Part shown: positions 1 through 64,000 of the stretch, piece after piece
Layout of the letters: each line of letters begins with the position of its first letter
Position numbering within the stretch: position 1 is the first letter of the stretch
Assembly (NCBI GenBank): GCA_902556405.1
Contig: CACDWF010000001.1
Coordinates: 62,001-126,000 of the forward strand
Origin: an uncultured Alphaproteobacteria bacterium
GTDB lineage: Bacteria; Pseudomonadota; Alphaproteobacteria; Rhodobacterales; Rhodobacteraceae
Length of the DNA stretch: 64,000 bases
Direction of reading: 5' to 3'
Notes under the pieces: generated by a model
Database searches by the model: none
What the model was told of the DNA's origin: nothing
The model's input: the letters and a program-made list of their open reading frames with translations, nothing else
Translations under genes and position numbers: made by a program

Positions 1-254
1 TCGACTGAGTCAACAATGACCATATAGCCTCCGTCACCACCTCTTTTTTTAAGAAAACGCTCTGCTGATGTATTTTCTTTAACAGGTGTTACTAGCTCTA
101 AAAAGGTGTCGCCCAAAGGGATAAGAACATTTTGTAAGCCAAAAACAATTAGCTCTGGATCACTGAACGTTCTTTTCAGCTCGAAAAGATCACAAATACT
201 ATCTGCTAGAAGGTCCATTTCACTTGTAGCAATAACCAATTGCCTTAAACGCAT
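1..254 (-). CDS. VOC-family (glyoxalase-like) protein, 3' part outside window
   Basis: Reading the complement from an ATG at 254 gives an open frame of 84 codons that runs off the left edge, so only the N-terminal part is visible. It begins MRLRQLVIAT and contains a GDTFLELVTP stretch followed by an RGGDGGYMVI stretch. These are typical of glyoxalase/bleomycin-resistance/dioxygenase (VOC) domains of the methylmalonyl-CoA epimerase-like type. A Shine-Dalgarno AGGAG lies about 9 bases before the start. It is divergent from the FkbM gene. The substrate cannot be inferred from this fragment. Confidence 0.75.
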   Translation of the reverse strand, partial: MRLRQLVIATSEMDLLADSICDLFELKRTFSDPELIVFGLQNVLIPLGDTFLELVTPVKENTSAERFLKKRGGDGGYMVIVDSV

Positions 255-394
255 ACTAAAACTCCTAAGAAATTTTTATTAAAAAAATAGAGTACCAAAA
301 AAAAGTTCGGCTATAAAGTGACTTAAAAAAATCGATGAGCCTTTACTACTTTGTGTTTATGGATAATATTACTGTAACCAGCGAGACTTAATAA

Positions 395-1540
395 ATGAAA
401 ACAAATTTTGGCAAGGGATTGCTAGCTTTTTCTGAAGGTAAATATGAGCAAGCCTTCACCTTTTTTGAAAAGTCCTATAGAGAAAATATACCAACTGATA
501 AGCATTTTTCTTTATACAATATGGGGTTAAGCTTAATTTTCTTGGAAGATCTGGTGCCTGCTCAAGATTATTTTTTGAAAACATTAAAATATCTGCCCAA
601 TCACTCTGATAGCCTTCATTGGATTGCATATATTAATTTTAAGAAGGGACAATTATCAACTGCTAAAGATCATTATTTAAGTTCATTGAAATCGAGTCCG
701 CGGTCTCAAACAAGTATAAATGGCTGCATACATTTTTTTATTGAACAAGGGTTAAACGGAGAAGAAATAAATGTCTTTTTGAATAAAAATGGTGTGCAAC
801 TTAAAGAAAATGAAAATTTTAATTTGAAGCTTGCGGACTCGGTGAATGTATCGATTGAATCTAATATTAGCTTCTCTTTGATAGGAATAGATCCTCGATC
901 TACGATGCAGAAATCCATCAATAATTATGGTTGCTATGAGCCTTTAATGGTAAAAAAAATTTTAAAAAATGTTCAAGAAACGGATATTGTATATGATATC
1001 GGAGCACATATAGGTTATTACAGCAGTATTTTTAATAAGGTGATTAAGAGTAAAGAAGTTGTATCACTCGAACCTGATTTTTATTCGAGTAATCTTATTA
1101 AAAGAAATACAAACGAAAGAGGTATTGTAGTTAATAAGTTCATCGGAAGTAAGTCAGGATACAATACGACTACTTTAAATGATCTATCATCTATGCTAAA
1201 TTTGGAGCCTTCCGTAATAAAGATGGATATTGAAGGTTTTGAAGTAGAAGCATTTGAAGGAGGGTGGGAAATAATAAGAAATCTTAGACCGCAAATTTTT
1301 TTGGAAATTCACCCAAAGTTTATTAACAAAAGGAATCCAACGGCATTTAATAAACTAATAGATGAACTTTTTAAACTTTACAACATGGAGTACGCTAGAA
1401 ACCATTGGGGTCAGATTAAGGGTGAAGAAACTTTCCATAATGAATGGAGAAAGGCCACTCCTGATATTATATTCAAAATCGCAAATGAGATAATATATAA
1501 TGATCAAAAACCTAACGCGTTTGCCATACATTGTTATTAG
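395..1540 (+). CDS. TPR domain plus FkbM-family methyltransferase
   Basis: The 381-residue protein has two parts. Residues 1-130 are tetratricopeptide-like helical repeats (GKGLLAFSEGKYEQAFTFFE, then a second unit near residue 60). Residues 150-340 match the FkbM methyltransferase fold. The SAM-binding motif is DIGAHIGYYS near residue 203, with an acidic strand end VVSLEPD and the later motif IKMDIEGFEVEAFEGG. FkbM enzymes usually O-methylate sugars or polyketides; fusion to TPRs suggests a protein or glycan partner, but the substrate is unknown. A small membrane protein follows 42 bases downstream on the same strand. Confidence 0.82.
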   Translation: MKTNFGKGLLAFSEGKYEQAFTFFEKSYRENIPTDKHFSLYNMGLSLIFLEDLVPAQDYFLKTLKYLPNHSDSLHWIAYINFKKGQLSTAKDHYLSSLKSSPRSQTSINGCIHFFIEQGLNGEEINVFLNKNGVQLKENENFNLKLADSVNVSIESNISFSLIGIDPRSTMQKSINNYGCYEPLMVKKILKNVQETDIVYDIGAHIGYYSSIFNKVIKSKEVVSLEPDFYSSNLIKRNTNERGIVVNKFIGSKSGYNTTTLNDLSSMLNLEPSVIKMDIEGFEVEAFEGGWEIIRNLRPQIFLEIHPKFINKRNPTAFNKLIDELFKLYNMEYARNHWGQIKGEETFHNEWRKATPDIIFKIANEIIYNDQKPNAFAIHCY

Positions 1541-1582
1541 AGTAATTTTTATTAAAAAATAAAGACAGGGTTGAGTGATTAA

Positions 1583-1798
1583 ATGAAAGTAAAAGATATT
1601 AAACAGATAGGCTTTCTAGATTGGTGGATACTTATTCCCCTTAGCTTAGTAATGTATTTAATTTTTCATTTATTTGCTTATTTCTTTTTGAATGTTCTTA
1701 ATCATAAGCTCACTGTGAGAAGCAAAGGTGCAGTTCAATTTATTGGCTATACCGTTGTTACTATTCTGATGTTAATTTCCCTTCTTTCATTTTTCTAA
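1583..1798 (+). CDS. small two-helix membrane protein
   Basis: This 71-residue protein has two hydrophobic segments, roughly residues 14-36 and 50-71, separated by a short basic loop (NHKLTVRSKG). It has no enzymatic motif I recognise. It lies 42 bases after the TPR-FkbM gene on the same strand and may be cotranscribed. The initiator ATG follows a weak purine-rich stretch. Function is unknown; the hydrophobic pattern and the isolated coding frame are the only support. Confidence 0.6.
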   Translation: MKVKDIKQIGFLDWWILIPLSLVMYLIFHLFAYFFLNVLNHKLTVRSKGAVQFIGYTVVTILMLISLLSFF

Positions 1799-1928
1799 TT
1801 TCAAAATCGAAGACCATAAGGGTCAGCTAACAACTAAGTGAACAAATTAGTTTTCTTTGCTATATGAAATTTTCAAAGGTTTAGCAAATAAGCCTTACGG
1901 TTTATAAAGAATGAGCAGCAATCTTTGT

Positions 1929-1970
1929 GCTTTCCTCCCTAACTTCGCCGCAGGGGGACGCAGCTTTTTT
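1929..1970 (+). terminator. possible intrinsic terminator after the FkbM operon
   Basis: A potential stem pairs TCCTCC (1933-1938) with GGGGGA (1953-1958) with one G-U pair. It is extended by GCT/AGC pairing after a small bulge, and followed directly by six T residues (1965-1970). It lies in the roughly 200-base gap between the small membrane protein and the convergent P450 gene. The long loop and imperfect stem make this a weak call. I saw nothing else in this gap. Confidence 0.35.
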
Positions 1971-1994
1971 AGAGAAAGATTTGGGCAAAAAGCA

Positions 1995-3200
1995 TCAAAA
2001 CGAAGAAACTTCAACCTGCATCTCTTTTATTTCTCGAAATCGAATTCGGTTAGCAATTTTTGGTCTTTTTAATAAGTTTATTTCTTTAAATGATGACATT
2101 AGCTGTAAAAAGGCCACTTTCGCTTCTAGACGCGCCAGATTAATACCAGCACATATATGGATACCTAGTCCAAAAGATAAATGTCTGTTTGGTGATCTTG
2201 AAATATCAAAGTTTTCAGGCTCACAAAATTGTAAGGGATCTCTGTTAGCTCCGGCAATAATCATATGCACTGGAGTTCCCTTTTGAATTGTTACATCTCC
2301 TAGCATCGTTGTCTCCAAACAACACCTATTATTAATTTGAATTGGTGGTTGAAACCTGAGGATTTCATCGATAGCTGTATCTATTCTTTCGGGCTCCTTT
2401 TGTAATAATCTATATTGATCTCTGTGGTTAATAAGTTCATTAAGCCCATGCGACAACATATTTGTTGAAGTTTCATGGCCTGCATTCAACATAAAAATGC
2501 ATTGATGAAGTAGCTCTGTCTCAGATAATTCCAGGCCCTCAGCTTCAATCAAAAGAGAAAGAATTTCATTAGATTTATAAGTATCTTTGTTAGTTTTTCT
2601 AAAATTGATCTGATCTTTTAGGTATTGCTTGAAGTTCACAACAGCAGCCGAACCCTCATCTAACTGTTTGGGTGTAAGTTTAGGTTCTAACGCTCCGAGA
2701 ATTTTATGTGCCCAATCTCTAATTAAATAACGATCCTCGCTTGGTATACCAAGAACACTGCAAACCACATCCACTGGAAGTCGGAAAGAAAAATCTGAAA
2801 CAAAATCAAAAGTTTTTTTCTCTTGCATCATGACTAAATAACTATCCACTAACTTGGCGATATCTTTCTCTAATCCATGAATAGCCTTAGGTGTAAAAGC
2901 CTGCTGAAAGATTTTTCTTATTCGTGTATGATCTGGTGGATCAACAAAAACAACGGAAGTTGTATGGTGCTCAAAAAGAGGTGATGAACCAAATTTTGTG
3001 CCAAATTCTGTTTTCTTATCAGAGCTCCAAATTTTATAATTTCTATAAACACTAATTATATCTTTATATGTAGTTAATACATATGAGCCATCGGAGTTTT
3101 TATGAATAGGTGATTTTTTTCTGAGTAAATTATAATAGGCATATACATTTTCAATAAAGTCCTTTGGAGGATTATATAGGTCAAAAGATTCGGTGTTCAT
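1995..3200 (-). CDS. cytochrome P450
   Basis: This 401-residue protein has the usual size of a soluble bacterial class I P450. The I-helix oxygen-activation motif AGHETST is near residue 240, the K-helix ExxR is in DEILRF, and the heme loop is FGLGIHICAG with the cysteine ligand at residue 350. It has no membrane anchor. Such enzymes hydroxylate small hydrophobic substrates and need a ferredoxin and reductase, which are not encoded nearby. A MORN-repeat protein gene lies 23 bases upstream on the same strand. The substrate cannot be predicted. A second P450 of equal length lies at 56345-57550. Confidence 0.95.
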   Translation of the reverse strand: MNTESFDLYNPPKDFIENVYAYYNLLRKKSPIHKNSDGSYVLTTYKDIISVYRNYKIWSSDKKTEFGTKFGSSPLFEHHTTSVVFVDPPDHTRIRKIFQQAFTPKAIHGLEKDIAKLVDSYLVMMQEKKTFDFVSDFSFRLPVDVVCSVLGIPSEDRYLIRDWAHKILGALEPKLTPKQLDEGSAAVVNFKQYLKDQINFRKTNKDTYKSNEILSLLIEAEGLELSETELLHQCIFMLNAGHETSTNMLSHGLNELINHRDQYRLLQKEPERIDTAIDEILRFQPPIQINNRCCLETTMLGDVTIQKGTPVHMIIAGANRDPLQFCEPENFDISRSPNRHLSFGLGIHICAGINLARLEAKVAFLQLMSSFKEINLLKRPKIANRIRFREIKEMQVEVSSF

Positions 3201-3223
3201 AAACCAAAGTTTATAAGATGATT

Positions 3224-3826
3224 TCAGTTAATTGTAGTAATAATCCAATTTCCATTTTGATAGGACTCAGTTTGGACTACAGTACCATCCACTCCAAATT
3301 TTTCCCATAAGCCGTCTTTATTCCCTTCAATATAAAATTGTTTCTCTTTAATATTTGCATTTAAAAAGTAATACACCCAAGTACCATCCTTTTCGCCTTT
3401 TGCAAACTGACCTTCAGATTTTTTAATTCCATTCATATAATATTCAACCCAGTTTCCTACTTTTTTACCAACAGACATATCTCCAATGGTTTTTAGTTGA
3501 CCATTGGGGTGATAAGACTCAATGTGCCCAGAAAATGGGATATTTGAAAATTTTCTGTAATATGTTTCGTCTCTTTTGACAACCTCACTCATCTGAATTG
3601 AATCTGTTTTCTCAGAAGGTTTTTTGACGCTCTGTATACTTTTTTTGTCTAAACTTTCATCACTTTCATCTGGTTTGTCTTCTATATATGTGTCTAATCG
3701 ACCGAAAACCCAATCGACAAAGCTGTTGGTGAGTGTTTGAAGAAAAAAGCTAGGTTCGGCCGCACAAATTCTGGGGTTAAAAAAACAAAAAAAGACTATA
3801 AAACACACTAGGCTATATTTTTTCAT
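3224..3826 (-). CDS. secreted MORN-repeat (YwqK-like) protein
   Basis: The 200-residue product has an N-terminal signal peptide (basic MKK, then a run of Phe/Ile/Val/Cys, then an Ala-containing cleavage region near residue 23). Residues 35-75 are charged and low in complexity. From residue 95 there are several MORN-2-type repeats of the pattern G-x-W-x-x-Y-(Y/F)-x-x-G (for example GNWVEYYMNG, GTWVYYFLNA, GLWEKFGVDG). Such repeats occur in YwqK-type exported proteins of unclear function. It precedes the P450 on the same strand, but a functional link is not evident. Confidence 0.72.
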   Translation of the reverse strand: MKKYSLVCFIVFFCFFNPRICAAEPSFFLQTLTNSFVDWVFGRLDTYIEDKPDESDESLDKKSIQSVKKPSEKTDSIQMSEVVKRDETYYRKFSNIPFSGHIESYHPNGQLKTIGDMSVGKKVGNWVEYYMNGIKKSEGQFAKGEKDGTWVYYFLNANIKEKQFYIEGNKDGLWEKFGVDGTVVQTESYQNGNWIITTIN

Positions 3827-3897
3827 TTCAAGATAATGGGAGAAACATTATTAAATTGCAATCAATACTATGTTAGTTAGATGCTTCGCTTAGAGAA

Positions 3898-5568
3898 TTA
3901 TATTCTGTTTATAGCGCTAATTACAGCCTTGATCGGGGCGAGAGTAATGGAAGTGTCTATGCCTACACCGAACACACTTTTTCCATTCTCATCCGGAACT
4001 TTAATTTCTATGTAAGCTGCTGCTTCAGCAGAAGACCCTGAGCTTCTTGTATTTTGGCCAAAATCATTAAGCATAAAAGTTAGTTTGAAAGTATCTCTCA
4101 TCGCATTTACAAAAGCGCTTATTGGACCGTTACCTGTGGAAGAAATCTTTATTTTATCCCCGTTGTGATCTATGGTCGCTTCAACAAATTCAGTGTTATC
4201 GTCTTTGGAAATTTTCTTGCTTTTAAATTTCAGTAGAGAAAACTTACCTTTTTTTAAAAATTCTTGTTCAAAGATACCCCAAATCATATCTGAAGTTATT
4301 TCTTTGCCTGTTTTGTCAGCTATACTCTGAACTGCCTCACTAAATTGAATTTGAGCTCCTCTCGGTATATTGATGTTGTGTTCTTGCTCTAATAACCAAG
4401 CAGAGCCAGCTTTTCCTGACTGAGAATTCACTCTAATAATTGCCTCATATGTTCTGCCAATATCGCTTGGATCAATAGGTAAATACGGAACTTCCCAATA
4501 AGGGTCATTAGATTTTGCAATTGCTTCCATCCCCTTTCTAATAGCGTCCTGATGGCTTCCCGAAAATGCAGTATGGACTAAAAGGCCTGCATAGGGATGA
4601 CGTTGGTGTACAGGTAGTTGGTTGCAAAACTCCGTAGTTTCAATAAGTTTGTTGATATCAGAAAAATCCAGCTCTGGATCAATACCTTGGGTAAACATGT
4701 TTAGTCCCAAAGTTACTATATCTACATTGCCTGTTCGCTCACCATTTCCAAACAAGGTTCCTTCAACTCTATCGGCTCCTGCCATCAAGCCTAGCTCAGT
4801 TGCAGCAACTCCCGTTCCTCTATCGTTATGAGGATGTAAAGATAATATGACTCTATCTCTATCAGTGAAATTATTGCTCATCCATTCAATCTGGTCTGCA
4901 TAAATGTTAGGAGTAGACATCTCTACAGTTGCCGGCAAATTAATAATTACTTTGTTTTGTTTTGATGCCTTCCAGCAATCTAATACAGTTTCACAAACAT
5001 CTAGTGCATAATCTAGTTCAGTTCCCGTGAAACTTTCTGGAGAATATTGAAGGGTCAGCGAAGTATCAGGCAGATACTTCAATCTCTCCAACACCATTGC
5101 CGCTCCATCTTCTGCAATTTTCTTAACTCCCTCTTTACCTTGTTTGAAAACAACCTTACGCTGCAAAGTCGATACTGAGTTATAAAGATGTAAAATTGCC
5201 GACTTGCACCCCATTAACGCTTCAAAGGTCTTATCAATTAGGTGTTCTCTAGCTTGTGTGAGCACCTGTACTGTCACATCATCTGGTATAAGTTTATTAT
5301 CTACCAGGTATCGACAAAATTGAAAGTCAGTGTCAGAAGCAGATGGGAAACCGATCTCAATCTCCTTAAAGCCCATAGAGACTAATGTTTTGAACATCCT
5401 AAGCTTGCGGGTTGTATCCATTGGTTCTACCAAGGCTTGATTCCCATCTCTTAGGTCAACACTACACCAAATCGGAGGTTTATTGATAACTCTACTTGGC
5501 CAAGTTCTTTTATCCAAAGATACTTGGTCTGATGGTTTATATTTTGTGTGCTTATCCTTATCGTTCAT
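3898..5568 (-). CDS. leuA: 2-isopropylmalate synthase, long form
   Basis: This enzyme condenses acetyl-CoA with 2-oxoisovalerate in the first committed step of leucine biosynthesis. The 556-residue protein matches the longer LeuA type. The N-terminal TIM barrel carries the DLRDGNQALVEPM substrate/metal motif near residue 38 and the metal-binding HPHNDRG loop. The C-terminal third ends with an SSGSSAEAAAYIEI region typical of the allosteric leucine-binding domain. It is a single gene with no leuBCD neighbours. I found no convincing leader peptide or attenuator in the 78 bases upstream. Confidence 0.95.
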   Translation of the reverse strand: MNDKDKHTKYKPSDQVSLDKRTWPSRVINKPPIWCSVDLRDGNQALVEPMDTTRKLRMFKTLVSMGFKEIEIGFPSASDTDFQFCRYLVDNKLIPDDVTVQVLTQAREHLIDKTFEALMGCKSAILHLYNSVSTLQRKVVFKQGKEGVKKIAEDGAAMVLERLKYLPDTSLTLQYSPESFTGTELDYALDVCETVLDCWKASKQNKVIINLPATVEMSTPNIYADQIEWMSNNFTDRDRVILSLHPHNDRGTGVAATELGLMAGADRVEGTLFGNGERTGNVDIVTLGLNMFTQGIDPELDFSDINKLIETTEFCNQLPVHQRHPYAGLLVHTAFSGSHQDAIRKGMEAIAKSNDPYWEVPYLPIDPSDIGRTYEAIIRVNSQSGKAGSAWLLEQEHNINIPRGAQIQFSEAVQSIADKTGKEITSDMIWGIFEQEFLKKGKFSLLKFKSKKISKDDNTEFVEATIDHNGDKIKISSTGNGPISAFVNAMRDTFKLTFMLNDFGQNTRSSGSSAEAAAYIEIKVPDENGKSVFGVGIDTSITLAPIKAVISAINRI

Positions 5569-5646
5569 AACTTAAAGTTACAGCAAAAAAGAATGCAATA
5601 CAGCATTTTTCAACTCATTATAGAATAAAATTAAGTTCTTCTATTT

Positions 5647-6867
5647 TCACTTTTCAAAAAAATTGGATATTGGGAACCGTAATAAGGCTATAATTATAAA
5701 AAACAAACCTACCAGAAATCCTTCGACTGCCATAATATTAGAAATCTCTTCAGTTGTGAGGAAATCTGACATTAAATAAATGTTTAAGGAACCGAGTGCG
5801 CCACAGCCAATAGCAATTGTAAGCAAACTGAAAGTTGAGGAACGAAGCTCTGGAGTGGAATTAATGTAGACTATTGTACTTTGTAATGCTGAATAACAAG
5901 CCGTAGCAATTCCAAAAATAAATATGGACAAAAGATACATGAAAATCGAGTTACTTGACGCAGATAGAGATATACACAGCAAAATAATTGCAAGGAAGGA
6001 TATAAAGCTAATCAACTTTTTATTGATCGCAATAACTGTTATAGCGGTTCCTCCCAATAGAGCTCCAATCCCTTCCAAGGATGTGAACATGCCTATATAT
6101 AGCTCGTTTGGGTTAAATTTTTCAATAAGCAAGAGACTTATTAATGCGATAAATGGGAGGGCAAAAATATTGAAAACGAAAGTTAGAGATATTACCGATA
6201 ACAAATTAACATCATCTCTTGTCTGTCCGATAACTTTTAGAAGAGACTGAGTATAGCTATTTGTACTAGTTGTTAAAGCATCTCCTTTTTGGGTAGAGAC
6301 TAAAAAAACCGATAGGGCATAGAGAAGAAACAGGAAAAAAACACCTGCATTCAAATCAAAATAAGTCAAAAAAATACCACCAAATAAAGGTCCCAATATT
6401 CTTGTCGCGTGACTAGATAAAACATCTAAAGAAACCCCGGCTGAAATTAAATCTTCGGGAAGGGCATCAGCAAGCATAGGCCTTCGAAATGAAAAATCGA
6501 TGCTCCATAGGGCACCACTCACTGTCGATAATAGCCCCAATAAAAAAACATTTATGTTTAAGCCTGTTTGTGAGTAGACAAAAACTAACAATGAGCATAA
6601 AGAACAGATTAAACTTGCACATAAAACAACTTTTTTTCTGACTACAAATGCACCAGCCAAGCTAAAAGTTACCCCGGTTGCTGCAACTCCTAGCAACCTT
6701 AGCATTATTAAAAGTGCTGCCATTGAAGCGTTCCCGGTGAGTTTCCACGCAATCACTGAAAACAAAAATACTTCGAACCATCGGGCAACGCTTGTAAAGA
6801 AACCTGCGAAAAACAAAATTGTAAAGGCCTTAGTTTGCCAAATCTTAAATAGAATACCGATATTCAT
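5647..6867 (-). CDS. MFS transporter, EntS/MFS_3-like
   Basis: The 406-residue protein is almost entirely hydrophobic, with about twelve membrane segments. It opens with a cytoplasmic stretch (KIWQTKAFTILFFAGFFTS) like that of EntS-type exporters. A FSFRRPMLADALPEDLISAG stretch near residue 125 is characteristic of the MFS_3 group of drug and siderophore exporters. It lies 15 bases downstream of cytosine deaminase on the same strand and could be read as the last gene of the nucleobase-transporter operon. The substrate is unknown; export of a metabolite or toxic compound is possible. Confidence 0.82.
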   Translation of the reverse strand: MNIGILFKIWQTKAFTILFFAGFFTSVARWFEVFLFSVIAWKLTGNASMAALLIMLRLLGVAATGVTFSLAGAFVVRKKVVLCASLICSLCSLLVFVYSQTGLNINVFLLGLLSTVSGALWSIDFSFRRPMLADALPEDLISAGVSLDVLSSHATRILGPLFGGIFLTYFDLNAGVFFLFLLYALSVFLVSTQKGDALTTSTNSYTQSLLKVIGQTRDDVNLLSVISLTFVFNIFALPFIALISLLLIEKFNPNELYIGMFTSLEGIGALLGGTAITVIAINKKLISFISFLAIILLCISLSASSNSIFMYLLSIFIFGIATACYSALQSTIVYINSTPELRSSTFSLLTIAIGCGALGSLNIYLMSDFLTTEEISNIMAVEGFLVGLFFIIIALLRFPISNFFEK

Positions 6868-6881
6868 TGAACAAAAAGAGA

Positions 6882-8156
6882 TTAGCCTTCAAAAAGCAAA
6901 TCTTCGCTCTCTGTGTTTGAACCTAAGTTGAGTTCATAATTTATTGGGCTGGTAGAGCTTATAACTTTTCCGCGTCTAACAACAAAGAGCCTGGCTGGCT
7001 TAAGTCTTATGGCTTCTATGGCGTTTTTACATTGCAAAACTACCAAATCTCCATTTGATCCATTATTTATACCATAATTATCTAAATGAAGAATCGAGGC
7101 TGCATTATCCGTCACTGCATTAAAGCATGATTTCATCTCATCAACGCCAGTCATATGACAGCAGTGTAAGGCCATGTGTGCTACTTCTAGCATATCATGG
7201 GAGCCTAGTGGATACCATGGATCCATAACGCAATCATGTCCAAATGCGACTTTAAGACCTGCATTGAGTTGTTCTGGTATTCTAGTTAATCCTCTTCTCT
7301 TAGGGTAATTATCTTGCCTTCCTTGTATTGTTATATTAATAAGGGGATTAGCTATAATATTTAAATCAGCCTCGACGAGCAGCGAGATAAGTTTTGTGAA
7401 ATAGTAATTATCTATTGAATGCATGGAGGTTAGGTGAGAACCTGCCACACGTCCCTGTAGACCAAGTCTAGTGGTCTCAAATGCAAGTTTCTCAACATGC
7501 CTTGACATTGGGTCATCTGTTTCATCGCAATGTAGGTCTGTAAGAAGTCCACGCTTTTCGGCAATCTCACATAGTATACGAATGGACTCATTACCCTCTT
7601 CCATGGATCTTTCAAAATGAGGGATGCCACCAACGACATCAACTCCCATGTCCAGCGCTGCATTCAGATTGTCCAAACAATTGGCTCTGAGTAATCCGTC
7701 TTGTGGAAAAGCGACCAATTGTATGTCAATAAAATCTTTCATTTTTTCTCTGACATCTAGAAGTGCTTCAACGCCCACTAGGTTTTGTCCAGAGACATCG
7801 ACATGACTTCGAATTGCCAAGGTTCCCCTAGCTATTGCCCACTTGCAGAACTTCAAGGCTCGTTCCTTAATAGCATCAGCAGTGAGATTTGGTTTCAATT
7901 CTCCCCACAATTTAATGCCTTCAAGTAAGGTGCCACTTTTATTCACGCGGGGAAGGCCATAGCTTAGTGTTGCATCCATGTGAAAGTGACTGTCAACAAA
8001 TGGGGGAGTAACAAAGTGAAAATCGGCGTCTATTATGGGAAGATTATCTGCTTTAATTTTTGATGCTATGTCTTTAATAACCCCTCCCTTAATTAAAATG
8101 TCTTGAGGGTCTTTGTTGTTTGACAATAAGCAGTTTTTTACTAATAGATCTGTCAT
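6882..8156 (-). CDS. codA: cytosine deaminase / related amidohydrolase
   Basis: The product (424 residues from the chosen start) resembles CodA-type cytosine deaminases, which convert cytosine to uracil and ammonia. Visible metal-site motifs are HFHMDATLSYG, HVDVS, HCDETDDP and GHDCVMDPWYPLG, in the expected order. The frame is open further upstream, but the ATG at 8156 is preferred because GGGAGG lies 6 bases before it and longer versions would run into the permease gene. It ends a BMP-type ABC transporter operon, so the imported ligand is probably cytosine or a related nucleobase or nucleoside. Isocytosine or creatinine-like substrates are alternatives. Confidence 0.87.
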   Translation of the reverse strand: MTDLLVKNCLLSNNKDPQDILIKGGVIKDIASKIKADNLPIIDADFHFVTPPFVDSHFHMDATLSYGLPRVNKSGTLLEGIKLWGELKPNLTADAIKERALKFCKWAIARGTLAIRSHVDVSGQNLVGVEALLDVREKMKDFIDIQLVAFPQDGLLRANCLDNLNAALDMGVDVVGGIPHFERSMEEGNESIRILCEIAEKRGLLTDLHCDETDDPMSRHVEKLAFETTRLGLQGRVAGSHLTSMHSIDNYYFTKLISLLVEADLNIIANPLINITIQGRQDNYPKRRGLTRIPEQLNAGLKVAFGHDCVMDPWYPLGSHDMLEVAHMALHCCHMTGVDEMKSCFNAVTDNAASILHLDNYGINNGSNGDLVVLQCKNAIEAIRLKPARLFVVRRGKVISSTSPINYELNLGSNTESEDLLFEG

Positions 8157-8172
8157 GTAATTCCTCCCGTTT

Positions 8173-9120
8173 TTAATGTCTTTCACCACGTCGGAATGGG
8201 ACCAAGAGTGCCTTTGGATACCTTGTTCTTTTGGCTGCAATTACCATTGCAACAATACTCAACAAAAAGGGAAGCATTAGAAAAAATTGATAAGGAATAA
8301 CTGCCCCGGCCAATTGTTGAGCTCTAACTTGATAAGCATCAAGTCCGGCAAAAAGAAGTGCCCCCAAAAGAGCTCGTTCAGGTTTCCAAGATGCAAATAT
8401 TACTAAAGCAATAGCGATCCATCCTCTTCCATTTATCATTCCAAAATAAAAAGCATCAAATGCAGACAATGTTAAGTAAGCACCACCAACTGCCATCAAA
8501 GCGCTGCCTAGTACTACGGCAATCGTTCTCACTAAAAACACATCAATTCCCTGAGCTTCAAGTGCCATAGGATTTTCCCCAGCCATTTTTATTGACAGGC
8601 CTAGCGGTGTGGAGTTCATTAACCAAAAGGCAAAAATTACTGCTAAAATTGCTAAATAAGTAAATGGTGTATGTTGAAAAAATGCCGGACCTAAAAATGG
8701 TAGTTCTGACAAAAAAGGAATATCAATGGGTTGAAATGGTTTGATTTTCGGCGGCGTGGTAGACGAAGGTAAAATGAGCTTAAAGCAAAAAAATCCTAGT
8801 GAAGATGCCAACATTGTTATTCCAATACCTGTAACATGCTGGGAAGCACCCAAATAGACAGTAAATATAGCATGGAGGAGGCCGAAAATACCTCCAATAG
8901 CAAGAGCAGCTAATATTCCGGTATATAGGTCTGCTCCTAGAAACACTGTCATCCATCCAACCATTGCTCCTATTGACATAATTCCCTCTATGCCCAGATT
9001 CAGAACTCCTGCACGTTCACATAATACCTCGCCAATTGTAGCTAATATCAAAGGGCAGGCGATTCTTATGGTTGCCGCCCAAAAGCCGGCAGTAAAAATA
9101 ATCTCAATAAATTCAATCAT
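8173..9120 (-). CDS. ABC transporter permease (BMP/nucleoside type), second subunit
   Basis: This 315-residue polytopic protein (8-9 membrane segments) belongs to the BPD_transp_2 family of nucleoside and sugar importers. It contains the conserved ERAGVLNLGIEGIM stretch after the first helix and an ALVIFASWKPERAL loop near the end. The ATG at 9120 is chosen over an upstream frame because it gives the classical MIEFIEIIF start and a short overlap with the preceding permease (stop at 9113-9115). It presumably heterodimerises with the 9113-10189 product. It lies 16 bases before cytosine deaminase. Confidence 0.93.
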   Translation of the reverse strand: MIEFIEIIFTAGFWAATIRIACPLILATIGEVLCERAGVLNLGIEGIMSIGAMVGWMTVFLGADLYTGILAALAIGGIFGLLHAIFTVYLGASQHVTGIGITMLASSLGFFCFKLILPSSTTPPKIKPFQPIDIPFLSELPFLGPAFFQHTPFTYLAILAVIFAFWLMNSTPLGLSIKMAGENPMALEAQGIDVFLVRTIAVVLGSALMAVGGAYLTLSAFDAFYFGMINGRGWIAIALVIFASWKPERALLGALLFAGLDAYQVRAQQLAGAVIPYQFFLMLPFLLSIVAMVIAAKRTRYPKALLVPFRRGERH

Positions 9121-10189
9121 TCTTTTTTGCCCCGAAAAATAATATTTTGTAGTGCACAAATACAAGACTTAATAGTATGCACAGCACAGTTAATGCAACT
9201 ATGACGTCTGCCAAATAAGTAGGTACGTTCATCGCTCTACTCATTGCGTCCGCTCCGACATAAATTGAAGCTAAAAAGACACCAGAAAATATCACCCCGA
9301 TTGGATTGAGATTTGCGAGCATTGCAACAGCTATCCCCGCGTACCCAAAGCCAGGGGATAGATCTAAAGTAAGATAACCTTTCAAACCTGCGGTTTCAGT
9401 CACCCCTGCCATTCCAGCCATCCCACCGCTCAGAAGTGCTACAATCAATACTGTTTTAAAAATTGGCACCCCCGCATGCGAAGCAGCTGCAGCATTTAAA
9501 CCGACCGACTTGATTCGATACCCGATCACAGTTTTACTCAAAATAAACCAAACAGAAAAAGCAAAAAAGATAGAAATAATGAAACCGAGGTGAAGTCTGG
9601 TTTTAGAAAGAATTTGGGGTAATACACCTTCTCCGATTACTGATTTTCCTTGAGGCCAACCCAATGACATGGGGTCCTTCCAGGGACCCTCTAATAAATA
9701 GCTTACAAGCAAAACTACAACAAAGTTTAACAGTAAAGTCGTGACGACCTCGTCAACTTTATAATAAAGTTTCAACAGTACTAGAGGTAAAAGGAGTAAA
9801 CCACCAGCAAGAGCTCCCATAATAAACAAGAAGGGGATCATCAGGATGCTTGGTAAAACAACTAATCCAGTACCAAACAATGTTGTTGCCAACGCCCCAA
9901 AATATAATTGGCCTTCTGCTCCTATATTCCAAAATTTTGCTCTAAATGCTATTGACGCAGCAAGGCCTGTCAAAATTATTGGAGTTGCTCGAGCAAGTGT
10001 CTCAGCGACTGAGTTTTTTGATCCAAAGGCTCCAATGACCAATTGATTATAAGATTGAAATGGATTTGCTCCTGCAAGAACAATCAAAAAGCCAGCTAAG
10101 ATTATTGCAACTAATATGGCAATGAAGGGAGATAATATAATTAGCCAATAGGGGCTTTTAGCTCTTTCTTCAAGTCTAAATTTTATCAT
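9113..10189 (-). CDS. ABC transporter permease (BMP/nucleoside type), first subunit
   Basis: The 358-residue membrane protein has an N-terminal cytoplasmic tail and about nine hydrophobic segments. It carries the family motif FRAKFWNIGAEGQLYFGA near residue 85 and the coupling region AAAASHAGVPIFKT. This is the first permease of a BPD_transp_2 importer. Its start overlaps the ATPase stop (TAATG), and its own stop overlaps the start of the second permease, indicating translational coupling. Its position between ATPase and second permease is standard for YufOPQ-type nucleoside importers. Confidence 0.93.
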   Translation of the reverse strand: MIKFRLEERAKSPYWLIILSPFIAILVAIILAGFLIVLAGANPFQSYNQLVIGAFGSKNSVAETLARATPIILTGLAASIAFRAKFWNIGAEGQLYFGALATTLFGTGLVVLPSILMIPFLFIMGALAGGLLLLPLVLLKLYYKVDEVVTTLLLNFVVVLLVSYLLEGPWKDPMSLGWPQGKSVIGEGVLPQILSKTRLHLGFIISIFFAFSVWFILSKTVIGYRIKSVGLNAAAASHAGVPIFKTVLIVALLSGGMAGMAGVTETAGLKGYLTLDLSPGFGYAGIAVAMLANLNPIGVIFSGVFLASIYVGADAMSRAMNVPTYLADVIVALTVLCILLSLVFVHYKILFFGAKKND

Positions 10190-11700
10190 TAGAAACCGTC
10201 ACCCGCCATTTGAAGTCCAATAGATAGTTTATTTGTAGAACTAGTTTGGGTCGGATTAGATAACATACCTTTATACATAACCGAAATGTCATCAGACATA
10301 GTCAGTAATTCATCAAGATCCTCTGATATTAAAATGATTGCTGAACCTTTCTGTTGGGCTTCAAGAAGTAGTTTCTGGATAGAAGCTATCGCACCTTCAT
10401 CAAGTCCACGAGTAGGTTGACAAGCGACTATTATTTTAGGGTTCCGCATGAGCCAACGCCCTAAAAGAAGCTTTTGTACATTTCCACCAGAGAGCAATCT
10501 ACTTCGTTGTCTTATTGACTGCTTTCGTACATCATATCTTTCACAGAGATTTTCACTTCTATCAAACGATGTTTTTTTGTCTATTATTCCAAGGCTATTC
10601 CTAAAGAATGGATCATCCAATTCGGTCATTATGGCATTTTCCCATATTTCCATATCTCCAACTATTCCATCACTATTGCGATCTTCAGGTATGTAGGCGA
10701 CTCCCAAATCCATAAATGATTTTGGCGATGTATGGACACTTTTAGCCTGTTCAAAGTCTATCTTTCCCTGAGTTGGTTTAAAATGTCCTGAAAGAATTTT
10801 TGCTAATGTGGTTTGACCATTTCCTGCAACACCCGCAATTCCCAGTATTTGACCACCATATAAATCCAGATTTACTGAGCTTAAGTTTGGGGCGTCTGTT
10901 TTTTTGTAAGAAACATCTGTTAGGCTTAGAACCTTTGATTTCCTTGGTATTTTTTTTTTCTGAGGATAGTCTATTTTTTTCCCAACTATCATTTCAGCAA
11001 TTTTTTCTCTATCCGCAGAATTGGTATCGATTTCACCAACCGAGGAGCCATTTCTCAATACAATTATCCTATCACTGACTGCAAGTATTTCATTGAGTTT
11101 ATGTGAAATTAAAATTACCGATAGACCGGTTTCAATCATATTACGAATAGTTGAGAATAAAGCATCTGTTTCTTGAGGAGTTAGAGCTGCAGTAGGTTCA
11201 TCTAAAATCAGTAGTTTGCAGTCTAAAAAAAGAGTTTTTAAAATTTCTATTCTCTGTTTCTCACTTACGGATAAGTTTGCTACCAGTTCGTCAGGATCGA
11301 TAGGCAACCCAAATTTCTTTGATAGCTCTAAGATCCTTACTCTAGCTTGCCTTTTGGGTAAAGACAGGGAGAAAATTGATTGTCTACCTATGATAATATT
11401 TTCTAAAACCGTCAAATTTTCAGCTAAGGTAAAGTGCTGATGAACCATTCCAATTCCAAGCTTTATAGCATTATTTGTGTTACCAAATTCTATTGCATTT
11501 CCTTCAAAACTCACGTTTCCAGAATCCGGTGTATAGTGACCGAAAAGGATATTCATTAGGGTGGTTTTGCCCGCTCCATTTTCACCTAGAATTGCTAAAA
11601 CTTCGCTTTTTTTTACGTCAAAGCTTATTTGGTCATTGGCATAAAGATCGCCAAATTTTTTTGTGATTTTTTCTACTTTTAGAAGTGTAGTCATTATCAA
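10189..11700 (-). CDS. double-domain ABC ATPase (nucleoside/simple-sugar type)
   Basis: This 503-residue protein has two nucleotide-binding domains. Domain 1 has a canonical Walker A (GENGAGKTT, residue ~38) and Walker B (LLILDEPTAAL). Domain 2 has the degenerate P-loop GVAGNGQTT and signature LSGGNVQK, as is usual in importers of this class. It powers uptake through the two permeases encoded directly downstream. The start is either the first ATG or the ATG two codons later (11694). No clear Shine-Dalgarno is present, and a strong hairpin sits just upstream, so expression probably depends on readthrough from the binding-protein gene. Confidence 0.95.
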   Translation of the reverse strand: MIMTTLLKVEKITKKFGDLYANDQISFDVKKSEVLAILGENGAGKTTLMNILFGHYTPDSGNVSFEGNAIEFGNTNNAIKLGIGMVHQHFTLAENLTVLENIIIGRQSIFSLSLPKRQARVRILELSKKFGLPIDPDELVANLSVSEKQRIEILKTLFLDCKLLILDEPTAALTPQETDALFSTIRNMIETGLSVILISHKLNEILAVSDRIIVLRNGSSVGEIDTNSADREKIAEMIVGKKIDYPQKKKIPRKSKVLSLTDVSYKKTDAPNLSSVNLDLYGGQILGIAGVAGNGQTTLAKILSGHFKPTQGKIDFEQAKSVHTSPKSFMDLGVAYIPEDRNSDGIVGDMEIWENAIMTELDDPFFRNSLGIIDKKTSFDRSENLCERYDVRKQSIRQRSRLLSGGNVQKLLLGRWLMRNPKIIVACQPTRGLDEGAIASIQKLLLEAQQKGSAIILISEDLDELLTMSDDISVMYKGMLSNPTQTSSTNKLSIGLQMAGDGF

Positions 11701-11703
11701 AAT

Positions 11704-11733
11704 ACCACTCCCACTCCATGGAATGGGAGTGGT
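11704..11733 (-). promoter_or_regulatory. strong intercistronic hairpin between binding-protein and ATPase genes
   Basis: A perfect 10-base inverted repeat (ACCACTCCCA / TGGGAGTGGT) encloses a 10-base centre that is itself nearly palindromic (TCCATGGA), so the stem can extend to about 14 pairs. It starts 7 bases after the binding-protein stop codon and ends 4 bases before the ATPase start region. On the minus strand only ATTTTG follows, too short for an efficient terminator. A 3' stabiliser or attenuator that keeps binding-protein mRNA in excess is the likely role. Confidence 0.7.
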
Positions 11734-11740
11734 GTTTTAT

Positions 11741-12748
11741 TTAGAAGGTAGACTTTGGTTCGGCATCATTTATTTCTACCGTGAACTTACCCTTCTTAAT
11801 GTTATCCGCAAGGGTAGCTACTTGTTCTTTTACAGCAGAAGGTATCTTACTCTCAAACTCGTAATATGGAGCTAGGGATGCACCTCCTTTGGCCATCATA
11901 GTCCAATCGTGATATTCTTCTGAAGAAAAGTTTCCTGATTTCACCTTTGCAATAGCATGATCTATCGCACCTTCCATATGCCAAAGGGCTGAGGTGACAA
12001 CCACGTCTGTACCATTTTCTTCTTTGTTCATATCATTTACATTTCCGAACGCCAATATACCTTTCTCTCTGCAGGCGTCAACTACACCAGCTCTTTCTGC
12101 ATAAAGAATATCGCACCCAGCCTCAATCTGTGCAAATGCTGCTTCTTTCGCTTTTGGTGGATCGTACCATGATCCAATAAAGGTCACTTTAAATTTTATG
12201 TCTGGCTTAACAGATGTTGCTCCATTCATAAAAGCATGAAATAATCTATTAACCTCACCGATAGCATATCCGCCAACCATACCTATCTTTTTAGCTTTTG
12301 TCATATGGCCGGCAACAATTCCCATCAAATAGCAAGGCTCATGTATATAATTATCAAAAACTGAGAAATTATTTCCATGTGGCTTAAATGGATCACCCAT
12401 TAGAAAAGCAATTTCTGGATAATCATCAGCGACTTTTCTAGCTTCTTTACTGATGCCAAAAGCTTCTCCAACAATCATATTTACACCACTGTCACAATAT
12501 TCACGCATAACCCTTACATAGTCTGTATTAGCGGTGCTTTCTGAATATACATAGTCAATCTCACCGCGCTTTGCTGCTGCATCTAGTGCAAGGTGCAATC
12601 GAGCTACCCATTTCTGTTGTGTAGGAACCGTATATATACCGGCCACCTTAAGTTTGCCGCTTGCCATTACCGGCAAAGAGCTCATTGCAGTAACCAAAGC
12701 TGCACTTCCAACGGCGAACTCTCGCCTGTTTAAAATCAATTTAGGCAT
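11741..12748 (-). CDS. BMP-family ABC substrate-binding protein with Tat-like signal
   Basis: The 335-residue periplasmic protein starts with NRREFAVGSAALV, resembling a twin-arginine signal, with an AxA-type cleavage region near residue 30. The mature part is a BMP/PnrA-like domain, opening KVAGIYTVP and containing GAFGISK-like, ERAGVVDACREKG and WYDPPKAKEAA segments. Family members bind nucleosides or nucleobases; the linked cytosine deaminase favours a pyrimidine base. AGGAG lies 8 bases before the ATG. It is the first gene of the importer operon and is followed by a strong hairpin that probably protects its message. Confidence 0.9.
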   Translation of the reverse strand: MPKLILNRREFAVGSAALVTAMSSLPVMASGKLKVAGIYTVPTQQKWVARLHLALDAAAKRGEIDYVYSESTANTDYVRVMREYCDSGVNMIVGEAFGISKEARKVADDYPEIAFLMGDPFKPHGNNFSVFDNYIHEPCYLMGIVAGHMTKAKKIGMVGGYAIGEVNRLFHAFMNGATSVKPDIKFKVTFIGSWYDPPKAKEAAFAQIEAGCDILYAERAGVVDACREKGILAFGNVNDMNKEENGTDVVVTSALWHMEGAIDHAIAKVKSGNFSSEEYHDWTMMAKGGASLAPYYEFESKIPSAVKEQVATLADNIKKGKFTVEINDAEPKSTF

Positions 12749-12821
12749 GATTCTCTCCTGAACTTGTTTTAATTTGTCAAAATGTTACTACACTTAGACC
12801 AGATTCTACTAATTAAATGTC

Positions 12822-12833
12822 TAACCTTAACCT
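12822..12833 (-). repeat. tandem hexamer upstream of the BMP operon
   Basis: The plus strand reads TAACCT twice in tandem (minus strand AGGTTAAGGTTA), about 75-85 bases before the BMP-gene ATG in a 138-base intergenic region. Its position would fit a regulator-binding site or the -35 area of the operon promoter. A 12-base match can occur by chance in A+T-rich DNA. I could not identify a convincing -35/-10 pair. Confidence 0.3.
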
Positions 12834-12883
12834 AAGATCAAGCTAAGCGAATATATTAAACGCGTGGACATCATTAAGTTTAA

Positions 12884-12901
12884 AAGTTATCCCGATAACT
12901 T
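12884..12901 (-). terminator. short hairpin spanning the stop codon of the 12.9-kb orphan gene
   Basis: AAGTTATC and GATAACTT form 8-base arms around CC. On the minus strand the hairpin contains the TAA stop of the gene at 12887 and is followed by TTAAAC, giving a short interrupted T run. It could terminate that transcript before the BMP operon promoter. The tight loop and weak T tract keep confidence low. Confidence 0.35.
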
Positions 12902-13369
12902 GGGTGGGTCCTGCTGTACTAAAGTCAAAAGCCAATCAATTTGTTCCTCTTGGTGTATATTCCAACTCTTAGGCGCTAAGGATACTTTTTGGGCCCTACA
13001 TCTAAATACAAATGCTTTAAAGGAGCTAACGAGTTTTTTAGAGCTTACCGCCGCTTTCTCCCCTTTGAATTGATTGAAAAATACATTAAATCGCCTCGCA
13101 CTCCCGTTTTCTTTGAATTTAATTCTATTAAAGACAAATGATTTAACAAATCTAGCAGTAAATTCATCGATTCCTATATCATTCAACTCTGCAATTATCT
13201 CGTTTGCAGTATCATTTAAAAAATCTTTACAAACCTCTTCATAATGTTTCGATAAGCCTTCACTATATTTTTGAGAGTTAGCAAGAATTGAGGTAGTGCC
13301 CGTTAGAGCGTCTCCGACAATTACTCCCACAGCTACACCCAATATCCACTCTGGACAATAGTTTGACAT
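12887..13369 (-). CDS. orphan protein A, paralogue of the 14521-15009 product
   Basis: I do not recognise this 160-residue protein. It begins MSNYCPEWILGVAVGVIVGD, a short hydrophobic glycine-rich N terminus after a CPxWIL motif. It continues with an amphipathic, charged helical region, an NGSARR motif near residue 92, FKGEK near 103, a FKAFVFRCRAQK stretch near 117, and ends with a QIDWLL segment. The same landmarks occur in order in the 162-residue protein at 14521-15009, so the two are paralogues flanking a decayed dehydrogenase gene. The N terminus could insert in a membrane. No catalytic motif is evident. Confidence 0.65.
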   Translation of the reverse strand: MSNYCPEWILGVAVGVIVGDALTGTTSILANSQKYSEGLSKHYEEVCKDFLNDTANEIIAELNDIGIDEFTARFVKSFVFNRIKFKENGSARRFNVFFNQFKGEKAAVSSKKLVSSFKAFVFRCRAQKVSLAPKSWNIHQEEQIDWLLTLVQQDPPKLSG

Positions 13370-13556
13370 GACTTAACGACCTTGCATTCGATCCTTAGAA
13401 GATAAAAAAGGTAACATTATAGTTCCAAAAATCAAATCAATTTTAGGGCAGTATTGATATTTTTCTTAACAAGGTTTGTTTGTAGTTTTAAATTTTTCTA
13501 CTGAAGAAAGTAGGTATTCTTGTCCAATTAAAGAAATTTTTTAAGAGAGATATTTT

Positions 13557-14520
13557 ATGGAAGGTAAAAGCGTGGGCTTCATTGGGCCCTGCAACTTGGG
13601 TTTAAGGCTAGTAATAGAATTTAATTAAATCGGGTATTAATACGTTTATCTATGTTACCGATGATAATTAAAAAGAAAATGTAAAAGACAAAAATGTAAC
13701 ATGGCTTACATCTTCAGCAGAGATTGCTAAAAAATGTAGATATCGTTGTTATTTGTTTACCCAGTCCAGCGTTAGTAGCCTATGTGGTTGAACCTAGAAA
13801 CAGTCTTTTAGAGGGTCTTAGCCCCCAATAAATTATAAGTTGAAATAAGTACTACCAATAGCCAAGAACTCTTAAGATTGGCCAAACTGGTTGAAGAAAA
13901 GGTTCAATGGTTTTAGACGCTCCAGTATCAGGAGGTTGCCATAGAGCCTCAACTGGTAACATCCTATTTTGGTTAACGGAAAAAGATAAGCATTTGAGAA
14001 AGCCTTCCCGATGCTAAAAATAATCGGATTTGAAATTGTTCATGTAGCTCAGCCAGGTAAAGCTTCAATTTTGAAAGTTGTTACTAATTTTCTTGCTTTG
14101 ACCAATTTGGTCGCAATAGGTGAAGCTCTTATGGTTTCCAAAAAGGCAGTATTGATGTTGGTAAAGCCTATGACGCTATAAACATTAGCTCAGGAAATAG
14201 GTTTGTTCATGAAACTGAAAGCCAGGTTATTTTGAGTGGAAGTTATTATCAGAATTTTACGATGAAATTGGTTTGTAAACATGTCGGTCTGTCTCAAAAA
14301 AAATGAGTGGATATCTATGGTATAAAAACTGATTTATCAGAAAAAATAGTGAAAATATTTGAGCAGGGAAAAACGAAGTATGGATCTAAAGCTTAGTCAA
14401 CTCAGATAGTTAAGCTCTTGGACAATAAAAATTGTGAAGATTTGACATCATAAGGTTTCCCAAAAGAGCTTATTTATCAAGAAGCAAAAAAATGTTGGAA
14501 GGGAATTATAAACCCAACTA
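13557..14520 (+). pseudogene. decayed 3-hydroxyisobutyrate dehydrogenase-family gene
   Basis: No long frame is open, yet translated fragments in changing frames follow a beta-hydroxyacid dehydrogenase from end to end. The order is GFIGPCNLGLRL at the start (normally GFIGxGxMG); VVICLPSPALV near 13745; LDAPVSGG and HRASTGNI near 13911-13960; FEKAFPMLKIIGFEIVHV and QPGKASILKVVTNFLALTN near 13995-14110; and a YGSKAWSTQIVKLL-like tail near 14371-14420. A purine-rich ribosome site precedes the ATG at 13557. Multiple stops and single-base shifts show that it is non-functional. The 187 bases upstream (13370-13556) hold nothing I can identify. The 3' end is approximate and meets the convergent gene at 14521. 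Confidence 0.85.
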
Positions 14521-15009
14521 CTATACATCCATTATAGAAACTTTTTGCATCATGACCTCACCAACCCAATCTATATCTTGAACCTGATCGACTTGCCAGC
14601 CAGGAGGTGGGAGTCCTTTTGCTCCTGATCTCATTGAAAATAAAAAAGCTCTAAAGTTGGTGACGATATATTTTTCAGTCCCCGTGGGCGTTCTTTCACC
14701 TTTAAATTCGGACGAAAATATTCCTGATAACTTTCTAGCCGAACCATCATCTTTGGTCTTTATTTTTTTATGAATATATCCACGAATGATCTCTTCCGCG
14801 GCGCTCCCTGCATCAACTTCTACGAGTGATGCAAGCATTTTTTCAGCACATACTTGTATAAAATCAGGTGATATTTCGGAATAGTGTTCATCTATTGCAA
14901 CCGAATATTTTTTGACGATTGTGTTTATAGGTGCTGAGTAAAGAAGGGTTTCTCGTGCGGTATTTGCACAAAAAATACAGAGTATCCAACCTGGGCAGTG
15001 TAAAGCCAT
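14521..15009 (-). CDS. orphan protein B, paralogue of the 12887-13369 product
   Basis: This unrecognised 162-residue protein shares its landmarks with orphan A. These are an N-terminal CPGWIL motif with small hydrophobic residues, a DEHYSEISPDF segment matching A's KHYEEVCKDF, DGSARKLS, EFKGER, NFRAFLFSMRSGA and a final QDIDWV segment. Identity is modest overall but collinear, so the pair is an old duplication. AAGGA lies about 11 bases before the ATG. It overlaps or abuts the degenerate 3' end of the dehydrogenase pseudogene on the opposite strand. Function is unknown; the conserved Cys/Trp N terminus is the most distinctive feature. Confidence 0.65.
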   Translation of the reverse strand: MALHCPGWILCIFCANTARETLLYSAPINTIVKKYSVAIDEHYSEISPDFIQVCAEKMLASLVEVDAGSAAEEIIRGYIHKKIKTKDDGSARKLSGIFSSEFKGERTPTGTEKYIVTNFRAFLFSMRSGAKGLPPPGWQVDQVQDIDWVGEVMMQKVSIMDV

Positions 15010-15116
15010 TTATATATAATCCTTACCTCACTGTGTATTAACGGTATTGTTAGCATATTTTTCTATATATGGACAATAAAAACCGAACTAGCTTATTCAA
15101 ATTATAAGAAAAAAAT

Positions 15117-15731
15117 TCAATAAAAACATTTAATTTCTTCAGAGATTTTTTCAGGAGACTCTCTTCTATTAAAATAAGATAAGACTTCTCCATTCTTGTT
15201 CACAAGATAAGAGAAAGTTGAGTGATCAACTAAATAGGATTGGTCTTCGTAATCAACTTTATTTGATTTTCCAAAAACTCCATATGCCTTCTTTAGAGCC
15301 TCTATTTGATCATTAGTACCGGTTAAAGCAATCATTGAATTATGAATATACTCTGAAAAATCTTTCAATCGCTCCGTCGTATCTCTAGATGGATCAAGGG
15401 TGATAAAGACTAAATTAATATCCAATTGCTGTTCATCCATTATATCTTTCACATAAGCATTTCTTTCTAAATCATAGGGACAGATATCAGGACAATAGCT
15501 ATATCCAAAGTATAATAATGAAAGGGAAGCATTTTGTTTTTCTAAAGAAAAAGCAGTGTTATTCTGATCAACTAGTTCTATTGGCCCCCCTAAGCCATCA
15601 AAAAAATTGGTTGATTTATTGCAGGTACCAGATTCTGATATATGCATGTAGATATTATAGGAAAAGGAAAATACTATAAAGATGCCAGACAGCAACAATA
15701 AATAAAAATATTTATGATTAAGGGATAGCAT
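15117..15731 (-). CDS. SCO1/SenC copper chaperone-like protein
   Basis: The 204-residue protein has one N-terminal membrane helix (residues 8-28) and a periplasmic thioredoxin-like domain. The copper-site motif CPDIC is at residues 80-84, and the partner His is at residue 170 in VDHSTFSYL; both are needed for SCO proteins to deliver copper to the CuA site of cytochrome c oxidase. TLDPSRDT near residue 112 is also characteristic of the family. No oxidase genes are adjacent. It is divergent from the carbonic anhydrase gene, with a 245-base gap between them in which I see no clear element. Confidence 0.92.
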   Translation of the reverse strand: MLSLNHKYFYLLLLSGIFIVFSFSYNIYMHISESGTCNKSTNFFDGLGGPIELVDQNNTAFSLEKQNASLSLLYFGYSYCPDICPYDLERNAYVKDIMDEQQLDINLVFITLDPSRDTTERLKDFSEYIHNSMIALTGTNDQIEALKKAYGVFGKSNKVDYEDQSYLVDHSTFSYLVNKNGEVLSYFNRRESPEKISEEIKCFY

Positions 15732-15976
15732 TTACTAATGTCCTTTGTAAAGTAGTAATAATCTCATCAGAATTAGTTTAGGTCACTTGAAACTTAGGAT
15801 CGTAGAAATATTAAATACTTTTTTTAAGATTGTACTCGACGCGTTTGATATTGGAATTTGTATGTCTCAAAAGGTATTAATGTCAAATAGAATTGCACGA
15901 AACAAAGAAAACCAATAAAAGTTAAGACAATATTAGAGTTCAACAATTTAAAGTGGGAAAAGGAGATTTTTATATA

Positions 15977-16618
15977 ATGGTTAAAGAATTGGTGAGTGGG
16001 TTTAAAGATTTTCGGGACTCCTATTTTGAAAAAAGGAGTCAAGTTCTTCAACAGCTTGCTGAAAAAGGCCAGTCACCGCAAACGATGGTCATTTGTTGTT
16101 CTGACTCCCGTGTAGAACCGTCTATTCTTTTTGGTACAGGCCCAGGTGACTTATTTGTTGTAAGAAATGTAGCAAATCTGGTACCTCCATTTATATCGGA
16201 AAATAATGCAAGCATGGGCTCGGCCTTAGAATATGCTGTAAAGATTTTAAGGGTAAAGGATATTATCGTACTGGGGCATGCTCATTGTGGAGGTGTTGCA
16301 GCCCTATGTGAAAGCATAAATAATGATAAAACAGGGCAGGATACAGATAATCCGACCGATTTTATAGAAAATTGGGTGGATATTGCGAAACCGGCTTTAT
16401 TAAAAATAGACTTTAATCACAAAAACGAAGATATTGAGGTTAATTCAGAGAGGGCAGTGTTACTATATTCTTATAATAATTTGCTTACCTACCCCTGGCT
16501 TAATGATGCAGTAAATAAAAATTCCTTAGAAATCCATGCATGGTGGCTAGATTTTAAATCAGTTATGTTATGGGAAAAGGCTAAGGGGTCTAACTCCTTC
16601 ATACCCATCGAGTTTTGA
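15977..16618 (+). CDS. beta-class carbonic anhydrase
   Basis: This zinc enzyme interconverts CO2 and bicarbonate. From the ATG at 15977 it has 213 residues, the normal size. Zinc ligands are visible: Cys41 within CSDSRVEPS (with the catalytic Asp43-Arg45 pair), and His101 and Cys104 within GHAHCGG. A GTG start 24 bases earlier is possible, but AGGAG lies upstream of the ATG and the extra residues are not family-like. The next gene, a methyltransferase, begins 5 bases after its stop, so they are probably cotranscribed. Confidence 0.94.
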   Translation: MVKELVSGFKDFRDSYFEKRSQVLQQLAEKGQSPQTMVICCSDSRVEPSILFGTGPGDLFVVRNVANLVPPFISENNASMGSALEYAVKILRVKDIIVLGHAHCGGVAALCESINNDKTGQDTDNPTDFIENWVDIAKPALLKIDFNHKNEDIEVNSERAVLLYSYNNLLTYPWLNDAVNKNSLEIHAWWLDFKSVMLWEKAKGSNSFIPIEF

Positions 16619-16623
16619 ATTGA

Positions 16624-17223
16624 ATGAGCGCTGATCAAAAAACTTTAGATGTATATGATAGGTACATTTCGGACTACGAAAAACTGATATCAAAAGAACT
16701 CAAAGACACAAATTTAGATATTTTCATGAAAATGATAAAAAGAGATGGAAAGGTACTTGACCTTGGTTGTGGTACCGGGACTGCATCACTTGAGCTTTTG
16801 AAAAATGGCTTTGCACCTTTTCCTATTGATGCTTCTCTCGAGATGACAAAGGTCGCAGAAGCCTTGTTGGAAATTAAGCCAAGACAAATATCTTTTGATG
16901 AAATAGATGAGCATGATTTTTACGATGCGATTTGGGCTAACTTCAGCTTGCTTCATGTAAAAAAGAATAAATTTGGTGATATATTAAAACAATTATTTTT
17001 TGCGCTCAAGAAAGAGGGCATTTTCTTTTTTAGTCTTAAACGAGGTACAGGCGAAAGTCGTGACAAGTTGGGTAGGTTTTACAGCTACTATGAAAAGGGT
17101 GAAGTGCAAAAATTTCTTGAAAAAGCAAACTTTCAAACTACTAATTATGTCGAAGGCCGAAGCAAGGGCTTAGCTGGTGATGAGGAACTTTGGATGGGGT
17201 TTTTTTGCAAAAAGATGATATAA
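16624..17223 (+). CDS. class I SAM-dependent methyltransferase
   Basis: The 199-residue protein has a Rossmann-type SAM domain. Motif I is VLDLGCGTGTASLELL near residue 46, the acidic residue following strand 2 appears in PIDASLEM, and post-motif segments include YDAIWANFSLLHV and a hydrophobic GIFFFSLK strand. These are typical of small-molecule methyltransferases of the Methyltransf_11/25 type. The acceptor is unknown. It sits between carbonic anhydrase (5-base gap) and a small lipoprotein gene whose ATG overlaps its TAA stop, indicating translational coupling. Confidence 0.85.
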   Translation: MSADQKTLDVYDRYISDYEKLISKELKDTNLDIFMKMIKRDGKVLDLGCGTGTASLELLKNGFAPFPIDASLEMTKVAEALLEIKPRQISFDEIDEHDFYDAIWANFSLLHVKKNKFGDILKQLFFALKKEGIFFFSLKRGTGESRDKLGRFYSYYEKGEVQKFLEKANFQTTNYVEGRSKGLAGDEELWMGFFCKKMI

Positions 17224-17513
17224 TGAACGTTGGGAAATTGTTGCTATCATCGGCGATAATTTTCTTTGGGCTATCAGGCTGCATGAGCAACGAAGAATAT
17301 AATGCAAGGTTAGAAAATACCTTTTCGGCCGAATGTGAGAGAGCAGGGTTTCAATTAGAGACGAACGTCCATAGACTATGCATGGAAAATAAGAGAGACT
17401 TAAACAAAATAGACCAACGAAACAGATTGAATTCATCAATAAATGCTTCTACAGCTTTGCCAATTACTTCTGGAAGTAACTTCTCTTTTTCCTACACTGT
17501 TAAACTAAAATAA
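17223..17513 (+). CDS. small lipoprotein
   Basis: The 96-residue product from the ATG at 17223 starts with a lipoprotein signal peptide: one Lys, a hydrophobic core, and the lipobox LSGC with Cys at about residue 20. The mature part contains two further Cys residues (AECERAG and HRLCMEN), possibly a disulfide. Translation from 17223 is preferred over a longer overlapping frame because it overlaps the methyltransferase stop as TAATG and starts directly with the signal peptide. The mature domain is not recognised. Confidence 0.65.
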   Translation: MNVGKLLLSSAIIFFGLSGCMSNEEYNARLENTFSAECERAGFQLETNVHRLCMENKRDLNKIDQRNRLNSSINASTALPITSGSNFSFSYTVKLK

Positions 17514-17577
17514 ATTTTTTTGATTAGATTGTGGCAGCTTTACTATTATGGTAGGGCTTTTAAACTAGTGGATATAG

Positions 17578-18525
17578 ATGCGAGCAAATAACAATCAAAT
17601 AGGAATGATTTTTATAGTTATTGGAATGCTAATCTACAGCTTTCATGATTTAGCAGTGAAAATGATCGCTAATGAAACAACAATCTTCCAGCTCTTTTTA
17701 ACACGAGCACTTGTTGGCGTAATTGTGACCATGATTTTCTTAAAATACCTTGGGTATAATATTAGAGTTATCCCAAATCATCCAAAGTTGACATTGATCA
17801 GATGTGTGTTGATGCATTTTGGGTTTTTTATTTTCTTTATAAGTTTAGAAAAATTATCACTTTCCACGGTGACGGCTCTATTCTTTGCTGCCCCGTTTTT
17901 CATTACAATTTTATCTGCATTGGTTTTATCAGAGAGAATTGGCCTTCTTAGATTTTTGATCATAGTTCTTGGTTTTATTGGGGTGTTTGTTATAGTGAAG
18001 CCTTTCAAGGAATCTGATTTCAGCTTTTATATGTTGGCTCCTTTGTTTACTGCGTTTTCTTATGCTGTAGCAATGGTGATTTCTAAATATACCAAAGAGA
18101 ATGAAAATGCTTTTCTTCAAGCATTTCAGCAGTATTCTGTCAGCTTAATTCTGTCACTAATTACCTATACTATTATTTTAGTGTTTCCGTCAGAAATGAT
18201 AGACAAAGAGGAATGGAGATTTATATTTGGTTCAATCAAAATCAATGACTATTATACTTTTATTTCAATCGCTATATTATCAATTTTTGGGACTCTGGGT
18301 ATGACCTCATTAATACATGCTTACCAAGTTGGGTCTCCAATTACCAATGGGCCGACGGAGTATGTTTTGTTAATTTTAGCTATTATAAATGGCTATCTCT
18401 TTTTTGGTAATATTCCGGATTACTTATCTCTAGCAGGAATTATTTTAATAATTCTCGGAGGATGGGCTCTATTTTTCGGGGAATATCAACGAAATAAAAT
18501 AGATAAAAAAGTTTCCCTTACGTAA
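17578..18525 (+). CDS. EamA/DMT-family transporter
   Basis: This 315-residue protein has ten predicted membrane helices arranged as two EamA repeats (residues ~8-140 and ~155-295). The repeat hallmark is seen as ALFFAAPFFITILSALVLSER near residue 100 and as TNGPTEYVLLILAIINGYLFFG in the second half. Family members export or import metabolites such as amino acids, and the substrate cannot be assigned. Three paralogous families of this type occur in the window (also 21036-21917 and 31604-32515). Confidence 0.88.
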   Translation: MRANNNQIGMIFIVIGMLIYSFHDLAVKMIANETTIFQLFLTRALVGVIVTMIFLKYLGYNIRVIPNHPKLTLIRCVLMHFGFFIFFISLEKLSLSTVTALFFAAPFFITILSALVLSERIGLLRFLIIVLGFIGVFVIVKPFKESDFSFYMLAPLFTAFSYAVAMVISKYTKENENAFLQAFQQYSVSLILSLITYTIILVFPSEMIDKEEWRFIFGSIKINDYYTFISIAILSIFGTLGMTSLIHAYQVGSPITNGPTEYVLLILAIINGYLFFGNIPDYLSLAGIILIILGGWALFFGEYQRNKIDKKVSLT

Positions 18526-18590
18526 ATTGCTTGACATCTTTTTATTTAAATACGAAAATATTTTTGTTTGCATTCTGATGGATTGCCAAA

Positions 18591-18968
18591 ATGGATTTAA
18601 ATGCTGTTGAACAATTAAAAAACGTACTTTCTTCCATAACTATGGAAAAAGACCATATTATCTATGAAGAGGGCGAACCTCTCGGTGACGGGTATATTTT
18701 GTCCTTAGGTAAAGTGCAGCTCTTTAAGAATACTAGCGATGGAAAATTGGTAAAAAAGCAAACAATTAGCTCCATGCAGGTTTTTGGGGTTTGGAATTCT
18801 ATATTAGGAAATAATGTAAGACTATTCACTGCTAAGGCATTGGAAAAGTCATCCGCATTAATAATACCAAAAGCTACTCTTGATAAAAAATTGTCAACTC
18901 TTGACCCTTTTCTCAGAGTGCTTTTTAGACAAGCACTCAATGATAACGAAAATTTTGGCTTGCCATGA
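18591..18968 (+). CDS. cyclic nucleotide-binding-domain-like protein without HTH
   Basis: The 125-residue protein looks like a lone CAP_ED/CRP sensor domain. An IIYEEGEPLGDGYILSLGKVQLF beta-roll segment starts near residue 23, followed by QVFGVWNSILGN where CRP proteins have their phosphate-binding cassette. The usual Arg/Ser residues that contact cAMP are not evident. There is no helix-turn-helix, so it probably does not bind DNA itself. It converges on an MFS gene 15 bases away. It may sense a ligand or be a degenerate regulator. Confidence 0.6.
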   Translation: MDLNAVEQLKNVLSSITMEKDHIIYEEGEPLGDGYILSLGKVQLFKNTSDGKLVKKQTISSMQVFGVWNSILGNNVRLFTAKALEKSSALIIPKATLDKKLSTLDPFLRVLFRQALNDNENFGLP

Positions 18969-18983
18969 CAAAATTGAAAATAT

Positions 18984-20171
18984 TCAGACCGTTGTTTGTT
19001 TAAAAAATCCAAATTGACTAGAGAAGAATATCAAACCTAAGATTGGTCCAGGCAATAAGATCCAAACAAAATATAGACCAAGAGATTCATGAAAGTGCGT
19101 GGTTAAAAAAATAGTGATCATACTGATTGAGAAGCCAACACAATTCTGAGTGGTCAAAGCAGTCCCAACTAAGTGTTTTGGACAAACACTTGCAGAAATT
19201 GCCGAAAATTGAGGTGAGTCAGAAATAACGAAAAATCCCCACAGCATCAGTAAAAATAGATCAAGAAAAAAGCTAAGATTGCCAAGCAGCGGATAAATTA
19301 AGCAGATTGAGAGACTTAAGGCTAAAGAGAGTGACGCAACTCTGCTGCTACCGAAAGGTTTTGCTAAAATTCCACCTAAAACACAACTTATAAAACCTAT
19401 GCCAATAATTAAAAAGCTTAATAATGAAATGATAAACTCTTGTTTATCAATTTCATGCTGAGAGACTGATATTGCGATTAGAATTGGAACACAAGTCCAG
19501 AAAGCATATAATTCCCACATATGTCCAAAATAGCCGACTGCAGAAGCTATATATTTTCTGTTTCCTAAAAGTTCGCTGACTTGGTCTAATAGTCGAAAGG
19601 AAGGTTTTTCGTATGTAACTAAATGAGGCCCATCTCCCATGAGATATATTGTAACTCCTGCAATGTAGCATAGCCCAGAAGTAATTATAACAGTATAATG
19701 CCAATCAAATGAAATACCTAAAGCTCTTATAAGATAGGGTAAGGATGAACCTAGGACTAACATGCCTACAAGAAGTCCTAACGTATTGGGCGCCTTTTGA
19801 GGGTTCCAACTAATTATGAGTTTCATGCCAATTGGGTAGATTCCTGCTAGCGCTACACCAACAACTAATCGAGAAAAAATAACAGAGGTAAAAGAAATTT
19901 CTTCAAATACAATTAAAGCATTGGATGTTGCCCCTAAGAAACAGCAAAGCATTACAATTCGTGATGGTTTAAACTTGTCTGCAAATCCGGTAACTGAAAA
20001 GAGTAGTGTGCCAATAATAAAACCAAACTGAACGGAATTTGTTAATAAACCGAGATCACTAGTTGAAAGCGACCATATTTGTTCAATCTGTTTCAATACA
20101 CCATTAGTGCTAAACCATAACGAAGTACCAAACATTTGGGCTAGTACTATTAATAAGATAGGATTATTCAT
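18984..20171 (-). CDS. MFS transporter
   Basis: This 395-residue integral membrane protein has about twelve hydrophobic segments. It begins LLIVLAQMFGTSLWFSTNGV, a start seen in CynX/NNP-like and MFS_1 proteins. A loop after helix 2 (GFADKFKPSRIVMLC) carries the MFS-type basic motif. Its first codons overlap the end of the enoyl-CoA hydratase gene on the same strand by 8 bases, so the two are probably cotranscribed. The substrate is unknown; uptake of a carboxylic acid degraded by the upstream enzyme is one possibility. Confidence 0.85.
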   Translation of the reverse strand: MNNPILLIVLAQMFGTSLWFSTNGVLKQIEQIWSLSTSDLGLLTNSVQFGFIIGTLLFSVTGFADKFKPSRIVMLCCFLGATSNALIVFEEISFTSVIFSRLVVGVALAGIYPIGMKLIISWNPQKAPNTLGLLVGMLVLGSSLPYLIRALGISFDWHYTVIITSGLCYIAGVTIYLMGDGPHLVTYEKPSFRLLDQVSELLGNRKYIASAVGYFGHMWELYAFWTCVPILIAISVSQHEIDKQEFIISLLSFLIIGIGFISCVLGGILAKPFGSSRVASLSLALSLSICLIYPLLGNLSFFLDLFLLMLWGFFVISDSPQFSAISASVCPKHLVGTALTTQNCVGFSISMITIFLTTHFHESLGLYFVWILLPGPILGLIFFSSQFGFFKQTTV

Positions 20172-20982
20172 TTATCGAAAAACGTTTGTCTCTAAACTTT
20201 ATAGCGGTTCGCATTCCTTCTTTTCTTGCTATTTCCATAAATTTTTTTTTGTCTGGTGATCCCTTGGATTCTATCTGATAATCTATCTCAAGATTATTTT
20301 CCAAAGACTCATGAATGCCTGCAATCTCAAAACTTTGGTTGATAGCCTTTTTCGTTTTTTTGACTAAAGAAGGATCAATAACAGAGATGTGTTTCGCAAT
20401 TTGCAGCGACCTTTCCAATACTTGATCATTTTCGGTTATCTCGGTAACAATTCCTAATTCTAAAGCTGTCGATGATGATATATCGTCTTTCCCTAATAAA
20501 ATTATTGCTTTTGCTGCTTTCATTCCAATTACCCAGGGCAAGAGCATTGTAACAATTCCCGCTCCAAACTTTAGTTCAGGCTCACCGAAAAATGAGTTTT
20601 TCGAACAAATTGTAAAATCACAAGCAAGAGATAGTTCAAATGCGCCTGCTAAACACGCCCCTTTTACGGCCGCTATTGTTGGCTTGGGGCTGTTCCAAAA
20701 ACGCATGATAGTTCGATGGTCTAATTCAAGGATTGGTTTCCATTGCTTACCTTCAGGGGCTTTTTCCATTTGATCTTTCAAATCAAATCCGGAAGAAAAG
20801 GTATCGCCTTGACCAGTAATTAATATAACCCGGACTTTTTCATCACTTTCTGCTCTGTCCAGTAAAATATTTATCTGTTGTAAAGTTTCTGCATCAAGAG
20901 CATTACGTCTTTCTGGTCTGTTTACAGTAAGTATGGCAGTCTTATCGCTAACCGAATAAAGAACTTTATTAGAATTTTTCAT
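20164..20982 (-). CDS. enoyl-CoA hydratase/isomerase-family protein
   Basis: The 272-residue protein is a crotonase-fold enzyme. The oxyanion-hole regions are GDTFSSGFDLKD near residue 60 and GACLAGAFELSLACDF near 108, and the second catalytic region is GEPELKFGAGIV near 134. A Glu is present at the position often used in hydratases. The ATG at 20982 is preferred over a TTG one codon earlier. It may act in beta-oxidation of a small acid together with the overlapping downstream MFS transporter, though the CoA substrate is not predictable. Confidence 0.88.
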   Translation of the reverse strand: MKNSNKVLYSVSDKTAILTVNRPERRNALDAETLQQINILLDRAESDEKVRVILITGQGDTFSSGFDLKDQMEKAPEGKQWKPILELDHRTIMRFWNSPKPTIAAVKGACLAGAFELSLACDFTICSKNSFFGEPELKFGAGIVTMLLPWVIGMKAAKAIILLGKDDISSSTALELGIVTEITENDQVLERSLQIAKHISVIDPSLVKKTKKAINQSFEIAGIHESLENNLEIDYQIESKGSPDKKKFMEIARKEGMRTAIKFRDKRFSINE

Positions 20983-21035
20983 CAAGTAATCATAACTCTT
21001 CTTAGTGATAAAAGCGATGTAAACTGATACAAAGA

Positions 21036-21917
21036 TTAGTTTTTGGTTATCAGACTCTTTAAATCATTACTCTGATTGGCAGAGGAGGTGTAGGTTACAT
21101 ACATTGATGATAGTATGATCAATGCAGCACCTAAAGTGAACCATAAGCTAATTGTTTCTCCAAAGAAAATAAATCCTATACCAGATGCCCAAACTATTTG
21201 GACATAGGAAATAGGTTGGGTAATTGTAATGGGGGCCAGCTTAAAGGCCATTGTCATTGTGAAATGTCCGGCAGTTGCAAACAAAGCCACAATTCCCAAA
21301 AATAATACCTCTTGAAGGCTTGGGGTTACCCAAAAAGCTATTGCAAATGGGGCTAACGTTAGAGTCACAATGAAATTCAGTGCAACAAGAATTTCCAAAG
21401 TGCTCTCAGTTGTTGATAACTTTTTAGCCAATATATATGATGCAGCAAAAAACAGTGTAGCTATTATCATCGACAACTGACCTGTCGCTATACCACTAGT
21501 TGTAGGTCTTATAATTATAATCATGCCTATCATACAAATAGCTAATGCACCAATTATACTAATAGAAAAGGTTTCCTTTAAAAAAATAAATGCAGCTATT
21601 GAAACAAAAATTGGAGTTATATAGCCTATTGCCGTAACTTCAGAGACTGGGATTCTTGCCATTGCAAAAAACCAAAGAATAACTCCAAAACCGTGAGCTA
21701 AACCTCTAGACCAATAGACCCTTCTATTACTCCTTTTTCGCTCTAAAATGAACATTTTTACAATTAATGGAATAAACAATAGTGTGCTAATTATGTACCG
21801 AATAAATGCAGCGACAGGCGCAGGAATATCACTACCAATATATCTTACTATGCCAGTAACAATCGCAAAAAGCAGTGTAGTAACCACCATCCAAAAAATT
21901 GCCTGTAGATTTTTCAT
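21036..21917 (-). CDS. EamA/DMT-family transporter
   Basis: This 293-residue protein has ten membrane helices in two EamA repeats. Conserved segments include the loop after helix 3, the ITPIFVSIAAFIFLKETFS segment near residue 100, and in the second repeat QPISYVQIVWASGIGFIFFGETIS. This pattern resembles RhaT/YdcZ-like DMT carriers. It is divergent from the SRAP gene and not overlapping other genes. The substrate is unknown. Confidence 0.88.
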   Translation of the reverse strand: MKNLQAIFWMVVTTLLFAIVTGIVRYIGSDIPAPVAAFIRYIISTLLFIPLIVKMFILERKRSNRRVYWSRGLAHGFGVILWFFAMARIPVSEVTAIGYITPIFVSIAAFIFLKETFSISIIGALAICMIGMIIIIRPTTSGIATGQLSMIIATLFFAASYILAKKLSTTESTLEILVALNFIVTLTLAPFAIAFWVTPSLQEVLFLGIVALFATAGHFTMTMAFKLAPITITQPISYVQIVWASGIGFIFFGETISLWFTLGAALIILSSMYVTYTSSANQSNDLKSLITKN

Positions 21918-21986
21918 TTATTTCCTTTCTGCTTTGTTGTTATTCTCTTTTACATAATTGGTCAAAGATTAATGTTGGAGGTAACA

Positions 21987-22571
21987 ATGTGTGGAAGGTT
22001 TGTACTTTCAAATTTTAGAGATGTTAAAGACTTTCATAATGTTTTAATTGAACCGTCTTACAATATTGCGCCTTCACATTGTACATTAATTTTAAATCAG
22101 GAGATGAGCCCAGATTTTTTAGTGTGGGGTTATTCTCCTGTGTGGGCAAAAAAGCCCATGAATTTGATAAATGCCAAGTATGAAAGTTTGGATATTAAAC
22201 CGAGTTTTAAAGATTATGAAACTTGCGTATTTGTCGCGGATGGCTGGTTTGAATGGCAAAAGAACTCTAGGGGTGAAAAGCATCCAATATTCATTCATGC
22301 TGATAATGAAATTTTTTATTTTGCCGGTATTAAAAATGCTTCCGGAGCAGCTATAGTCACGATAGATGCCCACCCAAGCTTGGCTAATATTCACCACAGA
22401 CAGCCTATGTTCTTAGATCGGCTGGAAATATTCCATTGGCTAGCAAATAGGCAAAGAATTTCTTCCTCTAATTTATTAGAAAACATTAAGTCTCACCCAG
22501 TCAGCAAATATGTTAACTCGCCAATAAATAATGACAAAAGATGCATTTTGGAAACACCTATGGGAAGATAA
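21987..22571 (+). CDS. SOS-response-associated (SRAP/YedK-HMCES) protein
   Basis: SRAP proteins crosslink abasic sites in single-stranded DNA through the N-terminal Cys2. The ATG at 21987 is chosen because it yields the required MCGRF start and is preceded by GGAGG at 7 bases. Other active-site landmarks are Asn62 in INAKYES (usually NARxE), Glu89 in DGWFEWQ and His136 in IHHRQP (usually HxRMP). The 194-residue length is slightly short but complete. The Lys and Gln replacements make it a divergent member, but the Cys-Asn-Glu-His set is present. No SOS box was evident upstream. Confidence 0.87.
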   Translation: MCGRFVLSNFRDVKDFHNVLIEPSYNIAPSHCTLILNQEMSPDFLVWGYSPVWAKKPMNLINAKYESLDIKPSFKDYETCVFVADGWFEWQKNSRGEKHPIFIHADNEIFYFAGIKNASGAAIVTIDAHPSLANIHHRQPMFLDRLEIFHWLANRQRISSSNLLENIKSHPVSKYVNSPINNDKRCILETPMGR

Positions 22572-22580
22572 AAATTATTT

Positions 22581-23714
22581 TTACAGTATTTTCTTTAACG
22601 TTTCAGTGAAATGTTCGAAATCAGTTGAATTATTCCATAAGTGAGGCGTAATCCTTAAATTACCACCTCTTTCGGAGACAAATATTTGGTTTTCTGCCAA
22701 AGTTTCAAGAATATTTTTTGGAGCTTTAGGAGGTAGTTTTGCACCTATAAAATGAGGCCCTCGATTTTCAGGCCTTGGAATTTGTAACCCTAAATCGCTA
22801 AGCTTTTTACAGAGATTAAGATTGGAATTATAGAGAGTGCTCTGAATGTTGGGTATACCCCATTTCTGTATTTGACGGAGAGCCTCTAGTACGCCTGGAA
22901 TAAGAGAAAAATTTGATCTTTGCCCCATATCATACCTAATTGCTCCAGGTTCATAATAATCCTGGTAATCGACAAGGTTTGCAAAATCCTTACTGTTTTT
23001 TCTTGTTATCCAGCCTTCTTCAAGTGGCTCCCCATTATGGAATTTGGGAGAAACATAAAGAAACCCGGTTGAGTAGGGGCCAAGCATCCACTTATAATTT
23101 GCTACAATTGCGAAAGCAGGATCTATTTTACTTAGGTCTATTTCAAAAGCGCCAGCCGATTGGGTAAGGTCAATAACAAGTTCGGTTTTACATTCCAAGC
23201 ATTGTGCTTTCACTTTTTCTAAATCAATTAATGATCCATTTGTCCATAATACATTTGCAGTTGCGCAGACGCTAACCCGTTCATCTAAAGCGTCGATTAT
23301 ATGATCTGTAGCTGCTTCACCATCAGGGACATTTACAGTTTTGATCTCAGCACCTTTTTGCTTAGCGATACGCCGCCACGGATAGACATTAGATGGAAAC
23401 TGGTCAGATAGAACAAGTATTTTTGAGCCCGCTGAAATCTGTAAATTTTTTGCGGCAGTTTGAACACCATAAGAAGCGGAGGGAATAATAGCTATATTGG
23501 TTCCAACTGTATGCATAAGGTTTGAAAATAAATCCCGAGCCTCTTCTATATCATCAAAAAAATTGCTTATCTTGAGTTTCCATGGATTGGCTTTTAAACG
23601 ACTTCCGCTATCTATGGCACTAACGACGCTGTTCAAAAGGGGAGACATGTATGCGGTGTTTAAATATGCGACGTCTTCAGGAATATCAAAAAGATGTCTT
23701 TGGCAAGGGATCAT
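22581..23714 (-). CDS. class V PLP aminotransferase/lyase
   Basis: The 377-residue enzyme has the class V fold. The PLP-binding Lys208 is in VANYKWMLGPYSTGF, and the preceding DLTQSAGAFEIDL segment supplies the Asp that contacts the pyridine ring. This subgroup includes selenocysteine-lyase-like, kynureninase-like and isopenicillin-epimerase-like enzymes. The true reaction is not deducible. It lies 16 bases after the class III aminotransferase on the same strand, at the end of the long minus-strand block containing pyrimidine and F420 genes. A role in amino-group metabolism is likely. Confidence 0.85.
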   Translation of the reverse strand: MIPCQRHLFDIPEDVAYLNTAYMSPLLNSVVSAIDSGSRLKANPWKLKISNFFDDIEEARDLFSNLMHTVGTNIAIIPSASYGVQTAAKNLQISAGSKILVLSDQFPSNVYPWRRIAKQKGAEIKTVNVPDGEAATDHIIDALDERVSVCATANVLWTNGSLIDLEKVKAQCLECKTELVIDLTQSAGAFEIDLSKIDPAFAIVANYKWMLGPYSTGFLYVSPKFHNGEPLEEGWITRKNSKDFANLVDYQDYYEPGAIRYDMGQRSNFSLIPGVLEALRQIQKWGIPNIQSTLYNSNLNLCKKLSDLGLQIPRPENRGPHFIGAKLPPKAPKNILETLAENQIFVSERGGNLRITPHLWNNSTDFEHFTETLKKIL

Positions 23715-23729
23715 GTGTTCTTATTTAAA

Positions 23730-25013
23730 CTAGGATATTTCTGCAATGCCCTCAGCCGCTTTTTTAAATGCGCTATCAGTTGTCTGAAGATCTTCTTCAG
23801 TAAGCGCAAGGTGTGTATAAAGTTTGGCATCGGCTTTGAGTATTCCGTGTTCTCTAACTATTTGATTGAAAGTTTTTGAATATTCAGCCTTATTTTTCTT
23901 TGTATCACGGTAATTAATAACAGGTGTTTCGGAAAAAATAATATCGAAAAGTGTTGGATCGCCAACAATTTGAAACTCTATATTATTACTTTTAAGATGG
24001 TTTGATACGCTATCGATTAAAAACTGCCCGTTTTCTCTTATTCTATCATAAGCACCATCTCTTCTAAGTATCTCCATGGTTTTTAAACCAGCTACTGCTG
24101 CCAACGGGTTTCCACTAAGGGTACCTATTTGGAAAGTAAACCTTTCTTCGCCAACAATATTTTTGTCAAAATGGTCCATAATTTCTTTTTCACCGGCAAT
24201 AGCCGCTAGAGGTAAGCCACCTCCAATGATCTTCCCAAGCGTGCATAAATCGGGCACTACTCCGTACAGCTCTTGTGCACCGCCGTAGGCCAACCTAAAA
24301 CCAGTTACTATTTCATCAAAAATCAAAAGCGCACCAATTCTTTTTGTTTCAGCCCTTAGATGCTCTAAAAATCCTTTTATTGGCGGAATTATTCTTTGAA
24401 GTGGTTCTACAATTACCCCAGCAATTTGATCTGAATACTCGTTCATTATTTCTGTAGCGACTTGAGGATCGTTGAATGGTGCAACCAAAATATCATCTCT
24501 AACGGCTTCAGGTATGCCCGCTGAATCAGGCACTGCCAATGGGAAATTTACCATTTTGTTAGGTGCAAGACTCATCAAGGAGTCTCCACTCATCCCGTGA
24601 TAACCTCCCTCAAATTTGAGGATTTTATTTCTACCAGTATGTGCTCTCGCCAATCGCATCGCATACATATCAGCTTCACCACCAGAGCTTACAAATCTAA
24701 TCTGCTCTGCACATTTCACTGCGTTACAAATTTCTTCAGCCAACTCTATTCCTTTTGAATTATTGGTAAAAAAAGTAAGACCTTCACCGAGTTGGGCCCG
24801 TATAGCATCCAATACTTCTTCATTTCCATGGCCCAGTATCATTGGCCCTGAACCGATTAAAAAATCGATATATTCTTTGTTGTCTTCATCCCATACGCGT
24901 GAACCCAAACCTCTTTTTAGACTGATGCTAGGATCAAAATTGCCAAAACCTGCACCTGGAAGAACCTTCTGTGCTCTGCTTTGCCATTCTTTGAGGGATA
25001 TATTTTTATTCAT
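23730..25013 (-). CDS. class III aminotransferase, HemL-like
   Basis: This 427-residue PLP enzyme matches glutamate-1-semialdehyde-aminomutase-like class III aminotransferases. EGGYHGMSGDS is near residue 135, the PLP pyridine Asp is in FDEIVTGFRLAYGGAQ near 232, and the Schiff-base Lys261 is in LGKIIGGGLPLAA. True HemL is possible but unlikely in this catabolic setting; transamination of a beta-amino acid or omega-amino compound fits better. If pyrimidine breakdown occurs upstream, it could take the resulting beta-alanine, which is an inference. A terminator lies between it and the ABC binding-protein gene. Confidence 0.85.
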   Translation of the reverse strand: MNKNISLKEWQSRAQKVLPGAGFGNFDPSISLKRGLGSRVWDEDNKEYIDFLIGSGPMILGHGNEEVLDAIRAQLGEGLTFFTNNSKGIELAEEICNAVKCAEQIRFVSSGGEADMYAMRLARAHTGRNKILKFEGGYHGMSGDSLMSLAPNKMVNFPLAVPDSAGIPEAVRDDILVAPFNDPQVATEIMNEYSDQIAGVIVEPLQRIIPPIKGFLEHLRAETKRIGALLIFDEIVTGFRLAYGGAQELYGVVPDLCTLGKIIGGGLPLAAIAGEKEIMDHFDKNIVGEERFTFQIGTLSGNPLAAVAGLKTMEILRRDGAYDRIRENGQFLIDSVSNHLKSNNIEFQIVGDPTLFDIIFSETPVINYRDTKKNKAEYSKTFNQIVREHGILKADAKLYTHLALTEEDLQTTDSAFKKAAEGIAEIS

Positions 25014-25028
25014 TTATTTCTTCATTTG

Positions 25029-25061
25029 AAAAAAGGGCAGACTATTGTTGCTGCCCTTTTT
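25029..25061 (-). terminator. intrinsic terminator after the ABC substrate-binding-protein gene
   Basis: A perfect 10-base inverted repeat, AAAAGGGCAG (25031-25040) and CTGCCCTTTT (25051-25060), has a 10-base loop. On the minus strand the hairpin is followed by a T run. It begins about 20 bases after the stop of the substrate-binding-protein gene at 25081 and lies just before the class III aminotransferase start at 25013. It can act in both directions. Partial termination here would set binding-protein message above that of the aminotransferases. Confidence 0.85.
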
Positions 25062-25080
25062 ACTAAATATTAGTTTGGAT

Positions 25081-26073
25081 CTATTTTAATGCAGCATCCG
25101 TAATCTCGTGAGTCCATGCGCCAACTGGCTTTTTAGTTATAACAGGATCGGACCCTCCCTTAAGAAGTGTTGCCACTGTTCTGTCAAAATCGGCAGGTTC
25201 AAGTGCGCCATTTGACCCAGCTGTAAGCTTTGCAATTTCGCCCATCATCCTCTTCTGGTGTTTCTCAGTTTGCGCACCGGTAGCGTCATTATCTAAGACT
25301 ATTTCAGCAGCCCCGTCTGGGTTACTCTCTGCCCACTTCCAACCCTTCATAGAAGCTCTTACAAATCGTACCATTTGATCTTTAAAACTTGCATCCTTTA
25401 ACCGATCTTCAAGAACGTAAATACCATCTTCTAGAGTAGCTACTCCCTGGTCCTGATACTTAAAAACAACGAGATCATCTGGTGTTAAGCCAGCATCAAT
25501 GACCTGCCAATATTCATTGTAAGTCATCGTAGAAATGCAATCGGCTTGTTTTTGCAAGATTGGGTCAACGTTAAAACCTTGCTTTAGGATCGTAACGCCG
25601 TCAGATCCTCCGTTTGTAGGAATCCCTAGCTGGCTCATCCATGATAGGAATGGATATTCATTACCAAAAAACCATACTCCTATTGTTTTTCCTCGGAAAT
25701 CTGCAGGTGATTTAATTCCAGTCTCTTTTCTGCAGGTAAGCTGTAAACCTGAAGACTTAAACGGCTGAGCAATGTTTACAATTGGAACGCCTTTTTCTCT
25801 CGCTGCTAGCGCTGAGGGCATCCAATTAAGCATTAAATCTGCACCACCACCTGCGAGCACCTGTGGAGGTGCGATATCGGGACCACCAGGCTTAATAGTT
25901 ACGTCTAAACCTTCGTCAGCATAGTAACCTTTGTCTTTAGCTACGTAATATCCGGCAAACTGTGCCTGAGTTACCCACTGTAGTTGTAACGTGAGCTTGT
26001 CAGCTGCATTTGCAGTGATGCTACTTAAAGCTAAAAGCAATGCACCTAAAAGGCCTCCTAAAACTTTTTTCAT
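25081..26073 (-). CDS. NMT1/THI5-type ABC substrate-binding protein
   Basis: The 330-residue periplasmic protein has a cleavable signal peptide (MKK, hydrophobic core, ANAA near residue 23). Its mature domain starts KLTLQLQWVTQAQFAGYYVAKDKGYY, the hallmark of NMT1/THI5-like proteins that bind pyrimidine precursors such as hydroxymethylpyrimidine or related small molecules. It heads downstream-neighbour order ATPase, permease, permease, binding protein in one minus-strand run. Because dihydropyrimidinase is immediately upstream, a pyrimidine ligand is the best guess. It is followed by a strong terminator. Riboflavin and taurine-like ligands are alternatives within the wider family. Confidence 0.9.
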   Translation of the reverse strand: MKKVLGGLLGALLLALSSITANAADKLTLQLQWVTQAQFAGYYVAKDKGYYADEGLDVTIKPGGPDIAPPQVLAGGGADLMLNWMPSALAAREKGVPIVNIAQPFKSSGLQLTCRKETGIKSPADFRGKTIGVWFFGNEYPFLSWMSQLGIPTNGGSDGVTILKQGFNVDPILQKQADCISTMTYNEYWQVIDAGLTPDDLVVFKYQDQGVATLEDGIYVLEDRLKDASFKDQMVRFVRASMKGWKWAESNPDGAAEIVLDNDATGAQTEKHQKRMMGEIAKLTAGSNGALEPADFDRTVATLLKGGSDPVITKKPVGAWTHEITDAALK

Positions 26074-26091
26074 ATACTTTCTCCTTATGTT

Positions 26092-27186
26092 TTAATTCCC
26101 TCTTATTGAAGGATGCCAGAATGTTAACCTTTTTTCAATAAAAGTTATTATTCCATAGGTAATAGTGCCGACTAGCGCCGCAACAGTTATTTCAGCCCAA
26201 ACCATATCTAAGTTCATTCTTCCCACCTCAGTTGATATTCTGAACCCTACCCCTACAATAGGTGTTCCAAAAAACTCAGCTACAATTGCTCCTATTAATG
26301 CAAGTGTGGAATTTATTTTAAGCGCATTGAATATAAAGGGAGCAGCTCCATGAAGCCGTAAAAAAAATAAAGTTTGCGAATATGACGCCCCATATGTCTT
26401 CATTAGATCTTTCTCAATTTGACTGCTAATGCTCAAACCCGTTATTGTATTTACAAGCATCGGGAAAAAAGTCATTATCACAACTACCGCTGCCTTAGAC
26501 TCCCAATCAAAACCAAACCACATAACCATAATTGGTGCCACTCCAATAATAGGCAATGCTGAAATAAAATTCCCTATAGGTAATAACCCTCGCTTCAAAA
26601 AAGGAGAGCTATCGATCAAAATAGCAATGAGAAGCCCACTGCTACAACCTATCAAATAACCAATTAAAGCGGATTTTACAAAAGTTTGAATAAAGTCTGC
26701 CCACAATATATCTAGAGAAGCAATAAATTTGATACCAATTACGCTGGGAGAAGGTAATATCACAACTGGAATTTTTAGCCCCACAGTAGCCACCTCCCAG
26801 AAAAAAATTATCCACACACCAAAAAAAATGGGGGCTACAAAGTTTCTTATGGTACTTGAATAATCAGTCTCAAATTGTTTTTGCATTATTTTTTCAACTG
26901 CAAGCCAGCTATACAACCAAGAAGAGAAGATAAGAGGCCAACTTCCAATTGGAAGATCTTCATGTAGATTTAGAATAACAAATATTATTGTGGCTACGCC
27001 AATAAATAAATCGTAATAAAAAGATGCAAAAAAAGGAAAAAAAAGTCTTAGGCCTAATAAAATTCCGACAATAGAAAGTATCAAAACAATGATGTTTGAC
27101 TCTGAAAATGAAATAGTAGAGCTGACGAAGCACATGGCTGAAAAAAATAGAGCAAAAGTTAATAAAATATTGCTAAGCTTCCTCAT
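26092..27186 (-). CDS. ABC transporter permease with N-terminal membrane extension
   Basis: This 364-residue protein consists of about 110 N-terminal residues with four hydrophobic segments, followed by a standard BPD_transp_1 permease of the SsuC/ThiX type. In the permease part PSPSVIGIKF and the EAA coupling loop around MKTYGASYSQTLFFLRLHGAAP are visible. The extra N-terminal helices make it longer than the usual 250-residue member. Its first codons overlap the end of the preceding permease by 14 bases. Together with that partner it forms the importer channel. Confidence 0.9.
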   Translation of the reverse strand: MRKLSNILLTFALFFSAMCFVSSTISFSESNIIVLILSIVGILLGLRLFFPFFASFYYDLFIGVATIIFVILNLHEDLPIGSWPLIFSSWLYSWLAVEKIMQKQFETDYSSTIRNFVAPIFFGVWIIFFWEVATVGLKIPVVILPSPSVIGIKFIASLDILWADFIQTFVKSALIGYLIGCSSGLLIAILIDSSPFLKRGLLPIGNFISALPIIGVAPIMVMWFGFDWESKAAVVVIMTFFPMLVNTITGLSISSQIEKDLMKTYGASYSQTLFFLRLHGAAPFIFNALKINSTLALIGAIVAEFFGTPIVGVGFRISTEVGRMNLDMVWAEITVAALVGTITYGIITFIEKRLTFWHPSIRGN

Positions 27187-28090
27187 TAGTATAGCCCATT
27201 TTTTTTGATACTAAATATCCGATTGCTTGAATGGAAAAAACGAGAGTAGCTGCCAAAATTGATGCCATTATTAACGCGGACCAAATTTGGATTGTCTGAC
27301 CATAATACGATCCAGTTAAAAGGCGTGCCCCAAGACCTGCTACTGCTCCTGTCGGAAGTTCTCCGACGATCGCGCCGACAAGCGATATTGCTATTGCTAC
27401 TTTCATCGATGTAAAAAGAAATGGTACCGATGCTGGTAGTCGTAATTTAAAAAATATGTCAACTTTTGAACTATTATAAGTTTTCATTAAATCTACCAAT
27501 ATAATATCAGGGCTTCTAAGACCTTTCACCATACCAACAACAATAGGAAAAAAACTTAGGTAAGTGGATATCAGTGCTTTCGGAAGAAGGCCAGAAAAAC
27601 CCAATGAATTCAATACTACGATAATCATTGGAGCAATAGCCAATATGGGAATTGTTTGACTTGCTATTATCCAAGGCATCAAGGAACTCTCCATTGCTCG
27701 GTTTTCTACTATGCTTACTGCTAGCACAACTCCTAATACAGTCCCCAGCATAAAACCAACTATGGTAGAGGACAACGTAATCGAACTGTGATAAATCAAT
27801 GACCTTTTTGAGGTAATCTTTTTTTCAACTGTTGTTTTCCAAATTTCTTCTGCTATTTGATGTGGTGCTGGCAATTTCGGTCTCTCTTGAGACATTGTGT
27901 CTAGCACAAGTTTTGAAATATTCCATGAAATGCCCTGCCTGTCATACTTATCTATTTGCATAGCTGAATTTAAATAAATAGTAAAAAAATACCAAACTAC
28001 AGTTAGTAAAAATAGAATAGTTAAAATTGGTAAAATTTTTTCAGCAATTTTCTTCAAAAACTTGTTAGCCCTTATTCTCATTGTAGTCAT
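27173..28090 (-). CDS. ABC transporter permease, second subunit
   Basis: The 305-residue BPD_transp_1 permease has about six membrane helices. A large periplasmic loop (residues 40-90) lies after the first helix, and an EAA loop is recognisable in LMKTYNSSKVDIFFKLRLPASVPF. It belongs to the SsuC/TauC/ThiX-like group that partners NMT1-type binding proteins. Its start overlaps the ATPase gene end by 26 bases; a second ATG three codons in would reduce that to 17. It is translationally coupled to both neighbours. Confidence 0.9.
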   Translation of the reverse strand: MTTMRIRANKFLKKIAEKILPILTILFLLTVVWYFFTIYLNSAMQIDKYDRQGISWNISKLVLDTMSQERPKLPAPHQIAEEIWKTTVEKKITSKRSLIYHSSITLSSTIVGFMLGTVLGVVLAVSIVENRAMESSLMPWIIASQTIPILAIAPMIIVVLNSLGFSGLLPKALISTYLSFFPIVVGMVKGLRSPDIILVDLMKTYNSSKVDIFFKLRLPASVPFLFTSMKVAIAISLVGAIVGELPTGAVAGLGARLLTGSYYGQTIQIWSALIMASILAATLVFSIQAIGYLVSKKMGYTNEEA

Positions 28091-28856
28091 ACCCAGAACG
28101 TAACCCCTCTCTTACTCTCTGCGAAATTGATATAAATTCTTTACTATCTCTTATTTCTAACGAACGAGAAGAAGGAAATGGACTCTTAATAACATCCACA
28201 ATTCTCCCTGGCCTAGGCGACATTACTACAATTTTTGTTGATAGAAACACAGCTTCAGGAATTGAATGCGTTACAAAGCAGATTGTCTTACCAGTTTTTT
28301 GCCAAAGATCCAATAGTTGTTCATTTAGGTGATCTCTTACTATTTCATCTAATGCGCCAAACGGTTCATCCATAAGAAGCAGATCGGCATCAAAAGATAA
28401 GGCTCTAGCAATAGAAGCTCTTTGTTGCATTCCACCAGATAACTGCCATGGAAATTTCTTTTCGAAGCCATTTAATTCTACTAAATTCAGTGACTCACTT
28501 ACCCTTTTCGAAATTTCTTCTCTGCTGTAATTCATGATTTCCAATGGTAAACTTACATTTTTAGATATGTTCCTCCATGGATAAAGACCTGCTGATTGAA
28601 AGACATAGCCATATGCTCTATTGGTTCTTGCCTCATCTGGCGAAACTCCATTCACTAATATGTGTCCCGAGGTAGGTTTCTCTAAAGCTGCAACAGTTCT
28701 CAAAAATGTCGTCTTTCCACAACCTGAGGGTCCAATAAAAGATACAAATTCACCTGCGCCCACTTCTAACGAAATGTTTTTAAGGGCAACAACTTCCTCT
28801 GAACCTCTTCCGAACTTTAATTCAACATTTTTTGCTGAAATTATTTTATCCGTCAT
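28065..28856 (-). CDS. ABC transporter ATPase (SsuB/TauB/ThiZ type)
   Basis: This 263-residue single-domain ATPase has Walker A GPSGCGKTTFLR near residue 43, Q-loop VFQSAGLYPWRN, signature LSGGMQQRASIARAL, Walker B LLLMDEPFGALDE and the H-loop VTHSIPEA. It matches the NitT/TauT family that energises the two permeases downstream. The stop of the upstream dihydropyrimidinase is 6 bases before its start, so catabolic enzyme and importer are probably one operon. Confidence 0.95.
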   Translation of the reverse strand: MTDKIISAKNVELKFGRGSEEVVALKNISLEVGAGEFVSFIGPSGCGKTTFLRTVAALEKPTSGHILVNGVSPDEARTNRAYGYVFQSAGLYPWRNISKNVSLPLEIMNYSREEISKRVSESLNLVELNGFEKKFPWQLSGGMQQRASIARALSFDADLLLMDEPFGALDEIVRDHLNEQLLDLWQKTGKTICFVTHSIPEAVFLSTKIVVMSPRPGRIVDVIKSPFPSSRSLEIRDSKEFISISQRVREGLRSGYDYNENKG

Positions 28857-28862
28857 TTTTTA

Positions 28863-30323
28863 TTAGATGCCAGATGGTATATTTAAAGGGTCTCGTTCGA
28901 TTTTCCTAGGTGTATTAAGCGCCTTCCATTTTGAGACAGCACTATGTAACGCTGGGAACGCAGGTCTTGGGACAAATCTACCTCTTCCTGGTTGAGGACT
29001 AGAGTTTTTACCCCATGCCCAAATGACATCGCCTCTTGATAACGTGTATCTCGGTTGTGCTGTGACTTTGAAACCTTCGAAAACATTGTAGTCTAAAATT
29101 GATTTGTGGGTACTTGTCGAAATTGTTTTAGAAATCTTTGGGTCCCAAACAACAATATCTGCATCTGCGCCTTCTAAAATAGCTCCTTTTTTTGGATAAA
29201 TATTAAGAATTTTAGCAATATTACTTGAAGTAATTGCAACAAACTCTTGTCGGGTTAGACGCCCGGTTTCTACGCCCTCTGTCCAAAGAACTGATAACCT
29301 TTCCTCAAGCCCGTTACTACCATTCGGAATTTTAGTGAAGTCATTTACTCCCATTCTTTTTTGTTCCGTTGAAAACGCGGCATGGTCTGTAGCGACAACT
29401 TGCAGAGACCCAGACTGCAGACCAGCCCATAATCCGTCCTGATGAGATTTGTCTCTAAAGGGAGGCGACATCACCCGTCTAGCGGCATGTTCCCAATCTT
29501 TATTAAAGTACTCGCTCTCATCTAGGGTCAGAAATTGAATAAGGGGCTCACCAAAAACTCTCATACCTTTTTGCCTAGCTCTTCTAATTGCTTCATGGGC
29601 CTGCTCACAAGATACGTGAACAACATACAATGGTACTCCTGCGGCATCTGCTATCATTATTGCTCTATTAGCTGCTTCACCTTCTACCTCTGGCGGTCTT
29701 GAGTATGCATGCCCCTCAGGACCAGTTACTCCGTCTTGAAGATATTTTTGTTGAAGCTCGGCGACAATATCACCATTTTCTGCATGAACCATTGGCAGAG
29801 CACCGATAGCGGCACATCTTTTAAAAGATGCAAACATTTCATCATCTTCAATCATTAAGGCTCCTTTATAAGCCATAAAATGCTTGAAGGAATTCACTCC
29901 CATATCAACTACCTTTGGCATATCATCAAAAATCTGTTCAGACCAACCGGTAACAGCCATGTGATAACCAATGTCAGAACAAATTTGAGGCTCTGATTTT
30001 CTATGCCACTCCTTTACCGCATTAACCAAGCTGCCATCCTCTCCTGGAAGACAGAAGTCTACTAACATCGTTGTTCCGCCGACTGCGGCTGCCCAGGTGC
30101 CTGTTTCAAAAGTCTCAGCGGCAGTGGTTCCCATAAATGGCATCTCAAGGTGTGTATGTGGGTCTATTCCACCGGGGATCACGTAAGCGCCTTCGGCGTC
30201 AATGGTTTCATCCCCTTTTAGATTTTCCCCAATCTGCTTAATTTTTTCATTTTCTATTAACACGTCGGCTTTCCACTCTCTGTCAGCTGTTACAATGGTT
30301 CCACCCTTTATCACTTTAGTCAT
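28863..30323 (-). CDS. hydA: dihydropyrimidinase (hydantoinase-type amidohydrolase)
   Basis: The enzyme opens 5,6-dihydrouracil or dihydrothymine, and often hydantoins, to N-carbamoyl-beta-amino acids. The 486-residue length is normal. The binuclear metal site is visible: HTHLEM near residue 57, the lysine to be carboxylated in FKHFMAYKGA near 150, VHAENGD, VVHVSC and ATDHAAF (catalytic Asp). GGGAGG lies a few bases before the ATG. It sits between the M20 carbamoyl hydrolase and the ABC importer, so together they would import a pyrimidine-type ring and cleave it. Allantoinase or D-hydantoinase activity is an alternative. Confidence 0.93.
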   Translation of the reverse strand: MTKVIKGGTIVTADREWKADVLIENEKIKQIGENLKGDETIDAEGAYVIPGGIDPHTHLEMPFMGTTAAETFETGTWAAAVGGTTMLVDFCLPGEDGSLVNAVKEWHRKSEPQICSDIGYHMAVTGWSEQIFDDMPKVVDMGVNSFKHFMAYKGALMIEDDEMFASFKRCAAIGALPMVHAENGDIVAELQQKYLQDGVTGPEGHAYSRPPEVEGEAANRAIMIADAAGVPLYVVHVSCEQAHEAIRRARQKGMRVFGEPLIQFLTLDESEYFNKDWEHAARRVMSPPFRDKSHQDGLWAGLQSGSLQVVATDHAAFSTEQKRMGVNDFTKIPNGSNGLEERLSVLWTEGVETGRLTRQEFVAITSSNIAKILNIYPKKGAILEGADADIVVWDPKISKTISTSTHKSILDYNVFEGFKVTAQPRYTLSRGDVIWAWGKNSSPQPGRGRFVPRPAFPALHSAVSKWKALNTPRKIERDPLNIPSGI

Positions 30324-30336
30324 TTTACCCTCCCAA

Positions 30337-31584
30337 TTAAACTATTTCCGCAGCCTCTAATACTGCATGCAATAAAACATCGGCACCAGCTGAAGCCCAC
30401 TTTTCGGATATCTCTTCCGCTTCATTGTGGCTCAAACCGTCGACGCACGGGCACATTATCATAGCCGTTGGTGCTACCTTATTTATCCAGCAAGCGTCGT
30501 GCCCAGCTCCCGATATAATATTTTTATGTGAGTACCCTAATCTCTCAGCGGCTCTTCTAACTTTGTCTACACAGCCTTCATCAAAAGTCACGGGGTCAAA
30601 ATGCCCAACCTTTTCAAATTCCACAGCCAATTCCAAATCAGAAGCAATTTTCTTAGCTCCTTCATATAGACGTTTTTCCATATCATCCTGGACGTCAAAT
30701 GATGGAGATCTAAAATCTATAGTGAACACCACTCTCCCGGGAATTATGTTTCTACTATTAGGAAACACATCGCATTGACCTATTCCACCAACTGCGGATG
30801 GTTGGTGGCTCATAGCGATCTCTTGAACAAGCTCTGTAATCCTAGCCATACCTAGACCAGCATTTTTACGCATCGGCATAGGGGTTGATCCCGTATGACT
30901 TTCTCGACCATTAAGTGTTACTTGTATCCAATTTAGGCCTTGTCCATGGGTCACAACGCCAATATCTTTATTTTCAGCTTCTAATATTGGCCCTTGCTCT
31001 ATGTGGAGTTCGAAAAAAGCATGCATTTTTCGTGACCCTACTTCTTCGTCACCAATCCATCCGATGCGCTTGATTTCTTCTCCAAACGTTTTTCCAGCTG
31101 CATCCTTTCTATCATAAGCCCATTGGAGATCATGTATTCCTGCAAAAACTCCCGATGCCATCATTGGAGGAGCAAAGCGAGTTCCCTCTTCATTTGTAAA
31201 ATTTACGACAACAATTGGGTGCTTTGTTTTTATATCAAGTTCATTGAGTGTTCTTATTATTTCCAACCCACCCAGAACTCCTAAAACTCCATCATACTTA
31301 CCGCCAGTTGGCTGGGTATCAAGATGGCTTCCAACGTAAACAGGTAAAGCATTTGGGTCTGTTCCTTCACGTCTAGCGAACATTGTTCCCATTTTGTCAA
31401 CACCCATTTCCAAATTTTCTTTATCACACCACTTTTGAAACAACACTCGTCCTTCTGCGTCTTCGTCTGTGAGTGTTTGTCTGTTGTTTCCACCTGCAAC
31501 ACCGGGACCTATTTTTGCCATCTCCATTAGGGAGTCCCAAAGACGAGATGAATTTATTTTTAAATTAGCTGCTGGTGTTGACAT
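30337..31584 (-). CDS. M20-family carbamoyl-amide hydrolase (beta-ureidopropionase/AllC-like)
   Basis: This 415-residue zinc hydrolase belongs to the group containing beta-ureidopropionase, N-carbamoyl-L-amino-acid hydrolase and allantoate amidohydrolase. Metal-site motifs are GSHLDTQPTGGKYDGVLG, FTNEEGTRF and ELHIEQGPILE, with HDACWI near the C terminus. It would hydrolyse the product of the adjacent dihydropyrimidinase to beta-alanine, CO2 and ammonia. The gap to that gene is 13 bases. An RBS (AAGAGGATC) precedes the ATG. Assignment to ureidopropionase rests on context, because these activities are hard to separate by sequence. Confidence 0.92.
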   Translation of the reverse strand: MSTPAANLKINSSRLWDSLMEMAKIGPGVAGGNNRQTLTDEDAEGRVLFQKWCDKENLEMGVDKMGTMFARREGTDPNALPVYVGSHLDTQPTGGKYDGVLGVLGGLEIIRTLNELDIKTKHPIVVVNFTNEEGTRFAPPMMASGVFAGIHDLQWAYDRKDAAGKTFGEEIKRIGWIGDEEVGSRKMHAFFELHIEQGPILEAENKDIGVVTHGQGLNWIQVTLNGRESHTGSTPMPMRKNAGLGMARITELVQEIAMSHQPSAVGGIGQCDVFPNSRNIIPGRVVFTIDFRSPSFDVQDDMEKRLYEGAKKIASDLELAVEFEKVGHFDPVTFDEGCVDKVRRAAERLGYSHKNIISGAGHDACWINKVAPTAMIMCPCVDGLSHNEAEEISEKWASAGADVLLHAVLEAAEIV

Positions 31585-31603
31585 TCGATCCTCTTAATAA
31601 ATT

Positions 31604-32515
31604 TTATATCTTCGCCTTTGTATTATCACTAATTAGCATTAATAATGCAAAGGCAATTATAAAGCCTCCAAAAATTATGTTTGCATTTGGAAAGCTTGAG
31701 TTAATAATTATCTCTCCTAGTGCCACCCAAAAGGGAACAGCATAGGTGTAGGCCATTACTTTTGAAGCACTGATTTTTTTTGCTGCAAACTGAATTAAGA
31801 AAAAAGTAAAAGCTGTCGCAAATGTTGCCAAGTAAATTATAGTTATCCAAATCAATGGAGATAAGCTGAGCCAATTTGTTTCTACAACGTCACTAGTAAA
31901 CATTAATATGAGTAGTAGGAATCCAGCACTTAAAGTTCCTAGTGTTTGCGTCGCTGCATTTTCTCCTTTGTTGAGAACAGGGATTAAAATAGCATATAGA
32001 GCGTGTCCAACACACCCCCAAAAAAAAAGTAGTTCGCCATAGCCTATTCGAAATGCTATAAGGTTTCCTAGATTGCCTTCGAAAATTACCCAAATTGCTC
32101 CAATTGCTCCAAGTGAAATCGCGACAAACGCCTTGAGTGTCACTTTTTTGTTTAAAAAATATTCAAAAAAAAGTGCAATAAAAGGGGTGAGCGTAAAAAC
32201 TACAGCCAGTGATAGAGAAGAAGCTGTTTTTAGCGCTTCGAACATTAAAACAAAATAGATAACTATGCTTAATCCGAGAATGAGAAATCGCCATGGTTTT
32301 TTAAAGTCCTCTTTCTTTAGTTTTTTTGAGATGTATAATAATGTTCCCATTACACTTGCCCCTATCAAAAACCTTGCTGCTGTTATGGCTCCTGGTTCTA
32401 TATCATTTGCAACCATCGCACCTAAAATGTAAGAAACCGATACACAAAGGGAGAAAAGAAGCATTGCCCCGTGTCCCCAAACCTCTGATGTCTCTACTGA
32501 TATTTTTTTTTTCAA
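31604..32515 (-). CDS. EamA/DMT-family transporter
   Basis: The 303-residue protein has ten membrane helices in two EamA repeats. The end-of-repeat pattern appears as FTLTPFIALFFEYFLNKKVTLKA near residue 120 and as YTYAVPFWVALGEII in the second repeat. It lies between the LLM oxidoreductase and the M20 hydrolase, all minus strand, with only 19 bases to the latter. It may export or import an intermediate of the same pathway, such as a carbamoyl or amino acid, but there is no direct evidence of substrate. Confidence 0.87.
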   Translation of the reverse strand: MKKKISVETSEVWGHGAMLLFSLCVSVSYILGAMVANDIEPGAITAARFLIGASVMGTLLYISKKLKKEDFKKPWRFLILGLSIVIYFVLMFEALKTASSLSLAVVFTLTPFIALFFEYFLNKKVTLKAFVAISLGAIGAIWVIFEGNLGNLIAFRIGYGELLFFWGCVGHALYAILIPVLNKGENAATQTLGTLSAGFLLLILMFTSDVVETNWLSLSPLIWITIIYLATFATAFTFFLIQFAAKKISASKVMAYTYAVPFWVALGEIIINSSFPNANIIFGGFIIAFALLMLISDNTKAKI

Positions 32516-32612
32516 GAGCTAATTAACCTAAAACATTCCCCAAGTTATATTTGTGATGCTGTTTTTACAGCTAAGAAATAGAAAAAGTCTGTTTTACAAT
32601 AACTGAGGCATT

Positions 32613-33614
32613 TTATGAAAAAGCTGGTATTACATTTTCGCCATATTCTGCGATAATTCTTTCCTCGTCTCCACTATCCAGATAAATATTGAATTGGGTT
32701 ACTCCGAGATCTTTCAACGTTTTTAGTTTTTTTACATGTTGATCAGCGGTTCCCAAAACACAAAATTCTTCAACTATTTCATCTGTGATAAACTCTAAAT
32801 AGGGATTGTCGCTCTGGCCATGCTTAGAGTAATCATAGCCACGGCGATCTTTAATGTAGTCCGTAAGGCTGTTGGGAATGTCTTTGTTATCTTCACCATA
32901 CTTCTCAACTATATCAGCTACGTGATTTCCAACCATTGCGGGGAACCACTTTACTTTTTCAATACTTTCCGCTCTGTCTCCAAAGTAAGCAGGTGCGGCC
33001 ACCATTACCTTGTAGTCTGACATATCACGTCCGTGTTCTTCTCCTGCCTTTACCGCTTGATCTCTGAGCCACTTGCAAACGGTTGGAGAAGCAATTTGAA
33101 GCACCAAACCATCTCCAACTTTTCCCGCAGACGTAAGAGCCTTTGGGCCGTATGCAGCTACCCAGACTGGTAATTCGTATCCTTCAGCCCATGGGAATTG
33201 GATTGGGTTTGGAACATCACCATACTGAACTTCATCACCCTTCACCATTGCCTTAACTTTTAAAATAAATTCCTCCATTCGTGCTAGGTTAGAAGGCTTC
33301 TTTCCCATCACGCGAACAGCGCTATCCCCTCTTCCAACACCGATATCAAAACGTCCATTCGATTGTAAAGCAAGTGAGCCAAACATTGATGCCGCTAAAG
33401 ACCAGTCTCTGGTGTTGGGGTTTGTTACACACGGTCCAAACCTCATTTTTTTTGTGTGTTCCATACACATGGCCATTTGAGCAAAACTTTCTCTCCAAAG
33501 TATATGGCTATCATAGAACCAGCAATAGGTGAAGCCGGCGCTTTCTGCCAATCTGACCAGTGCTTTTGCGCGATCTGGTTGAACAAACCCTTTAAAACAA
33601 ATCGCAAATTCCAT
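32613..33614 (-). CDS. F420-type LLM-class oxidoreductase
   Basis: The 333-residue protein is a luciferase-like TIM-barrel enzyme. It opens MEFAICFKGFVQP and contains the family stretches NTRDWSLAAS, NGRFDIGVGRGDSAVRVMGKKP near residue 90, and VAAYGPKALTSAGKVGDG near 170. These resemble methylene-tetrahydromethanopterin reductase and other F420-dependent LLM enzymes rather than FMN monooxygenases. From memory it fits the proteobacterial CPS_4043-like subgroup of unknown reaction. GGAGGAAG lies before the ATG. It follows genes for F420:NADP oxidoreductase, CofE and CofD and precedes pyrimidine-cleavage genes, so the substrate may be a pyrimidine (hypothesis). Confidence 0.88.
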   Translation of the reverse strand: MEFAICFKGFVQPDRAKALVRLAESAGFTYCWFYDSHILWRESFAQMAMCMEHTKKMRFGPCVTNPNTRDWSLAASMFGSLALQSNGRFDIGVGRGDSAVRVMGKKPSNLARMEEFILKVKAMVKGDEVQYGDVPNPIQFPWAEGYELPVWVAAYGPKALTSAGKVGDGLVLQIASPTVCKWLRDQAVKAGEEHGRDMSDYKVMVAAPAYFGDRAESIEKVKWFPAMVGNHVADIVEKYGEDNKDIPNSLTDYIKDRRGYDYSKHGQSDNPYLEFITDEIVEEFCVLGTADQHVKKLKTLKDLGVTQFNIYLDSGDEERIIAEYGENVIPAFS

Positions 33615-33629
33615 TTCTTCCTCCTTATT

Positions 33630-34298
33630 TTATTCCTCTGGTGGCCAAATTTTTATTCCGGCATGTGAAAAGGGCACCGCTTTGGACATATTTATTCTTA
33701 TCAATATAGGCGTTAGAGCCTCTAAACATCTTGCTGATGTTGCATCTCCAGCATTGTAAGCTTGGACTTCTAAATTTTTCAACAATTCTATAGTTTCTAA
33801 TCGAGCATCCAAATTATTTCCGCAGACTAAGATATCACAATTAATTTTTTTCTCTAAGTGATTTAGTGTATTTGCGGAAACATTATGAAGAGTACCAACC
33901 ACTGGTATATCAGGCCCTAATATGGCTTGAGCTGCTTCTGTAGCTGAGCCTTCAGGGGGCATAGCTACTTTTCTGGGGTTTCCGTCTTCCAATGGAACCA
34001 CTATGTCAACAAGTACCTTTTCCGCTAGCATGTCTTTGATTTCAGAAAGTGTATTGTTGTGACCACTCCAAGGTACTGAAAATATTACAAACTTGTCCGT
34101 GAATGCTATTGCTTCGCTATTCGAAAGCCCAGTTATCGATCCCTCGAGGTTTTGGTTTTTTGATGTTAAACTATCTGCAACTTCGATAGCTCTGCACTCA
34201 TCACGTGATCCCAAAGCAACTTCAAAACCTGCCTGAGCAAATCTAAGGGCAAGGCCTTTACCTTGGGGCCCAGTTCCTCCAATAATTGATAATTTCAT
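33630..34298 (-). CDS. F420H2:NADP oxidoreductase-like protein
   Basis: This 222-residue protein has an N-terminal dinucleotide fold beginning [15 protein letters not shown], followed by the SRD segment that in this family selects [13 protein letters not shown] and [10 protein letters not shown] segments lie further on. This size and layout match the NPDP-dependent F420 reductases (Fno) that exchange hydride between NADPH and F420. Its ATG overlaps the CofE stop by four bases, and it lies 15 bases upstream of the LLM gene. It would supply reduced F420 to, or recycle it from, the LLM oxidoreductase. Confidence 0.86.
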
Positions 34299-35074
34299 CT
34301 AAACATATCCTCATTTTGTTTCCGTAAAATATCGTTCGCAGAGCCATATTTGCCACTCCAGCTAAGCCCTCTTAGTAAAATGGCAGGGCATTTCCCTGCT
34401 TTACTCATTAGGAGGCCTGAAGATGCTGCTATTTCATCACAAAAAGCTGGTTCTGTCACGTATAATTGATGTCCCCAAGCATCGCTGGTTCCCTGTTTTT
34501 TTTTGGTTGCGGGTAGTCCTGAGACACCTATAGCAACATTGACTTGTCCAATTCTCCATGGTCTTCCAAAGGTGTCGCTCATAACTATCCCCAAGTTCTC
34601 CACATCAAAATGATTTTTAAGGTTATCTCTTAAAACTTGCACACTAAGGTCAGGATTTTTTGGGACGGTTATCACTGTTTCGTGACCTTCTATATTGGAT
34701 TCGTCAACTCCCGCATTAGCGCAGATAAATCCAAGTTTATGCTGGCATATAAGAGTTCCTTCATTTTGTTCCTCTCTCTTAAAAGAGCGAATAATATTGT
34801 TACTCTCTTGCAATACGACTTCGACCTTTCTTGGGTCCTTGTTAAGGCTTTTCCCGAGTTCGATTGCCTTTACGGAGGGAGAAATTTCTTTTAATTTTAT
34901 TATGCATCCCTCAGCTTTTGAAAATATTTTGTGTGCTATACAAATAACGTCAAATTCTTTTAAACACATAGATGATTTGTTTAAAGCAGAAATAAGAATG
35001 CCACTAATGTCGTCACCTTTATAAATGTCAGGAATATTTGGGATTATATTTAAATTTATCGTTGAATCTGACAT
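34295..35074 (-). CDS. cofE: coenzyme F420-0:L-glutamate ligase
   Basis: CofE adds one or more glutamates to F420-0 with GTP. The 259-residue length is normal for the stand-alone archaeal-type enzyme (actinobacterial FbiB is a longer fusion). Diagnostic segments are [10 protein letters not shown] near residue 52, [10 protein letters not shown] near 115, [18 protein letters not shown] near 163 and [19 protein letters not shown] near 215. It overlaps the downstream reductase by ATGA. CofD is encoded 97 bases upstream. Presence of CofE strongly suggests that the organism makes F420 itself. Confidence 0.93.
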
Positions 35075-35171
35075 ATTCTCTAATATCTACCTTAAACTGC
35101 AATTATATAAATTACATATTCAAATCTGTAATTACCTTTTTCAAAAAAAAGTTTTAAAGTTTTTTTGGAAA

Positions 35172-36113
35172 TCAATCAATAGGTTGGTCAATGATGAACT
35201 TAGCTAGCCTTTTCTTGTCTGAAAGAGATGTCATCAGAGTATCAGTAAATATAGGTTTCTGATTTTGCAAGACAAATTGTTTCTCAAGTCCTTTGTCGGA
35301 CCGATCAAGAATGAATGATTTGCAAATATCTTTATATATCTGCATACAACAAAAAGAATTTGGCTTGAAACCTAATTGTTTTAGCATTTTGACTGCAGGT
35401 CCTTTTACCGCTTTGCCTTGGATAAGCGGACTTATCGCCAGCACCTTTTTATTGTTTTTTTGAATGATCGATTTAAACCCAGGTATTTCAAGTATCGGTT
35501 TTATGCTTACTAACGGATTCGAAGGAGCAATGATTATAAGTTCAGCGTTTAAGAGTGCTATTTTTGCCTCCTTTGTTATTTTTGCTGATTTAATTCCACT
35601 GTATTTTAGCTTTATGATTTTCGGTGAACACCGTTTTTTGACAAAATATTCCTGGAATGATATCCAGCCCGACTTCGTCTGCACCTCTGTTCTAATCTTG
35701 TCGTCAGTAGGTAAGATTATATCTGCCGTTATCCCCAATTTTTTTGCGATCTCATTTGCGATAACAGTCGGACGGTGATCTTGTAATAGTCTAAGCTGTC
35801 TGTATATATGAATACCAAAGTCGAAATCACCTAAAGACATCCAGGTTTCCTCGCCTAATTTATTTAACATTGAGAGCGTTTTATAATCATCATTCTTTAC
35901 TCCCCATCCTTGCTCTCGGTTCACCATTCCTGAAAGTGTATACGTTAAGGTATCTATATCTGGAGAAACTCTTAGCCCATGAAACTCATCATCATCTGCA
36001 ACGTTACCAATGATAGCGAGATTTATATTTTCTATGGAATGTAGTCCTTCTGCTAATTTTGCACCGCCTACACCTCCTGCTATGAGAACAATATTTTTGA
36101 TAAATCGTTTCAT
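35172..36113 (-). CDS. cofD: 2-phospho-L-lactate (or phosphoenolpyruvate) transferase for F420
   Basis: CofD joins the deazaflavin Fo to a phospholactyl or phosphoenolpyruvyl group, forming F420-0 or its dehydro form. The 313-residue protein starts with GGVGGAKLAEGL, the nucleotide-binding loop. It continues with GNVADDDEFHGLRVSPDIDTL, a highly characteristic CofD stretch near residue 38, and APSNPLVSIKPIL near 213. It is the first gene of the minus-strand F420 and pyrimidine run. CofC and the Fo synthase (CofG/CofH or FbiC) are not in this window and must be elsewhere if the pathway is complete. Confidence 0.93.
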   Translation of the reverse strand: MKRFIKNIVLIAGGVGGAKLAEGLHSIENINLAIIGNVADDDEFHGLRVSPDIDTLTYTLSGMVNREQGWGVKNDDYKTLSMLNKLGEETWMSLGDFDFGIHIYRQLRLLQDHRPTVIANEIAKKLGITADIILPTDDKIRTEVQTKSGWISFQEYFVKKRCSPKIIKLKYSGIKSAKITKEAKIALLNAELIIIAPSNPLVSIKPILEIPGFKSIIQKNNKKVLAISPLIQGKAVKGPAVKMLKQLGFKPNSFCCMQIYKDICKSFILDRSDKGLEKQFVLQNQKPIFTDTLMTSLSDKKRLAKFIIDQPID

Positions 36114-36274
36114 TTTCTTTAAAGTTGGTAATCTTTATTATAGCTTCCGAAAGTGAGTACAACTAACTCAGCTAAAGTTAAATGTAAACAGTTGATATAG
36201 TTTTTAAATTCTGGCTTGAAAAAAAGAATATTACGCTAATTTTAAAGGACAGATTAACTTGCACCTAAACATCA

Positions 36275-36841
36275 ATGGCAAAAAAATTAATATATATATG
36301 CTGCCTCGCAATTTGCTTAACACTTTCGATTACATCACTTTCTATTTCATCAAAAGAGAAAAACAGGATAGAATTACTCCTTGATAGCTTAGCGTCTTCA
36401 CCAAGCGCATCTGACTCAGGGCTTATAAGAAGAGAAGTCTGGAGTTTGTGGTTAGAAGGGTATATCGATAGAACAAATAAGAGCAAGATCGATGAGGCAT
36501 TAAACTTATTCAATACCGGAAAACTAGAACAAGCAAAGATCGCGTTCAGCGAAATAATTGAATTAGATCCAGATTATGTCGAAGGATGGAATAAAAGGGC
36601 GACGGTAAAATTTTTAATGGGTGATTTCTATGGATCACTCACAGATATTGAGGAAGTTCTCAAAAGACAGCCTCGTCACTTCGGAGCAATATCTGGTTCT
36701 GGGCTTATTCATATTCACAATAGCAATTTTCTTGAAGCGTATAAGTCCTACAAGAGGCTGAATGAGATCGATCCCCATAACGAGGATAGTAAAAGGTTTT
36801 TGCCTATGCTAGAGAATAAATTATATGGAAAGAGTTTATGA
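36275..36841 (+). CDS. exported TPR protein
   Basis: The 188-residue product has an N-terminal signal or anchor (MAKKLIYICCLAICLTLSI) and at least three TPR units from residue 75. The first is ALNLFNTGKLEQAKIAFSEII, followed by GWNKRATVKFLMGDFYGSLTDI and GLIHIHNSNFLEAYKSYKRL. It is divergent from cofD, and four bases separate it from the SMR transporter. TPRs indicate protein-protein interaction in the periplasm. No catalytic domain is visible, and no good Shine-Dalgarno precedes the ATG. Confidence 0.75.
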   Translation: MAKKLIYICCLAICLTLSITSLSISSKEKNRIELLLDSLASSPSASDSGLIRREVWSLWLEGYIDRTNKSKIDEALNLFNTGKLEQAKIAFSEIIELDPDYVEGWNKRATVKFLMGDFYGSLTDIEEVLKRQPRHFGAISGSGLIHIHNSNFLEAYKSYKRLNEIDPHNEDSKRFLPMLENKLYGKSL

Positions 36842-36844
36842 AAA

Positions 36845-37183
36845 ATGCAACCAATAACGGCATATCTCTGCCTTTTGGCTGCAATAGTCTTTGAGGTAAG
36901 TGGTACACTTTTGTTACCCGCGTCTCAAAATTTTACGAACGCAAAAGCTACTATATCTCTAGTGTTACTCTACGGTGTTTCCTTCTACTTTTTGTCAATC
37001 GTTGTGAACTTTATTCCTATTGCGATAATGTATGCTACTTGGAGTGGATTAGGAATTTTTACTTTGGCCCTAGTATCTTATTTTGCATTCAATCAATCTC
37101 TCAATGTTTGGTCTGTGATTGGATTAGCTCTGATAGTTATTGGTGTCGTTCTCGTAAATATAAATATAACATTACCCAAATAG
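36845..37183 (+). CDS. SMR-family small multidrug/metabolite transporter
   Basis: This 112-residue protein has four membrane helices, the size of EmrE-type transporters that act as dimers. The first helix contains AAIVFEVSGTLLLPAS with the conserved membrane Glu, and helix 3 contains MYATWSGLGIFTLA, matching the YAxWxGxG motif. It is immediately downstream of the TPR gene on the same strand. Likely substrates are cationic compounds or guanidinium-like metabolites; neighbours do not specify which. Confidence 0.92.
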   Translation: MQPITAYLCLLAAIVFEVSGTLLLPASQNFTNAKATISLVLLYGVSFYFLSIVVNFIPIAIMYATWSGLGIFTLALVSYFAFNQSLNVWSVIGLALIVIGVVLVNINITLPK

Positions 37184-37194
37184 ATAACTAAAAA

Positions 37195-37626
37195 TTATTT
37201 CTTCATTCCATGCGTATCGAAAAGGAACCCAGTATGAAGACAGGAAGCCACCAATTTATTCTTTTCCTTAAAAATCTTGCCCTCTATGGAAACGATATTT
37301 TTTCCTATTTTCAAGATGGATGCTTTTATTATTGCAGGCTCTAAAGACAATGGCCTATGGAATGTTGTGTGGAAGTCCGTTGTGTTGGGAAATCTTTTGC
37401 CTTTGGTAGAAAACAAAACACATAATGCAGTACAATCATCTAGTACGCTAGTAATCATTCCACCCTGTACATTTCCTTGAGGGTTTAAACAATCAGAAGG
37501 AAAGTTCACCTTAAAAAGAAATTCGCCATCCATTTCCTCCAAAAAATCGATTGAGAAAAATTTCCCAACTCCTTTGCTTTGGTAGACCTTCATAACTGCG
37601 TCAATCAGAGCCTTTTCAATAGACAT
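37195..37626 (-). CDS. PaaI-type hotdog thioesterase
   Basis: The 143-residue protein has the hotdog fold of PaaI/YdiI acyl-CoA thioesterases. The key helix region is NPQGNVQGGMITSVLDDCTALCVLF, where the Asp-containing GMxxxxxDxxxA pattern normally includes the catalytic residue. A beta strand TTDFHTTFHRPL follows. It probably hydrolyses aromatic or medium-chain acyl-CoA. It faces the SMR gene convergently, and its upstream end faces the small peptide/pobA region. Confidence 0.82.
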   Translation of the reverse strand: MSIEKALIDAVMKVYQSKGVGKFFSIDFLEEMDGEFLFKVNFPSDCLNPQGNVQGGMITSVLDDCTALCVLFSTKGKRFPNTTDFHTTFHRPLSLEPAIIKASILKIGKNIVSIEGKIFKEKNKLVASCLHTGFLFDTHGMKK

Positions 37627-37702
37627 CTCGACTTATCCAATGGGCTATGCTATTTCCTTGAGCTGTCATTTCTGATCTTTAAGTCAATTATAAATTTTAT
37701 AG

Positions 37703-37731
37703 TTTGAGAAGATCTCAAATTATCCTACATT
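37703..37731 (+). promoter_or_regulatory. candidate promoter with overlapping inverted repeat before the 26-codon ORF
   Basis: TTGAGA (37704-37709) and TACATT (37726-37731) are separated by 16 bases, a plausible sigma-70-type -35/-10 pair. The -35 element lies in a perfect inverted repeat, TTTGAGA-AGA-TCTCAAA (37703-37719), which could be an operator. A start near 37738 would give a 5' leader of about 30 bases before the ATG at 37769. The -10 is imperfect, so this is moderate evidence only. Confidence 0.45.
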
Positions 37732-37768
37732 ATTAATTAGAGTTTAACAACTGAAAGGAGGTGGTCCA

Positions 37769-37849
37769 ATGTCTAGTGATTTTTCGATGATGGTGACAGA
37801 CATGGATACCCTCTCGACAAAAATTTTCGAGGGGCAAAAAGGGGTCTGA
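37769..37849 (+). CDS. 26-residue peptide ORF with extended Shine-Dalgarno
   Basis: The ORF MSSDFSMMVTDMDTLSTKIF plus six residues (EGQKGV) starts 5 bases after GAAAGGAGGTGGTCC. This sequence is complementary to nearly the whole 3' tail of a typical bacterial 16S rRNA (AGAAAGGAGGTGATCC would be the exact complement; I recall this tail and did not see it here). Such a site strongly supports translation. A perfect intrinsic terminator follows 19 bases after the stop. It lies in the same frame as pobA but is separated by two stops. It may be a leader peptide for pobA or an independent short mRNA. The peptide is Met- and Asp/Thr-rich, with no Cys, and I do not recognise it. Confidence 0.6.
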   Translation: MSSDFSMMVTDMDTLSTKIFEGQKGV

Positions 37850-37867
37850 CACTAAATCGTCAGTCAC

Positions 37868-37900
37868 CGAAGGAGGCTTAACAGCCTCCTTCGCTTTTTT
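37868..37900 (+). terminator. strong intrinsic terminator directly before pobA
   Basis: CGAAGGAGGCT (37868-37878) and AGCCTCCTTCG (37883-37893) form a perfect 11-pair stem with a TAAC loop, followed by C and six T residues (37895-37900). It ends 7 bases before the pobA ATG and 19 bases after the small ORF stop. It will terminate the small-ORF transcript, or act as an attenuator for pobA. Confidence 0.93.
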
Positions 37901-37906
37901 ATAATA

Positions 37907-39088
37907 ATGGTAAATTTTAAAACACAAGTAACGATTATAGGTGGTGGTCCATCGGGCCTATTATTATCCCAGTTGCTTATGAATGAGGGTATAGACACCA
38001 TCATCTTGGAAAAACACACTAAAAGCCACGTATTATCAAGAATAAGAGCTGGTGTTTTGGAGAGTGGGACCGTAGAAATATTGAAGCAAGCAGGTGTAGG
38101 TGAAAGAATAGATATTGATGGGTTTGTTCACGAAGGTACTTACCTTTCATCAGAAAATAAAGGTTTCAGAGTTTCTTTCTCAGAGACCGTGGGTAAGAGT
38201 GTTACAATTTTTGGACAAACTGAAGTAACAAAAGATTTATACCAAAAGCAAGAGGAGAGAGAAGCTAATATCTTTTTCCAGGTAAAAAACGTAAATATAA
38301 TTGACCCAAAATGTTCGAAGCCAGAGGTAATATTTGAAGATGAAATTGGGAAAGAAGTTAAAATAGTATCTGACTTTGTTGTCGGCTGTGATGGCTTTCA
38401 TGGCGTTAGCAGGCAGCGAATCCCTCCAAACCAAAGAAAAGAGTATGAAAGAATATATCCATTCGGCTGGTTAGGTATTTTATCTGAAACCCCTCCCGTC
38501 AGTGATGAGTTGATTTATGCCAACACCAGTGATGGATTTGCCTTATGCTCCATGAGGAATAATAATCTTTCAAGATACTATCTTCAGTGTGATGTCAATT
38601 CTAAAGCAGAGGACTATTCGGATGATTACTTTTGGAAGGAATTAATTAAACGACTTCCCGAGAATGCCAAGGATAATTTAAGGACTGGCCCTTCAATTGA
38701 GAAATCTATTGCTCCGCTGAGGAGTTTCGTGGTAGAGCCGCTTCAGTATGGGCATCTCTTTCTGGTTGGAGACGCTGCTCACATTGTGCCTCCAACTGGG
38801 GCTAAGGGTTTGAACCTAGCGGTGTCAGATGTGCATTATTTATCAGAGGGCCTTATATCTTTCTATAGAGGAGAGGGTGATAAGAAATTGTCTAACTATT
38901 CTAAAACGGCTTTGAATAGAATATGGAAAGCAGTGCGATTTAGTTGGTGGATGACTACTTTGATGCATGAGTTTCCTGAGACTAAAGAATTCGATAGGAA
39001 AATAAAAATAAGTGAATTAGAACATCTTTCTCACTCAAATTTTGCACAAGCGCATTTTGCCGAAAACTATGTGGGCATACCATTATGA
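37907..39088 (+). CDS. pobA: 4-hydroxybenzoate 3-monooxygenase
   Basis: This flavoprotein hydroxylates 4-hydroxybenzoate to protocatechuate using NAD(P)H and O2. The 393-residue length is exactly that of PobA. FAD motifs are visible: GGGPSGLLLSQLL near residue 14, DFVVGCDGFHGVSR near 160, and GDAAHIVPPTGAKGLNLAVSDV near 287. The ATG has no Shine-Dalgarno and lies 7 bases after a strong terminator; no better in-frame start exists before the FAD loop. The next gene overlaps by ATGA. Ring-cleavage genes (pca) are not in the window. Confidence 0.93.
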   Translation: MVNFKTQVTIIGGGPSGLLLSQLLMNEGIDTIILEKHTKSHVLSRIRAGVLESGTVEILKQAGVGERIDIDGFVHEGTYLSSENKGFRVSFSETVGKSVTIFGQTEVTKDLYQKQEEREANIFFQVKNVNIIDPKCSKPEVIFEDEIGKEVKIVSDFVVGCDGFHGVSRQRIPPNQRKEYERIYPFGWLGILSETPPVSDELIYANTSDGFALCSMRNNNLSRYYLQCDVNSKAEDYSDDYFWKELIKRLPENAKDNLRTGPSIEKSIAPLRSFVVEPLQYGHLFLVGDAAHIVPPTGAKGLNLAVSDVHYLSEGLISFYRGEGDKKLSNYSKTALNRIWKAVRFSWWMTTLMHEFPETKEFDRKIKISELEHLSHSNFAQAHFAENYVGIPL

Positions 39089-39666
39089 AAAAGTTCATAG
39101 AAAGAGCTTTGAAGGTCATCGAAGAAGAAATAATTCCAGAAACAAAAAAAAGTGTTGCAAAAGGTAATAAAGTTTTTGGAGGAGCCATTTTGTCCAAAAG
39201 TGACTATTCAACTGTGACAATCGGAGTAAATCAAGAAACTGAAAACCCACTCTTTCATGGGGAAATATCTACATTAAACCAATTTTTTGCCGAAAACAAA
39301 AACAGGTCTACGGATGATCTTATATTCCTGTCAACACACGAGCCTTGCCCCATGTGTTTATCAGCTATTACTTGGGCTGGCTTTAACACAATTTACTATT
39401 TTTTTAATTATCAAGATACAAAGAAGACTTTTAATATAGCTCATGATTTAGACATTCTGTCGGAAGTATTTGGAAGGTCAAACGGAGCGTATAGTAGAGA
39501 AAATTATTTTTGGAAATGTTTTGCAATAAAAGAGCAAATCGATATGGTAGAAACCGCAAACAGAGATAGTTTATTGAAAATATCTAATCGGATATCATCA
39601 ATATATGATAGTTTGTCCGCCGAGTACCAAAATAAAAAAAATTACAATAGTATTCCGCTCAGCTAG
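39085..39666 (+). CDS. nucleoside/cytidine deaminase-like zinc protein
   Basis: The 193-residue protein has the CMP/dCMP deaminase zinc site. HGEISTLNQF near residue 59 supplies the His and catalytic Glu, and STHEPCPMCLSAITWAGF near 85 supplies the PCxxC cysteines. This subgroup includes guanine deaminases, tRNA adenosine deaminases and fungal-type cytosine deaminases. A start overlapping the pobA stop indicates coupling, although a functional link with hydroxybenzoate is not obvious. The extended C-terminal third (residues 120-193) is unlike TadA. The deaminated substrate is unknown, probably a free base or nucleoside. Confidence 0.84.
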   Translation: MKKFIERALKVIEEEIIPETKKSVAKGNKVFGGAILSKSDYSTVTIGVNQETENPLFHGEISTLNQFFAENKNRSTDDLIFLSTHEPCPMCLSAITWAGFNTIYYFFNYQDTKKTFNIAHDLDILSEVFGRSNGAYSRENYFWKCFAIKEQIDMVETANRDSLLKISNRISSIYDSLSAEYQNKKNYNSIPLS

Positions 39667-39741
39667 ATATAAGTTAATTTTGGTTTATTTATTTAAATTG
39701 TCAGAAAAGTCCCTGAAAAGGGTTTTAAAGGAGCGTGAAAT

Positions 39742-40140
39742 ATGTTTGATGAAAAAGAGTACTTTGACCCAAGAAAATCACAACTAAATGTAAATGGTAC
39801 AACACTCGAGCCCTGTTCTAGTGACCCCTTAACCGGGTTTTTGAGAGACGGTTGTTGTAGCTGGGATCCGAGAGATATAGGCAGTCACACTGTTTGTGCA
39901 ATAATGACAAGGGAGTTCCTTGAGTTTTCAAAAGAACGAGGAAATGATCTGTCTACGCCTAGACCAGAATATCAATTTGAAGGTTTGAAGGATGGGGATC
40001 GTTGGTGTCTTTGCGCAGCAAGGTGGGAAGAAGCTAGATTGGCTGGTAAAGCTCCAAAAGTTGTTCTTGAAGCGACGAACATCAAATGTCTAGAAATTTG
40101 CGATCTGGAACACTTAAAAAAACACACTGGAGGAAATTAG
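39742..40140 (+). CDS. DUF2237-family protein
   Basis: This 132-residue protein matches the DUF2237 pattern. It has NVNGTTLEPCSSDPLTGFLRDGCC near residue 17, then DIGSHTVCAIMTREFLEFSKERGNDLSTPRP, and GDRWCLCAARWEEARLAGKAP near 86. The conserved cysteines and the GFxRDGCC segment suggest a metal- or thiol-dependent role, but the family has no established activity. AAAGGAG lies 9 bases before the ATG. A small membrane protein gene begins directly after its stop codon. Confidence 0.88.
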   Translation: MFDEKEYFDPRKSQLNVNGTTLEPCSSDPLTGFLRDGCCSWDPRDIGSHTVCAIMTREFLEFSKERGNDLSTPRPEYQFEGLKDGDRWCLCAARWEEARLAGKAPKVVLEATNIKCLEICDLEHLKKHTGGN

Positions 40141-40551
40141 ATGTCTGAAAATATTCATAAAACCCAGGATTTTAGGGTCTTCTCGTTATCTATAGAGCTT
40201 TTAACAACACTTTATGGCTTGTTTATGGTCATTTGGGGTTTTTCTATATCATTAATTTCCGGAAGTTCCTCTATAACGTCTATGATACCAGCCTTTATTG
40301 GGGTTCCACTTGCGATCATTGGCTTTATCTCAATTATAAAACCGACATTTAAGAAAGCTTTGATGCATATAGCAGTAGTTATTGGCATAATTGCTTTTTT
40401 GGGTGGGCTTGATTTTTTTCGAGGCATGTTTAATAATTACTACGCTGGATTATCAAAGCTTATGCTTTTGATCACGGGTTTTGCTTATGTATATTTTTGC
40501 GTTCAAAGTTTCATCTTCGTGAGACGACAAAAAAAACTGGTGTCTAATTAA
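40141..40551 (+). CDS. four-helix membrane protein of unknown function
   Basis: The 136-residue protein has four hydrophobic segments (about residues 18-42, 47-62, 76-88, 103-125) separated by short polar loops. A GGAGG site ends just before the preceding stop, and the ATG follows TAG directly, so it is translationally coupled to DUF2237. I do not recognise a family motif. It may be a membrane partner of the DUF2237 protein, given the tight coupling, but that is inference. Confidence 0.68.
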   Translation: MSENIHKTQDFRVFSLSIELLTTLYGLFMVIWGFSISLISGSSSITSMIPAFIGVPLAIIGFISIIKPTFKKALMHIAVVIGIIAFLGGLDFFRGMFNNYYAGLSKLMLLITGFAYVYFCVQSFIFVRRQKKLVSN

Positions 40552-40647
40552 AAAACAATGTTTTTAGGTTTTTATATTTTTGGTTGACTCCACTTAAATT
40601 TACTCCATGTTACAGCTTGTGGGTTACATATTGTATAGGAGGATAAT

Positions 40648-41088
40648 ATGAGACTTTTTTCATTAATGATAACATTGTTAGCTAGTTTTTTTGTATCCTC
40701 AGCTGTTTTAGCAGCTGACATTGAAGTAAAAATGCTAAATAAAGGCGAAGAAGGAAAAATGATATTTGAGCCTTCGTTCATAAAAGCCCAAGTAGGTGAC
40801 AACATCATTTTTCTACCAACAGATAAGGGACACATGGCTGCATCCATAAAAGGATTAATCCCTAAGGGAGCAAAAAAGTTCAAGAGCAAAATTAACAAGA
40901 AATTTTCTTACACAGTCGAAGTCGAGGGACTTTATGGGATTCGTTGCACACCACATTATGCAAATGGCATGGTAGCGCTTATTCAAGTTGGCGACTCTGC
41001 AGATGCGACTGACTTTTTAAAAGGACAAAAAGTCCCGAAAAAATCTAAAGAGCGGCTTGAAAAATATTTAGGCCAAGTTGGTTCTTAG
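40648..41088 (+). CDS. pseudoazurin-type cupredoxin
   Basis: This periplasmic blue-copper electron carrier has 146 residues. The signal peptide ends with LAADIEV (cleavage near residue 22). Copper ligands are His62 in GHMAA, and Cys100, His103 and Met108 in CTPHYANGM, as expected. TAGGAGG precedes the ATG. Pseudoazurins give electrons to nitrite or nitrous oxide reductases or to cytochrome oxidases. No denitrification genes are nearby, so transfer to a terminal oxidase, perhaps linked with the SCO protein, is likely. Confidence 0.95.
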   Translation: MRLFSLMITLLASFFVSSAVLAADIEVKMLNKGEEGKMIFEPSFIKAQVGDNIIFLPTDKGHMAASIKGLIPKGAKKFKSKINKKFSYTVEVEGLYGIRCTPHYANGMVALIQVGDSADATDFLKGQKVPKKSKERLEKYLGQVGS

Positions 41089-41826
41089 TTAAGTTTTTTG
41101 TTTAAAGGATCTCCTCAGGGAGATCCATACAAAATAAGACGTGCTAATTAGCCAAAGTCCAAAAATCATCGCGTGATATTGCTGTAATGAGAAAGTGTCT
41201 TTATCCAGTATTAGAAATATTGCGCTTATGGACCATATTCCGACCATCAATATTGAGGAATTGCGTAGCTCTTTAACTCTAAACGGATGAATTATTTTTA
41301 TCGGAATAAACGTCAATATTAGACATAAGCATATAGCACCGAAATTAAACCAGAGTCCGAGCTCTAAAATAAAAAGAAAGAACACTAGTAAATTCCAGAG
41401 TGCAGAAAAGCCTTTAAAATAATAATCTGTTGTTTTCATGTTCTTATCTGAAAACGTATAACAGCTAGCCAATAAAATAGAAATGCAAGTTAGATGAACG
41501 AGATTATATGGAACCATCGAAAACCAATAAATCATTAATACAGGAAGTATCGAGTAATTAAACATATCGATAACGTTATCTAGAGAACTTCCGTCTACTT
41601 CAGGAAGAGCTTCTTCTACATTAACGTATCTAGCCAGGGTACCATCCACACCATCAATAATCAAAGCTAACCCCATAAATAAAAATGCTAGAGCTTGTTC
41701 ACCATTTAGTATCGCTATTAAGCCGAGAAATCCGAAAATAAGTCCCGACGCAGTGAAAGTGTGAGCTGCCCACGCAAAAGCTCTATTGACCTTTCTTGAT
41801 TTAAACACTATGTCCTTCATCCTCAT
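41089..41826 (-). CDS. pcs: phosphatidylcholine synthase
   Basis: Pcs condenses choline directly with CDP-diacylglycerol, a route found mainly in alphaproteobacteria and some gammaproteobacteria. The 245-residue polytopic protein holds the CDP-alcohol phosphatidyltransferase motif as DGVDGTLARYVNVEEALPEVDG followed by SSLDNVIDMFNYS, with the spacing typical of Pcs rather than PgsA or PssA. About seven membrane segments are visible. It converges on the pseudoazurin gene, sharing the base boundary at 41088/41089. Choline supply genes are not in the window. Confidence 0.9.
   Translation of the reverse strand: MRMKDIVFKSRKVNRAFAWAAHTFTASGLIFGFLGLIAILNGEQALAFLFMGLALIIDGVDGTLARYVNVEEALPEVDGSSLDNVIDMFNYSILPVLMIYWFSMVPYNLVHLTCISILLASCYTFSDKNMKTTDYYFKGFSALWNLLVFFLFILELGLWFNFGAICLCLILTFIPIKIIHPFRVKELRNSSILMVGIWSISAIFLILDKDTFSLQQYHAMIFGLWLISTSYFVWISLRRSFKQKT
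41107..41126. terminator. hairpin between convergent pseudoazurin and pcs genes
   Basis: GGATCTCC and GGAGATCC form a perfect 8-pair stem with a TCAG loop. It lies inside the last codons of pcs and 18 bases after the pseudoazurin stop. On the minus strand TTTAAAC and an A-rich stretch follow; on the plus strand no T run follows. It may act as a weak shared terminator or simply protect the 3' end. Confidence 0.4.
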
Positions 41827-41872
41827 TTCTTAAAAATAAATAAAAGAGACTATATGTCAAATATTTAGAAAC

Positions 41873-43087
41873 TTATGATCTTTCCCTTATTTCCAAAACT
41901 TGAAACCCATCGTTTCTTAAAGCCTTAATTATTGAGGCAATATGTTCTACGCTCAACGCTTCAATAATAGCATCAATTTTTGCATTTTTAACTGGAACGT
42001 CATTAAACATTCTTTGATGATAGATTTCTATGATATTACCTCCATACTTGGCAATTAAATTTGAAATTCTAGCTAACATTCCAGGTTCATCAATTATATC
42101 AATCCTTACTTTGGTCATCCTTCCATCCATTAAGAGCTTTCTGTTTAGTATGCTCGCAAATAGTCTAGCATCGATATTGCCCCCACAGATTACTGTTCCC
42201 ACTTTTTTGCCAGAAAATTTGTCTTTATTTTTCATTATTGCTGCTACTCCAGCGGCACCTGCACCTTCAGCAACAATCCTTTCGTTTTCAAAAAGAGAGC
42301 TAATTGCCATTTCAAGATCAAATTCGTTGATGAGCAAAATATCATCAACATGATTTTTTATTATCTCTGAAGTAATATTTCCAGGCCTCTTGACGGCAAT
42401 CCCATCAGCTAAGGTGTCCCCTGAAATCGCAAGTTGTTTTTTGTGAATAACATTATACATAGAGGGGAATTTTTCAGTTTGCACGCCAAAAATTTTTATA
42501 TTGGGGTTGAGGCTTTTGGCAACTATCGATACACCCGATATCAATCCACCCCCTCCGATAGGAATGACAAGAAGGTCTAAATTTTTAGTGTCTTCCATAA
42601 GCTCTAACCCTAATGTCCCCTGTCCAATTACGACATTAGGATCATCGTATGGGTGTATGAGAGTTAACTTTTTATAATCAATTAATTCAGATACGTAATT
42701 TTGAGACTCATTTAAAGTTCGGCCCTTTAGTATGACTTCTGCTCCTAAACTTTTTGTCTTCATCACCTTTGATAAAGGCGCTTGCTCTGGCATCACGATA
42801 GTTGCTTTAACGCCTTCTTTTTGTGCCCACCAAGCCACAGCTTGTGCATGGTTGCCAGCTGACATAGCAATTACACCCTTTTGTTTTTGTTCTTCCTTCA
42901 AACGTTTTATAGAAACGTATGCCCCCCTGACTTTAAATGAAGAAGTGTATTGCAGGTTTTCAAGTTTGAGAAAAACATTGGCATTTACTTCATTACTAAG
43001 ATACTGAGATTGAATAGTTGGCGTTCTAACAATATTACTGCGAAGTTCGAGGTTTGCCTCTTTAATTGAATCGATATGGATTGTCAT
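41873..43087 (-). CDS. threonine dehydratase with C-terminal ACT-like domain
   Basis: The 404-residue PLP enzyme deaminates threonine or serine. Its Schiff-base Lys52 is in SSFKVRGAY and its phosphate-binding loop in PIGGGGLISG near residue 178. Residues 330-404 form a single ACT-type domain (VRIDIIDEPGMLARISNLIAKYGGNI). This is the TdcB/short IlvA arrangement with one regulatory domain. It could be biosynthetic for isoleucine or catabolic; no ilv genes are adjacent to decide. It is divergent from hpf with a 182-base gap that is A+T-rich and lacks clear elements. Confidence 0.92.
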   Translation of the reverse strand: MTIHIDSIKEANLELRSNIVRTPTIQSQYLSNEVNANVFLKLENLQYTSSFKVRGAYVSIKRLKEEQKQKGVIAMSAGNHAQAVAWWAQKEGVKATIVMPEQAPLSKVMKTKSLGAEVILKGRTLNESQNYVSELIDYKKLTLIHPYDDPNVVIGQGTLGLELMEDTKNLDLLVIPIGGGGLISGVSIVAKSLNPNIKIFGVQTEKFPSMYNVIHKKQLAISGDTLADGIAVKRPGNITSEIIKNHVDDILLINEFDLEMAISSLFENERIVAEGAGAAGVAAIMKNKDKFSGKKVGTVICGGNIDARLFASILNRKLLMDGRMTKVRIDIIDEPGMLARISNLIAKYGGNIIEIYHQRMFNDVPVKNAKIDAIIEALSVEHIASIIKALRNDGFQVLEIRERS

Positions 43088-43269
43088 TTTTATGGTTTAA
43101 AGCTTAAAAACTCTTTATTTACCATTTTACAGACAAAATAAAGAAAAATAACCATAAAGCACTTAATATTTAAAAGCTAAACATGATTTAATTCATACAA
43201 AATTTTGTTTACAAAAGCTGGTTTTTTTTATCAAATTATAAATAGTCTAATGTGGAGCTCGAATAGATT

Positions 43270-43896
43270 TTGAATATAAAGATAGTAGGAAAAAATATTG
43301 AGCTTGGAGAATCTTTCCAAGCCTATAGCAGTGATAAAATCGGGGACGTTTTACAAAAATATGGTTATGATGCTGTTAGTACTCAAATCACACTAGAAAA
43401 AAGATTGGGAAATTTCAAAGCCAAATTAAAAGTATATCTAAAAAACAAAATTGAATTAGATGCTACCGGTAGGGGTAAGGATGCTAATACTAGTTACGAT
43501 GATGCGCTTGAGCATATAGAAAAAAAACTAAGGCGTTATCATCGACGCATGAAAAACCATAGAAATTTTGAAAGCAAAAATGTTGCATCTACCAATGAAC
43601 CATTAAGAATTTATCAGAGTGTTGGGAATTTGGGTGAAGATGAGTTGGATATAAATTACGGGGATAGTATGCCTGTGGTTGCAGAGTTATCATATAAGAT
43701 AGAGGAATTGACGGTTGAACAAGCAGTTATTCGCCTAGAGCTAGAAAATGAAAGCTGTATATTTTTCAGAAATGCTTCACATTCAGGATTAAACCTAGTT
43801 TATTACAGGAAGGACGGTAATATTGGCTGGATTGATCCTAGAGGAAGTCGAGAAAAAACCTTAACCAAGTCCTCTAACTCTTTTGAAAACTGTTGA
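43270..43896 (+). CDS. hpf: long-form ribosome hibernation promoting factor
   Basis: This 208-residue protein has the S30AE domain (residues 1-105, beginning MNIKIVGKNIELGESF) that binds the decoding centre of idle 70S ribosomes. A C-terminal dimerisation domain (residues 148-200, containing FFRNASHSGLNLVYYRKDGNIGWIDP) makes 100S dimers. The start codon is TTG at 43270, with GGAG 12 bases upstream; no ATG fits the conserved N terminus. In many proteobacteria it neighbours rpoN and ptsN, which are absent here; instead a Sel1-like gene follows. Confidence 0.93.
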   Translation: MNIKIVGKNIELGESFQAYSSDKIGDVLQKYGYDAVSTQITLEKRLGNFKAKLKVYLKNKIELDATGRGKDANTSYDDALEHIEKKLRRYHRRMKNHRNFESKNVASTNEPLRIYQSVGNLGEDELDINYGDSMPVVAELSYKIEELTVEQAVIRLELENESCIFFRNASHSGLNLVYYRKDGNIGWIDPRGSREKTLTKSSNSFENC

Positions 43897-43909
43897 AGTT
43901 GAAATAATT

Positions 43910-44362
43910 ATGAACGAAGAGGACGTTATATCTCTTTTTTATGCAAAAAGTCATTTTGAGACTTATGAAATTTTAAGACCATTAGCACGAAAGGGTAATA
44001 AATTTGCTAGCTATTTCATAGGTAGTATGCTTGTTTCACCTATCGATCAGACTATTGAGCCAAATATTCTCCTGGGTATTGACTTCTTAAAATCATCAGC
44101 AAAAGCTGGTTATCCCCCTGCATTCGAGTTTCTAGGAAATCTATATGCTTATAATGAACGGGTAAATAATGACCAGTTTGTTGCCCACACTTTTTTTTAT
44201 CTGGCCGCTATACTAGAGAACAAAATTGACATTGGATACCATTTAATAATTGAAGACGAATTCAAAATTTCAGGCTCAGATGTCAATAAATCCAAAGAAA
44301 ACGCCAAATCTTGTATAGAGGTTGGGCTAGAAAATTGTAAACTACTTGAAAACAAACAGTGA
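43910..44362 (+). CDS. Sel1/TPR-like repeat protein
   Basis: From the ATG at 43910 the protein has 150 residues. A longer frame would begin at a TTG inside hpf, and the Met start is preferred, although neither has a strong ribosome site. Helical repeats resembling Sel1 are seen: ILRPLARKGNKFASYFIGSML near residue 22 and GIDFLKSSAKAGYPPAFEFLGNLY near 60. Such repeats mediate protein contacts. It follows hpf closely and may be cotranscribed. There is no signal peptide, so it is cytoplasmic. The precise role is unknown. Confidence 0.6.
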   Translation: MNEEDVISLFYAKSHFETYEILRPLARKGNKFASYFIGSMLVSPIDQTIEPNILLGIDFLKSSAKAGYPPAFEFLGNLYAYNERVNNDQFVAHTFFYLAAILENKIDIGYHLIIEDEFKISGSDVNKSKENAKSCIEVGLENCKLLENKQ

Positions 44363-44408
44363 TATAGACTAGCACCTAAAGACAAAAAAATTTTAATAGC
44401 TGAGAAGT

Positions 44409-45560
44409 ATGAAAAGTTCCCTGAGAAGTAGAATAGATCCCTTTATTGTAATGGATATCATGGAAAGAGCTAATGCAGTTGAGAAAAAAGGGCAAACAGT
44501 TGTGCATATGGAAGTTGGACAACCAGGCACTTCAGCTCCAAAAGCAGCAAAAGATTTCCTAAAAGCGTCAATGGAAGATAACCCAATGGGTTACACAGTA
44601 GCACTTGGATTGCCTGACTTACGAAAAAAAATTGCTGAATTATACGGCGACTGGTATGGACTAGATGTTGATTGGAACAGGATTATTATAACAGGTGGTT
44701 CATCAGCAGGGTTTATCCTTTCGTTTACTGCACTCTTTGACAAGCTCGACAAAGTGGGATTACCTAATCCCGGTTACCCTAGTTATCGGCAAATTATCAA
44801 AACACTTGATTTAGATCCGGTACTTATTAACACCACTAAAAAAAACAAATTCCAACCAACTCCAAATGATCTAAGCCGATACAATATTAATGGCTTATTG
44901 ATTGCATCACCAGGTAATCCGACTGGCTCTATGATTGAAAGAGAGCCTTTAGAGGCTTTAGTGAATTATTGCGTAGATAGAAAGGTATCGCTAATAAGTG
45001 ATGAAATATACCACGGCATTCAATACGATATGAAACCTTCAACCGTACTGGAATATACTGATAGCTGTTATATCATAAACTCTTTTTCAAAATATTTTTC
45101 GATGACAGGTTGGAGGATTGGATGGATTATTGTTCCCAAAGAACATGTAAGAGTAGTTGAAAGGATCCAGCAGAACATGTTTATATGCGCTTCGCATGCC
45201 AGTCAAATTTTGGCACTAGGATCGTTCGAGAGTAAAAATGAGCTGGAAAAAAACCTAGAGACATACCGGGAGAACAGGAAAATATTATTATCCGCTTTGC
45301 CTGAAATGGGTTTCAATAATATTGCGCCACCAGACGGTGCATTCTATTTGTATATAGATATCAGTGAATTTTCTTCTGACAGCTATGATTTTACAATAAA
45401 AATGCTAAATATCGGGGGTGTCGCCATAACGCCAGGTATAGACTTTGATCCAATCAAAGGGAAGTCAAAGATTAGGATATCTTATGCTAGAAGTACCCCT
45501 GAGATATTAAAGGGTATAAAGAGAATGAAAATATTTATGGATGAAAAAAAATATTTATAA
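44409..45560 (+). CDS. class I/II aminotransferase
   Basis: The 383-residue PLP enzyme resembles aspartate-type aminotransferases of the AspC/YbdL or MalY-adjacent group. GQPGTSAPKAA is near residue 38, PLP-phosphate residues are in GGSSAGF, the Asn/Asp pair is in SPGNPTGS and SDEIYHG, and the Schiff-base Lys228 is in SFSKYFSMTGWRIGW. The C-terminal substrate Arg appears in KIRISYARS. The specific amino donor is not predictable; an aromatic or branched-chain amino acid is common. Neighbours (HPF, SDR) give no pathway hint. Confidence 0.9.
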   Translation: MKSSLRSRIDPFIVMDIMERANAVEKKGQTVVHMEVGQPGTSAPKAAKDFLKASMEDNPMGYTVALGLPDLRKKIAELYGDWYGLDVDWNRIIITGGSSAGFILSFTALFDKLDKVGLPNPGYPSYRQIIKTLDLDPVLINTTKKNKFQPTPNDLSRYNINGLLIASPGNPTGSMIEREPLEALVNYCVDRKVSLISDEIYHGIQYDMKPSTVLEYTDSCYIINSFSKYFSMTGWRIGWIIVPKEHVRVVERIQQNMFICASHASQILALGSFESKNELEKNLETYRENRKILLSALPEMGFNNIAPPDGAFYLYIDISEFSSDSYDFTIKMLNIGGVAITPGIDFDPIKGKSKIRISYARSTPEILKGIKRMKIFMDEKKYL

Positions 45561-45591
45561 TGAAAAACAGCGTTAAAGGATAGGATTAGTT

Positions 45592-46443
45592 ATGGTAAAG
45601 AGATTGCTTAATAAAGTTGTTATAATTACAGGAGCAACAAGTGGTATAGGACTTGAAATAGCCAGATCTTCAATCTCTCAAGGGGCAAATGTAGTTATTT
45701 CCGGAAGAAGAGAAAATGAAGGGAAAAAAATAGTAAATCAGCTGGGAGAGAGGTGTCAGTTTATTCAGTGTGATGTGTTACACGAAGATCAAATTTGCAC
45801 CCTTGTTGAACAGACCTTTAACCATTATGGGAAAATAGATGCTATCTTTAATAATGCAGGCGCACCAGATTTTGTAAGAAATATTGAAGATATTTCATAT
45901 GATAAAATAAGACAAAGCCTAGACCTTCTTTTGACAAGTGTAATTATTGGAACTAGAGAGGCTGCAAGAATAATGGGTAAGCAAAAATATGGTAGTATAG
46001 TCAATACAGCCAGTATTGCTGGCCATTGGGGAGGCTGTGGTGGATCGGTTTACTCGGCTGCCAAAGCTGGCGTAATTCACTTTAGCAAAGTTACTTCTCT
46101 TGAATTGGCAAAATGCAATGTAAGGGTTAATTCAATTTCTCCTGGAGCAATAATAACTGAAATATTTGGAGTTGGTCAGAAATTATCAGCGGAAAAACTT
46201 CCTTTGAGTGATGAACATCTTAAGTCGAGTGATGCCTTTGTTGATTTTCAACCGATACCCAGAGCTGGGTTGCCAGAGGATATCGCTAGCTTAGCTATTT
46301 ACCTCGCTAGTGATGAGAGCACCTTTGTAACAGGCCAAGACTTTGTAATAGATGGCGGCTTATTGGCTGGTCGACCTCTCGACTTGGCCAGTCAATCATT
46401 TAAAAAGATTAACAGTTCTCTGAAATCTATTAAAAGTTTATAG
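45592..46443 (+). CDS. short-chain dehydrogenase/reductase
   Basis: This 283-residue classical SDR has the NAD-binding GATSGIG at residues 14-20, NNAG near 87-90, catalytic Ser141 and the YSAAK motif (Tyr154, Lys158). The segment following, VRVNSISPGAIITEIF, is the usual PG motif. It ends with FVIDGGLLAGRP, typical of glucose-dehydrogenase or sugar-alcohol or sterol dehydrogenase-like SDRs, and is 35 residues longer than the minimal form. AAGGATAGG precedes the ATG. Substrate unknown. Confidence 0.92.
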   Translation: MVKRLLNKVVIITGATSGIGLEIARSSISQGANVVISGRRENEGKKIVNQLGERCQFIQCDVLHEDQICTLVEQTFNHYGKIDAIFNNAGAPDFVRNIEDISYDKIRQSLDLLLTSVIIGTREAARIMGKQKYGSIVNTASIAGHWGGCGGSVYSAAKAGVIHFSKVTSLELAKCNVRVNSISPGAIITEIFGVGQKLSAEKLPLSDEHLKSSDAFVDFQPIPRAGLPEDIASLAIYLASDESTFVTGQDFVIDGGLLAGRPLDLASQSFKKINSSLKSIKSL

Positions 46444-46458
46444 TTATGCGGCAAGCTT

Positions 46459-46878
46459 TTATTTTAGTAATTGGCTAAAGAGTAATGGGTTTTCTATTAA
46501 AAACATTGCTACGGCAGTGGCACTTATTGCAGAACCTATCATTATAGCTCTGTCTCCCCACTGCATGCCGACATAAATCCACCCTATTGCACTTATTAAG
46601 TATGCTAACTGCCCGAAGAGGTATACTTCTGCTGATATAAGAAAGACACCCATAACACCTAATATCATCGAGCCCCACTTTACATACCAATCTCTAGTTC
46701 CTGTTGGAGTCAGAGGTTTAATATCGTCGTATTCGCCTTGTAATTCCTCAAGTTCTTGTGCAAGACGCTTTTTTTCTGCCGCTAACTCCATAGCTAGTCT
46801 CCCAGCTTTCGAAGTAATATTGTGCATCTTACCTTCTACTACTTCGGGTATCTCGTCTTGTTCTACATCTTTGACCAT
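46459..46878 (-). CDS. membrane protein with N-terminal coiled coil
   Basis: From the ATG at 46878 (GGAG at 8 bases) the product has 139 residues. Residues 20-55 form a charged helix rich in Glu, Ala, Leu and Lys (AMELAAEKKRLAQELEELQG), likely a coiled coil. Three hydrophobic segments follow from residue 68. An earlier ATG at 46905 exists without a good ribosome site. I know no family for it. It converges on the SDR gene. Confidence 0.62.
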   Translation of the reverse strand: MVKDVEQDEIPEVVEGKMHNITSKAGRLAMELAAEKKRLAQELEELQGEYDDIKPLTPTGTRDWYVKWGSMILGVMGVFLISAEVYLFGQLAYLISAIGWIYVGMQWGDRAIMIGSAISATAVAMFLIENPLLFSQLLK

Positions 46879-46949
46879 ATTATTACTCCATTTATGAGAA
46901 TGCATACCTAGAAAAAATTTTTCTCTTAATCAAGTATTAATTTTTAACT

Positions 46950-46966
46950 TGCCTAAGTTTTAGGCA
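46950..46966. repeat. inverted repeat TGCCTAA-GTT-TTAGGCA
   Basis: Two perfect 7-base arms separated by 3 bases lie in the 240-base gap between divergent genes at 46878 and 47119. The short spacing suits a dimeric regulator site or a small RNA hairpin. No T run follows, so a terminator is unlikely. Confidence 0.5.
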
Positions 46967-47027
46967 TATGGGTTGAAGTTATTATTGAACAGAGGTTTAG
47001 TAAAATTTTCTGCCACTAATTCACAGG

Positions 47028-47052
47028 GTTTTCCACAGAATATATGGAAAAC
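47028..47052. repeat. inverted repeat GTTTTCCA-N9-TGGAAAAC
   Basis: Perfect 8-base arms with a 9-base spacer lie 66 bases before the Sel1-protein start. The left arm includes TTTTCCACA, which resembles a DnaA box, but a lone box does not make an origin. The arrangement resembles an operator for a dimeric regulator. Confidence 0.5.
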
Positions 47053-47118
47053 ATTCAATAAAAGACATAATGAATAAAATATGCTTTAAATGAAAGAACC
47101 CTACAGGAGAAAAAATTG

Positions 47119-47874
47119 ATGTCAAAAAGACATAAAAAATTTAAATTTTTAAAATTATTAATGATCTTTTTATCCTTTTGGGTTTGTCTCTATACTTATT
47201 TAACAGCAGCTGACACGCACAGAGGCCTAATTAGGGAAGGGCTAGATTTTTATGACAGAGGAAACTACGCAGATGCGTTGAAAAGTTGGAAATTAGCGTC
47301 TGAAGTTGGTAGTAGAGAGGCTGATTTTCTTTTGGGGTTCCTTTACGACGGAGTCTTACAAAACGATAAAAAAGCCTTGTTCTTTTTTACTAGAGCCGCC
47401 TCATCTGGCCATATTCAGGCACAAATTAACGTTGGGCTGAAATATGAAAAGGGTGAGGGAACTAAAATTGATAAGAATAAAGCTCTTCAATGGTATACGA
47501 AGGCAGCGTTTAATCAAAACGATATTGCACAATTTAGGCTCGCTTCCTTATTACAAGAAGAATTTGGAAAGTTTAAAGAAAGTCATTTCTGGTTTTTAAA
47601 ATCAGCTCAGTTAGGGAATCCAGAAGCACACTTAGCCCTTGCTACTAATTTTATTTTAGGGCGTGGGGCAGAAAAAAATTTAACTCTTGCACACGTAAGT
47701 TGCAACTTAGCGACTTTTCTCTCTAGGGATATCAGTAGCATTAGCAGGAGTATTCAATTGAGAACTGAGTTAGAAACAAAAATGTCAGCAGATCAAATAA
47801 AAAGAGCTGAACGGTTATCTAGAAAATGTATTGAAAAAAAGTTCAAAGAGTGTATTACTCACTTTAGAGAGTGA
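47119..47874 (+). CDS. exported Sel1-repeat protein
   Basis: The 251-residue protein has a basic N terminus (KRHKKFK) then one hydrophobic signal or anchor segment (residues 11-33). Four or more Sel1 repeats follow, for example ADALKSWKLASEVGSREADFLLG, KALFFFTRAASSGHIQAQINVG, ALQWYTKAAFNQNDIAQFRLASLL and SHFWFLKSAQLGNPEAHLALA. Sel1 proteins scaffold envelope or signalling complexes. ACAGGAG precedes the ATG; a TTG one codon earlier is unlikely. A small lipoprotein gene follows 9 bases after the stop. Confidence 0.87.
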   Translation: MSKRHKKFKFLKLLMIFLSFWVCLYTYLTAADTHRGLIREGLDFYDRGNYADALKSWKLASEVGSREADFLLGFLYDGVLQNDKKALFFFTRAASSGHIQAQINVGLKYEKGEGTKIDKNKALQWYTKAAFNQNDIAQFRLASLLQEEFGKFKESHFWFLKSAQLGNPEAHLALATNFILGRGAEKNLTLAHVSCNLATFLSRDISSISRSIQLRTELETKMSADQIKRAERLSRKCIEKKFKECITHFRE

Positions 47875-47883
47875 GGCAGCAGT

Positions 47884-48090
47884 ATGAAAAAAACACTATA
47901 CATTATAATAGCGCTGGGAGCTCTGGTGTCTTGTTCCAAGCCAAGCTATTTTACCAACCCAACACATTTCGTAGGTGGGAATAGAGCGGCTGCTGTTGAG
48001 ACCCACTGTAGATATAGACAGGGTGTCAGAAAGGACACAGTACAGTATAAACTTTGCCAAGAGGGGTTTAACACCCACTATGGGCAATGA
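47884..48090 (+). CDS. small lipoprotein
   Basis: This 68-residue product has a lipoprotein signal (MKKTLYIIIALGALVSC) with the lipobox Cys at residue 17. The mature 51 residues include ETHCRYRQGVRKDT and YKLCQEGF, two Cys residues that could form a disulfide, as in the lipoprotein at 17223. It lies 9 bases after the Sel1 gene with GAGGCAGC as a weak ribosome site. The mature domain is unrecognised. Confidence 0.65.
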   Translation: MKKTLYIIIALGALVSCSKPSYFTNPTHFVGGNRAAAVETHCRYRQGVRKDTVQYKLCQEGFNTHYGQ

Positions 48091-48091
48091 T

Positions 48092-49027
48092 TTATGATAA
48101 AATATATATCCAGAAAGACGAAGAAAATATTGTTAAGGCTGTAGATACACAGATAGTGGTTGCTACAGTAGCTCGACAGCTATCATACATATTAGCGAAA
48201 AAATAGGCATTTAAACCGGGAGCCATTGCGGCCATAATAACTGCGTTTCTCAAGTAGTATAAATCAATGTTCCAGATATATACACCTAGTGAATAAACAA
48301 CCGCAGGTTGTAAAAATAGTGAAGTGAAGATTATTGTAATAGTTATTTTATACGAATTGGTTATCCTGTAAAAATATAATACTCCCCCCATTGTGAAAAG
48401 CGACACTGGTATAATCCAGACCGTCCCAATTCTCAGTAATTCCTTTGTATTCACTGAAAACTCAAATTTGAGGATGTTAAAGCCTATACCTAATAAAATA
48501 CCAATTGCTAAGTTGTTATAAAAAATGGCCTTTAGAGAACTTCCTAGTCCAGAAAAAAATGAAGTTTTGTCGGTTTTCATAACTTCAATGAGCGTAATTC
48601 CAACTAAATAGCAGAATGGAGCATGCCCTACAATTATAGTGTAATTGATAAAGAGGCTTTCTGAACCAAAAGCTCGCTCACTTATGGGTAGCCCCAAAAG
48701 AACTCCATTAGAAAACATTGCACAAAACCCTAAAATTATCGAATTTTTATAAGTTTGCTTAAAGATAAAGTAACTAATCCAATTTATTACCAAAAATGAG
48801 ATTACCATCGAGATGTAAAAACAAGATAAGATTTGAAAATCAAATGCATTATTTAGATCAAGGATTGCTAAGTTGAAAAATAAGAGAAAGGGTATGCCAA
48901 AATCTTGGCAAAGTTTCGCTAGATTATCAACAAACCATTTTTCTAACAAATGAACAGAACAAGCAAAAAATCCTAATATTACGAGTAAAAATACCGGCAG
49001 AATTACAGCAGCAATCTCAAAAAACAT
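48092..49027 (-). CDS. AEC-family transporter (auxin-efflux-carrier-like)
   Basis: The 311-residue membrane protein has about ten helices in two halves. The N-terminal half contains a LCQDFGIPFLLFFNLA segment and the C-terminal half MAAMAPGLNAYFFANMYD and TIVGHAPFC-like discontinuous helices, as in AEC permeases such as malonate transporters. These carry dicarboxylates or other organic anions. Its start overlaps the MBL hydrolase stop as TAATG, so it is read at the end of the housekeeping run. Confidence 0.86.
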   Translation of the reverse strand: MFFEIAAVILPVFLLVILGFFACSVHLLEKWFVDNLAKLCQDFGIPFLLFFNLAILDLNNAFDFQILSCFYISMVISFLVINWISYFIFKQTYKNSIILGFCAMFSNGVLLGLPISERAFGSESLFINYTIIVGHAPFCYLVGITLIEVMKTDKTSFFSGLGSSLKAIFYNNLAIGILLGIGFNILKFEFSVNTKELLRIGTVWIIPVSLFTMGGVLYFYRITNSYKITITIIFTSLFLQPAVVYSLGVYIWNIDLYYLRNAVIMAAMAPGLNAYFFANMYDSCRATVATTICVSTALTIFSSSFWIYILS

Positions 49028-49821
49028 TATGCTATATAAATTTCGAGACCATCAAATGCAGGCTCAACGTTTTCTGGAAGTTCTTTTTTTAGCTCAGAAT
49101 AATCCAAGTCATTATGTAAGTTGGTTAAAATAGCTCGTTTTGGTGCCAGTTTTTTAAGCCAGAGAAGTGTTTTTTCTAAATGTGTGTGAGATGGATGGGG
49201 GTCTCGACGAAGAGCGTCAATTATAAGAAAATCAAGGTTTTCTAATTCCTTCCAAGTCGAAGATGGAATACTTAGAACATCTGGAATGTAGGCCAGTTTA
49301 TCTATTTTAAACCCTAATGAATCTATTTCTCCGTGATTTACCAATAGTGGTTTAAAATTTATTACGCTCCCCGCACCTTGGATTCTAACATCCTTTGAAT
49401 TTATTAGATTAAGCTCGCAAATTGCTGGATATTTGCTCTTTTCGGGAGTTTGAAAAATATATGAGAAGCCTTGTAACAACCTTTCCTGGGTTATTTTATC
49501 AGCCCATACTGGAATTTTCCCTTTTTTTCGATATGCTAACGTTCTTAAATCATCAATGCCATGGACATGATCGGCATGTGAGTGAGTATATAATACGGCA
49601 TCTAAATTAGTTACTTTTGCTTGTAGAAGTTGTTCCCTCACATCTGGACCAGTATCTATCAGCACAGTTGTTTTTCTTGATTTTATAGTTCTCTGAACAA
49701 GTAAAGAGCACCTTAACCGCCTATTTTTTTTATTCATTGGATCACAATTGCCCCAGCCAAAACCAACTCGTGGAACTCCCCCAGATGACCCACAACCCAA
49801 GATTCTAAATTTATATGACAT
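49027..49821 (-). CDS. MBL-fold metallohydrolase (PhnP-like)
   Basis: The 264-residue protein has the metallo-beta-lactamase fold. THSHADHVHGIDDLR near residue 80 supplies the HxHxDH zinc ligands, and the later His appears in LHNDLDYSEL. The N-terminal GCGSSGGVPRVGFGWGNCDP is characteristic of the PhnP/cyclic-phosphodiesterase-like group next to tatD in alphaproteobacteria. It lies 2 bases after tatD. Likely a phosphodiesterase; the exact substrate is unknown. Confidence 0.9.
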   Translation of the reverse strand: MSYKFRILGCGSSGGVPRVGFGWGNCDPMNKKNRRLRCSLLVQRTIKSRKTTVLIDTGPDVREQLLQAKVTNLDAVLYTHSHADHVHGIDDLRTLAYRKKGKIPVWADKITQERLLQGFSYIFQTPEKSKYPAICELNLINSKDVRIQGAGSVINFKPLLVNHGEIDSLGFKIDKLAYIPDVLSIPSSTWKELENLDFLIIDALRRDPHPSHTHLEKTLLWLKKLAPKRAILTNLHNDLDYSELKKELPENVEPAFDGLEIYIA

Positions 49822-49823
49822 GA

Positions 49824-50624
49824 CTAATATGCCTTCTTGAACAGAGTAAAGAAATTCTTTGTAGTTTGTGTCCGGAAAAATTCTTCATCTACATTAAGAA
49901 TTTCTGCACCCTTCTTAGCGATTAAGGAAACAAAGGCTGGTTCATTAGATTTCCCACGGTGTGGCACGGGGGCTAGATATGGGCTGTCAGTTTCAACTAA
50001 AACTTTTTCTATCGGTACTCTTGCAAATATATCCCTAAGATTTTGAGAGTTTTTAAAAGTAATAATCCCCGACATTGAAAGATAAAAACCCAAGTCAATT
50101 ACCTCCTCTGCAAGATAAGAGCTCGAAGAAAAGCAGTGCATAACACATTTAAAAGAGCTCTTGAGATATTGCGCAGATAAAATTTTTCCAATCTCTTTAT
50201 CAGCGTTTCTTGCATGAATAATAACTGGTAAATCTGCTTCCTTAGCTACTTCTATATGTTGGATCAATGATTTTATTTGATCGCTTTTACTACCTTGGGA
50301 ATAATGAAAATCCAAACCAGTTTCACCCACTCCAATCATTTTTTTATGCTCACAGATCGATAGTAAATCTTCACTTTTAAATTTGAGTTCTTCAGATGGC
50401 TGGTTAGGGTGTACTCCCGCGGCAAAAAATATTTCTTCGAACCTTTCGCTCAAAGAAATGGTCTCACTTATTTCTCTATAGTTTGTACCAATAGTCAACA
50501 TTTTATCAACGCCCTCAGACTTTGCCCTTCTCAGAACACCGGATAGATCATCGGTCAGGGTTTTGAAGTCCAAATGACAATGGCTGTCTATTACAACTGA
50601 TTTATTCTTTTCTATATTTTGCAA
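49824..50624 (-). CDS. tatD: TatD-family metal-dependent hydrolase
   Basis: This 266-residue TIM-barrel nuclease-like protein carries DSHCHLDF near residue 13 (HxH), the bridging Glu in GVGETGLDFHY near 97, IIHARNA, MHCFSSS and the final Asp in VETDSPYLAPVPHRG. TatD enzymes are 3'-5' DNA exonucleases or deacylases in quality control. Its start overlaps the holB end by 23 bases. In many alphaproteobacteria metG lies between holB and tatD; here it is absent. Confidence 0.94.
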   Translation of the reverse strand: MQNIEKNKSVVIDSHCHLDFKTLTDDLSGVLRRAKSEGVDKMLTIGTNYREISETISLSERFEEIFFAAGVHPNQPSEELKFKSEDLLSICEHKKMIGVGETGLDFHYSQGSKSDQIKSLIQHIEVAKEADLPVIIHARNADKEIGKILSAQYLKSSFKCVMHCFSSSSYLAEEVIDLGFYLSMSGIITFKNSQNLRDIFARVPIEKVLVETDSPYLAPVPHRGKSNEPAFVSLIAKKGAEILNVDEEFFRTQTTKNFFTLFKKAY

Positions 50625-51666
50625 AGGCCAAATCTATTATATTTAATGCTAGAAAAAGAACTTTTTTAGCATCAATATTGTACTCCATTGATTGATGTCT
50701 CAAAAGTGAAATTTGTGCATACAGATGAGCTGCAATAAGATGAATTTCCTCTGTAACTAATTTACTATTAAATACCAAATCGATCTCATTTTTTGCAAGA
50801 GACGCAAGTAATCTTAATAAAACTCCTAACGATGATTTATCAGGATCATCGTAAGCTAAGTATTTTTTATTCACTGCTAATAATTTAAGGGCTTTTCTTC
50901 TATCAAGGTTTGGAAGATCCAATAATAACCCCTTCATTCCATTAAAAAATTCGATAAAGTCTTTGTCTAGAAAATTAAGAAGCTTTCTTACAGATCCTTC
51001 GCAGGAGGTCAGAGCCCCGTACTTTTTGAGTTGGTCAAATTGATTTTCTTTCAAGAAGCCCATAGATATATTCCTAAGGTCGCCTTCACTTAGTCTTTGG
51101 AAGGCAATTTTTTGGCATCTGGAAAAAATAGTCGGCAAAATGGACTGCTTGTTATTTGACACTAAAATAAAAAGAGTTTTTTTTGGTGGTTCTTCTAGTA
51201 TTTTTAATAACGAATTTGATGCGGAAAGATTTAGATCTTCTGTAGTATCAACTATGCAGACTTTGTAAGAGTTGTCTGTCGAAGATAAAGACACTTTTCT
51301 TCTGAGTTCTCGTATATCATCAATAGATATATTTTTTTGAAAGAGTTTTTTTTTGTCATCCCACTTTCTTTTGCAGAAGAAAATATTGTTCGACCAAGTG
51401 GAGACATATGGATCTCTAATATCTTTTTCAGAAATATGACTCAGGCTCCTATTTTTTAAAAAACCACCACTTGATAATGCCTTTGCTACATTTAACGCCA
51501 GAGAAGCTTTACCAATCCCTGCTGGTCCATGAAACAGCCACGCATTAGGAATTTGATTGGTCTTAATACAATTCAATATAAAAGCTACCTGTTCCTTATG
51601 TCCGAAAAGAAAGGAAGCTCCCCCATTTGAGGATGTTGCTAATGTATGATTTTGTTTTTCTATCAT
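50602..51666 (-). CDS. holB: DNA polymerase III delta-prime subunit
   Basis: This clamp-loader subunit has 354 residues. The AAA+ P-loop region is WLFHGPAGIGKASLA near residue 43. The SRC motif is in IFSRCQKI, and sensor-like LLKILEEPPKKTLF is near 145. The zinc-finger cysteines found in many delta-prime proteins are not obvious here. It lies 1 base after tmk and overlaps tatD, a conserved replication and repair operon. Role: loads the beta sliding clamp with the other loader subunits. Confidence 0.9.
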   Translation of the reverse strand: MIEKQNHTLATSSNGGASFLFGHKEQVAFILNCIKTNQIPNAWLFHGPAGIGKASLALNVAKALSSGGFLKNRSLSHISEKDIRDPYVSTWSNNIFFCKRKWDDKKKLFQKNISIDDIRELRRKVSLSSTDNSYKVCIVDTTEDLNLSASNSLLKILEEPPKKTLFILVSNNKQSILPTIFSRCQKIAFQRLSEGDLRNISMGFLKENQFDQLKKYGALTSCEGSVRKLLNFLDKDFIEFFNGMKGLLLDLPNLDRRKALKLLAVNKKYLAYDDPDKSSLGVLLRLLASLAKNEIDLVFNSKLVTEEIHLIAAHLYAQISLLRHQSMEYNIDAKKVLFLALNIIDLAFAKYRKE

Positions 51667-51667
51667 A

Positions 51668-52285
51668 TTACAGATCTATGTTATTTATGCTCTCAATTAT
51701 TTGGGCAGCAACATTCTCTTTAGATCTATTGCCATCAATTATTTTTATTCTTTCACTATGTTGGTGTGCAATATTTAAAAAGTTTTTTCGTAGCTGATAT
51801 TGAAAGTTAATGCCATAGTTTTCAAATCGATCTTCGTTATTTGCCCTATTTAATGCTCGATTTAGAGCAACTTCTGGATCCATATCAATAAGAAATGTAA
51901 TGTCTGGGTTAATTCCTATCTGCTCAAATAACATTAGGCCGAGTTTTCTAGCCTGAGGACTTCGCATTCCTTGATAAACTATCGTGCTATCCATAAATCG
52001 ATCACATATAACAATTTTATTATCTTCAATAGCAGGTTTAATAACTTTTTCGACATGATCATTTCTGGCAGCCATAAAGAGCAAAGTCTCAGTTTCCACA
52101 GACCATTGGAAATTGTTCTCTCTGAGAAGGATTTTTCTTATTTCATTTGACCCTAAGGTACCTCCTGGTTCCTCAGTCTTAACAAAATTTTTATTCTGTG
52201 TAGTAAAGTATTTTGCAAGAAGATCTATTTGAGTAGATTTTCCACATCCATCAATCCCCTCAAAACTAATAAATGAACCTTTCAT
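51668..52285 (-). CDS. tmk: thymidylate kinase
   Basis: Tmk phosphorylates dTMP to dTDP. The 205-residue protein has P-loop FEGIDGCGKST (residues 8-18), the DRFMDSTIVYQG segment with the DR(Y/F/H) motif near residue 95, and a basic LID region RALNRANNEDRFE near 144. Size is normal. It is translationally coupled: its start overlaps the carboxypeptidase stop (52285) and its stop is 1 base before holB. Confidence 0.96.
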   Translation of the reverse strand: MKGSFISFEGIDGCGKSTQIDLLAKYFTTQNKNFVKTEEPGGTLGSNEIRKILLRENNFQWSVETETLLFMAARNDHVEKVIKPAIEDNKIVICDRFMDSTIVYQGMRSPQARKLGLMLFEQIGINPDITFLIDMDPEVALNRALNRANNEDRFENYGINFQYQLRKNFLNIAHQHSERIKIIDGNRSKENVAAQIIESINNIDL

Positions 52286-53451
52286 TAGTTAGACCCAAAT
52301 AGGGAAAAAAAATTAGATTTCAAAACATCTAGATTAGTTACGAGTTTATTTGCCAAGCCTCCTCTACCTAAATCTTCACTAACCTCTATAGGAAAAAATA
52401 ACTGCCTTTTACCTTCTCTTGTTTTAACGAGAGGTGCTGGTTCAACTACTAAATGACCATTTATTTTTTGTCCCTTTTTCAAAGGAGCTATAAGCGGCTG
52501 TTTTAAGACAATATGCATTTTAGTCTTTTCTCTAGCATCATTGGCAAGAAGTATCTGAACATCCTTTGTTGCTGAGATCTTCACATATTCTTTTTCACCT
52601 CTCCAAACTGGTACTTTCAAAATAATCGAGCTCTTTTCAAAAAATGTTTTCAAACTAAATTTTCTGAAAGCCCAAGTAGTTATCCCTTTTGCTTCGCGTG
52701 CTCTTTGCCCAACGGACTTAAGGCCGGTAATAACAAAGGTTATCCGTCTTTCGTTTTGTTTTGCTGAAGCAATTAATCCATAACCAGCTTCCTCAGTATA
52801 TCCCGTTTTTAATCCATCAGCGCCTAGGTTCATTAAAAGCAAAGGGTTTCTATTCTTTTGAGAAATATTATCCCAAGTAAATTCTAGGTCATCAAATATT
52901 TTGTAATATGAAGGATATTCTTCTCTAATTTTATTTGCTAGTGTCACAAGGTCTTTCGAAGACATCTTATGTTTAGGATCCGGCCAGCCAGTTGAATTTG
53001 TAAAGTTTGAGTTGCTCAATCCAATTTCCTTAGCTCTTATGGTCATTAGCTCCGCAAAATTCTCCTCTGTTCCAGCTAATCCTTCGGCTAAAACGATGCA
53101 CGCATCATTTCCTGATTGGATAATCACTCCCTTAATTAAGTTCTCAACTGTGACGTACGCACCTTCTCGAAGAAACATTTTAGACCCACCCTTTTTCCAT
53201 GCTTTTCTTGATACTCTGAAAGTATCGTCCAAATCTAACTTTCCTTCCTCCAAACTTTCAAACACCATCCATAATGTCATCAATTTTGACATTGAAGCTG
53301 GAGGAATTGGACGATCAACATCTTTAGAAAGTAAAACTTCCCCAGTTGAGTTATCAATAACTAAAGCCGTACTAGCAGTTGTTGAAAAACCTTGAACTAC
53401 TGTACTCCAGATAAAAAGCAAAAAAGTGCTAAAAATAAATATTTTTGTCAT
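52285..53451 (-). CDS. dacC: D-alanyl-D-alanine carboxypeptidase (penicillin-binding protein)
   Basis: This low-molecular-mass PBP trims the D-Ala from peptidoglycan stem peptides. It has a signal peptide (residues 1-22), catalytic SxxK at Ser53-Lys56 (ASMSKLMT), SGN in IIQSGNDACI and KTG in LKTGYTEEAGYG. The C-terminal domain (residues 280-380) is the beta-rich PBP5 type. The 388-residue length is normal. It starts the dac-tmk-holB-tatD-MBL run and is divergent from the acyl-CoA ligase gene. The dacA/dacC distinction cannot be made firmly. Confidence 0.93.
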   Translation of the reverse strand: MTKIFIFSTFLLFIWSTVVQGFSTTASTALVIDNSTGEVLLSKDVDRPIPPASMSKLMTLWMVFESLEEGKLDLDDTFRVSRKAWKKGGSKMFLREGAYVTVENLIKGVIIQSGNDACIVLAEGLAGTEENFAELMTIRAKEIGLSNSNFTNSTGWPDPKHKMSSKDLVTLANKIREEYPSYYKIFDDLEFTWDNISQKNRNPLLLMNLGADGLKTGYTEEAGYGLIASAKQNERRITFVITGLKSVGQRAREAKGITTWAFRKFSLKTFFEKSSIILKVPVWRGEKEYVKISATKDVQILLANDAREKTKMHIVLKQPLIAPLKKGQKINGHLVVEPAPLVKTREGKRQLFFPIEVSEDLGRGGLANKLVTNLDVLKSNFFSLFGSN

Positions 53452-53544
53452 GAATTGGTTTCTTAAATTTTTTAGTCAATATTATTATAATATTTATAAT
53501 AAATTATAGATATTGCTTTTAACATCAAAATCGGAGTCTTTAAT

Positions 53545-55080
53545 ATGATTGATAATACCCATTTCGATATTTTAAATGTAATTGAGACTCACGGTACTTA
53601 TCAACCTGAAAAGCCAGCTATATGTTGTGGTGAAATAACCAGGCTTTGGCGTGATCTTAAACAAAACATTAATAAAGTAGCAAATTTTTTTAAGAAAATG
53701 GGTATCAATAAAGGTGATAACGTCGCAATCTTGGTAGGTAATCGACCCGAAATACTAGAGCTTATTTTCGGAATAGTGAAAATGGGGGCGTGTGTTGTAC
53801 CTCTGTCAGGCCTTTTGACTAAAGAGCAAATAACTGTGTTAGTGAATAATAGTGATGCAAAATTATTTATTGTAGACAATGAGTTTATAAATTTAGTCGA
53901 GGAGGAGCTATCACAGTTTAAAACTATTGACAAAGAAAAATTGCTATACTTAGGTGGTGAGTTGGATTGTTGGGAGAAAATTTCCTCTGAGAAGAAAGAT
54001 TATGGTTTCGAATATAACTGTAGGCCAGAAGACAATTTCAATATCATTTATTCATCAGGAACTACGGGTGTTCCAAAAGGCATAGTTCAAACACACAGAG
54101 CAAGAAGTCATTGGGCAACATCTAATGCGATCGAAATGTCTTTTAATTCAGAATGTAAGTCGCTTACGACAACGGCACTTTATTCAAATGGAACTTGGTT
54201 AATGATGCTTCCCACATTGTTCGTTGGCGGCACGCTTCATGTTATGAATGGTTTTGATCCGAAAGCTTTTGTAAATTTGGTTCAGAAAGAACGAATTACG
54301 CATACCTTCCTCGTTCCACCACAGTTTAGTGCAATCCTTTCTTTGGAAAACATACAAAAAGATAGTTTTAGTTCTCTAAAGACTATTTTATCAGCTGGAT
54401 CTCCGTTGAGACTTGATATAAAGGAAAATATCCTAAGAAGAATTAGTGAAAACCTATTCGAGCTATATGGATTTTCTGAAGGCTTTGCCACAATGTTAAA
54501 ACCTTATGACCAAAAGAAAAAATTTGGTTCTGTTGGGATCCCAGTCTTGGGATTTGAGATTAAAATTATTGATGAAGAAGGTAAAGAGTGCTCTTCAAAC
54601 ATAGCTGGAGAGATAGCTGGCTATGGGGCCGGTATGATGAAGGAATACTATGGTGAAGTTGAACTAACAAAGGACCTGATATGGAAGGATAATAGGGGTA
54701 GAAGTTTTATAAAATCTGGAGATATAGGTAGCTTAGATGAAGATGGATTTCTAACCATTCTTGATCGTAAAAAAGATATGATAATATCTGGGGGTTTAAA
54801 TGTATTTCCTGTTGATATTGAAGAGATTGTTGGCAAGCATCCAGATGTAATTGATGTAACTGTCATAGGAGTTCCCCATGAAAAATGGGGAGAAACGTGC
54901 TTAGCGCTTATTATTCCTAAAGATGGGGTAGAGATAGATTGCAATGAAATTAAGAATTGGTCCAACGAAAATTTGGCAAAACATCAGAGATTAGATAAAG
55001 TTGAAATTAGGGATGAGTTTCCCAGAAACGCTTTGGGAAAAGTCTTGAAAAGAGTTCTAAGAGAGCCTTACTGGTCTTAG
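53545..55080 (+). CDS. AMP-forming acyl-CoA ligase
   Basis: The 511-residue adenylate-forming enzyme activates a carboxylic acid to its CoA ester. The P-loop is YSSGTTGVPKG near residue 171, the adenine-binding segment is ELYGFSEG near 306, GDIGSLDEDGFLTILDRKKDMI is near 394, and the C-terminal lysine region is FPRNALGKVLKR. GGAGTC precedes the ATG. It converges on the thiolase/P450/OYE genes, ending within 4 bases of the thiolase stop, and may feed the same catabolic route. A fatty or cyclic terpenoid-type acid is a possible substrate. Confidence 0.93.
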   Translation: MIDNTHFDILNVIETHGTYQPEKPAICCGEITRLWRDLKQNINKVANFFKKMGINKGDNVAILVGNRPEILELIFGIVKMGACVVPLSGLLTKEQITVLVNNSDAKLFIVDNEFINLVEEELSQFKTIDKEKLLYLGGELDCWEKISSEKKDYGFEYNCRPEDNFNIIYSSGTTGVPKGIVQTHRARSHWATSNAIEMSFNSECKSLTTTALYSNGTWLMMLPTLFVGGTLHVMNGFDPKAFVNLVQKERITHTFLVPPQFSAILSLENIQKDSFSSLKTILSAGSPLRLDIKENILRRISENLFELYGFSEGFATMLKPYDQKKKFGSVGIPVLGFEIKIIDEEGKECSSNIAGEIAGYGAGMMKEYYGEVELTKDLIWKDNRGRSFIKSGDIGSLDEDGFLTILDRKKDMIISGGLNVFPVDIEEIVGKHPDVIDVTVIGVPHEKWGETCLALIIPKDGVEIDCNEIKNWSNENLAKHQRLDKVEIRDEFPRNALGKVLKRVLREPYWS

Positions 55081-56330
55081 TGAGATCCCTCCAAAATAAT
55101 TACAGAACACGCAGCCTCTTCAAAGCCAATAACGCCTCCTCCATTTTCAGCGAGCCCAATTTTATTTCTCTCGCTTTGTCTCTTTCCTGCATTTCCCTTT
55201 AGCTGAACAGCTAGCTCATGAATCATAGATAATCCAGTTGCACCTACAGGATGGCCCTTTGACACTAATCCTCCCGACAAATTAACAGGTAATTTGCCAC
55301 CAAGTTGCGTATGACCTTCCTCAACAAATTTTCCTCCTGAACCAATCTCACAAAAACCCAGCATTTCAAGCTGATATATTTCACAAAATGAAGTAGCATC
55401 GTGAATCTCGACAATATCTACATCTTTTGGTTCTAACTCAGCTTGTCTATATGCCTTCTTCGCTGCTACACTGGATAACCCTAATTCCTGAGGTGAACGG
55501 TATTTACCTCCAGATAGCACACTCGCTTTAATTTTTATAGCTGATTGTTGAATTTCTGTTGGAAAGTATTCTAGGCCTTTAGCAGAACAAATAAGAGCCG
55601 CCGCTGCACCATCTCCAATAGGCGCACACATCGCTCTTGTTAATGGGTATGAGATTTCTCTATCACTTAAAACCTCTTCCAAGCTTACTTCAAATTGATA
55701 TTGAGCTTTATCATTTAGTGAACCGTGAAAATGATTTTTTGAAGCAGCGAATGCAATTTGGTTTTGAGTAGTGCCATAAGTCTTCATATGCCAAAGCGCT
55801 TGAAGGCCATACGTGTCCATAAAAATTGTTCCTTTTTTATTTTTAGGATCGAAGGGTTTTCCGAGTTCATCACCAATTGATTTGTAAAAATCTAGCCACT
55901 CACTCCGATCAAATTGATCAATTCCTCCATCATATATTTCTTGAATTTTCTCCGGTTGATTGGGCTGGTATATTTTCTCAACACCTATTGCTAAAGACAC
56001 ATCCTCTGTTCCAGAAATAATATCTTTCCATGCGCCATGGAATGCCATTGAACCTGTAGCGCAACCCCCTTCTACATTGATAATGCCAACTCTTTCAGGG
56101 AATAGTTTTTTTTGTACCAGAGGAGTAAAGCAGACTTGACCTCTAATATTATTTTGTCCAAATGTACCCATCCCACAATTACCGAACCATGCTTGTCCAA
56201 TCATATCTCCATTTTCCACTTTAGCTGATTTAAGTAATTCGCAATAAACCTCCTCTGTTAGGTTTTTAAATGTCTGATCTGCTTTTTTCTCAAACTTGGT
56301 ACATGCGGTGGCAATGAGATAAGCTTCCAA
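55077..56330 (-). CDS. SCP2-type thiolase
   Basis: The 417-residue protein resembles the SCP-x/SCP2 thiolase clade rather than FadA. The nucleophilic Cys is in NVEGGCATGSMAFHGA near residue 90, VEIHDATSFCEI carries a His near 320, and GHPVGATGLSMIHE near 362 holds the second-site His. It ends with GLAENGGGVIGFEEAACSVIIL. Such enzymes cleave 3-oxoacyl-CoAs with branched or cyclic acyl parts, as in steroid and terpenoid degradation. It lies 14 bases downstream of a P450. Confidence 0.9.
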   Translation of the reverse strand: MEAYLIATACTKFEKKADQTFKNLTEEVYCELLKSAKVENGDMIGQAWFGNCGMGTFGQNNIRGQVCFTPLVQKKLFPERVGIINVEGGCATGSMAFHGAWKDIISGTEDVSLAIGVEKIYQPNQPEKIQEIYDGGIDQFDRSEWLDFYKSIGDELGKPFDPKNKKGTIFMDTYGLQALWHMKTYGTTQNQIAFAASKNHFHGSLNDKAQYQFEVSLEEVLSDREISYPLTRAMCAPIGDGAAAALICSAKGLEYFPTEIQQSAIKIKASVLSGGKYRSPQELGLSSVAAKKAYRQAELEPKDVDIVEIHDATSFCEIYQLEMLGFCEIGSGGKFVEEGHTQLGGKLPVNLSGGLVSKGHPVGATGLSMIHELAVQLKGNAGKRQSERNKIGLAENGGGVIGFEEAACSVIILEGSH

Positions 56331-56344
56331 TTTATCCTCCTTTT

Positions 56345-57550
56345 TTAGGTCAAATTAACGTCTAACTTTTTTAGACCACGGGGCACCATTGCATCAATCC
56401 ATTCAAAGGAATTCTTCGCTTTCAGTCTAGTCGTTGGAAATTGCTTAAAGAAATTTAATATAGCGATACGTCCTTCCTCTCTTGCAAGAGCTGCCCCAAT
56501 ACATAGATGAGGACCATACCCAAATGTTAAATGCCTGTTCGGTGAACGATCAATCTTAAAAACATCTGGTTTGTCAAAGATATTTTCGTCTCTGTTTGCA
56601 CTTGAAACCATGGCAAATACCCTATCACCTTTTTTGAGTATTTTATTATGAAGCTCATGTTCTTTTGCGACATTTCTTACAAGTGAGTTTGTTGGCCCAT
56701 CATATCTCATTATTTCTTCAATGGTAAGATCAAGTAGATCAGGGTTCTGAAGAAGTTTTGATAGTTCTGATGGATTTCTCATCAAAGTGAGAATCCCGTT
56801 AGATATAAGATTGGTAGTGGTTTCATGACCAGCAAATAAAATTAACATGCAAGTCGCAATCAACTCATCATCAGAAAACTTATCGTTTTCAACAGATGCA
56901 TTTATCAAATCCATGAGAAAACCTTCAGAAGGATTTGCTCTCCGCTCTTCAATAATTTCCCTAAAGAAAGAAACCATTTTTCTACATCCACGAGACGCTT
57001 TCTCATACTTATGCTTATCATTCCTGGCGCCGCCAATAAATTTTGACATATCATCCGACCATGATTTAAATGCGTCTAGCATGTCTATAGGAACGCCTAG
57101 TAGGTGCATTATAGTAAGTGCAGGAATGGGAGAAGCATAATAACTAACTAAGTCAATTTCCCTCATATTTTTTAGTTTAGATAATGTGGCATCCGTTATA
57201 GCATTTATCTTTGGCTGCATTTCGTTAATAGATTTTCTTGTGAACGCAACCATCATTATCTTTCTCATTCTGGTATGATCGGGGGGATTTCTGAATGCAG
57301 CCCATAGATTTAAATATTTTACAATTTCTGCCAATAGCTTTGCTTCCTTGGTAGGTAGTTTACTATAAAAGTTGTTTAACCTATCAACAGTAATATTATC
57401 GCTGGAAAGTATAGATCTAACGTCTTCGTATCTCGTAACTATCCATGATTTCAATTTCGTGTGCCAGTGTATAGGATCTTTATTTCTAAGTGCCAAGAAA
57501 TAGGGATATGGGTTAGCCAAAGTATTTGGATCAGATGGGTCGTAGTTCAT
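56345..57550 (-). CDS. cytochrome P450
   Basis: This 401-residue bacterial P450 has the I-helix AGHETTT, the K-helix ExxR in EEIMRY, and the heme loop FGYGPHLCIG with the cysteine ligand at residue 350. It is soluble and similar in plan to, but clearly diverged from, the P450 at 1995-3200. Its ATG overlaps the OYE-type reductase stop by four bases, and thiolase follows, so it is embedded in an apparent catabolic operon. It may hydroxylate a cyclic or branched substrate. No ferredoxin or reductase is nearby. Confidence 0.95.
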   Translation of the reverse strand: MNYDPSDPNTLANPYPYFLALRNKDPIHWHTKLKSWIVTRYEDVRSILSSDNITVDRLNNFYSKLPTKEAKLLAEIVKYLNLWAAFRNPPDHTRMRKIMMVAFTRKSINEMQPKINAITDATLSKLKNMREIDLVSYYASPIPALTIMHLLGVPIDMLDAFKSWSDDMSKFIGGARNDKHKYEKASRGCRKMVSFFREIIEERRANPSEGFLMDLINASVENDKFSDDELIATCMLILFAGHETTTNLISNGILTLMRNPSELSKLLQNPDLLDLTIEEIMRYDGPTNSLVRNVAKEHELHNKILKKGDRVFAMVSSANRDENIFDKPDVFKIDRSPNRHLTFGYGPHLCIGAALAREEGRIAILNFFKQFPTTRLKAKNSFEWIDAMVPRGLKKLDVNLT

Positions 57551-58629
57551 ACTGAGTCACTTACAAAATTTTTCCAGGTAGCCATATAGTTGACAAATGT
57601 TTCTGATAAGCCTTCTTTCAAAAGGTGATCCCTTGTAACAGGAGCGGAATAGGGCTGAAAGTTTGATCCTTCAGCCTTGAGCCGGTTTGGAAATTGATGA
57701 TCTAAAATTGCAGCTCTTCCTAAACAGAAAAAGTCGACATTATTATTTTGTAAAATTTCTATATCTTCAAAAGAAAAAATCTTTCCTGCTACGGTTAATA
57801 ACTTTGAACCTCTGTCGATAGTCGTAAATAGTTTTAATAAGCTCTCACCTTTTAAAGGTCCATCATCTACCAATTTAAATGAATCCCAGAGTGAAATATC
57901 GATAAAATGAATATTATTAATTCCACAAAGCGTTTTATAAAGTGTTATCATTTCGTTAGTATCTAAGCCAAACCTCTCTGGAGAAATCCTCACACCGATT
58001 AGAAAGCTCGAGGGAGTCTTTTCTTTAATTTCCTTGATAATATCTATTAGAAACTTAGCTCTGTTTTTGAAAGAACCTCCATAATCGTCTTCTCTTTTAT
58101 TGAACTTTTTAGAAAGAAATTGACCAATTAGATAACCGTGCGCAGCATGCAGTTCTATGCCATCATAGTTACATTCATATGCTCTAATGGCACATTCTAC
58201 AAAAGCCACTTTCATTTCTTCAATTTCTGCTATCGACATCTCTCTCGCGGACTTTTCTGAATTCATACTTGGGCCTATTTTATCCCCTGAATAATTAATG
58301 TCTGCCCTTATTCCTGCATGGAAAATTTGGGCTATGGAAAGTGCCTCTAAATTGTGTAATCTCTCATTTAAACGATAGTGGCCATCTTTGTGTTTAGGAT
58401 CATATATGCCAAGTTGTCCTTTCCAACCAATGCCAGATTTTAACACAGGCATAGCGCAAGTCATTATTATCCCAAAGCCTCCTTCGGCCCTTTTTGTAAG
58501 CCAAATAAACTCATCATTAGAAATTCTCCCTTGGTCAGGACTTTGCATATTGGTAAGTGGCGCAAGCAGAAACTTATTTTTTGCTTTTACACCGTTTGAA
58601 AACGTGAGTTCTTTAAATAATTGCTCCAT
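57547..58629 (-). CDS. Old-Yellow-Enzyme-type NADH:flavin oxidoreductase
   Basis: The 360-residue FMN enzyme has the N-terminal KNKFLLAPLTNM segment (substrate-side Thr), QIFHAGIRAD, and HGYLIGQFLSKKFNKREDDYGGS near residue 165 as the family landmark. The C-terminal VAGKIFSFEDIE and FFCLGRAAI segments bind FMN phosphate. It is close to 2,4-dienoyl-CoA-reductase-like or enoate-reductase members. It reduces an activated C=C, fitting the operon with P450 and thiolase. Confidence 0.93.
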   Translation of the reverse strand: MEQLFKELTFSNGVKAKNKFLLAPLTNMQSPDQGRISNDEFIWLTKRAEGGFGIIMTCAMPVLKSGIGWKGQLGIYDPKHKDGHYRLNERLHNLEALSIAQIFHAGIRADINYSGDKIGPSMNSEKSAREMSIAEIEEMKVAFVECAIRAYECNYDGIELHAAHGYLIGQFLSKKFNKREDDYGGSFKNRAKFLIDIIKEIKEKTPSSFLIGVRISPERFGLDTNEMITLYKTLCGINNIHFIDISLWDSFKLVDDGPLKGESLLKLFTTIDRGSKLLTVAGKIFSFEDIEILQNNNVDFFCLGRAAILDHQFPNRLKAEGSNFQPYSAPVTRDHLLKEGLSETFVNYMATWKNFVSDSV

Positions 58630-58673
58630 AGCTATATATTAAAACATACTTTCTTCTGATCAAAGGTCTATTA

Positions 58674-59249
58674 ATGCATTTAAAAAATTTATTGCGGTTT
58701 AAAATTATATTAATTTTTTTTTCATTTCCTTTATTTGTAAATAACCTTTTTGCAAGTGAAAGATATACAATTGCAAATTCAAAAGCACTAAAATTTACCT
58801 ATTTTGTGAGTGGTGTCCCTTTATATGGTGAGTTTCATGTAGACACATCTTATTTCACTATCGATTTTACAGACGAACAGCAATCTAAGTTTTACATTAA
58901 AGTAGATATTAGAAAAAGTACTGCAGGCTTTCCTTTGGCTACCAGCGCGATGTTAGGACAAAGTGTCTTAAATGCAAACAAATATCCGTTTATGGAGTTT
59001 AAAAGCACTAGTATTTCTAAAAAAGATAAGGGATATCGAGTAAGCGGCCTACTCAAACTAAAAGGAGTACAGAAAAATATTGTTATTGTGGTTTTTATCA
59101 AAGACAAATACAGAAAAAATGCAAAAACTCTTATGTTTGAAATAATGTCTTCTATTAACAGATATGATTTTGGCGCCGATGGATTTCCTTTTCTTGTTGG
59201 CAAGGAAATTAAATTAAATTCTAGTATTGAATTAATAAGAGGGGATTAA
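58674..59249 (+). CDS. YceI-family periplasmic lipid-binding protein
   Basis: This 191-residue protein has a signal peptide (residues 1-27) and a YceI beta-barrel. Visible features are FTYFVSGVPLYGEF near residue 41, VDIRKSTAGFPLATSAMLGQSVLNANKYPFMEFKS near 82, and NRYDFGADGFPFLVGKEIKLN at the end. YceI proteins bind isoprenoid quinones or similar lipids. It is divergent from the OYE gene, and the PD-(D/E)XK gene begins 1 base after its stop. Confidence 0.9.
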   Translation: MHLKNLLRFKIILIFFSFPLFVNNLFASERYTIANSKALKFTYFVSGVPLYGEFHVDTSYFTIDFTDEQQSKFYIKVDIRKSTAGFPLATSAMLGQSVLNANKYPFMEFKSTSISKKDKGYRVSGLLKLKGVQKNIVIVVFIKDKYRKNAKTLMFEIMSSINRYDFGADGFPFLVGKEIKLNSSIELIRGD

Positions 59250-59250
59250 T

Positions 59251-60024
59251 ATGGCAAGGCATCGTGGAAAATTTGATAAAAATAAGATTGAGCCCTATGA
59301 ACTAAGTAGGAGCAGAATTGAAAACTTTGTCAAATGTAAAGCTTGTTTTTATATGGAACAAGTGGAGGGAATAAAGTTCCCTTCTATTCCGGGGTTCAAT
59401 ATAAATGAGGCTACTGATATATTGCTTAAAAGAGATTTTGATAAATACAGAGAAATTAGAGAGCCTCATCCATTTTTGGTCGCCAAAGGACTAGACTTTC
59501 TCATTCCCTTCTCTCATGAACACTTTGAATTATGGACGCAAAGCTTGCATTTTGGAGCAAAAGATAGGCTTAACTTTGTGGATCCTAAAACAAATCTTAA
59601 AGTTGGTGGTGGTCTCGATGACGTTTGGTTAAATATTAACACTAATTGTTTGCATATAGTTGATTATAAAAGTACGTCACAAAAATCAGACAAAGGGCCT
59701 ATTACATTGGATGACCCCTGGAAAGCTTCTTATAAAAGGCAAATGGACCTCTATGTGTGGGTTTTAAGAAAAAAAGGCTTTCATGTTGATGATGTGGGTT
59801 ACTTTCTATATTGCGACGGGGATAGGTTTAGTAACTATGATTTTTTATCAAGTACTGCCGCATCTATGAATTTTAAGATAACTTTAATTGACTACAAAAC
59901 TAACGACGGCTGGATAGAGCCGACCTTGCAAGATATTAGCGAGTGTTTGAACGAGAGCAAAAGACCCCAGCATTCAGACTATTGTGAATATGGAAAATTT
60001 CTTTCTCAAAGTTTAAATCAATGA
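59251..60024 (+). CDS. stand-alone PD-(D/E)XK nuclease-fold protein
   Basis: The 257-residue protein matches the PDDEXK_1/Cas4-AddB-like nuclease pattern. LSRSRIENFVKCKACFYME near residue 18 is the usual N-terminal SxSxxxxxxxCP-like helix, VGGGLDDVW near 118 contributes an acidic residue, and the core motif is HIVDYKST (Asp138-Tyr-Lys140). Gln164 is in YKRQMDLYVW. Cysteines at 29 and 32 and again at 232 and 245 (HSDYCEYGKF) could hold a partial Fe-S site. No helicase or CRISPR genes are nearby. It is coupled to YceI and convergent with a monooxygenase gene, overlapping it by 12 bases. Confidence 0.85.
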   Translation: MARHRGKFDKNKIEPYELSRSRIENFVKCKACFYMEQVEGIKFPSIPGFNINEATDILLKRDFDKYREIREPHPFLVAKGLDFLIPFSHEHFELWTQSLHFGAKDRLNFVDPKTNLKVGGGLDDVWLNINTNCLHIVDYKSTSQKSDKGPITLDDPWKASYKRQMDLYVWVLRKKGFHVDDVGYFLYCDGDRFSNYDFLSSTAASMNFKITLIDYKTNDGWIEPTLQDISECLNESKRPQHSDYCEYGKFLSQSLNQ

Positions 60025-61272
60025 ACTCAAAATACTATCTGTATTATTAAGTCTCTCAATGTTAAGACCAGCAACAGATTTATATTTTTCTGAGTGATTT
60101 TTAAGTTCGCTCTGGTTAATGATTTCCTGGATATTATTAAAAGTTCCTCCACAACGGTCTTCAACTACTTGTAAAAGAGCATCGGGACCAGAACTTCTAT
60201 TTGCTAATGTTATTTTGGCAGTTAGGGGAAGCATCTCATTTTCGTAGCGTAATAAAGCTGTTTCATTAAGTCCATTTACTTTTAAATAAAATGCAAGTTT
60301 TCTGGCATCAATAATAGCTTGGCTGGCACCATTTGATCCAACTGGATAGGTTGGGTGGGCAGCATCACCTAACAGTGTTGTTCTTCCAAACGTCCATTTT
60401 TCTAATGGATCTCTGTCAACCATTGGATACTCATAGACTGAGCTTGTTTCTGAAATAAGGCTTAAAGGATTTATCCATTCAAAGGACCACTCTGTAAAGT
60501 TACCTATAAATTTCGATTTATCTACCTTTTTACTCCAGTCACTTTTCATATATATTTTTTCAGGATTAAATTTTAGTTCCGCTATCCAGTTTATTTTTGC
60601 ATTTCCATGACTGTCTTTTTGACTTATTGGGTATGAAACAAATCTTTGCGTATCATGTCCAATCATCACCATAGAAGCACCAGTCCTAAAAGGAGAAGCA
60701 GTTGTTAGCCCACGCCATAAAATTGCTCCGTTCCATAGAGGGTCCCCTTCATCTGGGAACAACTGTTTTCGAATATTTGAATTTATCCCATCACAAGCAA
60801 CGAGAATATCGCCGTAAAAGATTTCATTTTTTTTTGTATTCTTCTTGAAGTATTGCAATTGTACTGAAGAGGATAAGTTTTTGAAGCCAGTAGCTCTAGC
60901 ACCCAAACTAACAGAGCTTTTTTTCGAGCGTTCAATAAGAGTATCATAAAGTAACTTTTGGAGTTCTCCTCTATGGACAGAAAATTGTGGTACATTATAC
61001 CCTGCTTTTAAGCCCCGTGCTTCAGTCCAAATTTCCAAACCTTTTTTTGAAAACAATCCAAATTCCTCTGTTTGCACTCCAAGTCTTGTTAGATTATCTT
61101 TTAATCCTAATGCAAAAAGTTCCCTCACGGCATTAGGTTGTAGGTTGACTCCTACTCCTAGGGGTTGAATAGATGTTGAGGACTCAAATATTTGAAATGG
61201 TATTTTTAGTTGTTGTAGGGATAGCCCTAAGCATAAACCACCTATTCCTGCTCCACATATTAGAACTGTCAT
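60013..61272 (-). CDS. FAD-dependent aromatic-type monooxygenase
   Basis: The 419-residue group-A flavoprotein has GAGIGGLCLGLSLQ near residue 6, VACDGINSNIRKQL near 162 and the FAD-ribityl motif GDAAHPTYPVGSNGASQAI near 310. It resembles PhzS, salicylate or 3-hydroxybenzoate hydroxylase-like enzymes. These hydroxylate aromatic or enol substrates with NAD(P)H. It shares the catabolic neighbourhood of ATC-hydrolase-like and hydratase genes. The specific substrate is unknown. Confidence 0.92.
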   Translation of the reverse strand: MTVLICGAGIGGLCLGLSLQQLKIPFQIFESSTSIQPLGVGVNLQPNAVRELFALGLKDNLTRLGVQTEEFGLFSKKGLEIWTEARGLKAGYNVPQFSVHRGELQKLLYDTLIERSKKSSVSLGARATGFKNLSSSVQLQYFKKNTKKNEIFYGDILVACDGINSNIRKQLFPDEGDPLWNGAILWRGLTTASPFRTGASMVMIGHDTQRFVSYPISQKDSHGNAKINWIAELKFNPEKIYMKSDWSKKVDKSKFIGNFTEWSFEWINPLSLISETSSVYEYPMVDRDPLEKWTFGRTTLLGDAAHPTYPVGSNGASQAIIDARKLAFYLKVNGLNETALLRYENEMLPLTAKITLANRSSGPDALLQVVEDRCGGTFNNIQEIINQSELKNHSEKYKSVAGLNIERLNNTDSILSSLI

Positions 61273-61325
61273 TTTAAATTAATCTCTGTTGGCAGATATA
61301 TATATAGGGCATAATAAGTCTGTAC

Positions 61326-62837
61326 TCAATTAACATACAATGGTAGTGCCGTGGAAAATGTCCAAGCTAATGCAATTCCATTAGCAAGGCCTGACGAAAG
61401 AGTATTATTGTATTTTCTACTTATGATATTTGCTAAGAATCCAAATATCAATGCGAAGGCAAGAAATAGAAGTATTGCGTATCCCATGATAAACAGTTGG
61501 GAAATATTTAACCAAATTGAGACCGATAAGGAGATTATTAGAAACAGTTTAAATATATTTCCTATGATCCAACCATTTGAATAATTATCATAATACATCT
61601 GCATTAGTACCATCAAAGGGATAGACCCAATTAAGCAAAAGAAAAACACAGGTACTCTGGTTCCGGTCAAAAGAAACGAGCTAACGTAGTTATCCAAAAT
61701 GGATCCAAACACAATACAAAACAAAATAAATAAAAAGGCAAATAATGGAAAATTAAATGATTTTGTTAAATCTTTAAACTGGGTAGGCGGTAGGCTGAAA
61801 AACAGAATTATGGATATTAGGATCATTTGATTAATCAGATGATTGTGGGCAGGGAAATTAACAATTTTAAATGTAAAGTTATACAATATAATTGGCGGGA
61901 GTGCACAAGCGATGATATTTATGGAAAAGAACCGCATATAGCCAAACTGATATTTCCCTACGGTTTTTTTAGGAAGGAACTTGGTCAGTAATATAATGAG
62001 AAAAAAAATACTAAAAAATAAAATACCAGTCCAAATTCCAATATTGTTTCCAATAAATATTTGCTTATCCTTTTCAAGAAAATTAATCCAATCTACCAGT
62101 TCTCTCTGAGTGCGAACAGAATATAAAACGCCTACATGGTCGGCATTATCTATAAAGTCCACTTTTCTAATAGCATTATCATCAAGGGCTCCATAAAATC
62201 TTCCCTCCTTTGGATTATCAACTCCAATATTTTGTAAAATTTCTAAGGATTTCGATCTCAATTGAGGTTCCCACTGCCCATTAAGAATGAGGACATTTTT
62301 AGGTTCTTTGGCTTTTAAAGCGTCAGTATAAGCGGAAATGGCAACTGCGCTATTAAGACTAGGATTCAAAGAGGCTGACCTGATTATTATATCGGATGCC
62401 ATTGAATGGCCAATTATCATTGAAAAGCTGGGGCTATGTTTTGATAAATAATGAGAGATTATCTCATTTGTTTGATTAACGAATTTCTGCGTTGCTCCCT
62501 CAATAGTTGTAATATCTCCAGAGTATGGTTGAGGATGACGTCCATGCCCTAAAAAATCAAAACGAACTGTTAAATAGCCAGCCTCTGCAAGAGCTACAGC
62601 GATTGGTCTCATAAAACTAGTGGATCCAGCAAATCCATGTGCTAAAAATACTATGCCTTTAGTTTTTATATTGTCCTTAAAAGTCAGAGTAACGGGGGTT
62701 TTGTTGACCAACTCTCTGACACTAGTCAAATTTCTTTCAGCAAAATCGAGTTTCCAAAACGCAAACAGGGCTATTAAAATCAATAAAAGGCAAGAGACTT
62801 TATAGATAGAGTTCTTAGGGCTTTTTAACAAAAACAA
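61326..62837 (-). CDS. alpha/beta hydrolase fused to a C-terminal multi-helix membrane domain
   Basis: The protein has an N-terminal signal anchor and an alpha/beta-hydrolase domain (VFLAHGFAGSTSF, then the nucleophile elbow GHSMAS). A C-terminal half contains about seven membrane helices. A TTG start at 62837 is chosen because it gives a compact 503-residue protein, lies 1 base after the previous stop, and has AAGG upstream; an ATG at 62897 would add 20 polar residues overlapping the upstream gene. The lipase or esterase part probably faces the periplasm. Substrate unknown. Confidence 0.72.
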   Translation of the reverse strand: MFLLKSPKNSIYKVSCLLLILIALFAFWKLDFAERNLTSVRELVNKTPVTLTFKDNIKTKGIVFLAHGFAGSTSFMRPIAVALAEAGYLTVRFDFLGHGRHPQPYSGDITTIEGATQKFVNQTNEIISHYLSKHSPSFSMIIGHSMASDIIIRSASLNPSLNSAVAISAYTDALKAKEPKNVLILNGQWEPQLRSKSLEILQNIGVDNPKEGRFYGALDDNAIRKVDFIDNADHVGVLYSVRTQRELVDWINFLEKDKQIFIGNNIGIWTGILFFSIFFLIILLTKFLPKKTVGKYQFGYMRFFSINIIACALPPIILYNFTFKIVNFPAHNHLINQMILISIILFFSLPPTQFKDLTKSFNFPLFAFLFILFCIVFGSILDNYVSSFLLTGTRVPVFFFCLIGSIPLMVLMQMYYDNYSNGWIIGNIFKLFLIISLSVSIWLNISQLFIMGYAILLFLAFALIFGFLANIISRKYNNTLSSGLANGIALAWTFSTALPLYVN

Positions 62838-62838
62838 C

Positions 62839-63345
62839 TTAGCCTTGCACGCTGGGTTTCTCAAATGTGTATCTAAAAGTACAGCATTTCCCACCACTCA
62901 TAATAGTGGTTTCTCGATTAAGTCTTGCATCTTGGTTGAATCCTTCAATCATTGCGGCATCTCTATTGCAAGACAAAACAGCGCCAAGGTCTTGTATTCC
63001 TAAAGCCTTATACATTTCGGCATATCTACACCTTGTTACATTGAAATCTAATTTTGTGTCATTCTTCTCAAGCAAGTCGATTTCCAGTGCTCCATCTTGA
63101 GTCCAGAACTTTAGTGTTTCAAGAAAAGCAGAAACATCATTGCCATATTCTTTTGCCAGAGATGAGCCTTGATTACGAGCTAGCTCCATAACTGTTTTTT
63201 CTAAAATCGGTATTATTTTTTCTTTGCCAAAGTTTTTTATTAGAGCATCTACAAAAGGTGCGATGATCCTAGCTTCTGTTTCGCGCCGTGTTAAAACTCC
63301 AATCTTTTGCGTCAGCTCATCTTTTAACTTTGTGTTGCTATCCAT
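62839..63345 (-). CDS. L-2-amino-thiazoline-4-carboxylate hydrolase-family protein
   Basis: The 168-residue protein matches the ATC-hydrolase family. Landmarks are VTRCRYAEMYKALGIQDLG near residue 107, LSCNRDAAMIEGFN near 127, and the C-terminal cysteine pair in GGKCCTFRYTF. Family members hydrolyse aminothiazoline carboxylate to a carbamoyl-cysteine intermediate and are also found as orphan genes beside amidohydrolases. It lies 29 bases downstream of the hydratase gene and 1 base before the membrane hydrolase. Real substrate here is unproven. Confidence 0.82.
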   Translation of the reverse strand: MDSNTKLKDELTQKIGVLTRRETEARIIAPFVDALIKNFGKEKIIPILEKTVMELARNQGSSLAKEYGNDVSAFLETLKFWTQDGALEIDLLEKNDTKLDFNVTRCRYAEMYKALGIQDLGAVLSCNRDAAMIEGFNQDARLNRETTIMSGGKCCTFRYTFEKPSVQG

Positions 63346-63374
63346 TTATTATCTCCAAATTAAACAGTTACTTC

Positions 63375-64000
63375 CTAAATTACTGTAATGCTCACTTTTC
63401 CACGATCAGAAAGAATATGGTTTATCTTATCCCCCACTTTTGCTTGTCTAACTTTAAAGACACTTCCCGTTATTATAATCATTCCCGGTTTTAGTTCACT
63501 TTTACGCGAGTGCAGCTCATTGATCAGCCAGCACAGATTTTCAAAAGGCTTTGCGTCAAGCACCCCAGTTGTTAATCTTGTTTCTTGGTTCCACTCACAG
63601 CTCGATTGTATGTTCTGAAAATCCTTTTCCTGCCAATTGTATATTGGCTCTCCTAAAACTAGGCCACCAGACCACGCGTTGTCACAGGCTAGAGAAAGTG
63701 GATCCAGACCATCATAATTTGCTCCTCTATCATCTACAAGCTCGATTGCTGGCATCACATTTGAAATATCTTTTATAATATTTTCTAAGGTTCTATGAAT
63801 GGTAGTGTCTATTATGCGGTCTGATAGTTCAAAAGCTAATTCAAACTCAACACTCATTCTATGATAGTTTTCTAGTACAATGGTCTTAGGACTTGTAAAA
63901 ATCTCATTCTTAAATAGACCGCCATAAACAGGGTGACTAATTTTGTGATAGTCTTGTTGTATTTTAGAAGATAGGGCAATTTTGTACCCTCCAAGTGGCC
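63375..64000 (-). CDS. 2-keto-4-pentenoate hydratase / FAH-family enzyme, 5' part outside window
   Basis: The reading frame continues open to the right edge (first complete codon at 63998), so the N terminus is missing; an internal ATG at 63857 is not the start. Visible segments are GGYKIALSSKIQQD, HPVYGGLFKNEIF, SVEFELAFELS (the metal-binding V-E-x-E pattern of the FAH fold), MPAIELVDDRG and the terminal GDKINHILSDRGKVSITVI. This pattern fits hydratases acting after aromatic ring meta-cleavage. The 209 visible residues cover about four-fifths of the usual length. Confidence 0.87.
   Translation of the reverse strand, partial: PLGGYKIALSSKIQQDYHKISHPVYGGLFKNEIFTSPKTIVLENYHRMSVEFELAFELSDRIIDTTIHRTLENIIKDISNVMPAIELVDDRGANYDGLDPLSLACDNAWSGGLVLGEPIYNWQEKDFQNIQSSCEWNQETRLTTGVLDAKPFENLCWLINELHSRKSELKPGMIIITGSVFKVRQAKVGDKINHILSDRGKVSITVI

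Follow-up and report, generated by a model that had tools for sequence, protein, structure and literature searches.

A pyrimidine catabolism operon with a putative F420-dependent uracil reductase in place of PreTA/PydA

An operon on the minus strand of an alphaproteobacterial metagenome-assembled genome (MAG) joins genes for coenzyme F420 to genes for the reductive breakdown of pyrimidines (the Pyd pathway). The window, meaning the whole stretch of 64,000 nucleotides that was analyzed, carries this operon from position 36113 to 22581 in the order cofD, cofE, npdG, a TIGR03842 luciferase-like hydride transferase (LLM), an EamA transporter, an M20 hydrolase, a dihydropyrimidinase, an NMT1-type ABC importer, and two aminotransferases. 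PreTA/PydA is the NAD(P)H-dependent iron-sulfur/FMN/FAD dihydropyrimidine dehydrogenase with four Fe-S clusters. The operon is probably a reductive Pyd operon in which PreTA/PydA is replaced by a small F420-dependent enzyme, where the LLM would be an F420H2-dependent dihydropyrimidine dehydrogenase (uracil reductase) that is recharged by NpdG. Direct observations are the gene content, the swapping of the LLM for PreA next to shared partner genes, and the co-occurrence with F420 synthesis.

Why Proteobacteria make F420 is described as an open question in the consulted sections of a 2021 review (PMC8498797). According to the same sections, no F420-dependent enzyme has been experimentally investigated in F420-producing bacteria outside of the Actinobacteria. 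If the proposed function is true, the job of F420 in marine Alphaproteobacteria and in Paracoccus denitrificans is to be the hydride donor for uracil. Uracil reduction, the first step of pyrimidine breakdown for nitrogen, would then proceed without the usual iron-sulfur flavin enzyme, and TIGR03842 would be assigned a function. F420H2 would be the fourth electron donor for uracil reduction after the NADPH, NADH, and ferredoxin named in the available portion of PMC7332683, and the LLM would represent a second enzyme family for this reaction. A uracil reductase free of Fe-S clusters could also be used in biocatalysis and, more speculatively, swapping out an enzyme with four such clusters could spare iron in the ocean.

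Organization of the operon

An earlier note on this DNA had listed the F420 and pyrimidine genes as one closely spaced run, and profile scores recover every one of them on the minus strand. The spacing is as tight as was claimed; from cofD onward the intergenic distances are 97, -4, 15, 97, 19, 13, 6, -26, -14, 18, 67, and 15 bases, with the negative values marking overlaps. The run is longer than the note had it (28863-36113). The importer that it named is present in the same run at 25081-28856, beyond that interval, and the operon continues through class III and class V aminotransferase genes to 22581.

The first gene, cofD (35172..36113), encodes the PEP/2-phospho-L-lactate-type transferase of F420 synthesis (PF01933, 134.4 bits, cut-off 30); its 255.0 bits against NCBIfam TIGR01819 fall slightly below the cut-off of 257.45. 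It is followed by cofE (34295..35074), encoding the F420-0:gamma-glutamyl ligase (TIGR01916, 222.8 bits, cut-off 180.65), and npdG/fno (33630..34298), encoding an NADPH:F420 oxidoreductase that is the proposed source of F420H2 (TIGR01915, 173.4 bits, cut-off 149.8). The LLM gene (32613..33614) is next and its product, the proposed uracil reductase, belongs to the TIGR03842 subfamily by score (504.7 bits, cut-off 295.45), which NCBI labels a hypothetical equivalog. Downstream is the EamA-type transporter gene (31604..32515; Pfam PF00892), listed with a TTG start.

The M20 protein (30337..31584) scores 684.6 bits against NF006769 (cut-off 452), and its PDB matches include 8apz (E 1.3e-204) and 8c46, deposited as 'N-carbamoyl-beta-alanine amidohydrolase' (E 1.6e-201). 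By its sequence, it qualifies as the N-carbamoyl-beta-alanine amidohydrolase (beta-ureidopropionase, PydC) of the Pyd pathway. The dihydropyrimidinase of that pathway (PydB; 28863..30323) is likewise present, at 590.7 bits against TIGR02033 (cut-off 393.25), and matches the D-hydantoinase 4tqt (E 5.3e-223) and the dihydropyrimidinase 3dc8 (E 8.4e-221).

The importer consists of an ATPase (28065..28856; PF00005), two permeases (27173..28090 and 26092..27186; both PF00528), and an NMT1/ThiY-like substrate-binding protein (25081..26073). The best PDB relative of the binding protein is the aminomethylpyrimidine-binding 3ix1 (E 6.9e-23), and its ligand is likely of the pyrimidine type. The class III aminotransferase (23730..25013; PF00202) is GSAM-like. 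Its PDB relatives are mainly glutamate-1-semialdehyde aminomutases, with the beta-transaminases 2yku and 4ao9 ranking lower, and it is possibly a beta-alanine (or beta-aminoisobutyrate) aminotransferase. The class V aminotransferase-like protein (22581..23714; PF00266, 84 bits) has no PDB relatives at E 1e-10.

Proposed pathway

The reaction, its direction, the substrate, and the binding of F420 are predictions. The NMT1 ABC importer would take up the pyrimidine, and NpdG would reduce F420 with NADPH. The LLM would then donate the hydride of F420H2 to uracil at C6, with a proton added at C5, giving 5,6-dihydrouracil. The dihydropyrimidinase would open the ring to N-carbamoyl-beta-alanine, which the M20 hydrolase would convert to beta-alanine, CO2, and ammonia. 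The beta-alanine nitrogen may then go to an aminotransferase.

F420 synthesis in the window genome and its relatives

The window begins at position 62001 of contig C1, and cofC (C1:45395-45976) and cofH (C1:46108-47142), both above their model cut-offs, lie on the same contig apart from the operon. Adjoining them is cofG (C1:47364-48341), the second, weaker match of the cofH model. By its genes, the window genome should make F420, with cofC, cofD, cofE, and cofH called by their own models and cofG by its paralogous match and position, the cofG model itself having been run on one relative only (L118).

LLM loci were taken from the nearest 80 of 330 relatives and are not a random sample; 49 genomes chosen from them and the window's own make up the 50 LLM genomes. 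CofE is present in all 48 LLM genomes searched (47 distinct, with one counted twice), and npdG is at the same locus as the LLM in 72 of the 80 nearest loci. The cofactor genes would travel with the LLM because it needs F420. An EamA gene accompanies the LLM in 17 of these 80, with 11 of the 17 being close kin of the window.

Linkage of F420 and pyrimidine genes

In 58 of the 80 nearest loci, about half of which end at contig ends, one or more cof genes lie no more than 10 kb from the LLM along with one or more markers of pyrimidine catabolism. The earlier note had named a lack of such linkage in related genomes as one result that could refute it, and the linkage holds. Since it recurs in other genomes, a chance neighborhood is ruled out. 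No pyrimidine marker is in reach in 16 of the 80 nearest loci, seven of which have full flanks; all seven of those genomes encode a dihydropyrimidinase elsewhere.

The note had called the pairing unusual, which understates its spread. Many marine Alphaproteobacteria have it, as do a few Gammaproteobacteria (Marinomonas, Marinobacterium), and one Streptomyces case is suggestive of the same pairing. The cassette is rare in Gammaproteobacteria, because only one of 274 sampled genomes matched the LLM at E 1e-80, the centre genome itself. A plasmid search queried with the Streptomyces LLM returned the same 12 records as before and no new actinobacterial cases. One genome (G258, 98% complete) has the entire cof-npdG-LLM block with an LLM that is 73% identical, and there a search at E 1e-120 found no dihydropyrimidinase, nor was any pyrimidine gene recognized in 20 kb of sequence at this locus. 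The LLM may therefore have another or wider use.

Exchange of the F420/LLM block with PreA

In other genomes, the F420/LLM block occupies the place of preA next to orthologous M20 and dihydropyrimidinase genes, often with the same importer and RutR-like regulator. A set of 26 PreA loci was compared, 14 taken around PreA matches in LLM genomes and 12 from a class sample in which PreA and dihydropyrimidinase matches lie close together; five of 17 class-sample stretches lacked PreA (L149, L154, L156-L158) and were left out. The M20 and dihydropyrimidinase are the same in all 26, and 25 have the RutR-like regulator. F420 genes and the LLM are found in none of the 26, and PreA in none of the 80 nearest LLM loci. 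Because the block and PreA substitute for one another beside the same downstream genes, the role of the LLM can be narrowed to the uracil-reducing step. This exchange, with the linkage in relatives, supports the earlier proposal of a redox role for the deazaflavin in the metabolism of pyrimidines or related cyclic amides.

The downstream proteins are close between the two types of operon. Dihydropyrimidinases of three PreA operons (L144-L146) are 82-83% identical to the window's, one of them from a genome in the same family as the window (G154), and PreA-type operons encode orthologues of the NMT1 binding protein at 58-79% identity. The partner (F420 or PreA) switches at least eight times on the dihydropyrimidinase tree and at least eight times on the M20 tree; the trees and the box counts below omit nine loci of kin that are almost identical to the window (L040, L042-L048, L051).

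PreA (NF006183) was not found in 33 of the 50 LLM genomes (19 named isolates and 14 MAGs or single cells), including the window's MAG, which is 80% complete. Since PreA/PydA was not found there, the operon is classed as a variant of the Pyd pathway and not a standard member. All 50 LLM genomes encode a dihydropyrimidinase compared to 46 of 289 in the class sample. PreA is present in 41 of those 46, and the LLM in three of the five others (Fisher p 0.0007, kinship ignored). There is one dihydropyrimidinase copy in all 33 LLM genomes without PreA and two in 16 of the 17 with it. In four loci (L060, L066, L073, L111), the LLM is directly beside the M20, dihydropyrimidinase, and importer genes with no cof gene nearby; PreA was not found in the three of these genomes that were searched (L060, L066, L111).

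Regulation by uracil

A RutR-like regulator of the TetR type is encoded in 39 of the 80 nearest LLM loci. Using the uracil-contact residue set of RutR from the relevant section of PMC10891134, all five residues are kept in 40 of 40 regulators (those 39 and one from L163). RutR-like boxes were counted in the 250 bp ahead of a gene, with up to 3 mismatches allowed. Such boxes lie upstream of cofG in 29 of 59 loci, against 0.65 expected, and upstream of M20 in 8 of 36 F420 loci, against 0.33 expected. As controls, boxes are upstream of the LLM in 3 of 77 (0.9 expected) and of cofE in 0 of 64. A search of the window for such control of its operon found neither a RutR-like gene nor a strong box at the operon, and the same is true of close kin loci L040-L053. 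Uracil-dependent control by a RutR-like protein is therefore proposed for the relatives only.

In these bacteria, F420 could be a made-to-order cofactor, a broader idea for which the balance is about even. Its whole biosynthesis would belong to the uracil regulon, with RutR-like repression lifted by uracil, and would serve chiefly uracil reduction, as a module that is mobile between chromosomes and plasmids and exchangeable with PreTA. F420 was detected in P. denitrificans in traces only, as reported in PMC8498797, and made-to-order synthesis would account for this. On two Leisingera plasmids, PntAB transhydrogenase genes sit between M20 and cofG and plausibly supply NADPH.

The LLM protein and alternative functions

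The closest solved relatives of the LLM, by sequence and by fold, are F420-dependent Mer enzymes, in line with the predicted F420 binding and direct hydride transfer. In the structure model, residues 231-270 have a pLDDT of 54-60. It is the one luciferase-family protein in the window genome at E 1e-10.

RutA is a luciferase-family enzyme that acts on uracil, and the LLM could be a similar FMN-dependent oxygenase that attacks uracil with O2, with the F420 genes as mere neighbors. A dihydropyrimidinase requires a reduced ring, and this reading was dropped as barely credible on the co-occurrence of cofE and npdG described above and on the F420 enzymes closest to the LLM in sequence and fold. Among the 50 LLM genomes, RutA (TIGR03612, E 1e-100) turned up in one; in the other 49, including the window's, it was not found. 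The genome of P. denitrificans DSM 413, which encodes an orthologue of the LLM (L082), yielded neither PreA nor RutA. In the relatives, RutR control would be a second point in common with the Rut pathway (in part from PMC10891134).

The LLM may instead reduce or oxidize another ring compound, such as a hydantoin, a pyrimidine of the thiamine type, or thymine alone, while the dihydropyrimidinase and M20 protein act as hydantoinase and carbamoylase. This is unlikely, though several features fit it: among solved structures the dihydropyrimidinase is equally close to D-hydantoinase and dihydropyrimidinase, the binding protein is ThiY-like, and PreA and the LLM stand side by side in Roseobacters, where the two dihydropyrimidinases in 16 of 17 suggest some division of labor. 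The M20 protein, however, is closest to deposited N-carbamoyl-L-amino acid or N-carbamoyl-beta-alanine hydrolases, the importer, M20, and dihydropyrimidinase have orthologues in PreA operons, and the uracil pocket is kept in the regulators of relatives. Where PreA coexists (17 of 50 genomes), the LLM may act on a different pyrimidine. It is quite improbable that the clustering is indirect, owing to a common regulator or to the pyrimidine nature of F420 precursors, and that the LLM has an unrelated job. The G258 block and the 16 marker-less loci among the nearest 80 would fit such clustering, but the four loci without cof genes place the LLM directly beside the pyrimidine genes, and the dihydropyrimidinase copy number tracks the number of reductase systems.

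Comparison with known systems

The operon shares with the PreTA/PydA-type Pyd pathway an orthologous dihydropyrimidinase, N-carbamoyl-beta-alanine hydrolase, and ABC importer and, in many relatives, a RutR-like regulator; it differs in that PreA was not found and its place is taken by F420 genes and a TIM-barrel enzyme of F420 type that is unrelated to PreA. Clostridium PydAc is also a Pyd variant with a different electron donor. It is ferredoxin-dependent and, in the available portion of PMC7332683, remains a PydA homologue with FMN and Fe-S domains, whereas the LLM is from another enzyme family. In Chloroflexota uric acid clusters, a putative F420 'luciferase family' yanthine reductase is found in place of YgfK or UacX, the latter a PydA homologue (part of PMC12507026, 2025). 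This too is a predicted F420-dependent LLM reducing a uracil-type ring, but it is a bioinformatic remark on a purine pathway in another phylum, and the likeness is to an LLM, TIGR03842 membership aside.

Mer, the F420-dependent methylene-H4MPT reductase, is closest in solved fold and sequence and takes its hydride from F420H2. Its substrate is a pterin C1 carrier, its identity to the LLM is 22-27% in Foldseek alignments, and the LLM scores 115.6 and 125.0 bits against two Mer models, both far below the cut-offs.

The F420/pyrimidine operon and its split cof genes

Thirteen consecutive minus-strand genes occupy the window from 36113 to 22581, with intergenic gaps of -26 to 97 bases. They encode, in order, CofD, CofE, NpdG, a luciferase-like oxidoreductase of family TIGR03842 (LLM; 32613..33614), EamA, an M20 hydrolase, dihydropyrimidinase, an ABC importer (ATPase, two permeases and an NMT1 binding protein), a class III aminotransferase and a class V aminotransferase. 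Profile-based annotation of this run agrees with the gene calls of the earlier note. A second F420 cluster is found on the same contig (contig positions 45395-48341), approximately 36 kb past the operon end and outside the window. Its cofC and cofH score above the model cut-offs, and the gene adjoining cofH, a weaker match to the cofH model, is taken for cofG. In the near relative L052, whose LLM is 89% identical, all five cof genes lie together ahead of npdG and LLM; therefore, the split may be confined to the close kin of the window. The window's genome is a 2.19 Mb assembly of 65 contigs, rated 80% complete. Long open frames at 61326-62897 and 18984-20171 had no NCBIfam match at E 1e-60.

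The F420 block and PreA replace one another

The main finding is an exchange: the F420 block and the classical reductase PreA take each other's place. PreA (NF006183) was sought in 50 LLM genomes, comprising the window's genome and a further 49 drawn from the 80 loci described below, with preference for isolates and long contigs. Seventeen have PreA, and in the other 33, the window's included, it was not found; 19 of these 33 are named isolates, the rest being MAGs or single cells, for which absence counts for less. All 50 genomes carry dihydropyrimidinase: exactly one copy in each of the 33 without PreA, and two in 16 of the 17 with it (one in G298). RutA was found in 1/50. CofE was present in all 48 LLM genomes examined for it (46 from the 80 loci, the window's genome and G288), corresponding to 47 distinct genomes because G288 and G330 are one by coordinates, with that of G339 a partial match below the cut-off.

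The surroundings of PreA (12-13 kb, in 14 of the 17 genomes) contain a RutR-like regulator, M20 and dihydropyrimidinase in 14/14. Seventeen more stretches were picked from the dihydropyrimidinase and PreA matches of a class sample of 289 genomes. Twelve are PreA operons, 11 of them with an ABC binding protein, and five (L149, L154, L156-L158) have no PreA. The dihydropyrimidinases of three PreA operons (L144, L145 and L146) are 82-83% identical to the window's. Pooled, the 26 PreA loci encode M20 (26/26), dihydropyrimidinase (26/26) and a RutR-like regulator (25/26), and none has F420 genes or LLM.

In a tree of 51 dihydropyrimidinases (25 beside F420/LLM, 24 beside PreA, 2 beside neither, with the window's near-identical kin thinned), the partner switches at least 8 times. 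In a tree of 60 M20 proteins (34 F420/LLM, 26 PreA) it likewise switches at least 8 times. Both trees come from a short search and have several weak forks. These switches suggest that the downstream enzymes retained their function through repeated exchanges of the reductase.

In the class sample, LLM (above its cut-off) occurs in 4/289 genomes, PreA (E 1e-100) in 48/289 and a window-like dihydropyrimidinase (E 1e-120) in 46/289, with at most five first-look candidates scored per genome for the latter two. PreA accompanies dihydropyrimidinase in 41 of the 46. The remaining five are the window's genome, G196 and G288, which have LLM, and G073 and G285, which have neither. The fourth LLM genome, G258, has no such dihydropyrimidinase. 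PreA was found in 0/4 LLM genomes at E 1e-100, and among dihydropyrimidinase genomes LLM is associated with PreA absence (Fisher p 0.0007, kinship ignored). Where cofE and dihydropyrimidinase could both be placed (44 LLM genomes), they lie within 15 kb in 28, 4 of which have PreA, and not in 16, 7 of which have PreA, contig breaks being scored as unlinked.

Recurrence of the linkage and its exceptions

A scan of 84,980 named species genomes yielded 330 LLM relatives. Analysis was restricted to the 80 closest, each with flanks of up to 10 kb, and their gene content was read by tblastn, for which the queries were proteins of the window plus a few taken from relatives. These loci contain npdG (72/80), at least one of cofD/E/G/H (71/80), M20 (42/80), dihydropyrimidinase (39/80) and a RutR-like regulator (39/80); PreA was found in 0/80 within these flanks. 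The earlier note's link between F420 and pyrimidine genes holds, as 58/80 loci combine a cof gene with one or more pyrimidine markers (M20, dihydropyrimidinase, RutR-like regulator, binding protein, NCS1 permease). The count is 49/69 when the window's twelve close kin (L040-L051) are merged into one, and 33/41 among loci with full flanks. The commonest order is cofG-cofH-cofD-cofC-cofE-npdG-LLM, and hosts include Pseudovibrio, Cohaesibacter, Leisingera, Limimaricola, Paracoccus denitrificans, SAR116 and Marinomonas.

No pyrimidine marker was found in 16/80 loci within the 10 kb flanks. G258, a 98% complete genome, has a full F420 block (L036 8983-19652) whose LLM is 73% identical to the window's, with no dihydropyrimidinase at E 1e-120 and no pyrimidine gene among ten neighboring reading frames scanned; its block is possibly another use of the same LLM. 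The neighbors there include a 2-hydroxyacid dehydrogenase, two APH-type kinases, a flagellin and transporters, one of them of the MFS type. G196 has divergent LLMs (55%) on two short contigs, next to F420 genes and with no pyrimidine gene within reach; its dihydropyrimidinase is on another contig.

In a plasmid collection, 12 records contain LLM at E 1e-60. Four were examined, and the complete F420 block is plasmid-borne in Leisingera caerulea, L. aquaemixtae and Paracoccus alcaliphilus. On the P. alcaliphilus plasmid p402633 (403 kb; L162 6587-13002), the block and LLM adjoin another ABC importer and a formate dehydrogenase operon with selA, and no dihydropyrimidinase is annotated in the 25 kb stretch. 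The fourth record, Streptomyces sp. BHT-5-2 plasmid p1, is the single case beyond Proteobacteria. Here (L161 8598-11008, without annotation in the record), a TIGR03842 protein (590.5 bits; 44% identical to the window's) directly follows a dihydropyrimidinase (TIGR02033, 554 bits), and a W/Y-type tRNA synthetase gene lies about 2 kb beyond. The two may act together in catabolism or belong to a biosynthetic cluster.

Locus L071, titled Nocardioides marinus, encodes a RutR-like protein that shares 93% identity with one from a Leisingera plasmid and is probably a mislabelled or mixed assembly. Across L040-L051 (~14.8-18.3 kb), otherwise near-identical flanking genes enclose one of two kinds of ABC importer, with 97-100% or about 58-72% identity to that of the window. 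This looks like a replacement of the importer alone.

The LLM enzyme and its electron supply

LLM is probably an F420H2-dependent dihydropyrimidine dehydrogenase that stands in for PreTA. The exchange with PreA supports and sharpens the earlier proposal that the deazaflavin serves a pyrimidine redox step. Among solved sequences Mer is closest, followed by hydroxymycolic acid dehydrogenase, Adf and Fgd-type F420 enzymes. Searching Foldseek with an AlphaFold2 model (mean pLDDT 85.7, pTM 0.87; residues 231-270 at 54-60), the eight best matches are all Mer chains (query TM 0.79-0.82, 22-27% identity), and FMN-type luciferases/monooxygenases appear from rank 19 on.

NADPH fits as the donor through NpdG, whose gene adjoins LLM. 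A class III aminotransferase and the PntAB transhydrogenase are encoded between M20 and cofG on the L. caerulea and L. aquaemixtae plasmids, and the PntAB genes lie within the F420/pyrimidine cluster (L163 and L165 9254-12271). PntA sequence occurs in 13/80 LLM loci, mostly loci cut by contig ends. The neighboring NpdG and PntAB point to reduction, not oxidation, as the direction of LLM.

The operon's LLM is the only luciferase-family protein at E 1e-10 in the window's genome. In a search of 21 genomes (the window's plus 20 from the 80 loci), four had a single such protein. P. denitrificans has 15, and therefore F420 need not serve this reaction alone everywhere. Passages of PMC8498797 report trace F420 in P. 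denitrificans, suspect a minor or niche role and give its role in Proteobacteria as an open question. They also list the reductive breakdown of picrate as an LLHT reaction; this is a precedent for transferring a hydride to an electron-poor ring. The nearest precedent, from PMC12507026, is in Chloroflexota uric acid clusters. As here, a luciferase-family F420 reductase is predicted, and there the substrate is yanthine. By titles and abstract openings in the open literature (subscription papers aside), no paper on F420-dependent uracil reduction was recognised. TIGR03842 is unnamed in the open literature searched, and a subscription paper may have defined the family.

RutR-like regulation in relatives

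For the RutR-like protein of locus L118, structures of E. coli RutR are found at E 2e-45, and it scores 182 on TIGR03613, under the cut-off of 368. Passages of PMC10891134 place W77, Y97, W167, Q171 and Q179 at RutR-bound uracil. All five are retained in 40/40 F420-locus regulators (39 of the 80 loci and L163) and in the 25 PreA-locus regulators, with one W167F as the sole exception.

The 250 bp upstream of genes were scanned, allowing up to three mismatches, with a pattern of 14 fixed letters, which we take to be those of the E. coli RutR box. Expectations came from Markov shuffles, and the counts are not independent because the loci are related. PMC10891134 describes the site as a palindrome of about 16 bp. 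Neither a RutR-like gene nor a box was found near the operon in the window and close kin, and the best box at the P. denitrificans locus has 4 mismatches. The control regions were those upstream of LLM (3/77, 0.9 expected), cofE (0/64, 0.65) and dihydropyrimidinase (0/59, 0.68). Upstream of M20, the box occurs in 8/36 F420 loci versus 0.33 expected and in 19/26 PreA loci versus 0.28. Upstream of the cofG match, it occurs with up to three mismatches in 29/59 loci versus 0.65 expected, and with up to two in 14/59 versus 0.0.
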